The notes under the pieces: model-generated
What the model was told of the DNA's origin: nothing
Database searches by the model: none
Seen by the model: only the letters and a program-made list of their open reading frames with translations
Translations under genes and position numbers: made by a program
Assembly (NCBI RefSeq): GCF_032854445.1
Contig: NC_088295.1
Coordinates: 66,879,249-66,943,248 of the forward strand
DNA from: Liolophura sinensis
Taxonomy: Eukaryota; Mollusca; Polyplacophora; Chitonida; Chitonidae
Direction of reading: 5' to 3'
DNA length: 64,000 nucleotides
Part shown: piece by piece, positions 1 to 64,000 of the stretch
Layout of the letters: each line of letters starts with the position of its first letter
Numbering within the stretch: position 1 is the first letter of the stretch

Positions 1-47
1 CCAGCCTACATGGTTAACAAAAAAGCAGGAAAACCCTCTAGCTCTAC

Positions 48-1753
48 CTTTTGGCAAGATCTTGTGTTCCTGTTTAGGCTTGGGCAGTTCTGTGGAATTT
101 TCTTTCCTGTGTGCAAATCGACGTCTTCCTTCTACAACCAAATCCACAAAGACCTTTAACTAATATGAACACTTATGCAAATTATAATAAACAATTAGAT
201 CCTACTTGATACAATCAAAATTAAATCCGAATGAATATATTTGGCACAAACAGCACAGACAACCAGATAACAATTAACAAGTGGCATTAGCCAATATCGC
301 GAAGAGTATTGAAATTTATGTCACAAATGCAGTCGCTGAAATGTGTGCAGGAAAGGAAAACGGGTAGACAAATAAAGTCGACACAAAATAATTTAAATAT
401 CAAAAATAGGGACTTACTGGCCAGAGCCTTTTGTACATCCCTGATACTGTAGACGTAATGAGTGTTCACCCTTTTCTTCTTGCCTACAAAGACAAAGATT
501 TGCGGATTAAAGCGAAAATTATACTTCTTAGATTTGTACGTTGTACACGCCGGAAGGGAGTTCCACATTAAAGTTTCACATTAAAGGCATTAATGATTAA
601 ATATTTTTGTTACGATTTAGATTTACGATATTGTCAATTTCCAATATAAAAATAACGTGAACACCAAAGAACGCTAACCTCGGAGGAGAACAATGATCAG
701 TAAAGGAAGAGCTAGGTTCCCTGAGCCGATGTAGAAAAAGAAGTGAGGTGTGTGAAGAGTCTCTCTCATTGCCATGTTCTGAATGTGGATGGGGGGCAAG
801 GTACCAGTCATCCGCCCAATGGCCACGAGAATATTCCCGGCATTTTCCAGGTCATCCGCAATGCTGTCTGCCGGATTGATGACACTCCTAAGATTGCTGA
901 CGGTGAAGTCAAAGATCTGTAAATGACAATTTTATTTACAGTCAGGTAACTAATTCCAACTGTTTTCACAACACATTTAATAGTAAGAAATGTATCAGAG
1001 TATGCATAATTTTATTAAACAATTTACTGTAAAACATTATAGCGTACTAAAGGATAGGCCTTATCTCAATTCCAAATACAAAACTAACAAAAGTAATAAA
1101 ACAAACATAATAATATTCATAGCCGTGGGAAAAGTAATGTAAATAAGTAGTATAGGCTTACGTATGTTATGTCTTCGGTCAGTCGGTCAATATTGCCCCA
1201 GATGACCCCAGTGTCCACTTGAGTCATCCTTGGGGTCCTGTTTAGGGGCCAAAGAGACGTTCTGTCAGGCTCCTGTGTAGGCCAGCATTGGCAAATGTCC
1301 TGAGTGTTTTGTTCAGTCACAACATTGAACGGTGAGAGAAAATTACCCAACCATTTCATAATACCATCTGGCGACAACACCGTGGCGTATCTGTAACATG
1401 AGATGCTATCATAAAAGCAAATAACAAGCGAATACAGTTTACAAGGCCTGCACAAAGCAATGGGGTATCTGGATCCAGAATGTAAACAATGAATTTAAAT
1501 TTCATTACAGGTAACCGGTAAATCACAAGTACGAGTAAAACTGTTTACAGTTTACACATGACGCTATCTGTGTGGTTTAATAGTTAAACGATCACGAGAA
1601 CCAAAATTCTTACCCTTCCTCCTGAATCCAAAGCTGCCCAAATGTCACAAGTCCTGTGGATGTGACGGCTGACATGTGAGGGTCTGGTGGGACCCAGCCA
1701 CTGATGGCCAGAGCCAAACACACGGCTGAGACCGAGACGATGCTGAACAGCAT
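48..1753 (-). CDS. Unrecognised membrane protein, 5' five exons (partial, runs off left edge)
   Basis: Five exons join in frame: 1614-1753, 1162-1390, 679-916, 418-483 and 48-131. All have GT donors and AG acceptors, and the phases agree throughout. The last exon ends at a donor, so the gene continues beyond base 1. The first Met is followed by a hydrophobic segment (residues 1-19) that could be a signal peptide or anchor. An extracellular-type stretch follows, with an N-R-T glycosylation sequon at residue 97 and a C-Q-C pair at 80-82. A second hydrophobic helix spans about 181-201 (FFYIGSGNLALPLLIIVLL), and then comes a very basic tail (GKKKR, KGRRRF). This suggests a membrane protein with a short lumenal domain and a basic cytoplasmic end. 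I do not recognise the family and assign no function. The exon structure is well supported; the start codon is the first good Met in front of the hydrophobic stretch. Confidence 0.72.
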
Positions 1754-3100
1754 AATCGTCCCCTTGTATATTGTCAAAAGTCACCTATAAACTTGAGAAT
1801 ACCTTCTAAAGCTGTTAAAATCTAAAGAACAACCGATAAGGTCTTACAATGGCTTGCAGCATGAAGACCACAATAGCTTTCTCTGACGTTGTCGTCTATG
1901 ACGTCATATAGTGCCGTTTCCATATAAAGCATCATCAATAGGCGCGTGAATTATGACCTCAATTTTGTGACGTCACAACGGGAATGCCAATACATTACAG
2001 AGTATAACTACTCCCCTGATGTAATCTGCGTATCTTTGAGTCATTAGCGCCATCTGGGAAGGGAGGGGGGCGGGGGGGGGGGGGGGTCCTCACTCAACCG
2101 CAGGTCACTGTCCTTCGTTCGCCGGGTACATGTAATCAACCAAACGTAAAAGGCCAACCACAATGAATATGGGAAGACAACGTTACATAGACTGGCTCAT
2201 TTTCATCTGATTCTAGCATCTATATTACAAAAACATATATATAAACTCATACTATACATTATATGTTTTAAAATAAAAACATATTTTTAACCGATTTGAA
2301 TGAGTGAGTGAGTGAGTGTTTGGGGTTGATGCATCAGCTATGGGCCAATTCCCCGTCTTACCGCTTCCCCTTCTTCAGTATGCATATCGCCGTCCAGAAT
2401 GACGAATTAAAGCAAACACACAAAAACAGGGTAATTTGAAATGAGCGTTAATGAGTTAAAATTTGAAATTTCTGTTTTTGTGTCTTATCGTTTTAAAAAA
2501 AAAATGTGATTTCAAAGTAGGGCCTATATGTTGGCTGGGTTTATACCTCTAGGCTTTACAACAACATTAATCCTCGTTATATGATGTAACAGCCCAAGGA
2601 AGTAGCACAAAGAACATTTATTTCGTGGTTTATTTGTTTAGTGTTTTACGCAATTCTCAATAATATTTCACTTAAAAACAGCGGCCAGTATTGTGGTGGC
2701 CGTCAACCTGGGAAATCCACTTCACGTCGAACAAGAAGACAAGAAATATCATTTTTGCTGGGTCATGCACTTCAATCTGAATGTAAACAACATGGAAGTT
2801 CCAAATTTTCTGCTTATCAACATTTTGTTCAGCTTACCATGTTGTTTGTTTTGTTTGTTGCTCTTTTTTCTTCTTCTTCTTTTCTTTTTTTTCTTATTTA
2901 TTCTTTTTTTTTCCATTTTGTTTGCAGAAACTATAAAAACAGCTTTGTATATCAAAGACATTCTTAGAATTCTACCATTGGACGACCGCGTACATGGTGT
3001 GAGCAATATTATCCAAGGGAGACAACTTATACAGTTTTGATATTCAACTGTCGCACATGAGTTGTCGTTCCTTTAATCTGTTGGCGCGCGAACGTATCAT
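1754..3100. other. Intergenic region between divergent genes
   Basis: The divergent upstream region of the membrane-protein gene (minus) and EFCAB6 (plus). It holds a G-run near 2,067-2,086, a short GAGT repeat near 2,300 and a decayed SINE piece at 2,625-2,720. Pyrimidine-rich runs at 2,865-2,920 explain the overlapping open frames there. I see no coding exon. Confidence 0.6.
2625..2720 (-). mobile_element. SINE-A 3' fragment
   Basis: On the plus strand it reads as the reverse complement of the SINE-A tail: a 'gtgttttacgca' block, then 'aatatttcactt' and 'cggccagtattgtggtgg'. These blocks occur in the same order in the full copies at 47,294 and 48,064. The tRNA-like head is absent. Confidence 0.6.
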
Positions 3101-3114
3101 GTGACCCTAGCAAC
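3101..3114 (+). promoter_or_regulatory. RFX-type X-box at the EFCAB6 5' end
   Basis: GTGACCCTAGCAAC matches the RFX consensus GTNRCC-(0-3)-RGYAAC with a 2-base spacer and no mismatch. RFX factors drive ciliary genes through such sites close to the transcription start. The gene downstream is EFCAB6, an axonemal protein, so site and target agree. Whether it lies just upstream of or inside the transcript cannot be told from sequence. Confidence 0.55.
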
Positions 3115-3122
3115 ACATCCAC

Positions 3123-3216
3123 TTGCACCTAACAACGCGGTCAAACACGAGTGCTGGCTGTCAAAATGTACTGATTTCAAAGTCCCCACGGTTAATTATT
3201 TGTTTGGGGATAAAAG
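3123..3216 (+). other. EFCAB6: Probable 5' untranslated exon of EFCAB6
   Basis: A stretch just downstream of the X-box ends in a consensus donor (AAAAG|gtaagc at 3,216/3,217). The next acceptor in the gene (4,214) opens the exon with the first Met ten bases in, so an untranslated leader exon is needed. The 5' boundary is unknown and the start given is only approximate. Confidence 0.4.
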
Positions 3217-4224
3217 GTAAGCTAAAAATGAATCTGTGCTTGTCGTTTAACAATCCAACGCTTTCGATTATGTGTATTTATAGTGAATTTGATAGGGATA
3301 ATTACCACGAAGCATGTCACTGCATTATATCAACAAACTCTTCACTTCTTACCTTATAATTGGAATCATTATATGATACGCTCCATGTGATTGTGTTATT
3401 GACGGGAATGTGATATTGTGTAGTTTGTTAAACATTAGTGCAAGGGCCATTAGCTTTACTTTAGGCTCTGAATACCACGTTTCGCCTACTGGCCACGAAG
3501 TTTCTTTCCGTGTGCATTAATAAATTATAGGCCTAGGCCTTAGGCCTACATCGGTCCAGATGTTTAGTTGAAATCTTAGTGATCTCTGAAGGACGTTTAA
3601 ATCATCACTTGATATGATGTAGTTGTAACACAACTAGTAAGGATCAAGTGGGTAACTTTAATATTGTTTATCAGTTGTACTGATGTATACACGTATTTAC
3701 ACACCTTTCAGCAGTTCACACTGTTCACACTGTAGCTTTATTTTTATTACTAATATATTAGTTTAGTTTTAATTTCAGTCCATACAGTTCATAAATAATG
3801 AATAATGAATAATGAAATAATAAATTACATATGCTTCATTTAAATTATGAGAGAAAAACATGTAACACAGTATTAAATAAATGAAAACAAAGATAACTGT
3901 AAATGAAAATGTTGAAAACAATGACATTCCTTTTTTAACAGTAGACACAACTATGTTAATTACCACATACATGCTGTGTTACTCTAGCATGATGTACATG
4001 TGTCCTTGATGTGTATCAATTTTAGTTGTGCTGGAAAATTGTGTCCTTGATAATAAAACAGTTATGCACTCTATGAGGTGATGATTGTTCAAGTTCATGT
4101 TCGATTCCACTTATTAAATTTTCATACTAAGTTAAGAAGATGAAGTGTTCATTCAAAATGTAGGAACAGGAATGATAACATGGAATTTACATTAATGTGT
4201 TCACTGATTGACAGGAGCTCAAAG

Positions 4225-7200
4225 ATGACATCTGTAATGCCTGGGCTTCTCCCCGAGACACAGGGAATTCAGTTCACTGCCCGGCCTGTGCTCAGGACAC
4301 GAGAATCGCTCACTTCTTCCCAGGGACACAGCAAAAGTGGCTTGCTCCATCCACCAGCCTTATCAGGTCTGCTTGTGTATAGAGGGGCTTGTGTTATGCA
4401 ACTAGCAGACAAGCAAGATTGTCTTTAAATTATGTTAAAATCACATATTGAAAGCCATTTGCTACAGAGAGAAGATATTTTCTGGATCTTCATACATACA
4501 ATATGTCGTGTTGGACGTCGATTGTTCAGTTTATTTTGTGAACTTTGAACTGTTTGTTTTTGGGGTTTTTTCTCTTTATTTGACTTATATATAACTTACA
4601 TATAACCCCTCCCAGGGCCTGTTCCATGGATTTTTTTTTTTTTAACCTGTCAAAATGGGGTTGGGGTAAGGAGTTAATTGTCCCAAATGATAACATTTTC
4701 ATATTTTTGTGTTATTTGCATACAAAAGTTTAAACTGACAGCTTTGCAAATCAAAAGGGTACCCCAGTTATTCAGCTAGATCAAGCCAACTCCTGATGTT
4801 AGCAAGAAACCATTGGGTATTAACTGATATGTTGACTGACTGTATCCTCTACCAGGAGGGTGCACAAATTTATACCCCAACTGACAGACATTTCTTTATT
4901 TAACTGTATGGGTAGCACATGCTTCTATTCATTTATCTCATCTTTTACATTTAACCCTGTCAACTACCACCCAGCCCACTCATCTTATGTATGTTAGAGG
5001 TTCAGTCAGCAAAGATCCATTAGCTTAAATGGTATCACTAATGTATCGTCTTCATTTGGTCTTTCCTCTCAGGATCATATGTTGGCCGACCTGTATCAGC
5101 AGCCGGCCCTAACGCAAGATTATCCAGCATTGAAGTAGAGGCATTACTCCGGGACAAAGTTCGAGCCAAATACTCCAGTTTACAGCAGGTACATTATGAT
5201 ATGAATTACTTACTGGTGTATGTATTTGCTGTTGTACATATATAACAATATGAAAATACAATTTCAGATTATAGTGATGTTTGTATCAGGTCGATCTGTC
5301 TAGGCCATATGTTATGGCATGCCTTAAAAGGCAACATTAAAATACAGGCTCAGACTGAGACTCAGTATAGACATCTGATAAAAAAGTAAATGTTTAATTT
5401 AACCCTTTGCCCTACATTTTTAATGGCAATATTATGGCAAACTTGAAACCATCATTTTCCCATTTGTCCATTTTCCTGTCAGGCATTTCAGACATACGAT
5501 GTGGACCAGGCCCTAAGCGTGACAAAGGGTGAATTCCGTCGTGTGCTCGAGTCATACTGTATGCCACTGATCACTGAACAGTTTGAGGCAGTTCTAGCTA
5601 AGGTGAGATGGTATGAAGGGCACTATATTGGACATTTGTATTCATAGTAAACTCAGCAAGTCATATCAAGCAGTTAATTTTTGTCTGTGGGTGATAATTA
5701 ATTTTGAGTTGTGACTTATGAAATAACAAATCAGCTACCATGCTGATAATTATTGGGGAAAAAAAACTTTGATAATTATTTAATATTGGGTAATAATTAT
5801 AAATTTCATGATTATTACATATTTGATAATTATCATAAAAAAATTAAGTAATTGTGAATTTTTTTATTTACAAATATTTCATAAGGAATGAATGTGTACT
5901 TTTTACCTGTATTAAGTATTTGTATGTTTATTTCTTTGTCAGATTGAGAAGAATAACAATGGCACCGTCAAGTACTGTGATTTTATGGAGAAATTCAATG
6001 GGAGGCAGGGCTCTGGTGCAAGCAGCTTATCTGGAAAAAACAGGTAAATGGAATATCAGGTTTAAACAGAGTACCAGACTGGTGCCTCCTAAGTAGGAGT
6101 GTCCTCCCACCTGTAACCTCAACTGTAGACAATGTAATATTTTATATGAGGTTGAATCTGTTTGTGATATGATGTTGAGGATTTGTGCATGATTTAAAGT
6201 TTGAAATAATGAGAAGTTGTCCCCATTCATCATGTTCAAAAATGATGTTTAAAGAGATCATACTGGAGAAGCTCTATATTATACTTTGCATGCTGTGGTC
6301 ATAAATTTAACAATTTGAAGACAAATAGTTTAGAAAAATGTATTTCTCAGCGCTTTTGTGATATGCACAATAATATTATGATGCCATCAGGGCTCATGAA
6401 TATGATTTGAGAAGATAATTTCTAACTAATGTAATTACTTGATGTTTAATGCTATACTCAAGAGAATAAACAATATAGAATAAATTTATATCACTGCATA
6501 ATACATACCCCCAGATAATGGGGTTTTAGGCCATTCAATTACTGTGACCTACCCTGTAACCTGATGGGTTACAGATGATCGTAATCCTGTAACCTACAAA
6601 TAGGCTACTGGTGTGAGGTCTTATTTCACATGCAGATGGTCATTTGATATATCATAGTGATTTAAACTTTTTCAGGCTCAGCCAGCAACCTTCAGCAGAA
6701 ATCAATATGGATATGGTTGAAAAAATGTTGAAACAAAAAGTAAGTAAATTAACATTGAACTTAATTTCTTTAATAATATGGTGTACATGTAAATATAATG
6801 TTTTATTTTTTTTTTTTAAATTTAAGTTTCAGGGTAGTTTATGAGAGCATCAATTGGTAGTTCTGCTGATTTTTGTTTGCTGTACATTGTAGTATAGTTC
6901 AAAGCCTTCATTCTACTGCTCTGCAGGAAGCAAATTTCCATCATGTAATGGCTTCATATTTTCCATTTACTCCAAACTTTCAGGTCTCCTCCACCTCTAG
7001 ACCTGACAACCTGATAAGTGTAGACTTCACCGACACAATTTAAAAAAGAATCCTATTCTTTATGTTTTATATTGGCTTTCTTAATTTTCATATCTAGGTT
7101 TTCTCCTGGCGTAAATGTATATAATTGTAACAGGAATACACAGTCTTTTCCTTTTCTCACATGGTTCGTACATCTAATGCACAACATATACATATCTTTT

Positions 7201-10200
7201 TTTTTTGTGAAAAACCGAGAGAGAATTGTGATTTTGTTCCTTTCAGCACTACCAGTGTCTGTCCTAAAAATTAGCATAATTACAGCATATCATAAAATTG
7301 CATAAATTGTCCTACCCATATATGTGTTGATAAATCCATGAAAAGTTGCCTTCACTAGTTTTACATATATGTTTGTTTCAGATCAACAAAAATTTGAAAG
7401 CAATTGTGAAGGCATTTCGGTTGTTTGACTATAACAGAGATGGTAAAATACAGCAGCATGAGTTGAGACGGGTCCTGGAAAACTTCTGCTTTAAGTTCAC
7501 AGATCAGCAGTTTGAAAAGTAAGTCAAATGGGGTCAATGTGAGGAGTTAGTCATATTGAGGAGGTGTGACGAGGCAAATTGGAGTAGAGTGAGAAAATTT
7601 GCCGAATGGGGCAATGTGATAACTTACCCTGTTTCTTCTAAAATTTGGGACACTGCTCATTTTAGCCAATATATATGTAATTCTAGCAGGAATATTGAGT
7701 TTCTTTTTTATCACATGGTTAGACTATCTAATGAACAACATACTCATATCTTTACTTTTCCAAAAGGCTGGTAAAGAAATGTAATATTCTACTTTCAACA
7801 CTACTGATATCTGTCCCAAATTTTAGAAGAATTAGGGTAGTCAATGGGTTAGAATTGTGTATGATGGTGGGTTGTGGGGAGTGGTTGTGATGTGAGTGAA
7901 ATGGGGCAGTGTGGGAAGTGAGTCAGATTGATGCAGTTTGAGAAGTGAGTCGAATGGGGGCAGTGTGAGAATTGAATAAAATGGAGGCAGTGCGAGAAAT
8001 GAATCAAACCTGTTCTCAGAAGAGATGATAATATGAATTGCTACATATATCTGCTCAAAGCGGTGGTTTTGACCTTCATAGGTTGTGGCAGAGAAGTGAC
8101 TTCCATCATACTGGTGTTGTGGAGTATATGACGTTCTTAAAACGACTGGGTGTGACAGTGATGGACAAAGAACCAGTTTTTCAATCTGAACAGGCTCAGA
8201 ACAGTAAGTATGATTTTCAGCATGATTATTCTTTTTTTTTAAGTAATTGTGTTAATTGCCAGAATTAATTCATTATTTTCTTTATACAATGTCCTCTTGT
8301 GCCCAGAAGAAGCAATCGAGCCCACGGTAAGATTGGGAAAACATCCCATGAGCAGCACCACTGAATGCTTTAAATAGTCACCAAATCCTCTCAAACAATA
8401 AGAGGATCACTTAGACTGCCTACGACTGGGACTGAAGCCACACTTTGTGTTCTACAACTGCTGTATCAGCATTAACTGTGACTGGAGCTTGCATGGCTGA
8501 AGTGGTTAGCATGCCAGTGTGCATAATGACCCAGAAGCCTCTCACAAATGCTTTTACCGTAAGTTCATGTCCAGCTCATACTGGCTTACTCTCCAGCAGT
8601 ACATGGGAAGGTCTGGCAGTAACTTGCTGATGGTCATGTATTTCCCCTGATCTGTACCCGTTTTTCCTTTTCCATCGTAATTCTTGAGTACTGCGTAAAA
8701 CACAAATCAGTTAAATAGATAAATTATAGTGTAACTGACTACTAGTAGTTATAAGTGACAAACAGAAATTTTGAAGTTCGTTGAAAATTGTTAAATTTCA
8801 TTCTGTCTATATTATGTTATTCTTATTTGAGAAAATCACCATGTTACAATCTCCTAGCTACCACGTGTATTTGTGTGCGCTCTCTTTCCTGTTGCAAGTC
8901 TTGTCCTGGCCACAGGTTGAGGACAACAGAGCAGATGATCTCAGGAGAAAAATGATGCTACAGACGAACCTGGTCAACAAGGGATTGAACTTTGACCAGA
9001 TAGAGTACGAGTTTAGAAAAATGGTAAGCATAACATAAGCAATATTATGGTTTAAATTTTAACCAAATACATGTACACTACAAAGTTTAGACAAATGGTA
9101 AACCATTTGAAATAACATAAGACTGAAGTTTTACCAAATGTAGAGTACAAGTGTTGAAAAAATGGTAAGCATAAAGCAACTGGAGACTGAACAGTTGACC
9201 ACATTAAATGAGTTATAAAAAACACCATAAACATGCAAGACCGAGGCAACAAAAGACTGAACTTCAATTAAATAAAGTATTTATTTGGAAAATGGGTAAG
9301 CAAGCAATACGTAGGAAAAAATTGGGGCTGACTGTTTACCAAGTATACTGCTGGTACTAGTTTAATTTTCAATATTTAAACAAATTCACTGTATTTTGTG
9401 GATGTATAATAAGAAATAGATGGACAAGTTTTTTTATTTTTTTTTTCGTTATAATTTCGAATTACACATAAAAAGATAACTCACAATTTAACAATACATC
9501 TTATGATTTGTACTAAGTAATGTATTGGCTACACAGTCTTTGTTTCAGAAATTTACATTTCTGATTATACCACAAGAACTATAAATATATTACTTGTGAC
9601 AGTGATGTGCACTTATTGATTCATGTGGTAGTATATTAAGGATGGTTTCTTTTATTTTCCCTGAGTGTTGCACATGTCATTTCAGATGAAGAAAAATTAT
9701 ACAGTGATTAAGAAATCGTGCATAGCCCGTGATAGTCATCTGGATGGCTGGATCAAGATTGAGGACCTGAAGGCTATACTAGATCAGTTTGCCATTCCAA
9801 TGTCAGATCAACTGTTTGCTCAACTCATGGACAGGTATGTTTAATAATACATAGATACTGTAAAGCCAGTGGTCATTTTTGTGCACCTTTAATTTATTTA
9901 GGTCATAAAATATTACTTCTGCTACTGAGATTTTTCCAGTTCCAGATATCATCAGTATGGAGGTGCTGAATTTGTTTGAGCGCTGATACATGACCTATAC
10001 ATGACCTATTAACATGATTAGAAATATACCCACATGGTTAAGCATGTTTATTGGATATACATGACCATATAGTGGTTACATAGCCCATATGAAAAGTGGA
10101 ATTTCATTATGTTTTATATACGTTTTTCTTGCCTGTTCCTCTTGCAGGTTTGAGATCAAGGCTTCAGGTAAAGTTAGGTGGGAATTTTTCCTTTCCAAAT

Positions 10201-13200
10201 TCCAGCCTCCTCAGTCACTGCATAATGGCCAGACCATCCCAATCAAGCCTAATCACAAGTAAGTACAGTATCTGATGGGATCTATCACAGTGATAAAGCC
10301 TGTTAACTCCCTCATATCATACAATATTCCTTTATAATTACAAAGTAATATTCAGCTTGTGACACAGTCAATGAATTTCCAGTTTATAATATTAAGTTGT
10401 CAATTTTAGTGCTATTTCCATGACCTAATCTTAGTCAAATTGTGGACAACATAAAACAAAAATTTAATAAAGAACTTCTGGATTAGGCATGCTATTTTAG
10501 CCCTAGCTTGGCTGAAAACTTCTGTATTATTTGATGATCAGGTAAATGTTTGTTGTTTGAAAGCTAAATTTTAATCCATTGCTGTTTAAGTTGTTAAACA
10601 ATGTCTCTGTTGCTGTGTAGATGGTTCCCCCTGCGGGGTGGGGACGAGGGTTTGTCCGCTGGGGATGCCTGGGCGAGGCTGTATAAACACGTCAATGATC
10701 ATCACTCATCTATCAAGAATGCTTTCCTCCAGTGTGATAAGGTTAGCTAACATCTGATTGGCTGATGTGCTTTGGATATTAAACAGGTCTTAGTAAATGA
10801 AAATTATCATTGTTAATGTTGAGTGATTTTGGTGAGTTGAAACAGAGAAAGAAATCTATTACAGTATTTATCATAACTGAATCCCAGGAAATGGTAAATT
10901 CAGAGTGCATTAATTGAAATCGAAGAAAATTTTGATTTACGAAGTTAAAGAATTCACAGATTTTAACAGTACACTGAATCGTTTAAATGATTGTTAGTGC
11001 GAGTTTTAGAATTTTTGAACTAGATTTTTCTATGGAATATATTACAGAAACATTGTTCCTTAACTTCTTACTAATTGCATATGCGTTTATTAGTTTACAC
11101 TTGATTTTATTGTAGAATCGAAACGGTGTAGTTTCAAGAAAAGAGCTAAGGGAGGTTTTTGAGAAGTTCAACTTTCGCCTGACTGATGATCAGTTTAAGC
11201 GAATCATGAGCTACATAGACCCTGGTCAAACTAACAAAATTTCTTACCATGCCTTCCTGGAACTGTTTGAGGAAAAAGAAACGCTGGTAAGCTCTTGGCT
11301 TAAAATTGCTGTTTATGTGTGTTTTTACCTTTCTTGACCTAAACTGGATTACCGGTACCTTATTTGGCCAAAGCATTTGTTTTACTGATAATGTTGATGC
11401 CATGTTGATGACTGATGCCATATAATTCTACAAACTCAGATTTACATTGCTTTTAATCTACGGTGTAAAATCTTGCAAATTTATTAAAAAATTGAGGTGT
11501 GATTTGATTGCTTTTGCTTTAAGGCTGGCCACAAATGGCTAAATTCGTGTCACAAGGTGAATGAAAATGGCATGCCAACAGTTGTTGCTTGGGATACGGT
11601 AAGGACCTGATTTTTGTATTAGCTAATTGTTTGGAATATTACATGCCAGTACACTCTCTGCACATGGAAAAATTCACAGTAGTTTCAACATCCTAGAAAC
11701 ATGAATGTTGATCGTCTCAAGATTAGTTGTGTCCAAAAGTGTTCAAAAGTTGACTGACTGGCTGACAAACAGACAGACAGAACAAATTACAGAGCTACAG
11801 AGCTCTCTGAGCTAGATCTAGTTTGAAACTTTTAATTTACCCTGACTTCTGTACAACATTTTGTTTTACAATTCTTAATTCAGGCTTTACACATGGTTTT
11901 AGTAACCATACATTATGTAAATGTTTTATTTAAAAATTTGAAAGAGGGACAGTTCATTTGAATAACATTTGTAATAACCATGATTCTTGTTAATACCAGG
12001 TGGAAGGAGTATTAAGACAGAAGATTTCAGAGTACTGGAAACCATTTTATGATACTATAGCCAAAATGGACCCCAACGCGGATCGTCTAATAAGCCCACG
12101 ACAGCTGAAGAAAGCCCTGGACAGACACATCCTTCCTGTGGGTGATGATCACTTTGAACAGTATGTACTGATGTTGTCTGATATACATGTACCCCCGGCC
12201 CACTTGTTCAAAAATGTATTAGCTAATACTTGTCGTAAGTCAAATTTTTTTGAAAAAACTTTTTTTTTAAACAATCAAAGAAAATTATTAAAACTTGAAC
12301 TTGGGGGCTTTATCTTTCATCTTTATCAGTCACCGAGTTTGCCATTTTACATCAACAGAGGGAAGGTACAAATGTAACTCCATAATAACAAGAAGGATTG
12401 TCTGCCTAGTGGCGCTGTTAAAATCTCCACACACAGGTTAATAATGTGTAAAATTGTCGAAAACCACTGATCTGGTTTGCGGCTTTGAACGAATGGTGCA
12501 ATAATGGTGAGACAGAAAGGTGGTGCCAGACCTGGTAGCGGCTGAAAATGTGAGCCAGGCCACAACGTGCGGACATGTGAAAAAGATGAAAGAAGACAAT
12601 AATCAGCTGCTAGATTCGTTGTTTAGGAAAATTCAGTCTACAAGATGAGATGAAACACCAAATACCGGTCCACAAGCAACAGTGACAGGCAAAAGTGCAG
12701 ACCTCTCCAGTGAGAATCCTGCAGAAACCACTAGATCACCTCGGCGGTCATATATGCCCCTGTGAACTGTGAGAGGTTTGATGAAGGAAACGATATGTGG
12801 ACAATTTATTAATCATGATTTAAACAGTCAGATGCATGGAAAACTGACTGACAAGACATGTGCATGTTGAAAACCTGATTGAGTTCACATCTGTGTCACT
12901 CGAAATGCCTGCTTGGGACTGTTGTGTTTTGCCTATTATCATGACAAGCTGTGAAGATGCTAACTTAGTTCCTTAATGGTTCACATTTATACAGTGTATG
13001 TTTTGAGAAATATCACTAGGAACTAGAATATCCCCAATTTTTATTTAAATACATGTGCTATGTTTTGGAGTTTCCCAACAAAGTCAGGCAGATAGTCAGA
13101 AAACAGTTTCTTATTAACAGTTACTTCACACTGGAGATTATACTTACATATAACTTTTCAGTGCTAGCTTGTAGACAAATTGATCTAATAGTATTTTTTT

Positions 13201-16200
13201 GTACATGAAAATTAACATGATTGTGATGGTTACTCGCATGTTGCAGTTATTTTTTACAGCCCATGTATAGTGTAAAATGTAACCTTAAACAGGACATAGA
13301 TGAATTACCAGTATATTTCTAACACGTGGCTATAATCTATTTACAGTTTGTTGAGTCGTCTGTCAGACAGGCGTGAGGGTAAGGTGAACTACCTCGAGTT
13401 CCTGGAGATGTTAGACGTTACTGTGACCCCTGGGGATATTATAGGCCTCAGCACACAGATCACGGACAACAGTAACACCACCATTCGCCAGATGCAGGAA
13501 GATCAGAGAGACAGGTACAACTTAGACAGAGTTATAATCCTGAACAGGGTGACATGTATGCCAGAAATCACAGCTTTGTGTGTATTATACCGACAAGTTA
13601 GCAACAGTTTACATTAGTGTCGTTATGGACTCCACTCCACTATTAATACAGCATTAAAATGCTTAGCTCTTACTGGTCCTTGAAAATATTTGAATTTTGT
13701 CTTTCAAAGTACTTGATTTTTGGTTGGGTTTTTTTTTTACTTCGTTTCTTAATCTTTAAAAACAAAAAAACCTTGTCAATCACATCTTCACGTATATCTC
13801 AGTTGTGATGTGTGCCAGCATGTTGCTGATCAGAGCATATTTGTGCCATTTTTATCTGAACTCCAGACATGATCGGATGGAAAAAAGAACGCAAAATAAG
13901 ACAAGTTTTATGTCTTGTGATGAGGTTATAGCTCGCCTGAAGGATCGCATGTCCCAACACAATGTCAACATCAGAAAATCCTTCCTCACCTATGCCAGGA
14001 GTAACGCCACCAGAATCTCCAAAAAACACTTCAGAGAGGTACATGTAGTACTTCAGTATTTGATTACCAGTTTATTGTAGAGAAAGTGTGTAAATCTGGT
14101 GTAAGCTAACAAATTTGAGATCAAACAATGTAATGGATATGCCCTGTATAAAATATGAATGTAAGGTCTTTTAAACTTAAAACAATTTGGATAAATAACA
14201 GTTGACCTATTGCTTGCATCATTTTCATGTGAGCTAGAAGACTGATGAAATAAGAAGGTAGAAAATCTTGAAGTACAGTTGTGGTGTACCAAAGATTCTC
14301 TGCATGTCCAGCATGGTCATATTGGCCCCTTCAACAACCTGTGGCTAGTTCCATGAAAACATTTCTGACTTCTGTCAAAGTTGTAAACTTCTTCACCATG
14401 CTTAGTTTTTGAAATAGAAATTTAAACACATTTGTCTTTAAGATGACATTTATTAGATGGTGGAAGTTTTAATTTCTAGTACTTACGTCTATGAAATTTA
14501 CCTCTGAATTTGTATTTCAAATTTTGACTGGTCAGAAATGGCTTTAGGGAATCAGCCACTGAACACAGGGTGTCATAGCGATACCTGGTCATTGCCATTT
14601 CATAAGCAAAAGCTAACTACGGATCCTAATGCCTTCGCCAGGACATCCTTGTGTTTGGGTCATGTAGTTTCATTTAAATAGCTACACTAGTGGCAAAACT
14701 TCTGTGGCTTTAAAAGCAGGCGTAAATTACAAGAAGAAGGATTATATTCTGAGTTGCTTTTCCTGAAAAATTGCAGTGTATTGAAACAGCTATAGTATGA
14801 GTTTCGGAAGATTACACGGAAGCACAAGTTTTTGTGCTGTTTCCATTTTTTCATGGCATGACGTCACATGGACTCATTCATGCTCGGATGTGTAGCCGCT
14901 TTCATCATTCTAGCATAATTGCCTTACCATATAATATCTGGCTGATTCAGTGTCACATAGAAAGGAATATTATCAAGTCACATCAGGATTTTTGAGTATT
15001 CGCCAGTTATGGGGGTTAAATTGCAGATTCTTTTCAACCTTGTTGTTATAAGCTCTATTTCACATGGATTCCTTCATGTCATTTTAGTATTGCCAGCTAG
15101 TTTCTCAAAAAGGTGCATCTGGTAGCAGTTTTGTTATCATCAGCTATACCCATGCATTCTTTGGAAGACTTGGTATGTCAGAAGCAGTGAAAACAAAAAA
15201 AGTAGATTCAAGGATTTTAAAATTTGCCAAGTGGAATTCCCTTGTATGGGCTGTGCCAGGATCATTTCATGACTGCATTTACTAGACATTTGCTTTGAAT
15301 ATTCCTGAGTCACATGTATTTTATCAGTACAGTGTGTATATAGATTTTATGTTCCTCCAGTCTAAGGTGTGTTTGTCATGTTTGTATGTGTTGTAGATGT
15401 TAGCATCATTTGGGATGCTCATGACAGATGACCAGTTCAAGCAGCTCACGGCCAAGCTGAACTTTCAGAATAATTTCATGAACTACAATGACTTTGTGAC
15501 AAGTTTTGAGGATGCCACAGGATCTGCCATCAGCTCCCAGGAGGTTATCAGGAGAGGCAACCACCATGTGAACCCAATCAGAGGAGATGAGTATGGCATG
15601 ACAGCGCTAGAGGCAGAATCCAAGTTACGCAGTAAACTACGGGAAAACTTTGTTGTAAGTCATATCGCTCATAGTGAACTACATGCATGTGATCATGAAT
15701 TGATTGTATTGATAGCTGTTTGCTTCCTCTATTCGTTGTGATGTTATAGAATCACAACCAGGGCTCTCCCTGGTTCATCTTCATAAAGCATTGTCCTTAC
15801 TTGTCCTCGGCAAATAATCAAAAGGGACCTGTCAAAAATAAATACAGTATTTTCACTCAAGTGTCATAAATTTACCTTTTTTTGTTAGAAAATTCAGCAT
15901 TCTGACATATAGAAATCCAATAATTACTCTCAAGATTTCTTTAGTTCCTTTGACACGTGAAATTACAATAACATTTTCATATGAAACACAACATTACATG
16001 CAAAAGTACAAAAGAAATTACAATCAAGATTCTTCATGCTTGGATGTCTGTTAATTGATACAGATTCAATGTCAGTTTCATATTACAGCATTTTGCACAT
16101 ATATGACCATGATTTAGCTGGTAGGCCACATGGATTGCTATGCAAAACTCACTTTGTTGTGTTTAAGTAAGATATTACAGAATAATGTATATTCTGTGGG

Positions 16201-19200
16201 TTGAATAATTTGAAGTTTTGTCAGGTAGGACTGTAGGTGTACAGTCTGCTTTTGTGATATTCAATTTCTTTAAAGTCTGTACAAAATTTATTGAATTGAA
16301 TTTCATTGCTAATAGGATCTGCGTGCAGCATTTTACAAGTTCGATGATGACCACAACGGTCTATTGACAAAGGAGAATTTCCGTCGTTTGTTGGACGCCT
16401 TCATGATACATATCGGTGACGAGGAGTTTGAGAAGCTGTGTGCACGACTGGGACTAGATAAACGATGTCGGGTCTCCTACCATGACTTTCTCGACAAGTT
16501 TGAGGTCCGTGACACGGCTGATGGTCACAAGTGGTGGAACTCCGTACACAGGTGAGTCATAAAGAGAGTTTGGACGTCCTATCTCAATAAAATGGATGGA
16601 GGAGGGAGAGAGACTGTTGAGACATATGGCTTAGGACTGCTTAGAAACATGTAAAGAGATTGGTTTAGTTCTAGAGTCTGGCAGGGAATTTTTAAGATTT
16701 TTCTGTGTCCACAGACATTGCCTGTAGCTAGTGGTAATGATCTTTGTGGTAATAATCAGTTCATCAAAGATCCAGTTTGTCTTTCACAATTATAGAGAAC
16801 ACAAAGAGGTTTCTCTGCGTATGAAAAAACTTATCAGTTACATGCCAGAGGTTAGTGGTTTACTCCAGGCATAGTAGTTTTCTCCACACATGAAATTGAC
16901 TGCCCATCTTATTAGTGAAATATTCTTGAGTATGGTCTTAAACATCAGTGAATTAAATCAGTCAAGTAAAATAGACTACATCAGAAAAAGACTGGATTAT
17001 TCACTCAAAGTTACATCCCTGATATATCTCCCATGTGCAGGTTCAACAAGACTCTGCCAGTGAAGTTTCTGACAGCAGAGGAGGTGTTTGAGCTGATGAA
17101 GAACAAATCTCACAGACAGTGGCAGGATTTGGCTAAGGTATATACACATGTAGTCATCATCTGTTCACAACAAACTTTAATACCTGAATTGGAAATTAAA
17201 TTGAAAATGAGATGGACTGTGGTTCTTTCTTAGGCTGTTCAAAGGAATGAAATGACTTTGAAGAGATGAAGTGTTGCTTATTCAGACAATTTTGTTATGG
17301 TAAATGACGTAAAGTTTCGCCCTGTGCCTCAGAAAGTGTATCCCAGAATTCATTGTTGGTTGTGGCTGTTACTGACTGAGCGCTGTGGGAGAGCGTCAGG
17401 TGGTCAGGGGATTATACTGCAGTTGAAGAATGTAATAAACAAACTCAAGCTTCACTGAGCCTTTGATCTGCCTTACCACAAAGGCATAATAATTTTAGTA
17501 CATGCACTTCACAACAGATTGATGGTTTTGTTATCGTTATTTTGTAATATATGGTAATTTGGGAGAAAACTCTGTGGAGATTGTAAAACGTCATGTCAAA
17601 TATCCATTTTTAAACTACTGGGCCCTTTGCCTACAAAGCTGTAGCAGAATTGCACTCTGTGAATCCATGCTTATAAACTAGGCCTACCAATACACGAGAT
17701 AAAAATTTCAAATTGTGATCCAAGCAACACCTACACGTGCATTTGCACTGCTGCAGCTAAACATTTCCTGTTTATTCTGGCATAATTTGAGAGACTTTTA
17801 ACTTCCACCCATACTTCGTAAACGTGAATACTTAATTTACTTGATATTTAATCGAGTCCCGTATGAAGAAATTTTAGTCAAACAGATTGGTTTTATCTAC
17901 ATGTTACAAGCCACTTACAATCACAGGACTCAAAATTTTCACCCGTGTACCCATCGATCACATGATTTTTGCTGGCAAAAGGTAAAACAATAAATTTATC
18001 TGTCACTGGCAACATGTAAATCACATCTGGGCAAAATTGTATACAGCAAATCATAAAACATTTTGTTTTCGCAAGCAGTGCTTCCGAAAAGAGGTTATAG
18101 TAGTTTTCTGTGTTTAATGGAGGTTTCCAGTATATAAACGCGGGGAAAAGGAACACACCTGAAATAGGAGGACAGTTCTGACTGCAAAGATCTTTGAAAC
18201 AAAAAAGGCCGTGTAGACATATTAAATTGGAATTGACATACTAAACTGGAATTACATGGACATAGGAAGCTGATAACAGATATTTCTCGGTGAAATTCGT
18301 TTTTAGCTAAAGTACATTTGTACACGTATACGTTGCATAATGAGGGATCTCAGCAGACAACCGTTCACCAGATAAGTGTGAGATGACTTCTACGTAGGCC
18401 TAAACTGAATAATCGGTTATCTGCAGTGAACACTGTGCATGTACATTCCTTGTTTGGCATGGTCATGCTTTCCAAAAGTGTTTGGAATTTAAAGGTTTGT
18501 AATAGATATTAATAGAATAATACTATCTTGGCTTTCAATCATGGGTATATTTAGAGATGTACATGAAGGCCTACTAGTAGATACCTGCATGCAAACCTCA
18601 CTGTCAGAGACTTGACGTGTGGCGAGGATTGGGCAGGGGGTGCTAATCACTGTCCTCTGTCATCTTGCCGCCAACTCAGATTGTGTGAATGTGGACAACA
18701 GTAACTCACGTGTGAAACTATAGATCATTGACCGTATCTCTAGCCAATGGACAATGCTGTACTGATTTAAAATAAGCTTAACCTAGCTATTTTATATTCC
18801 CTTTATTTTGGTTTTAAAAATCAAAGCTTCACCTTGCTAAAATATACTCAAATACTTTATATGCTTCTTGAGAACACAGTTTTGCAAAATGAATGTTTTG
18901 GGTTTTTTATGTATTATATATATACACATAATGAGATTTACTGTAATGGTTTTCAGGCATTTTTGAGTTTTCACCGAAACAGCAATGGTGTTATCAAGCG
19001 AAGGGATCTTCGTCATGTCTTGTCTAGCTTTATGTTACCCATGGTCAAGGAAGAGTTCAACAGACTATGGACCATGTGAGTATATATACAGACACTTACT
19101 TATTATCCTATCTCCATGTTATGATAAATTCTTGAAATAGAAACCTCTAAGTCATGTTTTCAACTGCTTGATTCACATTGCAAATAGGTATGCCTACTGA

Positions 19201-22200
19201 CACCTTGATACTGGACAGAAAACGAGCTCAGAGAGTTTTTTTGTTTATGGAGTTGCTCCCTATGCCATATATGCAGCAGAACATCCTTACTGGAAATCAG
19301 TGAAGTTAAAGGAAAAGATAATTTAAATATCAGTGAAATATCATTGATAAGAGTATGCATTTCTTCGCAGGTGCACGCCATAAAAAAATTCTAATGTGTA
19401 CCTCAAGTTGATAAATTATAAATAAAGTCAGCACCAAAATCTGCTGTGGGCGACTCCATTTTGTCTAAGAACTAGTCCTGAAGTCTTTTGTGTTAGGAGG
19501 AGAATTGCCATCGGAAACCACTGAAGTGCAGTTCGTACATTTCCGGTAGAACTCTTCTTCCCAGAAGGTAGCAAACAGTACAGTTCCTTTCTGCTTGACG
19601 ATTGGGAAACCGGAATGTTGGATGTAGGTTCTGAGTTTACACAAACAAGCCGGCAGTTTTAATGACTCTCATTGGCTGACAGGCAACACACCCCCAGCAT
19701 AATTTACAGGATGTTGAACATGGAGGACCCGATGGATAGTGATTTATACCAGCTTTTTTCAGGCTTTACGTGTATGGCGAGGAAAAATTGCAAAATTATG
19801 CAGCACCTACCACCAGATAGAAAAAATGTGCTCTTTTCAGCCTATAGTGTCATGATATTAAGTTTTCTTCTCCTTTAACTGACTTCAGAGAGACTGGATA
19901 CTTACAAAAGTGGCAAAACGCAGAAGCAGCTCTGTATGTGGAAGGAGTTAATTTCATGGAATTTTTAGATTGCTGCTTGTTAAATCGATGCTGTTAATAC
20001 TATCAATGTTACATCTTGAGATCATACTTGCTGTCAGGTACGATGAGGATAATAAGGGTTACGTCTCGTATCATGACTTCATGGAGAAGATCGGGGCTCC
20101 AGAGTATACCCCAGGAGACCAGACTGGAGTGAGTCGTGCGATCATCAACGAGAGCTTCCAAACTATTGATAACCACCTCCAGGAGCAACAGGCCAAACAA
20201 GTGAAGATAACTCACAACCAAGCATCCCATAGTTCTTGGATGTCCGCAGAAACAGTGCACCAACAACTCAAGTATGTAGAAATGAAGCGGAGTATTGTAC
20301 TGAAAGTATAATTGTTGTGTGTTTTTTTTCTGTTTGTTTTTTGGGGGTTATTTTTGTTTGTTTGTTTTTTTATTCTTGGAAAGTTTCACGCATCAAAATG
20401 CAAACAGAAAACAGAGATGTTTATAACCAATCTCATGATTCAAAATTTTTTTAAATTAAATTTGCCATATATTTTGTCATAAATGACTTTAACAACATTT
20501 CAAACAGATTTAAATAGATTTAAAAATGCAATGTGTTTATACTTTCAGGGACAAAATCCGGGATAGTTATCCCTATTTCTATGCAGCATTTAGAAAATAT
20601 GACACCAGAAAAAAAGGCTGCATCTCAGTTCAAGATATCCAGCAAGTCCTAGTGGAGTTCAACTACTTTATTACTGATGCTGAGTTTTTTAGGCTTCTTG
20701 ATATGTAAGTGAAGTGTTATTAGTTCAGATAAGAAAATGAACATTTATTGGTGCCTGTAAGTTAACTAGTCAGAAAACAATCATGTACGGGGTGTTTTAA
20801 GTTGTATTTTTTATAAAAAAAAAACACTGAAATAAGTGGCAGAATAGTAAAAAGCTACTACATGCAGCTTCAATATAAAATACACAAGTAAACAACCTTA
20901 TCTTGTGTCTTTATTTTCCAGGCATTAGTACCTTAAAGATGTCCAAAATCAGGCGGTTGTTGTGGGCCAATAAAGGCATTTAGTGGCTGTTCATAAAAGG
21001 ATCGTTCAATATGATTTCCTATTATGTGATCACATCTGTTCATCATTTGTTCACAGACTGGGCTTGTCGGCAAAGAACAGCAAACTGAATTACAACGATT
21101 TTCTGAAGGCATTTGAAGATGGGCGGATGTCGAGTTACGGTAACCGTGAACCTGATGTGCGAGTGCTGGAATTTGAGAACCTTACTCCCACGGAGGCTGA
21201 GCAGAGACTCAGGGACAAGGTGGGCACAGATTTCACCACTGTGAAAAAGGTAAGACATCGTGGCAAATAAAGAAGACTGGTAAAAATTCAAATATAAAGA
21301 AATTGTGCTTTCATGCTATAGACCTTTGGACAGCGTGGTAAGCTGTAGAAAAATATAGTATGATATATGGTATGTAAAAGTGTTTACATTAAAGAAAACT
21401 GGTTATAATTCAGATGTATTGTAATATAGAGGTATCGTGCTGTAGGCCTTTGTCATCTGTTAAACTGCATAGCACAAGAACAGTATGACAGGTACATAAA
21501 TGCATTTGGTTTTCCTCCACCATAATGCTGGCCTCCCTCATATAAGTGAAATATTTTTCAGTATGGCATAAAACACTAATCAAATGAACAAATAAGAGCA
21601 TTTGCAATTAGTAACACCATTTAGTTTAGTAACACCATTTCTTTACCATTTGGTTGAATTTAACTAGCTTTATTGAATTTAATTTTACTTTTCAGTGCAC
21701 ATAGTGAATGACTTATTCATCCTAAAGGTTAGTTATTGTAGTGTTAAAATCCTTGTTTATTTGTCTATACATGTGTCATGTCAAATTTCAGGCGATGACA
21801 GCCTTTGACAAGCAGCAGACAGGGAAGATCCCAGTGTCAGATTTCAGGAGGTTATTGGATCTCTTCTGTTTCAAGATGACAGACAGTCAGTTCAAGTACC
21901 TGCTGAATCGTCTGTACATAGGGCCAGACAATTTGGTAAATTACCGCAACTTCCTGGAAAATTACAAAATCAACGAACAAGAGGTAAGGACATGACACGC
22001 CATCTATACTGAAAATGCAAAACATATATTGGGTGAAATGATTAGCCTGTGCATTAAAGATATTAAAGCAGGCATATTGTTTGTGAGTGGTAAAGACATA
22101 TGCTGGTCAGGGCAATATTTTTCTGTGCTTGACTGATGTATTTGTTTGCCATCCATAGTAAACACCTTTCAGTTTTTCTGTGATTTTGCCATATGATACC

Positions 22201-25200
22201 ATTCACAGTCTCTTTTGCATTTTCAAAATGTGTTAGTATAAATGTTAATTAAAATAACATAAAATACCGTTGAAAGATTTTCATAATGAATTTATTTATT
22301 TATTTATTTTGCAGGACACAGAGAAGTGGCTGACAAGCATTCAGGAAGAGAGTTCAACTCCTCAATTTCAAGCTTTGACCTCTGATGATATCAGGGACCA
22401 ACTGCGAGAGAGCGTCAGTGCTCACTTCTACATACTGGCCAAGGAGTTCGCAGACATAGACTACGCCAAAATAGGGGTAGTGAGCAAAGAAGACTTCAGA
22501 GATCTGCTGGATAAACACATCTTCAGACTCACTGATATTCAGGTGTGTAGATAAATAGCAGGAGATGTTAAGACTTGATCACAAGTTCGAATCCAGCATT
22601 TGGTATTTTGGGCTATGGCTTCAAATCAGGAGGTTTTGTTCAGCACCTGACAAAAGTCAGTGGTTTACTTTGGGCACAGACAGGTTTCTTGATTCACCCA
22701 TAAACATGATCAACATTGTATAAGTGAACAATAAATAAGTTCAAATATGATCAGTTGTATGTTAGTGTTTGGCAATGAAGCTCTATTTCTGCGTGTGACT
22801 AATTCATCACAGTAGCCATATTTGGGTGTGACTAATCCATCACAGTAGCCATAACTGCGTTTGACTAATCCAGGACACTAGCCATGTCTGTGTTTGATTA
22901 ATCCCGGACTGTAGCCATATCTGGGTTGGACTAATTCAGGACACTAGCCATATCTGCATTTGACTAATTCAGGACACTAGCCATATCTGCGTTTGACTAA
23001 TCCAGGACTGTAGCCATAACTGCATTTGACTAATCCAGGACACTAGCCATATCTGTGTTTGATTAATCCAGGACTGTAGCCGTATCTGGGTTGGACTAAT
23101 TCAGGACACTAGCTATATCTGCGTTTGACTAATCCAGGACAATAGCCATATCTGTGTTTGACTAACGCAGAAAACTAGCCATATCTGGGTTTGACTAATC
23201 CAGGACACTAGCCATATCTGCATTTGACTAACCCAGGGCACTAGCCATATCTGGGTTTGACTAATTCAGTTAGATTAATGCATAGTTAGATTTGGTACAT
23301 GATTAACTTGGTTGTCTATTCCAAAACATTTCTTGCCCGAACAGGTGAATCTTATAAAAATAAACCTGAATATGAAATGATATTATAGGTGGAAGAACCT
23401 GCTGATACATCTCAATAGTAATGTACATGTAAATACTTAAGGCTTAAGGCATTAAGCTTGCAGGCACATGTCCCCAAACATGTGCCTGCAAGCTGCTGAG
23501 AGCCTGTATCCAGTTGAACAGCATGTGTAGGTATCAAACTACATGCACTTGTAGCATGTACTATTTGCATTAAATCTTTTCTTTCTTTTTCTTTTTCACC
23601 CTTCAGTTTGATGATCTATGGAGTTTGCTGCCTGTCAATGAATTTGGTAATCTCAACTATAGAGAGTTCCTGAAGGAATTTTCCAATGAGGGTCAAGAGG
23701 AAAGCCCCTCAATGCCAGCCCCACAACAGGCATCCCCACAAATAGCACCCACACCTTTACCGAGGCCGCACACAAGTTTGTCACAGTCACAGGTCTTACC
23801 CAGGGTAAGACTTCAATTCCGCACTCTGTTTGGTAGTCAGCTGAGACCAGGGGCTGATTTTTCATAGCCATTTCTGACTTAAGTCAAAATTTTAAGTGGG
23901 ATAATTATAGTGTCAACCCCATCAATATTATCCTAGGACAAATGTGTCCAAATTTCAAATTCCACTACCAAAAGTTAAGCATTGTGAAGAAGATTTCAAT
24001 TTTGACTTAAGTTAGAAATGGCTTTGTCATGTTTGTTACATCTGCCTTAGATATCACATCCATTGTCTTAAAAATTCATTTTCAGTTTTCACTTTTTTTA
24101 ATGGCACCTCTTTTTAGACATATATATGCATGTGTACTGTTTAATTTTTAGGACTCATGGATTACTGGAGAAAACAGAGTTAGCAATGTTTGATTAAAAT
24201 TGTACAAATCCTTGTTTTTGAGGGCAGAACAATTTGAACAAGTCTTGTCAGCCAAATCATCCAGGACACATATTGAGCATTTATTTTATTTGTTTAAACA
24301 GACAAACCTGCCCCGCCCCATGACAATGATGTCTAGATCCACCTCACGATTGGCCACACCACTTGTCAACGCAGCCTGTGTAGAACACCAGTTGAAAGTG
24401 AAGATTTACAAACACTGGCAGACCATCCAGAAACAGTGTCGAGAGAAGGATGTCGACAACACTGGCACTATCAGTGTCTATGATTTCAGAGGTAAGAACA
24501 GATAACTAGATTCTACATAACGAGTTAAAGGCCGTGTTAATCTTCATGTTTGGAATAGAAGTATTCCACATCTATTCTTGAGGGACAAGGTGAGTAAGTG
24601 CTTGTCTTTCAATTCTTAGAGGGTCAGGGTCAATCATGGGGTCATTTAGGTGGTCTTGAATGAAGTTAATGAGATATCAGTGTATGCCTTCCACCGATGT
24701 AGCTTACACTACATTCAGTTTGCTGTTCAGGTGAAAATCGGTATGTCATTTGTAAGGAAGTCCAACCAGTCGCTCGCCAGAGGGTATGAGTTGAATCCAG
24801 GCACTCTAACTTCCTCAATCCATGAACCTGTGAGCAAAGTAAATTAGTACAATAGTAAGTCTGAGGAGGTAATGTGTTGATATATCCGATGATTTACAGA
24901 TAAGTTGCAACGACTTATAAAGACCTGTGACTTGAGTTTTCATTCAGAGTAGCAAAGATGTTGATGTATCAGATGATTCACTGACAACATGTTTTCCATT
25001 CTGCAGATATTCTGCAGAGCTATGATGTGGATATATCAAATGATTCACAGATAACTTGGTTTCCATTCTGTAGATATTCCGAGGAGCTATGATGTGGATA
25101 TATCAGATAATTCACAGATAACATGTTTCCATTCTGTAGATATTCTGAGGAGCTATGATGTTGATGTATCAGATAATTCACAGATAACACGTTTTCCATT

Positions 25201-26994
25201 CTGAAGATATTCTGAGGAGCTATGATGTGGATATATCAAATGATTCACAGATGACATGTTTCCATTCTGTAGATATTCTGAGGAGCTATGATGTGGATAT
25301 ATCAAATAATTCACAGATAACATGTTTTCATTCTGCAGATATTCTGCAGAGCTATGATGTGGATATATCAAATGATTCACAGATAACTTGTTTTCCATTC
25401 TGATGGAAACTTGTTTTCAATTCTGTAGATATTCTGAGCAAAGATGTGGATATATCAAATTATTCACAGATAACTTGGTTTCCATTCTGTAGATATTCTG
25501 AGCAGCTTAGATGTTGATATAATTATATGAACTACAAATGACTGTTTTTCCATTCTTTAGATATTCTAAGGAGCTATAATGTGGACATATCAGGCGATGA
25601 CTTCCACAAACTGGCGATGAAGTACGATCTACAGGAGTCTGGGAGATTCTCCTATGTGGAGTTCCTCCGACATTTCGTCCTGACGCTTAAACCACAGGAA
25701 GACAGAAGCAGGCTGAACAGGGAGAAAATGTTACAACCAAAGATTGCAGTAAGTCCAAGTACAGCTGTACATACGTCATAATTAATGCTAAAAGTGTTGA
25801 CTTGATACCCACCATGTGCATCCTTGTGTTCCTTACTCAGGGATGATAAAAGGGGTGAGGGGTGTCAGTCATGGCCTCATGTTTATGAGGGTTGTCTTCT
25901 AACAGAACATCTGGCATGTTGGGTCAGTCCCAGCCTCTGACAAGGTATGAATGTCCCTCGCTATCACTGTTCTTGGTGGCAATAATATATAGCCGCTTAT
26001 AGGTGGTCTTAAATCCTGTTGATAGTCAAACACTGCAAGGGCCAATTCCACAAAACTATTTCTGACTGGAGTTAAAATATGAAATACAATTTTAGAGCTT
26101 ATTTTCTCACTTCATTGCAACTTCTTTTACCGAAACTTGGGGATCACTTTGGATTGGAGTTGTATTCAACACCAAAAAGGAGATTGATTTTGAGAACCCG
26201 GACACAGTAGAGGAGTCGGATTCTGAGCAGAACTTTATCATCATCATACTATACTCATTTTAAATGGAGGCCTTAATAGCCAAGCAGTAAATAGCATGTT
26301 GGCACAGAACAATGACTCAGGAGCCTCTCATCAATGCAGTCCCTCTGAGATTCAAGTCCAGCTCATGCATGTTGCCTTCCTCTCAAGTCGTGTGCCATGT
26401 ATGTGGGAAGGCCTGTCAGATGACTGTGTTTTCCCCCATACTCTGTTCGGTTTCCTCCCTACAATAATACTGGCTGTCATGGTGTAGGTGAAATAGAATT
26501 GAGTTTTTGTGTAAAACTCCAATCACCTATTAAAAATTCAGTTTGAAGGGCAAAGCAGATTTTGGTGTAGTAATTATTAAGTACAGATTGAAGGTTCACT
26601 TGTAAAATTTATTATGTGGTTTGTAAAAGTTTCCTTAATTTCAAAGCCATCTTGGGTATTCCTCAATTTGAGCCACAATGTTATCTTATTAATGGGCATA
26701 AATTCCTTTACTCCCTGGCAGATCGACTGCAGTGATGGTGGCCAGCCTTTAATGAATGCCATGACCAGACTACGAAACTGCGTGGTCAAACACTGGAAGG
26801 AGATGCGACGTGCATTCCGTAAGGTAGATGGCGCTAACAGCGGGAGTGTCACTCCCTTGGAGTTTCGACGAATCCTGAAGCAGTTCACCCTTGACCTCTC
26901 TGAGGAGGAGTTTTATCAACTCCTGTCGCACTACGACAACTCCATGGACGGCCAAGTCAGCTACAATGACTTCATTAAAGCTTACTTACAATAA
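4225..26994 (+). CDS. EFCAB6: EF-hand calcium-binding domain protein 6 (EFCAB6), complete, 30 coding exons, 1,539 aa
   Basis: Exons: 4225-4366, 5073-5188, 5483-5602, 5943-6043, 6676-6739, 7382-7518, 8082-8203, 8307-8326, 8916-9023, 9686-9834, 10148-10258, 10621-10741, 11116-11286, 11524-11598, 12000-12160, 13347-13514, 13867-14038, 15397-15654, 16316-16551, 17041-17137, 18957-19075, 20038-20271, 20549-20704, 21057-21249, 21792-21983, 22315-22542, 23607-23804, 24302-24491, 25561-25748, 26722-26994. All borders are GT-AG and every phase fits; the coding length is 4,620 nt. The protein is 13 copies of a two-EF-hand module ('AFxxFDxxxxGxIxxxEFRRLL...TDxQF...VxYxDFLxxF'). Most loops have lost calcium ligands. 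The loop at residues 197-208 (D-Y-N-R-D-G-K-I-Q-Q-H-E) is fully canonical; those at 782, 925 and 1373 are near-canonical. Module pattern and length match vertebrate EFCAB6 (about 1,500 aa), a DJ-1-binding protein reported among inner proteins of ciliary doublet microtubules. A proline-rich linker lies near residues 1285-1320. Exon 8 is a 20-nt microexon; exon 14 uses the less common acceptor AAG. Introns not covered by the repeat entries show nothing recognisable. Confidence 0.9.
7063..7835 (+). repeat. Diverged direct repeats flanking EFCAB6 exon 6
   Basis: About 190 bp at 7,090-7,290 recurs, diverged, at 7,650-7,835. Shared blocks in the same order are 'caggaata', 'tcacatggtt', 'catctaatg'/'tatctaatg', 'acaacatatacatatc'/'acaacatactcatatc', 'cactac' and 'tctgtcc'. 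The copies sit in the introns on either side of the exon at 7382-7518. They may be old transposon copies or a small segmental duplication. Confidence 0.6.
7860..8012 (+). repeat. Degenerate ~30-bp minisatellite
   Basis: Around five imperfect units of the type 'gggcagtgtgagaagtgagt(c)aaatg' lie in EFCAB6 intron 6; stray units also occur at 7,530-7,620. No coding content. Confidence 0.5.
8475..8730 (+). mobile_element. SINE-A copy, diverged
   Basis: It follows the SINE-A order: 'ggctgaagtggttagcatgc' (head), 'aatgacccagaagcctctcac', 'aagttcatgtccagctcat', 'tacatgggaaggtctggcag', 'attcttgagtactgcgtaaaacac' and an A/T tail. It lies in EFCAB6 intron 8, between the microexon and exon 9. Confidence 0.7.
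9023..9310 (+). repeat. Decayed copies of EFCAB6 exon 9 3' edge with its splice donor
   Basis: The real exon edge reads 'gagtacgagtttagaaaa' then ATG|gtaagc. Copies follow at 9,075-9,105 ('aaagtttagacaaatggtaa'), 9,140-9,176 ('gagtacaagtgttgaaaa' then 'aatggtaagcataa') and 9,270-9,305 ('tatttggaaaatgggtaagc'). The 'actgaa' and 'caagac' motifs between them recur too. Donor-like ATGGTAA or ATGGGTAAG survives in each. Spacing is about 67-74 bp, or twice that. Confidence 0.6.
14343..14560. mobile_element. MITE-like element with terminal inverted repeats, diverged
   Basis: The left end 'ttccatgaaaacatttctga' and right end 'tcagaaatggctttagggaa' are reverse-complement related. The internal part is non-coding. 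It belongs with the copies at 23,851 and 29,180, whose ends share 'catttctgact..agtcaaa'. EFCAB6 intron 17. Confidence 0.55.
16830..16975 (+). mobile_element. SINE-related 3' fragment
   Basis: It contains 'gtttactccaggc', 'ttagtgaaatattcttgagt' and a run of short A/T repeats, resembling the distal half of the SINE families in this window. The head is not recognisable. Confidence 0.4.
21505..21605 (+). mobile_element. SINE-A 3' fragment
   Basis: It carries 'ttttcctccaccataatgct', 'ataagtgaaatatttttcag' and 'ggcataaaacactaatcaaa', the ordered 3' blocks of SINE-A. EFCAB6 intron 24. Confidence 0.65.
22790..23272 (+). repeat. ~33-bp minisatellite in EFCAB6 intron 26
   Basis: About 14 imperfect tandem copies of a unit built on 'gactaatccaggacactagc' plus 'catatctgcgttt'. 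Variants (gggttgg, ggactgta) recur in blocks, showing higher-order duplication. There are no spacers between units. Non-coding. Confidence 0.85.
23851..24028. mobile_element. MITE-like element, best-preserved inverted repeats
   Basis: The left end 'catagccatttctgacttaa' continues 'gtcaaaatttt'. The right end, read in reverse complement, is 'caaagccatttctaacttaa' continuing 'gtcaaaatt'. The arms are about 29 bp with roughly two mismatches and enclose about 120 bp of A/T-rich non-coding DNA. This is the structure of a non-autonomous DNA transposon. EFCAB6 intron 27. Confidence 0.7.
24960..25560 (+). repeat. ~67-bp tandem array of the exon 29 5' edge and its splice acceptor
   Basis: Copies begin after an AG at 25,007, 25,074, 25,140, 25,207, 25,273, 25,339, 25,429 and 25,493; the real exon starts at 25,561. 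Steps are 66-68 bp, with one 90-bp step from an insertion. Each copy carries a pyrimidine tract (ttttccattctg), an AG, then 'atattctgaggagctatgat' and more, matching about 35-40 bases of the coding exon. In frame the copies read D-I-L-R-S-Y-D-V-D-I-S, the real exon D-I-L-R-S-Y-N-V-D-I-S. Partial older copies lie near 24,890-24,985. Confidence 0.9.
26038..26150. mobile_element. MITE-like fragment
   Basis: 'aattccacaaaactatttct' and the following 'gactggagttaaaat' and 'acaattttagagcttatttt' match one side of the element at 29,180-29,385. The other arm is not seen. EFCAB6 intron 29. Confidence 0.45.
26267..26535 (+). mobile_element. SINE-A copy, near full length
   Basis: Head 'gaggccttaatagccaagca', then 'caatgactcaggagcctctc', box-B-like 'gagattcaagtccagctcat', 'tatgtgggaaggcctgtcag', 'ttcggtttcctccctacaat' and 'gtaaaactccaatcacctat'. 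The block order matches the full copy at 47,294. EFCAB6 intron 29. Confidence 0.75.
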
Positions 26995-27828
26995 ACCTGA
27001 AATTGTAGACATGTTAGTGAGATTTTTGTGAAGCTGTCATGTAAAGCTACTTAATGAGCGTAATTCAACTAGATGCCGTCTCTACAATCCATCAGCCAAA
27101 TTCTACGAGACACTGATCATGTGGTTAAACTCAGCAAATCAAATGATACTCTATTTGGGCTGTGGATAAGGAAGTTATTTGTGCTTTCATGCCTGCATGT
27201 GAGTAACTTTGGATACCAAGGCTTTTAGTTCTTTTTGTACATCTTACAAATGTATAAGATTACTATGTTCAGGAAAAAGTCAATTACTTGTTTATGTAGA
27301 GTATTTTGGAATAATGTAAGATTGCCAGCCCTCAGTATTACCACCACTGTCTACTATTTGTTTTTATCATGCACTTTGTACATTAGTTCACGTAAAGTAT
27401 CTTCAGTTCCTAATGTCACCATAATTTTTTTTTTTACATTTGTTACATTTTTTTGATAAAGCATATGTGTGAAATGAGTCTTTCATTATCTGAATACTGC
27501 TGCTTAGAATGGCTGATAAAAAAAACCATGACCAAAACAATATTGTTTCTTTCAAATGTTTTAAAGTATGAAAAATTATTTGTTACATATTTCCATATAC
27601 ATGTACATTAAGAAGTGTGTCTTAGACAAATATTAAGTATTTATCTTCCATGTTGTTGTTGTGTACCGGCTGTGATATTTTATACCATTCATATTAAGAC
27701 ATTTACATATGATCCTTGCTGTGTTTGTTATAGATCTATTCATTTTGATAGCTCTTTATCTAGTTTTGCTAAGAAATGTGTGTATTTACATTCATTTGTG
27801 TGAAGCTTTAATGTCTATATTTTGTATG

Positions 27829-27834
27829 AATAAA
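27829..27834 (+). promoter_or_regulatory. EFCAB6 poly(A) signal
   Basis: AATAAA, 835 bp after the stop codon at 26,994, followed by T-rich DNA. It is the first canonical signal downstream, which makes 26,995 to about 27,850 the likely 3' untranslated region. Confidence 0.6.
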
Positions 27835-27854
27835 TTATTCCATTTATTTATACA

Positions 27855-28671
27855 TGGTTCTAAAGATTTATTGTCTTTCTAAAAACTGGATGTCTAAAAT
27901 TATTGGGTTGGTTCCTGTAACATACATGTAACATGGATAATTCAGTTTGCACCATGTAAGAAGCTTAAATACATTCTCATTAACACAGCCTGCACCCTTA
28001 AAGATTTCACTATTACCTGAACAAGCATTCTGGAAATCATGAATTGTCCATTGCCAGTTTAAGACATTTGATTAATACCTATATGTCAAAGAGTACAGTT
28101 GAAGAAAAAAAAAAGCAGCTTTAATTTTGTCAACAATGGATGAAACCATCTGAAACTGTTTGAGGCTGAGCTGAATAGCGTGCCAGTGCAGGCATTGACC
28201 AAGAAGCCTCTCACCAATGTGGTCATTTTGAGTTCATGTCCAGCTCTTGCTGGCTTCCTCTCAGACTGTACATGGAAAGGTCTGCAGCAACATGCGCATG
28301 GTCATGAAAAAGTCATGAGTCCAGTAAACTTACTTGTGATGGACTGACATCACAAATACCGATTCTGTACCATTAGGGGACTAATTATTATATGAGTGCC
28401 ATCAACCAATCTTCTGAAGACCCTTACTTATCAATCAACTGAATCGTGCAGTGCACAACTGACCAAAGCTCAAGCAGCGTTAGTGCTGCAGGCTTGTCAA
28501 GTGTATTGACACCCATTAAATTAAGAAATTCATTTTTTCTGCACTGCTGGAATTTTCACATTTGCTGGGCAATAAAATTATATAATTGTATAAGCAGCAC
28601 AACAACTTGAAAAATGATGACAGTGACTTGTATTTCTGACACAAATAAATGTGGTTGAAGCTGTCCCAAGG
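27855..28671. other. Convergent intergenic region
   Basis: It lies between the 3' ends of EFCAB6 (plus) and SULT-A (minus). Apart from a SINE-A copy at 28,155-28,345 I see no gene or clear signal. Confidence 0.55.
28155..28345 (+). mobile_element. SINE-A 5' part
   Basis: 'gctgaatagcgtgccagtgc', 'ttgaccaagaagcctctcac', 'gagttcatgtccagctcttg', 'tacatggaaaggtctgcagc' and 'aacatgcgcatggtcatg' follow the SINE-A order. The distal half and A/T tail are missing. Confidence 0.7.
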
Positions 28672-28677
28672 TTTATT
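28672..28677 (-). promoter_or_regulatory. SULT-A poly(A) signal
   Basis: TTTATT on the plus strand is AATAAA on the minus strand, about 245 bp past the SULT-A stop codon. Confidence 0.5.
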
Positions 28678-28921
28678 TTTTAACATGGTATCCAAATACA
28701 GTAATACATGTACAATAAGTCAGATTCTTACTATAGCATGTGATACATTATTTAATATTAATATGTAATATTTAATTAGTAATAATAACTAAAATCCCCT
28801 ATACATGTCAGTCCACACGCACAATGTAAACACATAAAAACTAAAAAGCTCAAAACGATGCATTCCTCTATACTCCAGCACCAGGTACATGTACCTCAAA
28901 TGTACATACAATTTTGAAAAC

Positions 28922-31900
28922 TTACTCCTCCTGAGGAGAGAACTCAAAATTGAGGTCAGTATCCCCAAGCTTCTGCTCCAGCAGTTTGTCAACCCTTCCA
29001 CTCATCTCTGCTGTCATGTAGTTCTTCCAATCACCAATTCTCCCTGAAACACCAGAACAAATTGATTTTGTATTTCACTGCTCTATTATACGCTATGAGC
29101 AATGTTTTATACTTATTAATTTGGGATATCAGACAGAATAGAGATGATATCAGACACTTTCACGCCCATCCCGCTAAAGTCAAAAAGACTAAAGTCAAAA
29201 TCTGAATTACAATTTTAGAGCTTATTTTGGGGTATTAGACATTAAAATTTTGACCACCTCACCAATGTTAAAGTAACACAAATGTGATAAACTTGCAACT
29301 TCTTGGACCAACAAAATTTTGCACCGTGATGAGATTTAAAATTTTTGACTTCAGTCAGAAATGGCTGCGTGTAACTGACCCCAGTTGACTTTGATAAAGC
29401 TGTCATAGGATATTAAGTTCATTATGACTTCCAATAGTAATACAAAATGCTTGGAGTTTTCACTTCGTACTTCACAATTTTTCAGTCATATGATGATGAA
29501 GAGGAGTGGTGTGTAATAATGTGTCTTCTTGTGGTAGGGTGAGGCCATGCTGCCAAAGTGACAACACCACTGAAGTATCATGCCGAAGACACCAGACATG
29601 AAACACCACCCAGTCCACATTATACTGACACCAGGCCAACAAGTCCTGTTCCCTTGCTCCAGTGCTGAGTGCAAGCGAGGCAGCAACAAGTACCATTTTT
29701 TGAAGTCTTTGGTATGATCAGACTCGGCTTTGATCCGGATCTCCCGGCCTAGAATAGCAATTCATACTGAAGACACATAAACCTCTTTTAAACAACTGAA
29801 AAAAAAAGAAAATATTTATTTTATGTATCGTGTGGTTTTTCTCCATCGTTCTGATTTCATTACAAGAGTAATCTTCTTCTGTACATGTCTGCACAAACCT
29901 TTCCGGATGAAGTCTGCCTCTCCTTTCCGCTTTAATCCCAGGTTCTCAAACCAGGTATGGTTCACACAGTGATTGGTCTTCATTTTGTGGAAGGTGCAGT
30001 GTTCAGCTATGGCATTCAACCTGTTCCTCTGTAAGATTCTTACCCAGGAACTGGCTGATTTCACGGATCACCCCACGTAGATCCTGTACAATAGCAAATG
30101 CCTCAGTTCCAGCAATTGTTATAATTTTTTTTATCATAAGTCGACATACATTCACATGTATACATGTATTAATTTCACTGTGAAAATAGCTAGCAAATAC
30201 AGTTCCAATATGGCTTATGTGATGTTTTGAATTAAACACTGAAAAATGTACCGGGAAGGGATCAAAGTTCACAAAATATTTTGTACATATCAGAATACAA
30301 TATGATTCATGGTGTCACAATGCAGTTTGAATACTAAATTCTTCACTCCATGAGCTATGGTGGCCCCAAAGGCAAAATGACATCATGGTAAGGGAATGAT
30401 TATCTCCCCTTGGCACGTGAATTTCCCAAGATCTGCTGTGAACATGTCCGATCACTGGCCCTGAAAAGCTATCCTGTTACCATTCATGTGACTGGGGGGC
30501 ACTGTCAGAGCAGCTTAGCTTAAGATTTTATTTGATTTCTTTTGCCAAATCTAGAGTTTTAGTTATTTATTTAATGTTCATGTAAGAACACAATACATAC
30601 ATGAAGGTGTTTACCAGTTTTTGCTATTGACAAATTGCTGTTAATGATTCCGTAGTTATAACAATGTGGTACAGACGGCACAGCTTTGATCGTTTCAGCT
30701 GAAATCCAGTTTATAATATCTCAACAGTTCTCTGAAGTTTCATGTTTGTTACATTTTCACAAACTTCCATCAGACAGATCTTACCTTTTGTAAATCTTCA
30801 TATTTAATGAAAAGAATATTGTTCTCATTCCTGTGCTCCCAGAATTCCCGCACATGTTTCCACCAAGGTGAATAAGGCACTGCAGAGAATAACAAAAACA
30901 TATGTTCAGAAATAACCTTATGATAAACCTTGTTGGATAATGCTGTAAAGACAAAAAAATAGGGCAGTAACTCCATCTAAAACATCACACTAAAGAGAAT
31001 GCTGATTTAAATTTTGTACCAAGCAAGTGAAATAACCAAGAAAAAAGACCAATACTGACTTATTTATTTCTTCAATTGATGTTTTCAGCTGAATTGAGGA
31101 ACATTTCACTTATATGATCGTGTCCGACATTATGATGGGGGGAAACCCACAACCATCTGCAGGCACGTATTGAATGTGTTACAGTAGCTTTCTACTGATT
31201 GTATTGTGAGAAGATTCCCAACTTCCTCTGACTACCTCCTGTCCAATGTTGGTTGCACACTGTGTTCCTGTCAGAGTATCTGGACTCACACAAGATGAAT
31301 GTCAAATGCTGGTCGCACACTGTGTTCATGTCAGAGTATCTGGACTCCTACAGGATGAATGTCCAATGATGTCCTTCAGTTTGTGTTGGCATGTATGTAT
31401 GTGTGCTTGTGTTAGTACGACAACCAGGATTCAAGGATTCCTCAGGTGTGTGTGTATATATACTGTGTTTTCTTGTGGCAGGGTGAGTCCATGCTTCCTC
31501 AAGCATCATGCCAAAGACACCCCCACCCAGTTACATTATGACACAGGGCAAACGAGTCTTGTTTCCTTGCCGTAATCTCTGAGTGCGAAGCAGGGCAGCA
31601 ATAAGCACAGGCTGTAATGTCTTTAGTATGATCCCACTCGGGTTTGATCCCAAGCCTCCTGACTTTGTGGCGGACCCTCCAACTATTAGGCCACCAAAGC
31701 CAAAATTTGTATTGGTAATAATTAGTTTAAGTGGACTTTTTAAATGTTGTTAAACCCTACCCCTACACAGAAATACTGTGTTAAGCAAATTCATACTTAC
31801 ACTGATCACTGAGAAACAGGTTGAAGAACTCTGGAAACTGACCAGTAAATCGAAATGGAAGCAACATCCTGATGAAGTGGTAGTACGATACTATGATATC

Positions 31901-34051
31901 TTTCGGGTTTCTGGCAATGTATATTATCTGCAAAACACTATTCATACATCACTTGAGAGTAATTTTGATTTTTTTTTTTCTTTTTTGCCTAGGCTGAAAA
32001 ACGAAAAGGGAAACTTAATCTAATTTTTCTCTTGTATAAACAAGGAAGTTTTCGCTTTTTCTTCGCTTTTTCTTTCGCTTTTTCTTCTACATAAACTTTC
32101 AAAATATATTCAGCGAGCATTTTGTCATCACCAAAATAGTACAGTACCTTCTAGATAATAGAAACTGTAAATTTTCCAGTCTAGGCTGCATGCAATTGAT
32201 TCCACAGCATAATATTTGCCAGAATGTGGCAGTGTTAGGGAGAATGTACTGGACTTTTCTCCATACATACAAGAGCACACAATCAACCATTTGTTACCAC
32301 CAAGGCCCTAACAACAATGGAAGTAGGGAGAATCTACTGGACTTTCCTCCATACATACAAGAGCACACAGTCAACCATTTGTTACCACCAAGGCCCTAAC
32401 AACAATGGAAGTAGGGAGAATCTACTGGACTTTTCTCCATACATACAAGAGCACACAATCAACCATTTATTACCACCAAGGGCCTGACAATAATGGAAGT
32501 AGGGAGAATCTACTGAACTTTCTCCATACATACACACTGTCCATAAAACTTCACTTACAGAGGACAATATCTGTACAAACTTGAGGAAAGCCATGTGTAA
32601 AACTTCACCTTAGGTTTCTTGACATGAATATCACCTGGTAACAGGTGGAAGGGGAGATGAGATTTTATCAGCCGCGGTGAGGGGTACTTTGCTATGGCCT
32701 CGTACCCAGGGTACTGGAACTCTAGGTATGGGAAGCGATCATCTAACGGGGCAGACCCAGCCCCCTCAAAATCCAGGCCTGTCTGTATCAGGTAAATGAT
32801 CTCCTGGCTCCAGGTTGTTCCTGAAAGTAAATTTGATAATAAGAAAATTATCACTAATATTAGATGTCTGAAATTATTCCAAAATATTTAAGATAGTTGG
32901 AAATTATGGGGTGGGGGGGGGGGGTATTTTTTATTCCAAAATATTTAAGATAGTTGGAAATTATGGGGGGGGGATGGGTATTTTTTATTCCAAAATATTA
33001 AAAATAGTCATAAATTATGGGGGGGGGGGGGCACTGCATAAAAAGTGGATAAAACCCAGATGTTGTAAAGCTGTTCAAAATTGAGAAATATTCACAGAGT
33101 AATATATGTCTTGCTAGTTTCTTGCCTTGCAGATTGCCATAATGCTGGTTCACTGACTAAGGTACCAAGCTACAGACACTGGACAGGACATCTGCCAAGC
33201 ATTGCAGTAGTCTCCCCTTAATGTTCCTGTTGTGAACTGTCATATTGTTAAATAATTTGAAAGCTCATAATTACAGTCTACCTAATGTAAGCAGATCAAG
33301 GCTGCTCTATCGATCATGCCAACATTATTGACGTATATATTTTTTTGAAGTATTATTTACATTTCGCTTATATATGACAGCAGCCAATATCATGATCAGA
33401 GAAACCTGACTGAGCCCTGGGGAAACAAGCCCATCCACAAATTCGTGCAGACCTTTTCACTTCCCCTGCATTAATGACGCGGTTATATCTGAATTACTGA
33501 CATTTAATTAACTGTATTTTATCTGGTTGGAACCGGAACATATTAAGTTCTTCCCTACCTGACCTTGGCCAGCCAACAAGCCAGACATCATCTTCTCTGA
33601 CAGCAAACCTCTCAAGTTCTTCAATATTTTGCCCCACTGTATCAAATAGGACGAAATCTTTGTATTTACAAATAAAAATTCTATGACCAAACGCAGGGAT
33701 TTTCATTTCAACAATTCCTCTTTTTTTCTTTTGGTATTTTTTAAATTCTCTCCTTATGACTGCGAAAAACATAAAAGCTCCTATAAATCCTGAAAAGTAC
33801 ACGAGCCACATTAGCCTGTTCCTTGAGGCTGCATCTGGGGTTGGGTGTTGTGCATAGCCTCTGACACTTGACACACGTTGTGGGCATGGGGGATTAACAC
33901 TGCCGTTGTTGTTGTAATGTCTGCTGTCGACCAAAAGTAGTGTGGACGATTTGCATTCTACACGGCCCAGGCAACGTTTAGAGGCCAATACAGCAGAGCT
34001 AGCGCAGAACCGTGAAGGCAAGCGCCATAACCGCGCTGACAAAGCCATCAT
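28922..34051 (-). CDS. SULT-A: cytosolic-type sulfotransferase with mitochondrial-type leader and membrane anchor; frameshift in exon 5
   Basis: Exons in order: 33559-34051, 32609-32820, 31801-31927, 30785-30879, 29899-30083, 28922-29043. The fold transfers sulfonate from PAPS to a hydroxyl or amine. Visible motifs: PAPS 5'-phosphosulfate loop WPRSGTTW (161-168, Arg replacing the usual Lys), catalytic His219 in KSHLPF, 3'-phosphate motif YIARNPKDIIVSYYHF (Arg241, Ser249), SPWW, and FIRKG-GDWKNY near the C terminus. The N terminus is unusual. Residues 1-66 are rich in Arg, Ser, Ala and Leu, have no acidic residue before 32, and end R-G-Y|A, a mitochondrial-processing-type site. A hydrophobic helix (80-99) and a lysine-rich stretch follow. 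Exon 5 changes frame near 30,020: the first frame stops after EEQVECHS, while the family sequence continues one frame over (NAIAEHCTF). One extra base would explain it. Its donor (AAAG|gtttgt) is also weak. With one base removed the protein would be about 410 aa. It is either a damaged gene or a sequence error. Confidence 0.82.
29180..29385. mobile_element. MITE-like element in SULT-A intron 5
   Basis: The left arm holds 'gactaaagtcaaaatctgaa' and the right arm 'ttttgacttcagtcagaaat' then 'ggctg', reverse-complement related. The internal 'acaattttagagcttatttt' is shared with the fragment at 26,038. Non-coding. Confidence 0.55.
29490..29770 (-). mobile_element. SINE-B copy in SULT-A intron 5
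   Basis: It is paired with the element at 31,430-31,700. Shared ordered blocks on the plus strand are 'tcttgtgg(t/c)agggtgag', 'catgc', 'catgccgaagacac'/'catgccaaagacac', 'cacccag', 'tgctgagtgcaagc'/'tctctgagtgcgaagc', 'ggcagcaa', 'tatgatc' and 'ggctttgatccg'/'gggtttgatccc'. The tRNA-like end is at the high-coordinate side, so it points to the minus strand. Confidence 0.7.
31065..31175 (-). mobile_element. SINE-A 3' fragment
   Basis: The plus strand shows 'ttgatgttttcagctgaatt', 'acatttcacttatatgatcg', 'gacattatgatggggggaaa' and 'cccacaaccatctgcagg', the reverse-complement order of the SINE-A tail. SULT-A intron 3. Confidence 0.6.
31430..31705 (-). mobile_element. SINE-B copy with tRNA-like head
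   Basis: In reverse complement it begins 'ggtggcctaatagttggagg' (box-A-like) and reaches 'cttgggatcaaacccgagtg' (box-B-like) about 50 bases on, then runs through the same body as the copy at 29,490. This is a tRNA-derived retroposon. SULT-A intron 3. Confidence 0.7.
32238..32545 (+). repeat. 88-bp tandem repeat, about 3.5 copies
   Basis: 'gggagaatctactggacttt' recurs at 32,238, 32,326, 32,414 and 32,502, exactly 88 bp apart. Units are over 90% alike by eye, so the array is recent. It lies in SULT-A intron 2. Confidence 0.9.
32870..33035 (+). repeat. ~65-bp repeat with long G-runs, three copies
   Basis: 'ccaaaatatttaagatagtt' + 'ggaaattatgggg' with a run of 7-14 G recurs three times in SULT-A intron 1, 5' of exon 2 on the minus strand. 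The G-runs are on the plus strand and could form G-quadruplexes there. Confidence 0.85.
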
Positions 34052-34494
34052 GTTGATTTTAAATGTCGAATTGAAGTAGCCGCATTGTGGAGCACGTTGT
34101 GTTACTGGTATTTCTTCTCAGTCGGGCACCCGAAGAAAACCAAGCGAGGGGGCTCCGTTCAGTCGCCTGCCTAAATAAATTCCTTGTGTACACTAAGGTC
34201 CTCATAAAGCTTGTATTTGCTTTCTTGGTTAAGTTTTTCTTTAAAATGCACAGCAAAACAGCGCAAAATCTCTTTTCATCTATTTATCTAACTTTTAGGA
34301 AATTCGTTAAGTAGACAGAAATTTTCGTTTAGAGTGGTCTGCCCCTGATTGTACTTTATTTTGGCGAGTAAGCCTAGCGCGGGGAGGATAGCTGTGTCCT
34401 ATCGAAGATGCGACTATTAGATTCAGTATCATACTGTCAACAGCTTGTGGAAGCTGTGCCTGGGTCCGTTTGGTGATCTGTCAAGCTGAATGAC
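34052..34494. promoter_or_regulatory. Shared divergent promoter region, SULT-A / acyl-CoA thioesterase
   Basis: 443 bp separate the two divergent start codons. This segment must hold both 5' untranslated regions and both core promoters unless there are further upstream exons. It is richer in CpG than its surroundings (for example 34,360-34,400). I see no TATA box. An in-frame TGA at 34,474 precedes the thioesterase Met and supports that start. Confidence 0.55.
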
Positions 34495-37400
34495 ATGCAA
34501 CACTTTAAATTTGCAAAGGTTGTCGGTGCGCCGCTGTTTACGTTTAACAGTTTTCAAGTACAGAGGGGCAGAAACTTGAGAACACGTAAGTTAAAGTGCA
34601 TCAGGTTGTGAATCCGAACGCACGTATTTGTATTGCCTATTGAATTAGACGTATCGTAAGACGAATTTTCTGACTCGAACTTCTAGCAGATGTTGTGACA
34701 AGTCTGGCGGCATGCCGTAGCTCTAGACAGAAGTGTCTCCATTTAAAAGGATTAGCACATTGTTAGTAGCCTATGTATGTCAAATGTATTAGTAGGCCTG
34801 TATATGACATTTTGTAATATCAGATGGAATGACACAGGCTTATGTCATGAGCTCCACTCCAGAGTTTCTGTCAATGATAACATGATACATGCATTTTTTT
34901 TGTGTTATTACCATAAATGCTGATTCGTGAAGAAGAGATTTGCAGCTTTTGATGCATGTTAAATTTCTGTCGTCAACCACTGATTTTATGGTACTTTCAT
35001 CTTGATCGAATGGAAGTTGGTTGAAGGCAACTTGAAGCGAAGACTGCAGTAGTAGAAGCCTACTGTGAATGATGGGCTGGTTTATTAAGCTGATAAATGT
35101 ACTGTAGTTATATATACAAAGAATGGTTATGGCTTAACGGCACATCGGCAGTGTAGTTACATATACATGTTCACCTTCAAATGGTTCTGAGGTATTTGTA
35201 TTTTATTAGCTTGGATGGCCAAAATACCATTTTCATCCAAGTAGTCTTTAATATCCACCTGAACTCCATAGATATTACTTTACATACAACCTGTTAAGCT
35301 GTCTCAATTCAGTTATGATTGAGTCCTCGTTTTAGGCCACTAGCCTGTGTTATGCAGCCACATGTTTGAATCCAGCTGGGGAAATTTATCAGGTCATAGA
35401 TGACCGCTGACAGACACTCTCCCAATTTAACTGCAGAATTTCTATCAGGAGGTTTATTAGGACCATGACGGAGGGAGGTGGTTTTCTCCAGGCTCTGCTC
35501 AGTGCCCTCTACAAATAAGTCCGACTGTGGTCATATAGATTACATATTTTTGACAGCAATGTGAAGCTCTGGGAAATCAACTGAAATAAATGAATGAATA
35601 AATGATTATGGCTTAATGCCATGTTCAGGAAGCATGTATAAAGCATATGTAGTTATAATGCAGACAAAAAGTTATACATATTTTAAAATCAAAGAAAACG
35701 TGATGTGAGGAATCACTGTCCAAAAAATTAGATTAATTTATTTTTTTAGAATTTTTTTTTCACTTTTTCTTTTGTTCTCTTCACTCTTTTAAATGCATTG
35801 AAATTTTTTACTCTATGGTGGTCTTTTCTGACCATATTGGGACCAGTGATGTGACATCAGGTTTTTGCTGCTTAACACGTATGGACTTCCAGGTTTCATG
35901 ATTCAAAATGCAAGCACATATGGATCTATAAAAGGCATTTGCCAAAAATGAACCATGAAACTATGTAAAGGAAAAAATATGGATATCAGTCAGTGTGATG
36001 TGATTGATATCCTCTAGTTCATTACAAACCACCATAGAATCTGCCAGTTTAAAACCATTTTACTCAGTTGGAAAAATTCAAAAGAAAGAAATCAAACTGC
36101 CTTTGTGTATTTTCCCTGGACAGTGTTTAATGGTCTATCTTCTGCTATATGCTTCATTTTAGTGCTTCCTTATTATTAATGATGTTTCTAAACAGAAAAT
36201 GTAATCTTTGTGGTCTGCCATTGCTGACATTTATGGCACAGTATGGAATCTTTTAATAAGTTGAAATTCAGCAAGAACTGCATGCAATTATACAGCTTCT
36301 AAGTGATCTGTACACACAGCTTTACAGACTGTTCAAATCTGTTAGCTCTGTGAAATCTCAGATTTGTCTAATTTGAGCAAAAAATATAAACATACTTTAT
36401 ATCAGACAGTAAACTTTCCGAACAAGTGAATTGCATGTAAGTTGACGTCTTGATCACCAAGTAGGTCTTATTGTTTCCCTGCAAGATGTACTTACTTCGC
36501 AAATTGCCATCAAAAATGAAAAATTTGCAGTTTTGCCCCACATTTGTAGGTCACATGACAGAAAACTAATACAGCTGTAAAGGTCAAAATTGCTGAGTGG
36601 AACAGACTATATATGTAGTGTATGTGTGCTGAAAATCTGTGAGCTGTCGTAATAAATACAGGATATACAGGGCTTTGACAAAGATCGATATACTGTATTT
36701 TGGCACATTTACAGGAGTATGTTATACAATGCATATACACTCTGTTCGTGACTAGGGTGACTGTAGAAATATTGTAAGTATGCCACCCAATGTAGTTTGA
36801 TGTCCTGATCATGAATAACCAACCAACTGCCTCAGTGACAAACGGTGTAAGGTCGCATTGAAAGTTTCAAAGCCTTGTATTTACGTATTGATTTTCAACC
36901 AATAACTTATGCTGTCATATGAAAGTTACAAGTGTAGAGAAAATGTGAAAATTTGAAGTGAAAATTGTGATTGCCTATTGGACTTTAGATATAAGATAGT
37001 AGGGGATCTAGTTACAGAATGATTTAAACACTAACCATCTCCCAGCTGTGTGGTGTGGCACAGATGTGTCCCGGGCAGTTGAACGGCAAAGATGATTGAC
37101 GTCAGGAGATTGGCATTAGGCAGATTGGTCTTATATCGCTCACGCCAGTCAGTCATGTAAGTGTTCGATCCCAGCTTACAGAAATTGTCAGGTGATTAAA
37201 TTTGTCTGATTTTAAATATTTTAAGTACGCTGCATGGCGTAGTTTGATGTTCTGATCACAAATCTGGTTGTTTTACTTTTCTGTAAAGCTGAAAGTGTCT
37301 TAGTGCAAAGGGCTATATGTGTACTGTATGTATACGGAAAATCATTGAAGTGTCTTCATAAATGCGGAAGTTGCAGTGCTTGAAAAATTATCCAAAGGTC

Positions 37401-40400
37401 GATTTACTATATTTGGCACAATGACGTCCCCATGTTATTTAATCCCTTTTAAATACATTTATGTTTAGGATGAATGTACGAATAGTGTAAGTATGCTTCC
37501 CGACGTATTTTAACATCCTGATAATGAATCTGGTGTTTTTTCTCTCCTATCAAATTGCGATAAAGCGCAATTTTCCACCATATTTAGGGGTCACGTCACA
37601 GAAAACTGTTACAGCTGTAAAACTGAAAATTACTGAGTGCAAAGCACTATACATGTACTCTGTGTAAGCTGAAAATCGTTGAGCTGTGTGAAAAAAAAGA
37701 GGACATGCACGCTTTTAAATATTGCTCACAGGTTGATTTACTCCATTTGGCCCATCTACAAACTGTACTATGATATACAGTGTACTTACAATGCACTAAT
37801 GACTCCGAAGGATGTAGGCTTTCTGATTAGTTGGTTATGTATCTATACATGGACACCATTGAGGTTACCTGAAGTGATCTACATAGGCCGGCAGTACCGG
37901 TTTGAACCCCAGCATCGCTGCTTTAGAAGCTATATTTTTTATGTTTTATGGTCATAACCAGAAAACTATACAAAAAGTATAAAAATATTTCTTCTAGTAT
38001 TTCTTACTAGACAGTGTGTTTATTTAAGCATTTGGAGCAGTTTTTAGATTTGACCTACTTCTAAGCTAATTTCATTGGTCAGTTACAGCACAACTTGCAT
38101 ACCAAACAAAAGGTATAGCTAAAACAGGTACAGCAAACCACATAAACTTGCAAGTGAAATTTTGATCATCAGCTGATTTATGGAAAAAGTTGGTTTAAGC
38201 TTAATAAAATTCACAATGGCTGCTAAATCACGCACCAGGCCAAACAGTACAAAACGTCAAAAGCTGCTTCATATGTTGGCTATTAAAAATGCCAAGTTTG
38301 TTTTCTCTACCTTTTACCGGTTTGGGAGGTATTGCAATTTTACAAGCTTACTATGAACAAAATAACAAGCTTTTAAACGCATTTTACTGGCAAAACTATC
38401 AGTCGCAGCTGTGCGGTCCTACCAGTCAAAAATGAAGATATGTCGTTGATCTGTCTAGCAAACAATTTTCAGCTTCAGGGCTATTATTTGAAAAATGACA
38501 CTGAAATGAGCTATAATTGCAATTTAAAGAAAAACCATGCATCATAGGAAAAAACCATGGTTGTATTTAGCAGGCAAACTACATCTAATTGCTATCTTAT
38601 TTTTGTAAAATTCATCCACAGGTCATCACCTGACTAAAAAGACCAATAGCGAGCTTCCACATTTCGTAACTGATTTGCATAACATTTTCAATCCTGATAC
38701 CCCTAGTAGTCTTGTACATGCATATCAATTTTCTATGCAATCGGATCAGCGGTTCTGGAGAAGAAGTTTTGTTTACATTTCCGTACCGCTCCAATATGGT
38801 GGAAAAGTGGGTCCCAGGTGGGTAAAGTTTTATGCTCCAGCAGGTAGCCCGAGCAATTTTGTAATGAACATGTCTAGAAAATTAACAGCTACAATATGCA
38901 GTTTTCTCGCAAAACGAAAAAAAAACAGTTGTCAGAGAAGAAGAAAAATAATCTTGCAAGCTTGGAAACCTAACAAGCAAAGCTTGGAAACCGAATAAAG
39001 CTATTTTATTGAATTGGTATCTTAATAGAATCATATCCTTGTAGGACTGCTGTCTTGGGTAATGTCATGGAACTGCCCTCAGAGGAGAGACATGGTGTCA
39101 TTAACGGCTGATAAACCAGATGACCTTATTGACAATCCAGTACAGTTGACAGTGTCAGGTCTGAAGGCAGGGCAAAGGGTCACATGTCATGCCAGCGTGG
39201 AAGAGAACAAGAAGAGATTCAGCTCCCATGCCCATTTTCTGGCTAATCATTCAGGGGAGGTAAATCTGGAAAGCTCTGCTTCGTTGGGTGGCTCCTACAC
39301 AGGTAAACATTAACAGAGCAGATGTTACGGGCTAAAAACGGTACTAACCCCCAGTCTGAAAAATATATTGACTTGTATCATTCTTTCAATTAACTGACTT
39401 TTTCATTAACTGACTCATCTGGAAAGAAATGTTCTGGAAAGAAAAATAATAACAATTAAATGTTATCGTACTTATTAAAGTATACAACAATAACATATCA
39501 ACATATGTCCTGTCTGATCGCTCATATTAAAACAAAATAAACACATTGGCTGTTATTCCTGGGTCCCAATTTTTTTATACACCTTTTATACAATTTTTAT
39601 CATCTTTTGAAATAGAAAAAAAATACTAAGCAATGTTTTATGATGAGGTGATCGGCGAATTGTTGCTGCCACTTTGTGAACAAATTTATGCAAATTCTCT
39701 CGGTGAAGTCTGGCACTGTTTAGCCCTGTTACCTTTGGAACATATGAAGCATACATTGTTTTTTATCCATTCTTCTCTTAGAATCTGACGTAGGGGATTC
39801 TCTGACAATGCTATAAGACAGCCCAGAAGTTGAAGATCCCATGATCACACCTGCGTGGGCGAAGCCTATGTTTGTGGCTCCTTCAGTTGTATAGAAAAAA
39901 CATCATGTAAACTCTACAGAATTTGACCACCTGGAAAGCTGAAAACTATACAAATCAACTGAATACACTATTGCTGATGGTGATTGAAAAATTAAAGGAC
40001 AATTTTCTTTACCCACGTTGACCGTTACTATGGAGATCATTTGACCTCTAGCTCTTCGGCCGTCTTACAGAATGCTGTGTTCTCCAGGAAGATGCTCATC
40101 CCTTGAGTTTATCAGTGAGGGCCTCTGTTCAAATCTAGCTCTTGCTGGATCAACTCTTCATCTTTAAGTCGGTAGAATTGTCAGGTAGACTCTCCATGAA
40201 GATTCCTGACATCCATAAATCTGCTGAAACATGAATTATTCTTGATTGTTACATAAACATGAACATATGAATCAAGGCAAACATGACACAGTGAAGTGTC
40301 TAAATCTCACCAGAATGAGCTGACAGCTTTGCGTTAAAAATATAAACTGTACACTTCTGACAATCCAGTAAGTACGTGTAAACAAAATATGCATGGATGA

Positions 40401-41138
40401 GTAGATGATGTGTTCCTACTTGTGGCCTAGTGAGCAGCATGTTTGAACAGCACAATGACTCCGGAGCCTCTGACTAATGTGATCAGTGTGAGTTCAAGCC
40501 CAGCTCATTGTGTCTTCCTCTCTGAGCATAAGTCGGAAGGTCTTCAGCAACCTGCAAATGGTTGTGGCTTTTTATCAGTCTGCGTGGTTTCCTTCCACCA
40601 TAATGCTGGCCGCTGCTGTATATGTGAAAACCCCAGACAAATAAATAAATAAATAAATATATATGTATGTGTCATAGGAGTAAATTTGTTCATGTTTCTA
40701 AGGGGTTGATGGCATGGGATTATTTTGGAGCATGTCTCAGAGCCCTGGTCAGCAGTCTGGGTTACGGCTAGCTAAGAAGGATGTGACCACTCCTCTGGTT
40801 ATCCACCTCTCCTTGTACGATGGCCACCAGACAGCTGCTGACCTCTATGGTACTGACCAACTCCAGCCTCTGGCCATGCAGACGATTAACAGATGGTACC
40901 TTAGTCACGATGTCACTCGATCAGAAGTCCGTCATGGAAACATCCGAGGAACACTGTTCACTCCAGCAGGTTAGGGATAAGGTGGAAGCTGTGTGGGGTA
41001 TTGGAGTATACCTACTGAACTGTCATTACATAGATACTTATATATCAGTGATGACTGTAAATACTGTTTACTATTTTTACTATTCTTTTTATTCTGTTCA
41101 CATCAAACTAGTAAAACCATTATCATGTTTATCTTCTA

Positions 41139-41202
<64 letters not shown>

Positions 41203-44200
41203 TTATATAGTATATATAGTATATAATATACACCACTAAATGGAAGAAACGAAAATACAGCCAATGTGTTATTTATTCATTTGTACTTTGCAGAAACACT
41301 ATTCCATGATCTATAGTGGTGTCTCAAGTTCATTGTGAGTAGTCTAAGTTAATTGGTAAGAGTTACATGTAACATTTAACATGTAATTTGCCGTGAACAT
41401 GCAGGTTTCTTCACTGTTCCAGGTACTGGGCCTTTCAAAGGTGTCATTGATATGTTTGGTACAGCTGGGGGTATCATGGAATTCAGAGCAGCTTTGTTAG
41501 CATCCAGGGGCTTCATTGTGTTGTCTCTACCATACTTCAACTACCAGGACCTGCCCAAGTCCCTCGTAGATGTGGACTTCTCCTACTTCCTGGTAATTAT
41601 TATCTCTGCCAAGGATTTATTTTTTAAAATTTATTTATTTATTAAAATATTTCACCAAGGCGGCCGGCATTATGGTGGGAGGAAAGCCGGCTGAGCCGGG
41701 GGGAAATCTGCACCAAGCAGGAGGGAAATCTGCACCAAGCAGGAGGGAAATCTGCACCAAGCAGGGGGGAAATCTGCACCAAGCAGGAGGGAAATCTGCA
41801 CCAAGCAGGAGGGAAATCTACGCCAAGCAGGGGGGAAATCTGCACCCAAGCAGGTTATGGTTTTCCATCACATATTTGTCCATCTGTTAGCAACTTTATG
41901 CAAGAAGTTATGAATGTATTTTGATGAAAACATGTGCCCGTCCTTTCAGTTTTTCAGGGGAATCTGAATCTGGGATGCAGGGAATGCAGTGACTTTCAAA
42001 TTATATCTTTGTATAATTCAAGACTTTATTTGTTTAATATACATGTATATTCTATCATTCATAGAATAGTATGTTGAAAGGTCTCAGCAACCTGCGGATT
42101 GTCATGGGTTTCCCCCAGACTTTGCCCAGTTTCCTCTCACCATAATGCTGGCTGCCATTGTATGAGTGAAATATTTTTAGTATGCTGTAAAACCCCAATC
42201 AAATAAATAAATAAACATATCAAATAGTAATGCTCATATTTGTATGTGTGTGAAGAAACAAATGTAGCAGGGACTAGTCACTTTCAAATTAGTTGTATGT
42301 TTGGAGTTATCTCCCTGTATAATCCAACATTTTTTCATTTGGGTAATATACTTTCCATCAGTCATAATCTGCTGCAGAAATTCAAATTGTGGTGCTCTTA
42401 CTTGTGAGTGTGGAAGGGAGGAATGAAAATATTATACAGAATAAGAAACTCTTTGGTCGCTAAAATTAAAAATACTAGTAGTCCAGCCGTATCATGTGAC
42501 TAGTCAAAAATGTCAGGAAACTTTTGTTTACATTAAATTACCGATCAGCTGACCCGCCCTGTTTTGGATGTACAAAGATGACACCATTTTCCATCAGGAA
42601 CTTCTTCAGTTCACACACATTTAACTTCTCCATTGTCTCCATTGTTTTAGGCACCCATTTTATTGTAAATGTAATCAAAAATAGTTGCCAAACCTTTCTT
42701 AGAGGCCACATGATGCAGTAGAACTTTTTACCTTCAGTGACAAAAGAGTGCAATCTTGAATCTCCCACTGTTGAGATAATAATAGGTAATGCCAGTCACC
42801 TAATGACTCTGCCCTTTCAATAAATGATCAACTCATTTTGATGATTGGGCAATGGACTGACAACACTGTCACCTTTCATCTTAGACTCAGTCTAGTCTTT
42901 CAAAACAAGTCTCTGTTTTATCACTCAGTGATAGACTGGTACTGATGGCTTGATGGTGTACTCAATCCAGTCATTCAGTTCAAGACATTTGGTTTTCTTC
43001 CTCAGGAAGCAGTGAACTGGTTCTCTGCGCTGCCCAAGGTTCACCCAGGAGGTGTTGGAGTTGTGGGTGTGTCCATGGGTGGGGAGATCGGGCTGTGGAT
43101 GGCTGTGCATTGTCCACAGGTAAGAACACCAACAAGACTTTTAAAGTGAGAGTTTGAACTTTAACAAGAATTTTGTAATAATGCCATGAAGGATTAAAAC
43201 AGTTCTCTGTAATAAACTAAAAATTACTATTTACAATTTAAGTTCTACATAAACTTTTTTGAAGTTAGGACAAAGTTTCAATCAAGTAGAAGACAGTTTT
43301 ATGGTCGTAGGGCCACGACTTACATGTAGGTTTGATTTCGAATTCTATTGGAGGAACTGTGTGCTGTAAGTTTTAGCAAATATAACTCTTGCATGTGAAG
43401 CATTATTGTTTTCTGTGATACATTTAAGGGGCTAGATTTCACTACATGCTTGTTTTTGTGAATAACTAAATATATATGTACATGTATATAAAATACATAC
43501 ACCAGCCAGAGTAGTAAAGTTTTACATTACATTCTTGTCCAAGTCATTTCGCATATATTTGTAACCTGCACAAAGTGCTGTATGTATCGAACTCAAGTTT
43601 TGTGTCCACGTGGAGAATATTAATGACCTGAGCAGGGGGTGTTGGGGGGTGTGGAGGGGGGGGGGGGGGCAACGGCATGAGAGGCATGTTCCATCGGTGG
43701 TACTCTGTGTGCTTTATATACATTATACCGGAAATTACAAAATTCACGACTTTTGTACTTCTCCTGCTGGCAAGCTCTTTGGTTGCTTTGCCAAATCCAA
43801 GTTGTTCTATCAACTACAAGTCATGTTTGTGTGACATTGCGTAGCTGTGCTTTGTTTTCCCTTGCAGATATCAGCCGTTGTTAATATCAGTGGAAACCCC
43901 TTCCTGGGCTTATATCCCCTCAAGTTTGGGTCCAAAGAACTACCTGGTGTGGGGTAGGTCGATAAAACAAGTTATATCTGTGCTGTCATTATGATAACTC
44001 GGGTATGCTTTGAATGCACATGTGAAAAGGGTTTAGAGAATGTTGAACTGAAAGCAAAACACTTAATTTTTTTGCCTTTCTTTCTAAAGCATGTAAATGG
44101 CTTTTTGTCTGTTCAACCATTTTGTTTAACCACTAATATGTCATTCTCTTAGTGAATGACAAATGTTTCATCTAAATCATGAATTGCCCTTCTTGTCTGT

Positions 44201-47200
44201 CATCAGGTATGACTTTTCCAAGCTGACATCATCAGAGGAGGGAATGGCTTTTCGACCAGGACTGCCAACAGTATTAACAGACAAAAGCTTCTATGCACCT
44301 GTGAGTTTTTGTTACAACAAACACAAATTAACATATTGTCTTGCGCACAGGTAAAACCATTATGTGAATGGTCACAACTGAAAGACAGACACAGACAAAT
44401 GGAAACAGCAACTTATAGAGCTTCTTGTCTCAATTAAAAATCCGGTGCTCCCTTTCGTTTGAACCTACAGCATCCTATCTAAAATACTACACAACGACTT
44501 TTAATTCATGCCTTGTAGTTTGTGTACGTCAACAGATTGCCATAATCTGACCCATTGGGAAACTGAAAATGTGATATCCAGACAGTGCTATCAAGACCCT
44601 AATGGTGGAAGAATGAGTGCACTCTCATTTGAATACACACTCTATGAACTGTTTAGTAAATGCGTGTAAATACAATCTTATGATGAAATAAATCTGTTTC
44701 AGTTTGTTTATTGTATACATTAATTCATTAAGAGCAAAGTGTATCCTTCAGTCATCTCATCCTCTAATCATGAAGGTATATATACATACAAATTTATACC
44801 TGCAACCTCTATAAATCAAGAAACCAAAGTTTATCTCTATTGGTAATGTTGTGGTAACTCCATTTTTTAGATGTGCTGAAAGCTCTGTAAATTTACAATT
44901 GATTTCAGTTGATATTAGTGTATCCCCTTCAGCAATCTACATGTCCATACAAAGTGCTAATGGAGTTAGGGAATAACAACCACATCAACCCTGTGCAGCC
45001 TCCTTTTACATATGGTTTGATATTTTTTCAGCCTCAAAAGTGTGGGGCCCAAGAGGTGATACACTTAGCAGACAACAGACACATGAGCGCTGTGGAACTT
45101 CAGTAAACTCACACTTGATTTGCTATTATTTTTATCAGATTCAGAAGTCAAAAGCCAAAGTGTTGATACAGTTTGGAGATGATGACCAAATGAACCCTGT
45201 GGAGCCTCAATACAACTACCTAGAGTGGTTACCTGAGAGTAAACGAGAGGACGTAGAACTGTGTGTGTACCCTCAGACAGGTCATCTTATAGAGCCTTCG
45301 TACAGCCCATTCTGCAGGGCTTCCTTCCACATACTCGTCAGTAAGTTTGGGTAGGGGATGTAAACCTGTGTGTGTACCCTCAGACAGGTCACCTTAGAGA
45401 GCCTCTGTACAGCCCATTCTGCAGGGCCTCATTCCACATACTCGTCAGTAAGTTTGGGTAGGGAATGTAAAGCTGTGTGTGTACCCTCAGACAGGTCACC
45501 TTATAGAGCCTCCGTACAGCCCATTCTGCAGGGCCTCCTTCCACATACTCGTCAGTAAGTTTGGGTAGGGGATGTAAAGCTGTGTGTGTACCCTCAGACA
45601 GGTCACCTTAGAGAGCCTCTGTACAGCCCATTCTGCAGGGCCTCCTTCCACATACTCGTCAGTAAGTTTGGGTAGGGAATGTAAAGCTGTGTGTGTACCC
45701 TCAGACAGGTCACCTTAGAGAGCCTCTGTACAGCCCATTCTGCAGGGTCTCCTTCCACATACTCGTCAGTAAGTTTGGGTAGGGGATGTAAAGCTGTGTG
45801 TGTAACCTCAGACAGGTCACCTTAGAGAGCCTCTGTACAGCCCATTCTGCAGGGCCTCATTCCACATACTCGTCAGTAAGTTTGGGTAGGGGATGTAAAG
45901 CTGTGTGTGTACCCTCAGACAGGTCACCTTAGAGAGCCTCCGTACAGCCCATTCTGCAGGGCCTCCTTCCACATACTCGTCAGTAAGTTTGGGTAGGGAA
46001 TGTAAAGCTGTGTGTGTACCCTCAGACAGGTCACCTTAGAGAGCCTCCGAATAGCCCATTCTGCAGGGCCTACTTCCACATACTCGTCAGTAAGTTTGGG
46101 TAGGGGATGTAAACCTGTGTGTGTACCCTCAGACAGGTCACCTTAGAGAGCCTCCGTACAGCCCATTCTGCAGGGCCTCCTTCCACATACTCGTCAGTAA
46201 GTTTGGGTAGGGAATGTAAAGCTGTGTGTGTACCCTAAGACAGGTCACCTTAGAGAGCCTCCGTACAGCCCATTCTGCAGGGCCTCCTTCCACATACTCG
46301 TCAGTAAGTTTGGGTAGGGAATGTAAAGCTGTGTGTGTACCCTCAGACAGGTCACCTTAGAGAGCCTCCGTACAGCCCATTCTGCAGGGCCTCATTCCAC
46401 ATACTCGTCAGTAAGTTTGGGTAGGGGATGTAAAGCTGTGTGTGTAACCTCAGACAGGTCACCTTAGAGAGCCTCCGTACAGCCCATTCTGCAGGGCCTC
46501 CTTCCACATACTCGTCAGTAAGTTTGGGTAGGGAATGTAAAGCTGTGTGTGTACCCTCAGACAGGTCACCTTATAGCGCCTCTGTACAGCCCATTCTGCA
46601 GGGCCTCCTTCCACATACTCTTCAGTACGTTTGAGGACGGAATGCAGAACTTCTTGTGTAGCTTACCCTCAGACAGATTACCCTGTATAGCTTCCATTGC
46701 TCTCCTACTGTATGTGGGAAGGTCTTCCAGCAACCTGCAGATGGTTGTGGGTATCCCCCGGGCTCTGCCCGGTTTCCTAGCTCTCACCATAATACTCGCA
46801 GCTGTCATATAAGTGAAATATTCTTGAGTAAGGGATAAACTACCAATCAGATGAATAAATAAATTTATAGTCTCCGTACAGCCCATTTTGCAGTAAGTTT
46901 AGGAGAAATGGTGATGGCGGAAGAAAATAAATTGATAATCAGATGGCAGGGTTGCCTTGGTCATAGAAAAACTGGAATAGTCATTAGTAAATGTTACAGC
47001 CAGGATTTAGAGACACTCTCTAGTCTGTCTTAATCCCAGGTTACAGTCCTAAATTGTCAGTAATGTTCTTAATGTTTTTTCACTGAGTAAGCATATGTGT
47101 ATATTCTCTTGTGGGCTATGTAATGTACTAATGTTACAACCATGGGTGGAATTTTTTTTTTTATTTTTTGTGTGTGTGTGTGTGTTTATCTAGTCTGATG

Positions 47201-47828
47201 GCAAAACATCTGAGCTACATGTGATTTAAAAGTGAAATACATGTTCTTCTTATTCATTTCGTATAGTAGAATTATTGTTACATTTATAACAGAGGGGCCT
47301 CTGTGGCTTAGTTGGTTAGCGCGCTAGCACAGCGTAATGACCCAGGAGTCTGTCACCAATACAGTCGCTGTGAGTTCAAGTCCAGCGCATGCTGGCTTCT
47401 TCTCCGGCAGTACATGGGAAGGTCTGCCAGCTACCTGCGGATGTGGGTTTCCCCACAACCATCAATAATTTGACAATAATTTCCTCCCACTATAATGCTG
47501 GCTGCCGTCGTAGAAGTGAAATATTCTTGAGTACGGCATAAAACACCAATCAAAAAAATAAATAAATTTATAACAGACATAGGCCCTGTAAGTGAAAAAT
47601 TCTTGCGTGAATAGGCCTAGGCCAGGGACTTCAAACCCCAATCAGATATTAATTACATCCTGTTTTGTTTTGTTGTCTGAAGGAGACAATGTCGTGTGGG
47701 GAGGTGAAGCTAGGGCTCACTCAGCCAATCAAGTCATAGCCTGGAGGAAGCTACAAGTATTCCTGCATGAAAATGTTGGTCAAGATACAGCAACAACCAA
47801 AGACTTCAGTCATGCCAGTAGGTTATGA
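34495..47828 (+). CDS. Acyl-CoA thioesterase, ACOT1/2/4-BAAT family, mitochondrial-type leader, complete (475 aa)
   Basis: Exons: 34495-34585, 39045-39302, 40703-40969, 41423-41592, 43006-43119, 43868-43953, 44207-44300, 45139-45340, 47683-47828; all GT-AG, phases consistent, 1,428 nt with stop. The family hydrolyses acyl-CoA to fatty acid and CoA; its BAAT branch passes the acyl group to glycine or taurine. The N-terminal domain (from MVSLTADKPDDL at residue 47, 'DNPVQLTVSGLKAGQ', 'LGGSYTGVDGMGLFWSM', 'ERWY'-like NRWYL, 'RGTLFTPAG') precedes an alpha/beta hydrolase. Triad by position: Ser285 in G-V-S-M-G, Asp376 in G-D-D-D-Q, His409 in T-G-H-L-I-E-P. A serine nucleophile fits ACOTs; mammalian BAAT has cysteine. 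The first 46 residues add a leader without acidic residues before 46 (Lys5, Lys8, Arg24, 26, 29, 31), typical of mitochondrial import. Length and triad positions resemble human ACOT2 (483 aa). The first exon is assigned by reading frame across a 4.5-kb intron and is the least certain part. Confidence 0.87.
35330..35615 (+). mobile_element. Possible third SINE type (SINE-C)
   Basis: A tRNA-like opening with 'ggccactagcctgtgttatg' and box-B-like 'gtttgaatccagc', a non-coding body with 'ggtggttttctccaggctct' and 'gaagctctgggaaatcaact', and a short-repeat tail 'aaataaatgaatgaataaat'. Related pieces appear near 22,600-22,735 and 37,135-37,200. Thioesterase intron 1. Confidence 0.45.
36498..37870 (+). 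repeat. Three diverged copies of a ~320-bp unknown repeat
   Basis: Copies at about 36,498-36,830, 37,225-37,540 and 37,550-37,870. They share, in order, 'caaattgc', 'ggtcac(a/g)t(g/c)acagaaaact', 'acagctgtaaa', 'tgagtg', 'actata..tgta', 'gctgaaaatc', 'gctgt', 'ataaatgcgg/acagg', 'gatttact' and 'tttggc(a/c)ca'. The middle copy lacks its first ~60 bp. No coding frame or terminal repeats are seen, so the family is unassigned. Thioesterase intron 1. Confidence 0.65.
40425..40662 (+). mobile_element. SINE-A copy with (AAAT)n tail
   Basis: 'tgtggcctagtgagcagcat' head, 'caatgactccggagcctctg', 'gagttcaagcccagctcatt', 'cggaaggtcttcagcaacct', 'ttccttccaccataatgctg' and a clean 'aaataaataaataaat' tail. 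Thioesterase intron 2. Confidence 0.8.
41137..41196. repeat. (AT)n microsatellite
   Basis: About 28 uninterrupted AT dinucleotides in thioesterase intron 3, followed by imperfect AT-rich copies to 41,235. Confidence 0.95.
41625..41855. repeat. SINE-A fragment (minus) running into a 22-bp tandem array
   Basis: 41,625-41,700 is a reverse-strand SINE-A tail ('aaaatatttcaccaaggcgg', 'cggcattatggtgggaggaa'). From 41,701 a 22-bp unit 'gggaaatctgcaccaagcag' + 'ga' repeats seven times with almost no variation (starts 41,701, 41,723, 41,745, 41,767, 41,789, 41,811, 41,833). The array begins at the junction with the SINE 'ggggaaa' block, so it was probably seeded there. Open frames on both strands here are repeat artefacts. 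Confidence 0.85.
42068..42218 (+). mobile_element. SINE-A 3' half
   Basis: 'ggtctcagcaacctgcggat', 'tgggtttcccccagactttg', 'tttcctctcaccataatgct', 'gagtgaaatatttttagtat', 'aaaccccaatcaaataaata'. The head is missing. Thioesterase intron 4. Confidence 0.8.
44905..45006 (+). pseudogene. Decayed duplicate of thioesterase exon 8
   Basis: 'caaagtgctaatggagttag' and the following 34 bases align base for base with the start of the real exon at 45,155 ('caaagtgttgatacagtttg'). Both end in 'aaccctgtg(c/g)agcctc'. It reads K-V-L-M-E-L-G-N-N-N-H-I-N-P-V-Q-P where the real exon reads K-V-L-I-Q-F-G-D-D-D-Q-M-N-P-V-E-P. An acceptor-like 'gatttcag' lies upstream at 44,901-44,908. The catalytic Asp is replaced by Asn, and the frame runs on to a stop at about 45,104 without a donor. 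A dead or unused exon copy. Confidence 0.65.
45262..46645 (+). repeat. 107-bp x 13 tandem array made from the 3' edge of thioesterase exon 8 and its splice donor
   Basis: The block 'tctgcagggc' occurs at 45,311, 45,418, 45,525, 45,632, 45,739, 45,846, 45,953, 46,060, 46,167, 46,274, 46,381, 46,488 and 46,595, always exactly 107 bp apart. The first copy is the end of the real exon (C-V-Y-P-Q-T-G-H-L-I-E-P-S-Y-S-P). Every unit holds about 79 bp of coding exon, a donor (gtca|gtaagt, the last copy mutated) and 20-25 bp of intron. Copies differ at only a few bases. As 107 is not a multiple of three and an in-frame TAG follows the first donor, array copies cannot extend the protein. Confidence 0.95.
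46686..46868 (+). mobile_element. SINE-A fragment inserted in the last unit of the 107-bp array
   Basis: 'tatgtgggaaggtcttccag', 'aacctgcagatggttgtggg', 'ctctcaccataatactcgca', 'ataagtgaaatattcttgag' and the tail 'gaataaataaattta'. It is bracketed by 'tatag': before it the array reads 'cagacagattaccctgtatag', after it 'tagtctccgtacagcccatt'. The element therefore split a 14th repeat unit. Confidence 0.75.
47294..47565 (+). mobile_element. Full-length SINE-A with target-site duplication
   Basis: The best copy in the window. The tRNA-like head has box A 'tggcttagttgg' and box B 'gagttcaagtcc', followed by a non-coding body with 'tacatgggaaggtctgccag', 'tttcctcccactataatgct' and 'gaaatattcttgagtacggc', and an (AAAT)n tail. 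A 12-bp direct repeat, ATTTATAACAGA, flanks it at 47,282-47,293 and 47,566-47,577. It lies in the last thioesterase intron, just upstream of exon 9. Confidence 0.92.
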
Positions 47829-48063
47829 CAGTGTGCCACTGCAGGATGTTCTAGGACAACAAGCTGATATTACTCATTCCTAATTGGTGAGAATCAGTGA
47901 TTCTGCCAAACCAGCGTATTTAGACATCTGAAATCTCTGGAAAATGGAGGGTTTGCTAAGAATCAGATGCTGTCTCATGGTAAAGTACATTCATTGAAGA
48001 ATGTTATTCATAGTTTTGCAGTGATGCCATGGCTAGTCTCACCCAATCATCATCTGACACTTT

Positions 48064-48335
48064 ATTATTTATTTATTTATTTGATTGATGTTTTACGCCA
48101 CACTCAAGAATATTTCACTTATACGACGGCGGCCAGCATTACGGTGGGTGGAAATCAGGCACAGCCTGGGGAAAACCCACGACAATCCACAGGTTGCTGG
48201 TAGACCTTCCCACATATGGCCGCAGAGGACCCCAGCATGAGCTGGACTTAAACTCACAGCGACCACATTGGTGAGAGGCTCCTGGGTCATTACGATGCGC
48301 TAACGCACTAACCAACTGAGCCACGGAGGCCCCTG
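48064..48335 (-). mobile_element. Full-length SINE-A with target-site duplication
   Basis: Reverse orientation: (TTTA)n, 'gatgttttacgccacactca', 'cggcggccagcattacggtg', 'ggactttaaactc'-type box B complement ('gctggacttaaactcacagc') and 'ccaactgagccacggaggcc' (box A complement). The flanks TGACACTTT at 48,055-48,063 and 48,336-48,344 are the target duplication. Confidence 0.92.
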
Positions 48336-48688
48336 TGACACTTTGATCACCATATTGGAGGTGAAAACAAAGCGAGTTTACCTCAGGTGAAACAGGCCTT
48401 AGGTAACATTTTACCATAAAAAATGAAAATATAGCTTCTAGGAAAGAAATTCTTTCTGGAAAAGTAATCAGAAGGTGCCAAATATGCATGGCAGTTTCAG
48501 TCTCTTGAAGTACTCTAATCTTCAGGAATCTGCAAAAATCCGCATTTTACCCTTTTAGCGCCATGGTATTTATCACCTCCTGTTTCTTGCAAGGAACCCA
48601 GGTGCTCGAAACTATGAATTTTTACAATATCGGTAAACATTTTGCCATGCTGGTTTGGCCATTGGAAAACATCATCATGGATCAAGTT

Positions 48689-49012
48689 TAGGGAGTTGAT
48701 GTTGTGGATGGTAAATGTGCGTCTGTAAAATATGGTGTTGGAACTGCTTTAAATGTGTGATGCAGAAGAAAACTGTCTGTCTGATTTAATGGTGTGCAGG
48801 CTTGTAAATGTATAGGCCTACCCAATCTCTGAATTTCCAAACAAGACTGAAGTTGATGTTGTTTGGTCGGTAAATGTGCACCTGTAATATATGGTGTTGA
48901 AACTGCAGTAAATGTGTGACGCAGAAGAAAACTCTGATTTAATTGTCTGCCGGTCTGTTACTCTTGTAAATGTACAGGCCTATTTAATCTCTGAGCTTCC
49001 AAACAAGACATC
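48689..49012 (+). repeat. ~160-bp tandem duplication
   Basis: Two adjacent copies. The first holds 'gttgatgttgtggatggtaa', 'tatggtgttggaactgcttt', 'gcagaagaaaactgtctgtc' and 'tctgaatttccaaacaagac'; the second holds 'gttgatgttgtttggtcggt', 'tatggtgttgaaactgcagt', 'gcagaagaaaactctgattt' and 'tctgagcttccaaacaagac'. Non-coding. Confidence 0.85.
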
Positions 49013-51363
49013 AGCACTCATGACTAGTCATTAAAGCATTCATGAAAAGTGTTTGCACCTCATTTTAATAGTTTATGACGTGTTCCAAAATGATGAATAC
49101 AAATAAGGTTTTTGTTTTCATCTTAGAGTGGTAAAAATGGTGTTAAAGCTGATTAAAGACTGTCCGCACTCACCAGTGAACTCAGCTGTTGGTGTGCTAG
49201 GCCAGTGAAGTAGGCTATGATTCTATGCGTCAAAACAGACATTCATATACCAACCATCAACCAGTAAGGACGTTCCAGGTCAATAATCACAAGGTCAAAT
49301 TCCAAAACCTTGTATAGCACAAATCACTAGATCTAAGAAAGTATAAAAAGTTCGAAAATAGGACTGCACGCTATCAAAACAACTACTTGGGGGGTTACTG
49401 TGGAAGTGAGACTACGAACATTATGATGTTTCGTTTTATGGTAAATTTATGTATTCTGTAAATCTACTGTCTGTTCAACCACTATAGCACTTTTGTCAGT
49501 GGAATTTATTCATACATTTATCAGGAAAAAGACACTAAAAAGGATTTGTTTGAGTCATTAAAGATGCAAGCTTCAGAAAATTTCTGTACACCCCATAGTT
49601 CTATCAAAATGTTTCAAAATATTGGTTTGCAGTGGCGGTTGAAAACTGATGAATTATGGTGTATAGGCCCTAATTATCTTTATGCCTTGATATTTCTAAT
49701 GAATATAGAAGCACATGTAGATGATGTATGATTTAAAGGAATTCAAATATAGAGTGTTTATTGTGCTTGTTATGTGTGCTACATAGTATGTTTTTACATA
49801 AGAACGTTTATTGAGTAGATGGTATGAGGTGTCGAATCTCTCCGTTTCCTGCCCAGTTTGTGCTACCATATACACCTCAGCATTAGGGTATGACTGAGTG
49901 GAGAAATGCTGAAATACTGCATAAACTATAATCAGGTAAATGAACAGTTAACAACTTAATTATGTTTTGTTGTAATCGGTGTTATAATTTAACAGTAGGT
50001 GGTGGATGTTTTAATCAATAGGTAACGGTGTAAACGTAATTTGCATGTATTTTGGAAAACAATATTTGCTAATGTGCACACAGTTTTGTCATCCATAATT
50101 TTATACATGTGCACACGTACATAAAATCCTCATTTGGGATTTTGTTTGCAGATTTGAGGTAAAACTCCACTCAAGTAAATAAATCAATAACCGCTTCACT
50201 TAAATGCGTGTAAGTCCTGCTGCGTGTAGAGCGTGCTTGATATTTGTTGTTTTAGGCAAACCTATACGCCAGGTACAACTGACAGTTACAAATGTATGTT
50301 ACTTTGTTGTATTATTGTGTCCCTTCACTGTAGTTCATGTACTTGAAGGAGTTTAATTCACTCGCCTATCATGTATTGCAATAACCTTTTAATGAGTATA
50401 TCGGCCAAGGGCTTGACCTGAACGATACTGCACATATATATACGCGTACACTCATTTTTACACTGAAATCATATACACGGTAAACATTTAGCTGTTTCAA
50501 TCTATCCTGATTAAACATTTTAAAATGCTATATTTCTCCATCTACCGCCATTATACCGTCGTCCTCCGGGGAGTGCATTAAAACTCTTTATAACTTTCGT
50601 CCGTACATCGCCAATAAAATCGATCTCCTTTTACCGGCCCAATCGAACCAGGCAGGGAGGACAAACACGCCTATGTCCAAGTTTCATAAAAGCCGTTAGG
50701 ATTACATCATATCGTATTACCTTGTATGGTTAGTGGAATGGAGTATTTGAATTCACAACGAGAAAATCGTTCCACGCCAATTAGCTGCACGAGACATGCG
50801 ATACTTCAATGCAGAGGCGATCTAAATGAAAAGGAACTGCAGATTTAGGGACAAGAATGCCATTTATATTCGCTCTGGCTTATAAGCTATAGTTGTGAAA
50901 GCAATATGCACATTGCGTAGTTTTGTTGTCAATTAACGTTGCTTAATAACCATATCAGAACCATGTGCCGCCCAAGACTCGGTAATAGAATCAGTCCTTC
51001 CCAGATGTTCGTCTGTACAGTCTTTCTTAAAAGCGAGTACGTGAGAAAAACAAAGATCGTCGGTTATTTAATTGATAAAGTTCTGCTAGTGAATTGAACT
51101 GATTCCTTGTAACTCCTTCCAACTCGTGTGCCGACAGTAAGTTATAATCTGTTATATTTTACGTCATACTGGTAAATACCTCCCTCCCCCACCTGTGACT
51201 GAGGGTGTTATTGTTCATCAAATCAGTATGGTGATACGGTTTGGAATTTGTTTTACCATATGTTCTGAGAGTATATCTCTACGCAGATGAATAGAAAGTA
51301 GTTCACAAGGTGCTTTGAAAATGGTTCATCTGTGTGTCCAAGAATATTGTAGCGATTTGTTGT

Positions 51364-51364
<1 letters not shown>

Positions 51365-51396
<32 letters not shown>
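51365..51396. repeat. (AT)n microsatellite
   Basis: About 15 AT units; a second, longer tract lies at 51,697-51,740 (about 21 units). Confidence 0.95.
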
Positions 51397-51398
<2 letters not shown>

Positions 51399-51693
51399 TC
51401 TTAACGATACAGATATCCCAGTTCCAAATCACACCATTTACTACAGGGGAAAGCACAATATTGGTAGTGTGAAGCACCCAGTGTCGAACTCTGGAACAAT
51501 ATCTGTATACTGCTGGAGACGTTCGCTACTATGGATTCTTTTGAATGTCAGCTCGGTCAGTCCGTGTCATTCAGTAGTATGTTTGGGAAAACCACTAGTT
51601 AGCTCTGAACTTCGAATAACCAAGAAAAGTCTGATTTTTAAGGTTCAACAAACAGCAGCAACAGTTTTATTAAAATAGAGTGACAGGAGTATG

Positions 51694-51696
<3 letters not shown>

Positions 51697-51740
<44 letters not shown>
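51697..51740. repeat. (AT)n microsatellite
   Basis: About 21 uninterrupted AT units in the gene-poor interval. Confidence 0.95.
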
Positions 51741-51743
<3 letters not shown>

Positions 51744-51954
51744 AAAGTGCCAGTACTGTGTACAAGCACAACATCTGTACTTCATATGGTTCAGATAACT
51801 GTGTCAGGGATATCTCAGGGAGGTATTAAACCTAGTGCTGCTGTGATAGTGGTTTGTCCTACTGGTGTTATATAGACAATATGTCAGCCATGTGTGGGGA
51901 CATTATCAGTAAATAATACTTTCAGGTCTTCTCTGGGAGTAACAGTTCCAGAAT

Positions 51955-52235
51955 TGGTCCAGTAATAACTTGGGAAAACGAGTTCCAAATTCTGGGACTC
52001 GGCGTCTCACTGTGCCGAAACTGGGAATCCCAGTCCCACTATTGCTCAGGGGCACTTATGCACAAATTCTCCCAGTATGTTTCAGCTCATACTTGGGAAT
52101 TATAAAATTTTGGTCCAGAAAATCCCAGTTACAAACTATTGAGATATACTGTCTCAATCATGGTTGGGAATATCAGTCTCACAGCCTGGGAAAGTCAGTC
52201 CCACAGCCTGGGAACACTTGTGTCACAATTTGGAA
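51955..52235 (+). repeat. Degenerate repeat rich in 'tgggaat...cccagt'
   Basis: Multiple imperfect units such as 'aactgggaatcccagtccca', 'cacagcctgggaaagtcagt' and 'cacagcctgggaacacttgt'. Unit length is irregular (about 25-40 bp). The 89-aa open frame over it is low-complexity and not a credible protein. Confidence 0.5.
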
Positions 52236-53429
52236 CTAGCAGTCCAACTGTCTTCTAGATATGCTCTGAAGCTGAAATCCCACTTCAGTGCTGACAACTT
52301 ATCTAGCTACCACTTTACACTGCTTATATACATGTAAAATACCTGCCTTAGAAAGCTAACTAGGAGGAAATTTAGATGTTAACACGACGGTGGTCCGAGA
52401 TCATCTGGGACTGAAACTGGGAATTTGCCCAGTATTTATAGTTTACGCTCATAAATATTCATGAGTACCAAAGGATGGTACTCAGAGCACTGATTGGCTA
52501 ATACCAAAGTAACAACATCTGTGGATAGAAATACTATACATGTACATGCGTATCTAATGTCATGGCACATTTTTTTTTTCTTTTTCTTAATAATGGAAAG
52601 ATGAACAATAACTTGTAGGTAGAAAGGAGATGAGCCTGTGGAGTGAAACTATTTACTTTCGCAAATACAAGTTAATGCCCCTTTTGAAACTCTTCAATAT
52701 GAGTTTAACACTAAAGGATGTCGTAAAGTAGACAACCTCGTCCAGCGGCAGTTCACCGTGAACGACGATCGTGCGCGGCAAAGCAACAACAACAACCACA
52801 AAAAAAAAATGATTTAGTGTCTTAAACTTGGTACAAAGGACGTTTTATGCCAAAATCATGCCACAGTCAGTGAGTACTAATGTTGTTTTAACTGGAAAGA
52901 TGCCGTACGTGGTTTGTTACAGCAAGAATATGTCCAAAAGTAATGGAAACTCTACTCGAATTTGTCACTTCAAAATATTAACAATGGCGGATGTTTCTAA
53001 AAAAAAAACTGTTGTTTGCAACCTAGTCAAACAATATCTGATCACCAAGCTTGGAGAGAAACTCATTCAACATGTCAGTGTATTATACGTGAAATATGGT
53101 GTTCTAATTAAGTCATCAAGAGTTAAAATTCTTACGATGGAAGGGACAGGGGTCCACGGAAACTGTGTCCTTCAAAAGTTATATTCAGGCCCCAAAAACA
53201 ACTTGCTCTCATGAGTCCACAAAAATATGTTACAAGAAAAAAAAATATATATATATTTCAAAATATTCCACAAAAATTCTAATTTAATTTAAGGATATGT
53301 CTAACCCATAAAAATTTACATTCTACCGGTAAAACCTGTGTCTACGTTATGGACAAGGCAGAAAATTAACCCCTAACCTCCCATGCAATTATATGAAATA
53401 ATATACTGTCTCTAGCAAAATCATCACAA

Positions 53430-53515
53430 TATTCTATTGGTGTTTTACGCCCATCTCAAGAATATTTCAGATTTACAACGGCAGTAAAGTTTGTACAGTG
53501 AAAAACAGCGCACCA
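53430..53515 (-). mobile_element. SINE-A 3' fragment
   Basis: 'attggtgttttacgcccatc', 'tcaagaatatttcagattta' and 'caacggcagtaaag' match the SINE-A tail in reverse orientation. Confidence 0.6.
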
Positions 53516-53754
53516 CGTCAGGAACATTGCACCTGCCAAACTTCCTGACGCAAAGCCACATCTGAAGCTTCTTGAGCCAGGTTGCAGTACGCGATATTGA
53601 TCAAATCAGCACCGTTCGCCATGATAATCCTCTTAGTACATGATGTACATCTGGCAGATTTGGTGGTCGGTGATCAAGGTTTCTATTGAACACTGATCAA
53701 CAGTGATACTAGATTAAATCTAACAACGATGTTAATGGTTTGGAACGCCTGTTG

Positions 53755-54170
53755 GGTTAACTCTGGAAACGATCTTCATCCAAAAACCTGACCGGGTTAC
53801 TCTGGGAACGCCCTTCACCCAAAAACCTGACTGGTTTACTCCGGGAACGCCCTACACGCAAAAACCTGACTGATATACTCCCTGAACGCCCTTCACCCAA
53901 AAAACCTGACTGGCATACTCCGGAACACCCTCCACCCAAAAAGCTGACTGGTTTACTCTGGGAACACCCTTCACCCAAAAAGCTGGCTGGTTTACTCCGG
54001 TAATGCCCTTCACACAAAAAAACTGACTGGCTTACTCCGGTAACGCCCTAAAGCCAAAAAACCTGACTGGTATACTCCGGGAACACCCTCCACCCAAAAA
54101 CCTGACTGGTGTACTCCGGGAACGTCCTTCACCCAAAAACCTGGCTGGTATACTCTGGGAACGCCATTCA
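53755..54170. repeat. ~40-bp minisatellite, about 10-11 copies
   Basis: The unit is 'cacccaaaaacctgactggt' + 'ttactccgggaacgccctt'. Copies are about 36-41 bp apart and 80-95% alike, with degenerate outliers continuing to about 54,370. Open frames over it on both strands are repeat artefacts. Confidence 0.9.
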
Positions 54171-54427
54171 CTCAAAGCCTCACAGATTTAGGGCTCTTCT
54201 TTCACTTACACGTGAACCTGAGTGGTGTACTCCGGGTATTCTGGTTTTCTTTCCCTTAAACCTGACTGGATTCCTCCACCCATTAGCCTGACTGCGTTTA
54301 CCCAAGTTTCCTCTACTCATAAATATTATTTGTTTACTCTGGTATCCGTAAACCAGACTGTTTTACTCTGTGCATTCCGGTTTCTCCTTCCATAAAAATT
54401 ACCTCCATGGAATTGGTGAAAAATCTT

Positions 54428-54580
54428 ATTTATTTATTTATTTGATTGGTGTTTTATGCCGTGCTCAAGAATATTTCACTTATATGACGGCGGCCAGCAT
54501 GATGGTGGGAGGAAACTGGACAGAGCCCGGTGGAAACCAACGACCATCTGCAGGTAGCTGGCACACCTTCCCACGTGCGA
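54428..54580 (-). mobile_element. SINE-A 3' half
   Basis: (TTTA)n, 'gattggtgttttatgccgtg', 'ctcaagaatatttcacttat', 'cggcggccagcatgatggtg', 'aacgaccatctgcaggtagc'. The head is missing. Confidence 0.8.
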
Positions 54581-56483
54581 GAAAAATCTTCGACCGTAAC
54601 GTTTAACATCAACAAAATAAATCATAAAACAAATCAAATTTATTACATTTATTTGTCTAATTGTTGCTTAAGGCCATACTCAAAATTTTTCATATATACC
54701 GGTCAGTTTTATGGGTGCAGGAAACTGGAGTTGTCGTGCGTAAAACACCGACCTTGGACCTTGGACTAACAAACTTTTGCAGACGTGACATTCAGTTCTA
54801 TACATCATATGTAGTGGAAGTCAGATGGTCAACGAACGTTAGAATACGCAAACCAATATAGGAGCATCGTCAATCGCTCATAGTGACCAAGACCCCACAA
54901 TCTGCAAATTGCTAAGGCCGGGTTTAAACCCGCATCTTGTGTGACTGAGCTATTGTAAGGTAAGTGTCTCTAACAATTCTTCACAAACCACTAGTGACAA
55001 CTCTCTGGAGTGAGATATAGTTTTATGAATACCGGAATAAAACAGTTGAAAAGTGAGAAAAGTAAACAAAATGTTTATATTAAAGAAAATAAGTTACCAT
55101 GATGTACAAAACAGTTCATCTCTGATATTTTACAATGTATGTGCAGGTGTTTGAGTGATCTATTTATTAGCAGTCACCAAAGAATTTAAAATCAGTAAAG
55201 ATCTAACATATAGGTTGTCCCAATAGGTTAACACAGAACTGTATAAGTACATGCAGTGAAACTGCATACATTGGCCACACATACATATCAAGCATTTTTT
55301 TCTCAATGTACCTTGATTATACTGTTTAATAGTAACCAGTTTACCAAAAGTAATCACAAGGACAGCAAACATGGGGTGTGCATGTTGTAGAGTTCGGGTA
55401 GCTCGTTTTGAATTACGTATTTGGAACTATATTCAAAACAAATCAGGGACAATTAATGAATTCAGGTACTGATTCGGCTCTCCTAATTCAAGCATTTCCT
55501 GTCAATTTACACTTTATGTTCGTTCCAGGGTTGGAATTGTTCCTATGCTCGAAAAGAAACTTGCCGTGGAAGAACAGAAGAAACGCCACAGGTAGGAATG
55601 GGAATTCTTTTAACACGTACCCTTTACTTGCTGGTATTTGGCCGAGCTTTTCTTGATCAAAGTCTTCTTATTTTTTTTCCAGCTCGATATGACCCACGCA
55701 CGCTAAATGTCCCCATACAAACGCTTCTGTAGTCAGTGTGGTATTAAGTTGGGGACATGTCTATACTATGTAACCATAATGTACTGCACATCTTTCAAGC
55801 ATGGTGAAAATTACTTTTGCGTGGCAAACGCGTGAATCAGTAACAGGCATATGTAGGCAAGTGTGTTGTTTTACCCTTGCCGTGTAGGATGTAACTGTAC
55901 ATAAACACTATAGCCCGTGTTAAAAATCAGTCGTTTGAAGTTATGCCGCACGTAGAACACCAAGAGACAAGAATCTCCCTCCACATATAAAAACAATTTT
56001 TGTATCAAACGCCATAGGTGTCAATACTGATTATAGACTTCCGAAAGGGGAGGAATATATTATCAGGATTCTCTCCCATCCTGATCACCCGCCATCCACA
56101 CTGTTACTTAATTCCTTTGTCTTTGTGTGGGTTAATTAATGATTGACAAGTGCTGACAGGTCCGAGTTACGGCTATTTACATCATAGACGGGACCAGCTG
56201 CATATGTCCGGTTTCCTTTATATAGCTGAGGATGACAATGGAATATCCGTAGAGATGACTCTCACAAAAAGCCCACCAACAGCCATGGTAACAAACACAG
56301 GGATGGTTAACATACTTGGCAGTTTTCATCAACAATGCTGAAATTACAGGCCGTTGTTGATGGATACCTTGCAAATACACAGTAATGCCAGTGAGCCATT
56401 CATCTAAGGGCACATTGCCGCGCGAGCCGTTTAGATATACGGTCTGGAATGATCGCCAATGCCAGTGTGAAGGAATCCCTGTA

Positions 56484-59400
56484 TCACAGTTCGTCACAAA
56501 AACTAAGGCCCGTGTCCCCAAGTTTTTCCCGCACTAATTCATCGACCTTCTCACTGAGATCCTTAGTGAAATAATTCTTCCAGTCACCCACTTTGCCTGA
56601 CAGGAAGAGAAAAAACATCGTGTGAAGTCTCAAGTGATTTTAGTTGCATGCTACAAATGGTGTGAAATACTGCAGGTCCATGAATAGGAGTTGTGAACAA
56701 CTTATTGATCCAGTGAACAGCTTATTGATCGACTAAACAGCTTATTGATTTAGTGAACAGCTTATTGATCCACTAAACAGCTTATTGATCCAGTGAACAG
56801 TTTATTGATCCAGTGAACAGTTTATTGATCCAGTGAACAGCTTATTGATCCACTAAACAACTTAATGATCCAGTGAACAATTTATTGATTCCGTGAACAG
56901 CCTACTGATCTAGTGAACAGCTTAACATAAAATTAAGCCTGGTAACTCTGGCGAAATTCATTTCGACGATGTCACAGCTTTTTGATCCACTAAACAGCTT
57001 ATCGATCTGGTGAACATCCAGCTTATTCATCCAGTGAACAGTTTATTGGTCCAGTGAACAGCTTACTGATTCAGGGAACATCTTATTGATCCCGCGAACA
57101 TCTTATTGATCCCGTGAACATCTTATTGATCCCGTGAACATCTTATTGATCCCGTGAACATTTCATTGATTCTGTGAACAGCCTACTGATCTAGTGAACA
57201 GCTTAACATAAAATTAAGCCTGGTAACTCTGGCGAAATTCATTTCGACGATGTCAGTGCTTCGACTTTAATTAACTCATTTATAAAATGAGTGTGATTTA
57301 TAAAATTAGTTACATGTATCTTACCTAATAGCTCAAAATAGTCTACGTGTAAGCGAGACCATACATTACATTCTTCCACCCGCCACACATGATCACCTAA
57401 TGAGCACCTTTATATTTATTTATTAATTTGATTGCTGTTTTACACCGTAATCAAGAATATTTCACTTATATAACGGCGACCAGCTTTATGGTGGGAGGAA
57501 ACCGGGCAGAGCCCGGGAGAAACGGACGACCATCCACAAGTTGATGGCTGACCCTACCACGTGCGACCGGAGAGGAAACCAGCATGGACTGAACTTGAAG
57601 CCACAGCGACCACATTGGTGGAAGGCTTCTTTGTCATTGGTGGAAGGCTTCTTTGCACCGTGCTGGGTGCTAACCCCCTCGGTCACGGGGAACCCCAACA
57701 CCTTCAAAGAAACTATTTACACCAGGAAGGGTTTTCAACGCACTCACAAGGCATTATGCAATTGACATAAAGTGACTAATTTTACAGTTGAGATCTACAT
57801 TATTTAGCGAACTTAATCGCAACCAAGACATCAAATGGATTTGACGTTAGCCCGCTAATTAGGAACTTACCTTTGCGGATGAAGTCGTTGTTTTGTGTAA
57901 AGCGTATGTCATCCCACCACTTATGGTTGACTTTAACGTTTTTCTTCATGCTGTCAAAGCTACAGTGACCCACTATAGTTTGAATCTGGTCTTCAGACAG
58001 GGGTTTGCCTAAAAACTTGGACAGTTTTTTAACGGTACCTTCCAAATCCTGTAAAACAAAATGAAATAACGTTTTAAATAGGTACAAAACAGTTACTGTG
58101 TAGGCGAGAAAGTGTGCTTTTGAAGCTCTGACTTCAACATCAACATTACATCTGTTTTTCACACGGTCGATTTTCACGACTAAACCAAGCGATGGCATAA
58201 TAGCGCGCGGCGATGGAACGATGGGACGAAGCGATGATGTGACAGCGTGTGGCGCTAAACGATCGAACGAAGCGACGACACGATACCACAAAAAGATGAC
58301 ACGATACTGCTAGCATGGCTCCATAGCCTTGCACTAATCGTTCCATTGTTTTGCAGTATCATGTCATCGTTTGTACTGTCGAGCCATCGCCTCATTCCAT
58401 CGACGGGCGATGGTTCGATGATGGCCTTAACCAGCTTCAGTATAGCTCGTCCACTTTGATGTAGCGCACGATAATTGCTTGATGGATCAGTCTGAACGAA
58501 CAAGATGACTTCCTGTCCGTACCAAGTTTGACTTTACCGGTATTATGTACAAAGGTAATTTGATGGACACTTCCTTCCGACAAGGAAATCGAATCACTTC
58601 CGGTCACCACCCTGACAATTTACTTTGAGGTGTGTAAATCGATGAACATCACCTGCCGACCTGGAAAGTTTACTAATAATTTGTAGTCTTTCACTATCGG
58701 AGAAACCTTTCAACAAGGTTCTGCGTGTTTTCGCTTTTTCCATGACAACACCGTGTTTAATCGGACCGGATAGCCATGTCGCTAGTCATGACCTTCCGTT
58801 CACAGTAGACACAGATAAAACTGATACTTAAGCAACAATTCCGCGCAGTTTGTTTTTTTTTTTGGGGGGGGGGGGCCTTTTAGATATTTCCGTTATAGGA
58901 TAAAGCGTGGACGTTAAAAAGCGACAAACCCTCATCAGCACGATATTTAATGCAGTCGTAGAATTGTTCTTAATAGTGTATTTATTGAAAATTGATCCCA
59001 GGATATACCTTAACACACTTTGGATATTTATTTCTAAAGGCCTACCTGTTGCATTTCTTCATACTTCAGGATGAGTATATTACTGCGATGTCTATTATCC
59101 CAGAACTCTTTAACGTGTCGCCACCAAGGCGAAAAAACATCTAAAACGAAATGGTACGAATTAGTAACATTATATCACATGATAGTTATGGTTGGAGTGT
59201 TACTGAGCATAAAACGTTATTTAGCAATAGCCGATAGCTTAAGAATAATGTCGGTTATTCTTTCTTCAAATGTTTTTCAAAAAATATGGCATGAACGATG
59301 ATTTATGTAACATGGATACACATAGGTAACATAATACTAAATTAAATATAATAGACGCATGGATCGATGGTACCCGTTATATGTTTTCATCTCACGTGTC

Positions 59401-62400
59401 ATTGTGATTATTTCGTACTCAAGGTTGTGTTGAATTCTAAGATTTGATACTCACACTTATTCTCGAAAAACAGCTGACAGAAATCATCAAATGTGCCCGC
59501 ATAGGGTAACGAGAGACATTTGAAGAAGTTATAGTTGGACACAATTACATCTTTGAAATTCCTCATCACATAAATAATCTGCAACAAAGAAATTTCTGCA
59601 TATACAAGAGCTCTTATTGACCGGTATTATCTAATATTACAACATATTTTCCACAAAGAAGCCTTCCAATCAGCATGCATTGCACAGTTATCAAAGTTAT
59701 CAAACATTATCGTCGAATTGGTTGGTTTTCTTGTGCAACTTCGAATTCTACCTTTAAAACAACGAAACGTTTTGGCTGTGGATGGTATTATGCTTAAATT
59801 ACGATATTAAAGTATTTCACTGGTCATCGACTATACGCGTGATTCCCGTTCACAGCGATATAACTGATCTGTTTAATATGGTGTACTTAATAACGAACAC
59901 GTGCATGTGGTATTACGCAGTCACATACAAGACTAAACACAATGCGACGTAACACATTGGAGTGCAAGTCACATACAATATTTATCACATACATATGCTC
60001 AATTATTTTGGAGTCACGTAGCAGAGCAAGAGAATATTAAAGTGAATTGCAGTACCCACAGAATATGGAAAGAATGATCATAAAGATTGCTGTCACCGGG
60101 AAGAGCAAATGTATATATAGGTATTGCAGATGATCTGTCTTTGTGGATTCTGTGGGATGTAGATCGAACCATTATTTTAATACATGTAACTACACCTTAT
60201 ACCTTTGCGTTCTTCTGATGAATATCTCTGGGTAAAAGATGGTATGGTAGATGTGTCTTGATGAGCCTAGGTGAGGGTAGTCGGGACACCTTGTACTGTC
60301 CTATGACAGGGGACTCCAGGTATGGGAAACGGTCACTCAAGAACTTAGCCCGTGCCTTCTCCACATTGGCATCATTTGCCACCAGGTACACGATCTCTTG
60401 TGTCCACGTCGTACCTGTGTACGCAACGAAAACAAAACCCATTCCAAACAGCAGACGAATCTTGCTTATTCATGTGGTTGCTATTGTGGTATTATTGCAT
60501 ATACTAGGTGTATGTCTCAATACGCCACGCCATGGACTGTTCGACACTTCAATAATTTAACACGTATTTTTGTTAGCGTCAGAAAGGCTTTTACTGGGAG
60601 TGACATTGTATTTATTTGATTGGTGTTTTGTGGCGTACTTAAGAATATTCCAGCATTATGTTGGGAGGAAACAGGGGGCAGAACTCAGGGGAAACCCACG
60701 ACCATCCGCAGGTTGCTGCTGAGTGACATTGTAATATTTGAAGTTGAAATCTTTAATACTAGACACCCGAGATAGATGTAACTAGCCGGGGCAATCTTCC
60801 ACCATATCTGGTTATCTTTCCAAAAAAAGTGCACTTACTGATCCAGTCATAATAAAATCCTAATAAATCACTGCAAATATGGTTGAAGAACATTCGATGT
60901 TCAGTTCTTAATAAAATGAAGAGTTTACAGTCATGGGTAGTCTACTCCCTGCCTGTCGGTATTGGCACATTTGATAAATGACCAGAATGGCGGAATTCAA
61001 CATAAATGAATACTGATGTGCAACAAATTTAGAGCAAATGTTGAACAATAATAGTAAACAGTTTTCCCCCCGATACTATAAAAACAGTTAAATAACTTGC
61101 ATAAACAGATATTTATTTCGCACCTATCTATATATTTACACTATTTCTACAATGTGTTTGTACTTTTGTGCGCATTTACCATTTTGTTCAATGTATCAGT
61201 GTTGAATGCTGAATGTTTTAATCTCATGTTATCCATTCGGTTACTGGGCTATAACTGTCTGATGAGTTTGGAGATATCAAGATAAATAAATAAATAAATA
61301 AACCGTCGTTAATGAGCTCTTATCTGTATCAAGTGATAAATGAAATGATAATACCGCTAAGTTGAAAGACCTTTCACTGTGTGCTATAGTGCTGACCCGA
61401 TTGCGCAGAGCCTGTAGTACCATTGTACCATTGTACTTAACAATGTCATTTCTGAGTCACAGAGGAATTAATGGATATGCCTTTGGGAAAATTATTATTG
61501 AACAATGGTAACTCACAAGTAAAATGTGTGTGTCAGTACTTGGCTTTCGTATACATCACCGCTTGTACTGAGATAAATCATTGTTTGTGATGTGTAGCAG
61601 GAGTGTGATAATTTATTAATATATTCAGGTCAAGGTCATGAATTGGCATATTGTGTGATACATAACTATTATTATTATTATTTTCTCGATGGTATTAGTT
61701 TATTGTTTATCAACACACTATACGACACATAACATTGTGCGGCCAATGTTAAGAAATACTTGTACAAGTATACAGCACCTTTCAGTATCAGAGTGGTATG
61801 GTAACTCACGGTTTTATACAGCTGATTTTGTGCTATTTCCATATGTAGATTCTGCAAGTCATACAAGCTGGTTATGACTTGGAATAGGACTCTATACCAG
61901 TGTCAACCTACACGTGCCATAAATATGACCATGGTTGATGTCGTATGGAAACTTATTCATTTGTTACCTATGCCCCTGGATTCAGGACATATCAAGGTAT
62001 ATCGTTAGGCTTGTGCAGTTTTAGAGGCCATTTGGGTGATGTTTTCTAAACGTTTAGTGGACGGGTCACAAGTGTAACACGAGTGTTGTCGACCTATACC
62101 GTGCTGTCACCAAACCCCTACCAACACTGGGTTCTACATCGGGTTTGAACCCGCATGTGCTTCATGGCTTGAAAGTCTTCCACCTTAACAACTTGGCCAC
62201 GACCCGATCCAGTATCTCAGGTTGAGATATTTACTGATGTCTAAGTTTGTTTTTTAAGATGGATACGATTTCTTCTTTTACCTTAATTACTATTCCTGAA
62301 ACTTACCTGAACGTGGGAAACTGGCAACAAATACATCATCGCTCTTAACTTCCATGTTCTCCGCTGCTTTCAAACTGGGAAGAAAGGTCATGTGAATGGC

Positions 62401-62790
62401 AGTGTTTTTGTACTTGACGAACGGGAACAGTTTTGAGGCCCAGACACAGAAGTGAGGTATCTGGTACGGAACAGCGCCTTTCTTCCTCAGAATGCTGTGA
62501 ACGATTCCCAAAGCGATGGCAAAAACAGCGACGATTGCTCCTAGAACCAATGCGATGCTGTACACAGGGATCCAATCAAGACAAGAGTGTTGTTCCAAAG
62601 TTAAACCCGCTGTGGAGTCCACCCTGGGGTCCATTTCCACTGTCATTGTGAGGGTGGTCTGAGTGAGACTCCGGGAACAGTTCGTTATCGCTGGTGGTCT
62701 ACTAACAGGTAGGGAGCACTGAGCACTCCACCCCAGGGACATGGCAAGCTCCTCTCCCCAGCTTAACGAGGAGTCCAAGCGTGATTCCAT
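56484..62790 (-). CDS. SULT-B: membrane-anchored cytosolic-type sulfotransferase, 401 aa
   Basis: Exons: 62307-62790, 60203-60414, 59455-59578, 59046-59140, 57871-58048, 56484-56596; all GT-AG and in phase, 1,206 nt with stop. Exon borders and lengths (212, 124, 95, 178, 113) match SULT-A (212, 127, 95, 185, 122), so the two are paralogues. Motifs: phosphosulfate loop FPRSGTTW (158-165, Arg for Lys), catalytic His216 in KTHLPY, 3'-phosphate motif [17 protein letters not shown] (Arg238 and Ser246 kept; Pro and Tyr of the usual RNPKD and SYYHF changed), FSPWW, FIRKG at about 361-365 and GDWKNYF. About 110 residues precede the usual SULT start and include one strong hydrophobic helix (about 73-99) followed by RKKG, so the catalytic domain should lie on the cytosolic side. 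Unlike SULT-A, the N terminus is acidic and serine/threonine-rich, with no mitochondrial-type leader. An acceptor at 62,808-62,810 implies an upstream, probably untranslated exon. Substrate unknown. Confidence 0.87.
56690..57190. repeat. 20-bp minisatellite in the last intron of SULT-B
   Basis: More than 20 imperfect copies of 'ccagtgaacagcttattgat', head to tail without spacers. A 74-bp non-repeat segment beginning 'cctactgatctagtgaacag' lies within it at 56,901-56,974 and again at 57,182-57,255, so a 281-bp block was itself duplicated. Confidence 0.9.
57412..57695 (-). mobile_element. SINE-A copy
   Basis: 'gattgctgttttacaccgta', 'atcaagaatatttcacttat', 'tttatggtgggaggaaaccg', 'ggcagagcccgggagaaacg' and 'cagcgaccacattggtggaa' in reverse orientation. 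The 'ttggtggaaggcttcttt' block is duplicated near the head. SULT-B intron 5. Confidence 0.8.
58140..58430. repeat. CGATG-rich inverted repeat (foldback)
   Basis: Simple CGATG/ACGA-rich DNA with a hairpin: 'gatgacacgatactgc' at 58,295-58,310 pairs with 'gcagtatcatgtcatc' at 58,353-58,368 (one mismatch, 42-bp loop). Outer CGATGGAA-type arms also pair imperfectly. It lies in SULT-B intron 4, just 5' of exon 5. Minus-strand open frames over it are artefacts. Confidence 0.6.
60608..60725 (-). mobile_element. SINE-A fragment
   Basis: 'tatttgattggtgttttgtg', 'gcgtacttaagaatattcca', 'ttgggaggaaacagggggca' and 'cccacgaccatccgcaggtt' in reverse orientation, with an internal deletion. SULT-B intron 1. 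Confidence 0.75.
62128..62207 (-). mobile_element. tRNA-Ser-like SINE head or tRNA pseudogene
   Basis: In reverse complement 'ggtcgtggccaagttgttaa' + 'ggtgg' resembles the 5' half of tRNA-Ser, and 'gcgggttcaaacccg' is a good TPsiC arm and box B. The anticodon stem does not pair well and the acceptor ends do not match, so it is not a working tRNA. A similar box-B piece lies near 54,918-54,945. SULT-B intron 1. Confidence 0.5.
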
Positions 62791-62807
62791 ACCATACAGG
62801 ACATTGA

Positions 62808-64000
62808 CTGAAACAAAGCAAATATATAAATAATACGATAAAGGACTTACTTTAGATGGTCACACGTACCTGTTGAAATATGGCCTCATGTCAATTTAAC
62901 TCAGATTTTAATTGTAACTGTTCGTAACACTAACACATTAAAACCATGAAACAATGTCACACGATATGTTAACAGTTTTGCGTACGGTAAATGACCAAAC
63001 ATTTCGCCCCCAAAGTGTATTTTTCTAAAAACAAATAAATGTTTTGGTCGCATTTTTTGAGTAGGAAACCACAGTATATAGCTTCCAAACAAACCCCAAA
63101 ACACCTTTCCGCAAAGTCAAGAAATCTCAGAACAAGATAAAACATAACAACTTAGTAAAGGACAAAATTTTCGATCATTTACCGCAGTGTTAATGTAGTC
63201 ACCTAATGATTCTTCACTCTATAAGGCCAGTGGCATGTAAAATCGTCTTCACTACTGTTGTTCCACATTGTTCCACGGGTTAATATGGATATTGGTACAG
63301 GCACTGTTGGCACTATACACATCTAATCTTCATCGATATTTAATTTCTCCTTACCCGAACAAAGCTTTGCCTAAGGGTTGATATCTGTCGTCCGCCACAA
63401 ATCCCTATAATGCAGCTTTTCCTGAAAGTCAGTCAGCATATTCACAAAATACTGACATTTGTCCTTGGTGATGGAAAACAAAATCCATAATGTCTAAAAC
63501 ATATTTTATATATTTCATCGGTGGCCGGCATAATGGTTGGAGGCAACCGCTAGAATGCCTGTTGTTATTCCTGCAGATTATTCTGTTAAATATTGCACAC
63601 ATATTCTATTAATTCAGCATACAGATTGTCTTAGAATAGCAGGTTATTATGTGGAATACTACAAATCGTTGAGTTATAATAACAGAATGCATTCCAACAT
63701 CACACAGACAACAGATTTTCTGTTAGAATGGACTAATTTTTTTTTTGAGTGAATGTTTCTCCACTATAGCCTCAAACTTAACCGTTAGAGCATAAGGTTC
63801 GGGTCTGTGCTAAAAATCCACTACTTGGCGATATACATGTATACATGGGTAATAACATAAACAATGGTTCTTTTGGCCACATCTGTTACACGCAGCCATT
63901 TTCCTGTGACACAAAAGTTTTCGCGAAATTCCCAAGACGATAAGCTTTTATCCATGCATGCAGACACTGGTCCGAAACACACATCGAGAACTTTGAGTAA
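62808..64000. other. Upstream flank of SULT-B
   Basis: It may hold the SULT-B leader exon and promoter. A small SINE-like piece ('ggtggccggcataatggttg') lies at 63,520-63,545. I see no coding exon. Confidence 0.45.

What the first reader, a model, noticed from the sequence alone, without database searches (positions are those of the whole stretch)
45262..46645. A coding-exon end and its splice donor amplified 13 times at an exact 107-bp period
Thioesterase exon 8 carries the catalytic Asp and His. Its last ~79 bp, the donor and ~25 bp of intron are copied 12 more times in the following intron. The period never varies and divergence is a few bases per unit, so the array is young or kept uniform. 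Eleven or more copies keep a consensus gtaagt donor, giving the spliceosome many equal choices. Using any donor beyond the first adds an in-frame TAG four codons after the true exon end (V-S-K-F-G-stop). The product would lack the last ~50 residues but keep the triad.
Basis: seen in the sequence. Interest (0 to 1): 0.85.

Follow-up and report, generated by a model that had tools for sequence, protein, structure and literature searches.

The report
Splice-donor minisatellite in a thioesterase gene
The end of one protein-coding piece of an animal enzyme gene, together with its splicing signal, has been copied about a dozen times into the stretch that follows it; the repeat is real and was found only in this gene, but similar repeats are known in human genes, and it is probably mostly harmless with a small leak of faulty transcripts.

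Summary
The array is real: 13 units at exactly 107 bp, 45259-46644, each the last 82 nt of a coding exon plus 25 nt of intron. A genome search with one unit gave 13 matches, all here. The gene is an intact ACOT/BAAT-type acyl-CoA thioesterase (429 aa, 8 coding exons in my model; the array exon is the 7th). Twelve of 13 donors read GTAAGT. The array is not simply young: a decayed 14th unit is split by a SINE 11.5% off its consensus, while units 2-12 differ by 0-7 bases. New here: the acceptor half of the same exon is also duplicated upstream (two decayed copies, the nearer at a lag of 107 bp). Closest known: human donor-junction VNTRs in CBS (31 bp, 16-21 units) and ABCA7 (25 bp; one-unit retention about 2%). 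Best reading: a junction-born minisatellite, first donor dominant, small unproductive leak. Donor use and copy-number variation could not be tested.

The parts
45259..46644 (+). 13-unit array, period 107; unit 1 is the real exon end and donor
45139..45340 (+). coding exon 7 (202 nt), real donor after 45340
45366..46644 (+). units 2-13, in the intron; units 2-12 keep GTAAGT, unit 13 GTACGT
46655..46695 (+). decayed unit 14, left piece
   Evidence: score 39 against shuffle maximum 28
46697..46865 (+). SINE-like element splitting unit 14, 11.5% off a consensus of 20 copies
46869..46893 (+). decayed unit 14, right piece
   Evidence: score 42 against shuffle maximum 28
44884..45003 (+). relic A: decayed copy of the acceptor half of exon 7
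   Evidence: score 76 against shuffle maximum 35
45008..45101 (+). relic B: decayed copy of the acceptor half, lag 107 to the exon
   Evidence: score 58 against shuffle maximum 29; best of 100 lags is 107
39092..47828 (+). host gene, coding exons 39092-39302, 40703-40969, 41423-41592, 43006-43119, 43868-43953, 44207-44300, 45139-45340, 47683-47828

Best explanation
A minisatellite born at a splice junction. A tandem duplication with one end inside exon 7 and the other 25 nt into the next intron copied the exon end with its donor; later unequal exchange or slippage raised it to at least 14 units and keeps the middle uniform, while the real exon copy and the far end diverge. The spliceosome mostly uses the first donor; a small fraction slips to a later unit, reads S-K-F-G-stop, and is destroyed by nonsense-mediated decay. 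The array is thus mainly tolerated intron sequence that may lower enzyme output slightly. Shown: array, no match elsewhere, intact gene, stop position, uniform middle next to an old SINE-split end. Inferred: duplication mechanism, donor choice, decay.
For: Array and period; 13 of 13 genome matches here; intact 429-aa gene; all 12 downstream donors give the same 385-aa product, stop 93-1,270 nt before the last junction. No sign of coding constraint in the copies: 9 of 82 exon-derived and 2 of 25 intron-derived sites vary in units 2-12, codon positions 1/2/3 being 2/4/3, and two copies hold an in-frame TAA. Old edge, uniform centre. Unit 2 has the inner-array G where units 1, 3 and 13 keep T, pointing to exchange or conversion. 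Precedents: ABCA7 one-unit retention 2+-1%, not length-dependent, stop-containing forms raised by cycloheximide; CBS 31-bp exon/intron VNTR alleles of 16-21 units on wild-type chromosomes. Arrays holding GTAAGT are commonplace in this genome: 9,926 pattern matches, 17,053 for the reversed control.
Against: No RNA data: a position-blind or downstream-biased choice would make most transcripts unproductive. The real donor scores lowest of the gene's seven, so it may be easy to bypass. Both ends of this exon are duplicated, while 0 of the other 14 exon ends in the gene and 1 of 100 sampled kinase/p450 match ends pass a similar margin, which plain chance does not explain. In ABCA7 array length did change skipping of the next exon and overall expression, so a passive array cannot be assumed.
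Confidence: 0.62

Rival explanations
1. Regulated poison extension: the decoy donors are used often, in a tissue- or copy-number-dependent way, and set enzyme dosage through decay of the extended transcripts.
For: 12 near-identical donors, all giving the same early stop; the real donor is weak on its exon side; the title of the CBS VNTR report, seen in a reference list, links it to reduced enzyme activity; ABCA7 array length alters expression and next-exon skipping.
Against: Donor retention is expected at this divergence and no constraint is seen in the copies; in ABCA7 one-unit retention was rare and independent of length.
Confidence: 0.16
2. One reading: extended transcripts are stable and make a 385-aa thioesterase isoform with its triad but without the last 48 residues.
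For: The frame and stop are as stated; the Asp/His region is upstream of the stop.
Against: Stop 93-1,270 nt before the last junction predicts decay; the lost residues align along ACOT2 and to BAAT_C positions 174-205.
Confidence: 0.05
3. The array binds U1 without splicing and protects the pre-mRNA from premature polyadenylation in this intron (telescripting, recalled).
For: Twelve GTAAGT sites ahead of A-rich SINE tails in the same intron.
Against: No test made; introns are generally protected without such arrays (recalled).
Confidence: 0.04
4. Assembly artefact: the true genome has one or few units.
For: Only one assembly is held; no reads could be seen.
Against: Units carry different substitutions, only units 7 and 9 being identical; the array is 1.4 kb, short for long reads (inference; the sequencing method is not known).
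Confidence: 0.05

Closest known systems
Human ABCA7 intron-18 VNTR (PMC5954066; passages and section 21 read)
   Same: Tandem array next to a coding exon and including its donor, so that units offer GT donors; retention of one unit shifts the frame to a stop and decay
   Different: 25-bp unit starting at the GT, described as intronic; 12 to ~427 units; length acts on skipping of the next exon; here 107 bp with 82 nt of exon sequence
Human CBS 31-bp VNTR, c.1444_1467+7(16_21) (PMC2630376; passages read; Lievers 2001 not held)
   Same: By its coordinates the unit spans exon end plus intron start (24 + 7 nt), with alleles of 16-21 units: the same architecture
   Different: Shorter unit; polymorphism shown there, not testable here; nothing about copies at the exon's other end in the passages read
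CBS 844ins68 (same paper, passages)
   Same: A 68-bp duplication of an intron/exon junction giving duplicate splice sites, like the upstream relics here
   Different: One copy, at another exon; here two decayed copies at the acceptor end of the array exon
Polyubiquitin (UBC) dual-specific splice-site arrays (PMC10809524; passages read)
   Same: Tandem units each carrying a splice site, with choice among units
   Different: AGGT boundary usable as donor and acceptor, units encode monomers; here TCA|GTAAGT, 107 is not a multiple of 3, and all 12 donor extensions stop
Tandem repeats at exon-intron boundaries of human segmental-duplication genes (PMC2812944; passages read)
   Same: Repeats at exon-intron boundaries that change splicing
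   Different: Described mainly as forming novel introns in recent paralogues

Membership tests
Splice-donor-spanning VNTR (CBS, ABCA7 type) | Tandem array whose first unit contains the real donor of a coding exon | tested here: met
   Unit 1 is 45259-45365 with the donor after 45340
Splice-donor-spanning VNTR (CBS, ABCA7 type) | Later units keep a donor motif | tested here: met
   11 of 12 later units keep GTAAGT, unit 13 GTACGT
Splice-donor-spanning VNTR (CBS, ABCA7 type) | Copy number varies among individuals | not testable with these tools
   One assembly only, one locus in it
Splice-donor-spanning VNTR (CBS, ABCA7 type) | Downstream donors are used in RNA | not testable with these tools
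   No transcript data
Dispersed satellite or transposon-carried repeat | Unit found at other places in the genome | tested here: not met
   13 matches, all in the array (that search skips very common words)
Dual-specific splice-site array (UBC type) | AGGT at the real exon boundary | tested here: not met
   Boundary is TCA|GTAAGT; an AGGT inside the exon-derived part was not examined
ACOT/BAAT acyl-CoA thioesterase family (host gene) | Bile_Hydr_Trans plus BAAT_C domains over Pfam cut-offs | tested here: met
   130.8 bits (cut-off 27) and 150.7 bits (cut-off 20.9)
ACOT/BAAT acyl-CoA thioesterase family (host gene) | Thioesterase activity | not testable with these tools
   Sequence only; GVSMGGE aligns with ACOT2 GISKGGE; roles of Ser, Asp and His recalled

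The most novel reading that the evidence does not exclude
A two-sided junction array: one exon whose acceptor half and donor half have both been tandemly multiplied at about the same 107-bp spacing, so that decoy splice sites on both sides compete with the real ones and the number of units sets how much functional thioesterase mRNA is made.
Probability: 0.08. Interest if true: 0.7.

Novelty: new member of a known kind. Interest (0 to 1): 0.4.

Why it matters
It is a natural test of how the spliceosome chooses among a dozen identical donors at fixed spacing after a single acceptor. If later donors are ignored, position dominates; if they are used, array length would be an evolvable dosage control. 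The upstream relics suggest that one exon can be hit repeatedly by junction duplications.

Tried and rejected
Dispersed satellite: rejected, 13 of 13 matches are in the array.

Same process in the paralogue: the only other BAAT_C gene found lies on C6. Neither end of its matching exon (boundaries taken by eye) has a local copy: 20 and 21 against shuffle maxima of 39 and 28. Its following intron holds a 55-bp x 42 minisatellite whose unit does not look exon-derived by eye; not tested by alignment.

Seed microhomology as the cause of the 107-bp period: not supported (shuffle fractions 0.47 donor side, 0.10 acceptor side). The printed alignment does show 9 of 13 ungapped matches just before unit 1 (45246-45258 against 45353-45365), a hint that the test did not bear out.

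More relics: the unit gave none in 46894-47682 nor in 44301-45138; the acceptor half none in 44301-44883 nor 45341-47682.

Cassette micro-exons from acceptor-like sites inside the unit (copy 3): a 23-nt insert gives a stop when taken once or twice and restores the frame when taken three times (452 aa); a 64-nt insert (labelled '67-type' in the script) stops in all three tests. Nothing shows that either is used; not pursued.

Upstream acceptors: of 10 upstream YAG sites tried, 9 lead to a stop and one (45079, inside relic B, not its acceptor) would keep the frame, 449 aa.

Base-rate controls: 60 ends of 30 kinase matches (of 135 found) gave 0 hits; 40 ends of 20 p450 matches (of 97 found) gave 1, L070 5', a single diverged copy. 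These are profile-match ends, not verified splice sites, many kinase matches are long open frames, and core and flank lengths differ from those used on the gene's own exons, so the control is loose. In the gene 2 of 16 exon ends pass the margin, both of exon 7; exon 4's 3' end is 1 point over its shuffle maximum (34 against 33) and was not counted.

Literature: nine searches ran. In their listings and the passages read I saw no two-sided case and nothing on this gene; the library is open-access only and most listed papers were not opened, so this says little. PMC8239992 (passages) had nothing on donor arrays; PMC4039745 (passages) links an intronic minisatellite in C. elegans to genes with several splicing decisions, by enrichment only.

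Full report
OBSERVATION. Tandem Repeats Finder gives one array at 45259-46644, period 107, 13.0 copies, 96% matches, no indels; an independent repeat finder gives twelve spacings of exactly 107. In register, units 2-12 differ from each other by 0-7 of 107 bases, units 7 and 9 are identical, unit 1 (the real exon end) differs from the consensus at 6 positions and unit 13 at 11. The unit is 82 nt of exon plus 25 nt of intron. Twelve of 13 units have the donor TCA|GTAAGT; unit 13 has GTACGT. A search of the 609-Mb assembly with one unit returned 13 matches, all at this place (that search skips very common words).

THE GENE. Exons were placed by eye from open frames and checked for frame: eight coding exons, 39092-47828, 429 residues without an internal stop (an earlier attempt with wrong boundaries was dropped). 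The product matches human ACOT2 (3hlk, E 9.7e-88, residues 14-419) and ACOT4 (3k2i) and carries Bile_Hydr_Trans and BAAT_C well over cut-off. The array exon is the 7th (45139-45340). It holds the GDDD and PQTGH stretches that align with ACOT2; their roles as catalytic Asp and His are recalled. The only other BAAT_C gene found lies on contig C6.

WHAT THE DONORS WOULD DO. Using the donor of any of units 2-13 gives the same 385-residue product ending HILV-SKFG, with the stop 93 nt (unit 2) to 1,270 nt (unit 13) before the last exon junction.

HISTORY OF THE ARRAY. Just beyond unit 13 lies a decayed 14th unit in two pieces, 46655-46695 and 46869-46893 (scores 39 and 42, each against a shuffle maximum of 28), separated by a SINE-like element. 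One search scored 40 of 2,472 first-look candidates for this element, the window's own copy among them. Against a consensus of 20 of the others the window copy is 11.5% diverged (19 of 165); the 20 themselves range from 2.4 to 10.9%. They were taken for their similarity to the window copy, so this is only a rough age mark. The array therefore seems to predate an old insertion, while its middle is nearly uniform: concerted evolution rather than simple youth. At the position of 45290, units 1, 3 and 13 have T and units 2 and 4-12 have G, which fits spread of a derived base through the middle, with exchange or conversion into unit 2. The copies show no sign of coding constraint: 9 of 82 exon-derived against 2 of 25 intron-derived sites vary in units 2-12, codon positions 1/2/3 being 2/4/3, and two copies contain an in-frame TAA. 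Keeping the donor is unsurprising at this divergence and is not evidence of selection.

A SECOND, OLDER SET UPSTREAM. The acceptor half of the same exon is duplicated too. Relic A (44884-45003) scores 76 against a shuffle maximum of 35. Relic B (aligned 45008-45096) scores 58 against 29, and among 100 lags it matches the exon best at exactly 107 (53 of 82; next best 30). Relic A matches best at lags 206 and 99 of 200 tried (46 and 42 of 74). Relics A and B match each other only weakly (28 against a maximum of 26). Each keeps a CAG at the place of the exon's acceptor; use of either (44933, 45032) would run into a stop, although of 10 upstream YAG sites tried one other (45079) would keep the frame. 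By the same margin, of the 16 exon ends in this gene only the two of exon 7 pass; among sampled match ends elsewhere 0 of 60 kinase and 1 of 40 p450 pass, a loose control because those ends are not verified splice sites. Why both sides share a spacing near 107 is unexplained; a test for seed microhomology was not significant.

BACKGROUND. Three GTAAGT at start-to-start spacings of 86-116 bp match 9,926 times in this genome on both strands, against 17,053 for the reversed pattern (overlapping matches, not arrays). Arrays holding this motif are therefore ordinary here; what is unusual is the exon origin.

PRECEDENTS. Human ABCA7 has a 25-bp VNTR, 12 to ~427 units, whose first bases are the exon-18 donor; retention of one unit made 2+-1% of transcripts and did not depend on length, cycloheximide raised the stop-containing forms, while exon-19 skipping did rise with length (PMC5954066, passages and section 21). 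Human CBS has a 31-bp VNTR that by its coordinates spans exon end and intron start, with alleles of 16-21 units, and elsewhere a 68-bp intron/exon junction duplication (PMC2630376, passages). Boundary repeats in segmental duplications (PMC2812944, passages) and UBC dual-specific sites (PMC10809524, passages) are further relatives. The finding is a new member of a known kind, with a two-sided history that I did not see described in the passages read.

VERDICT. Most likely a junction-born minisatellite that is tolerated because the first donor wins, with a small unproductive leak. Donor choice, decay and polymorphism are inferred, not shown.

Noticed in passing
44884-45101: Two decayed tandem copies of the acceptor half of exon 7; the nearer lies at a lag of exactly 107 bp, the same as the downstream array. 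No cause for the shared spacing was found.
   Followed up: partly
L017:2052-4371: In the paralogous BAAT gene on C6 the intron after the matching exon holds a 55-bp x 42 minisatellite.
   Followed up: partly
window 22788-23269, 24942-25402, 32236-32534, 53755-54176, 56693-57205: Further minisatellites (33 x 14.6, 66 x 6.9, 88 x 3.4, 39 x 10.8, 20 x 25.6): the region is rich in arrays.
   Followed up: no
L070:662-739 and 1501-1573: A p450 match has a diverged partial copy of its start about 0.8 kb upstream.
   Followed up: partly
window 30770-34117 (-) and 57800-62859 (-): Open frames that look like sulfotransferase exons on the minus strand, by eye; not tested by family search.
   Followed up: no
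window 47295-47572: A second element of the same SINE-like family, with a tRNA-like head by eye, in the same intron as the array (repeat families D5 and D6).
   Followed up: no
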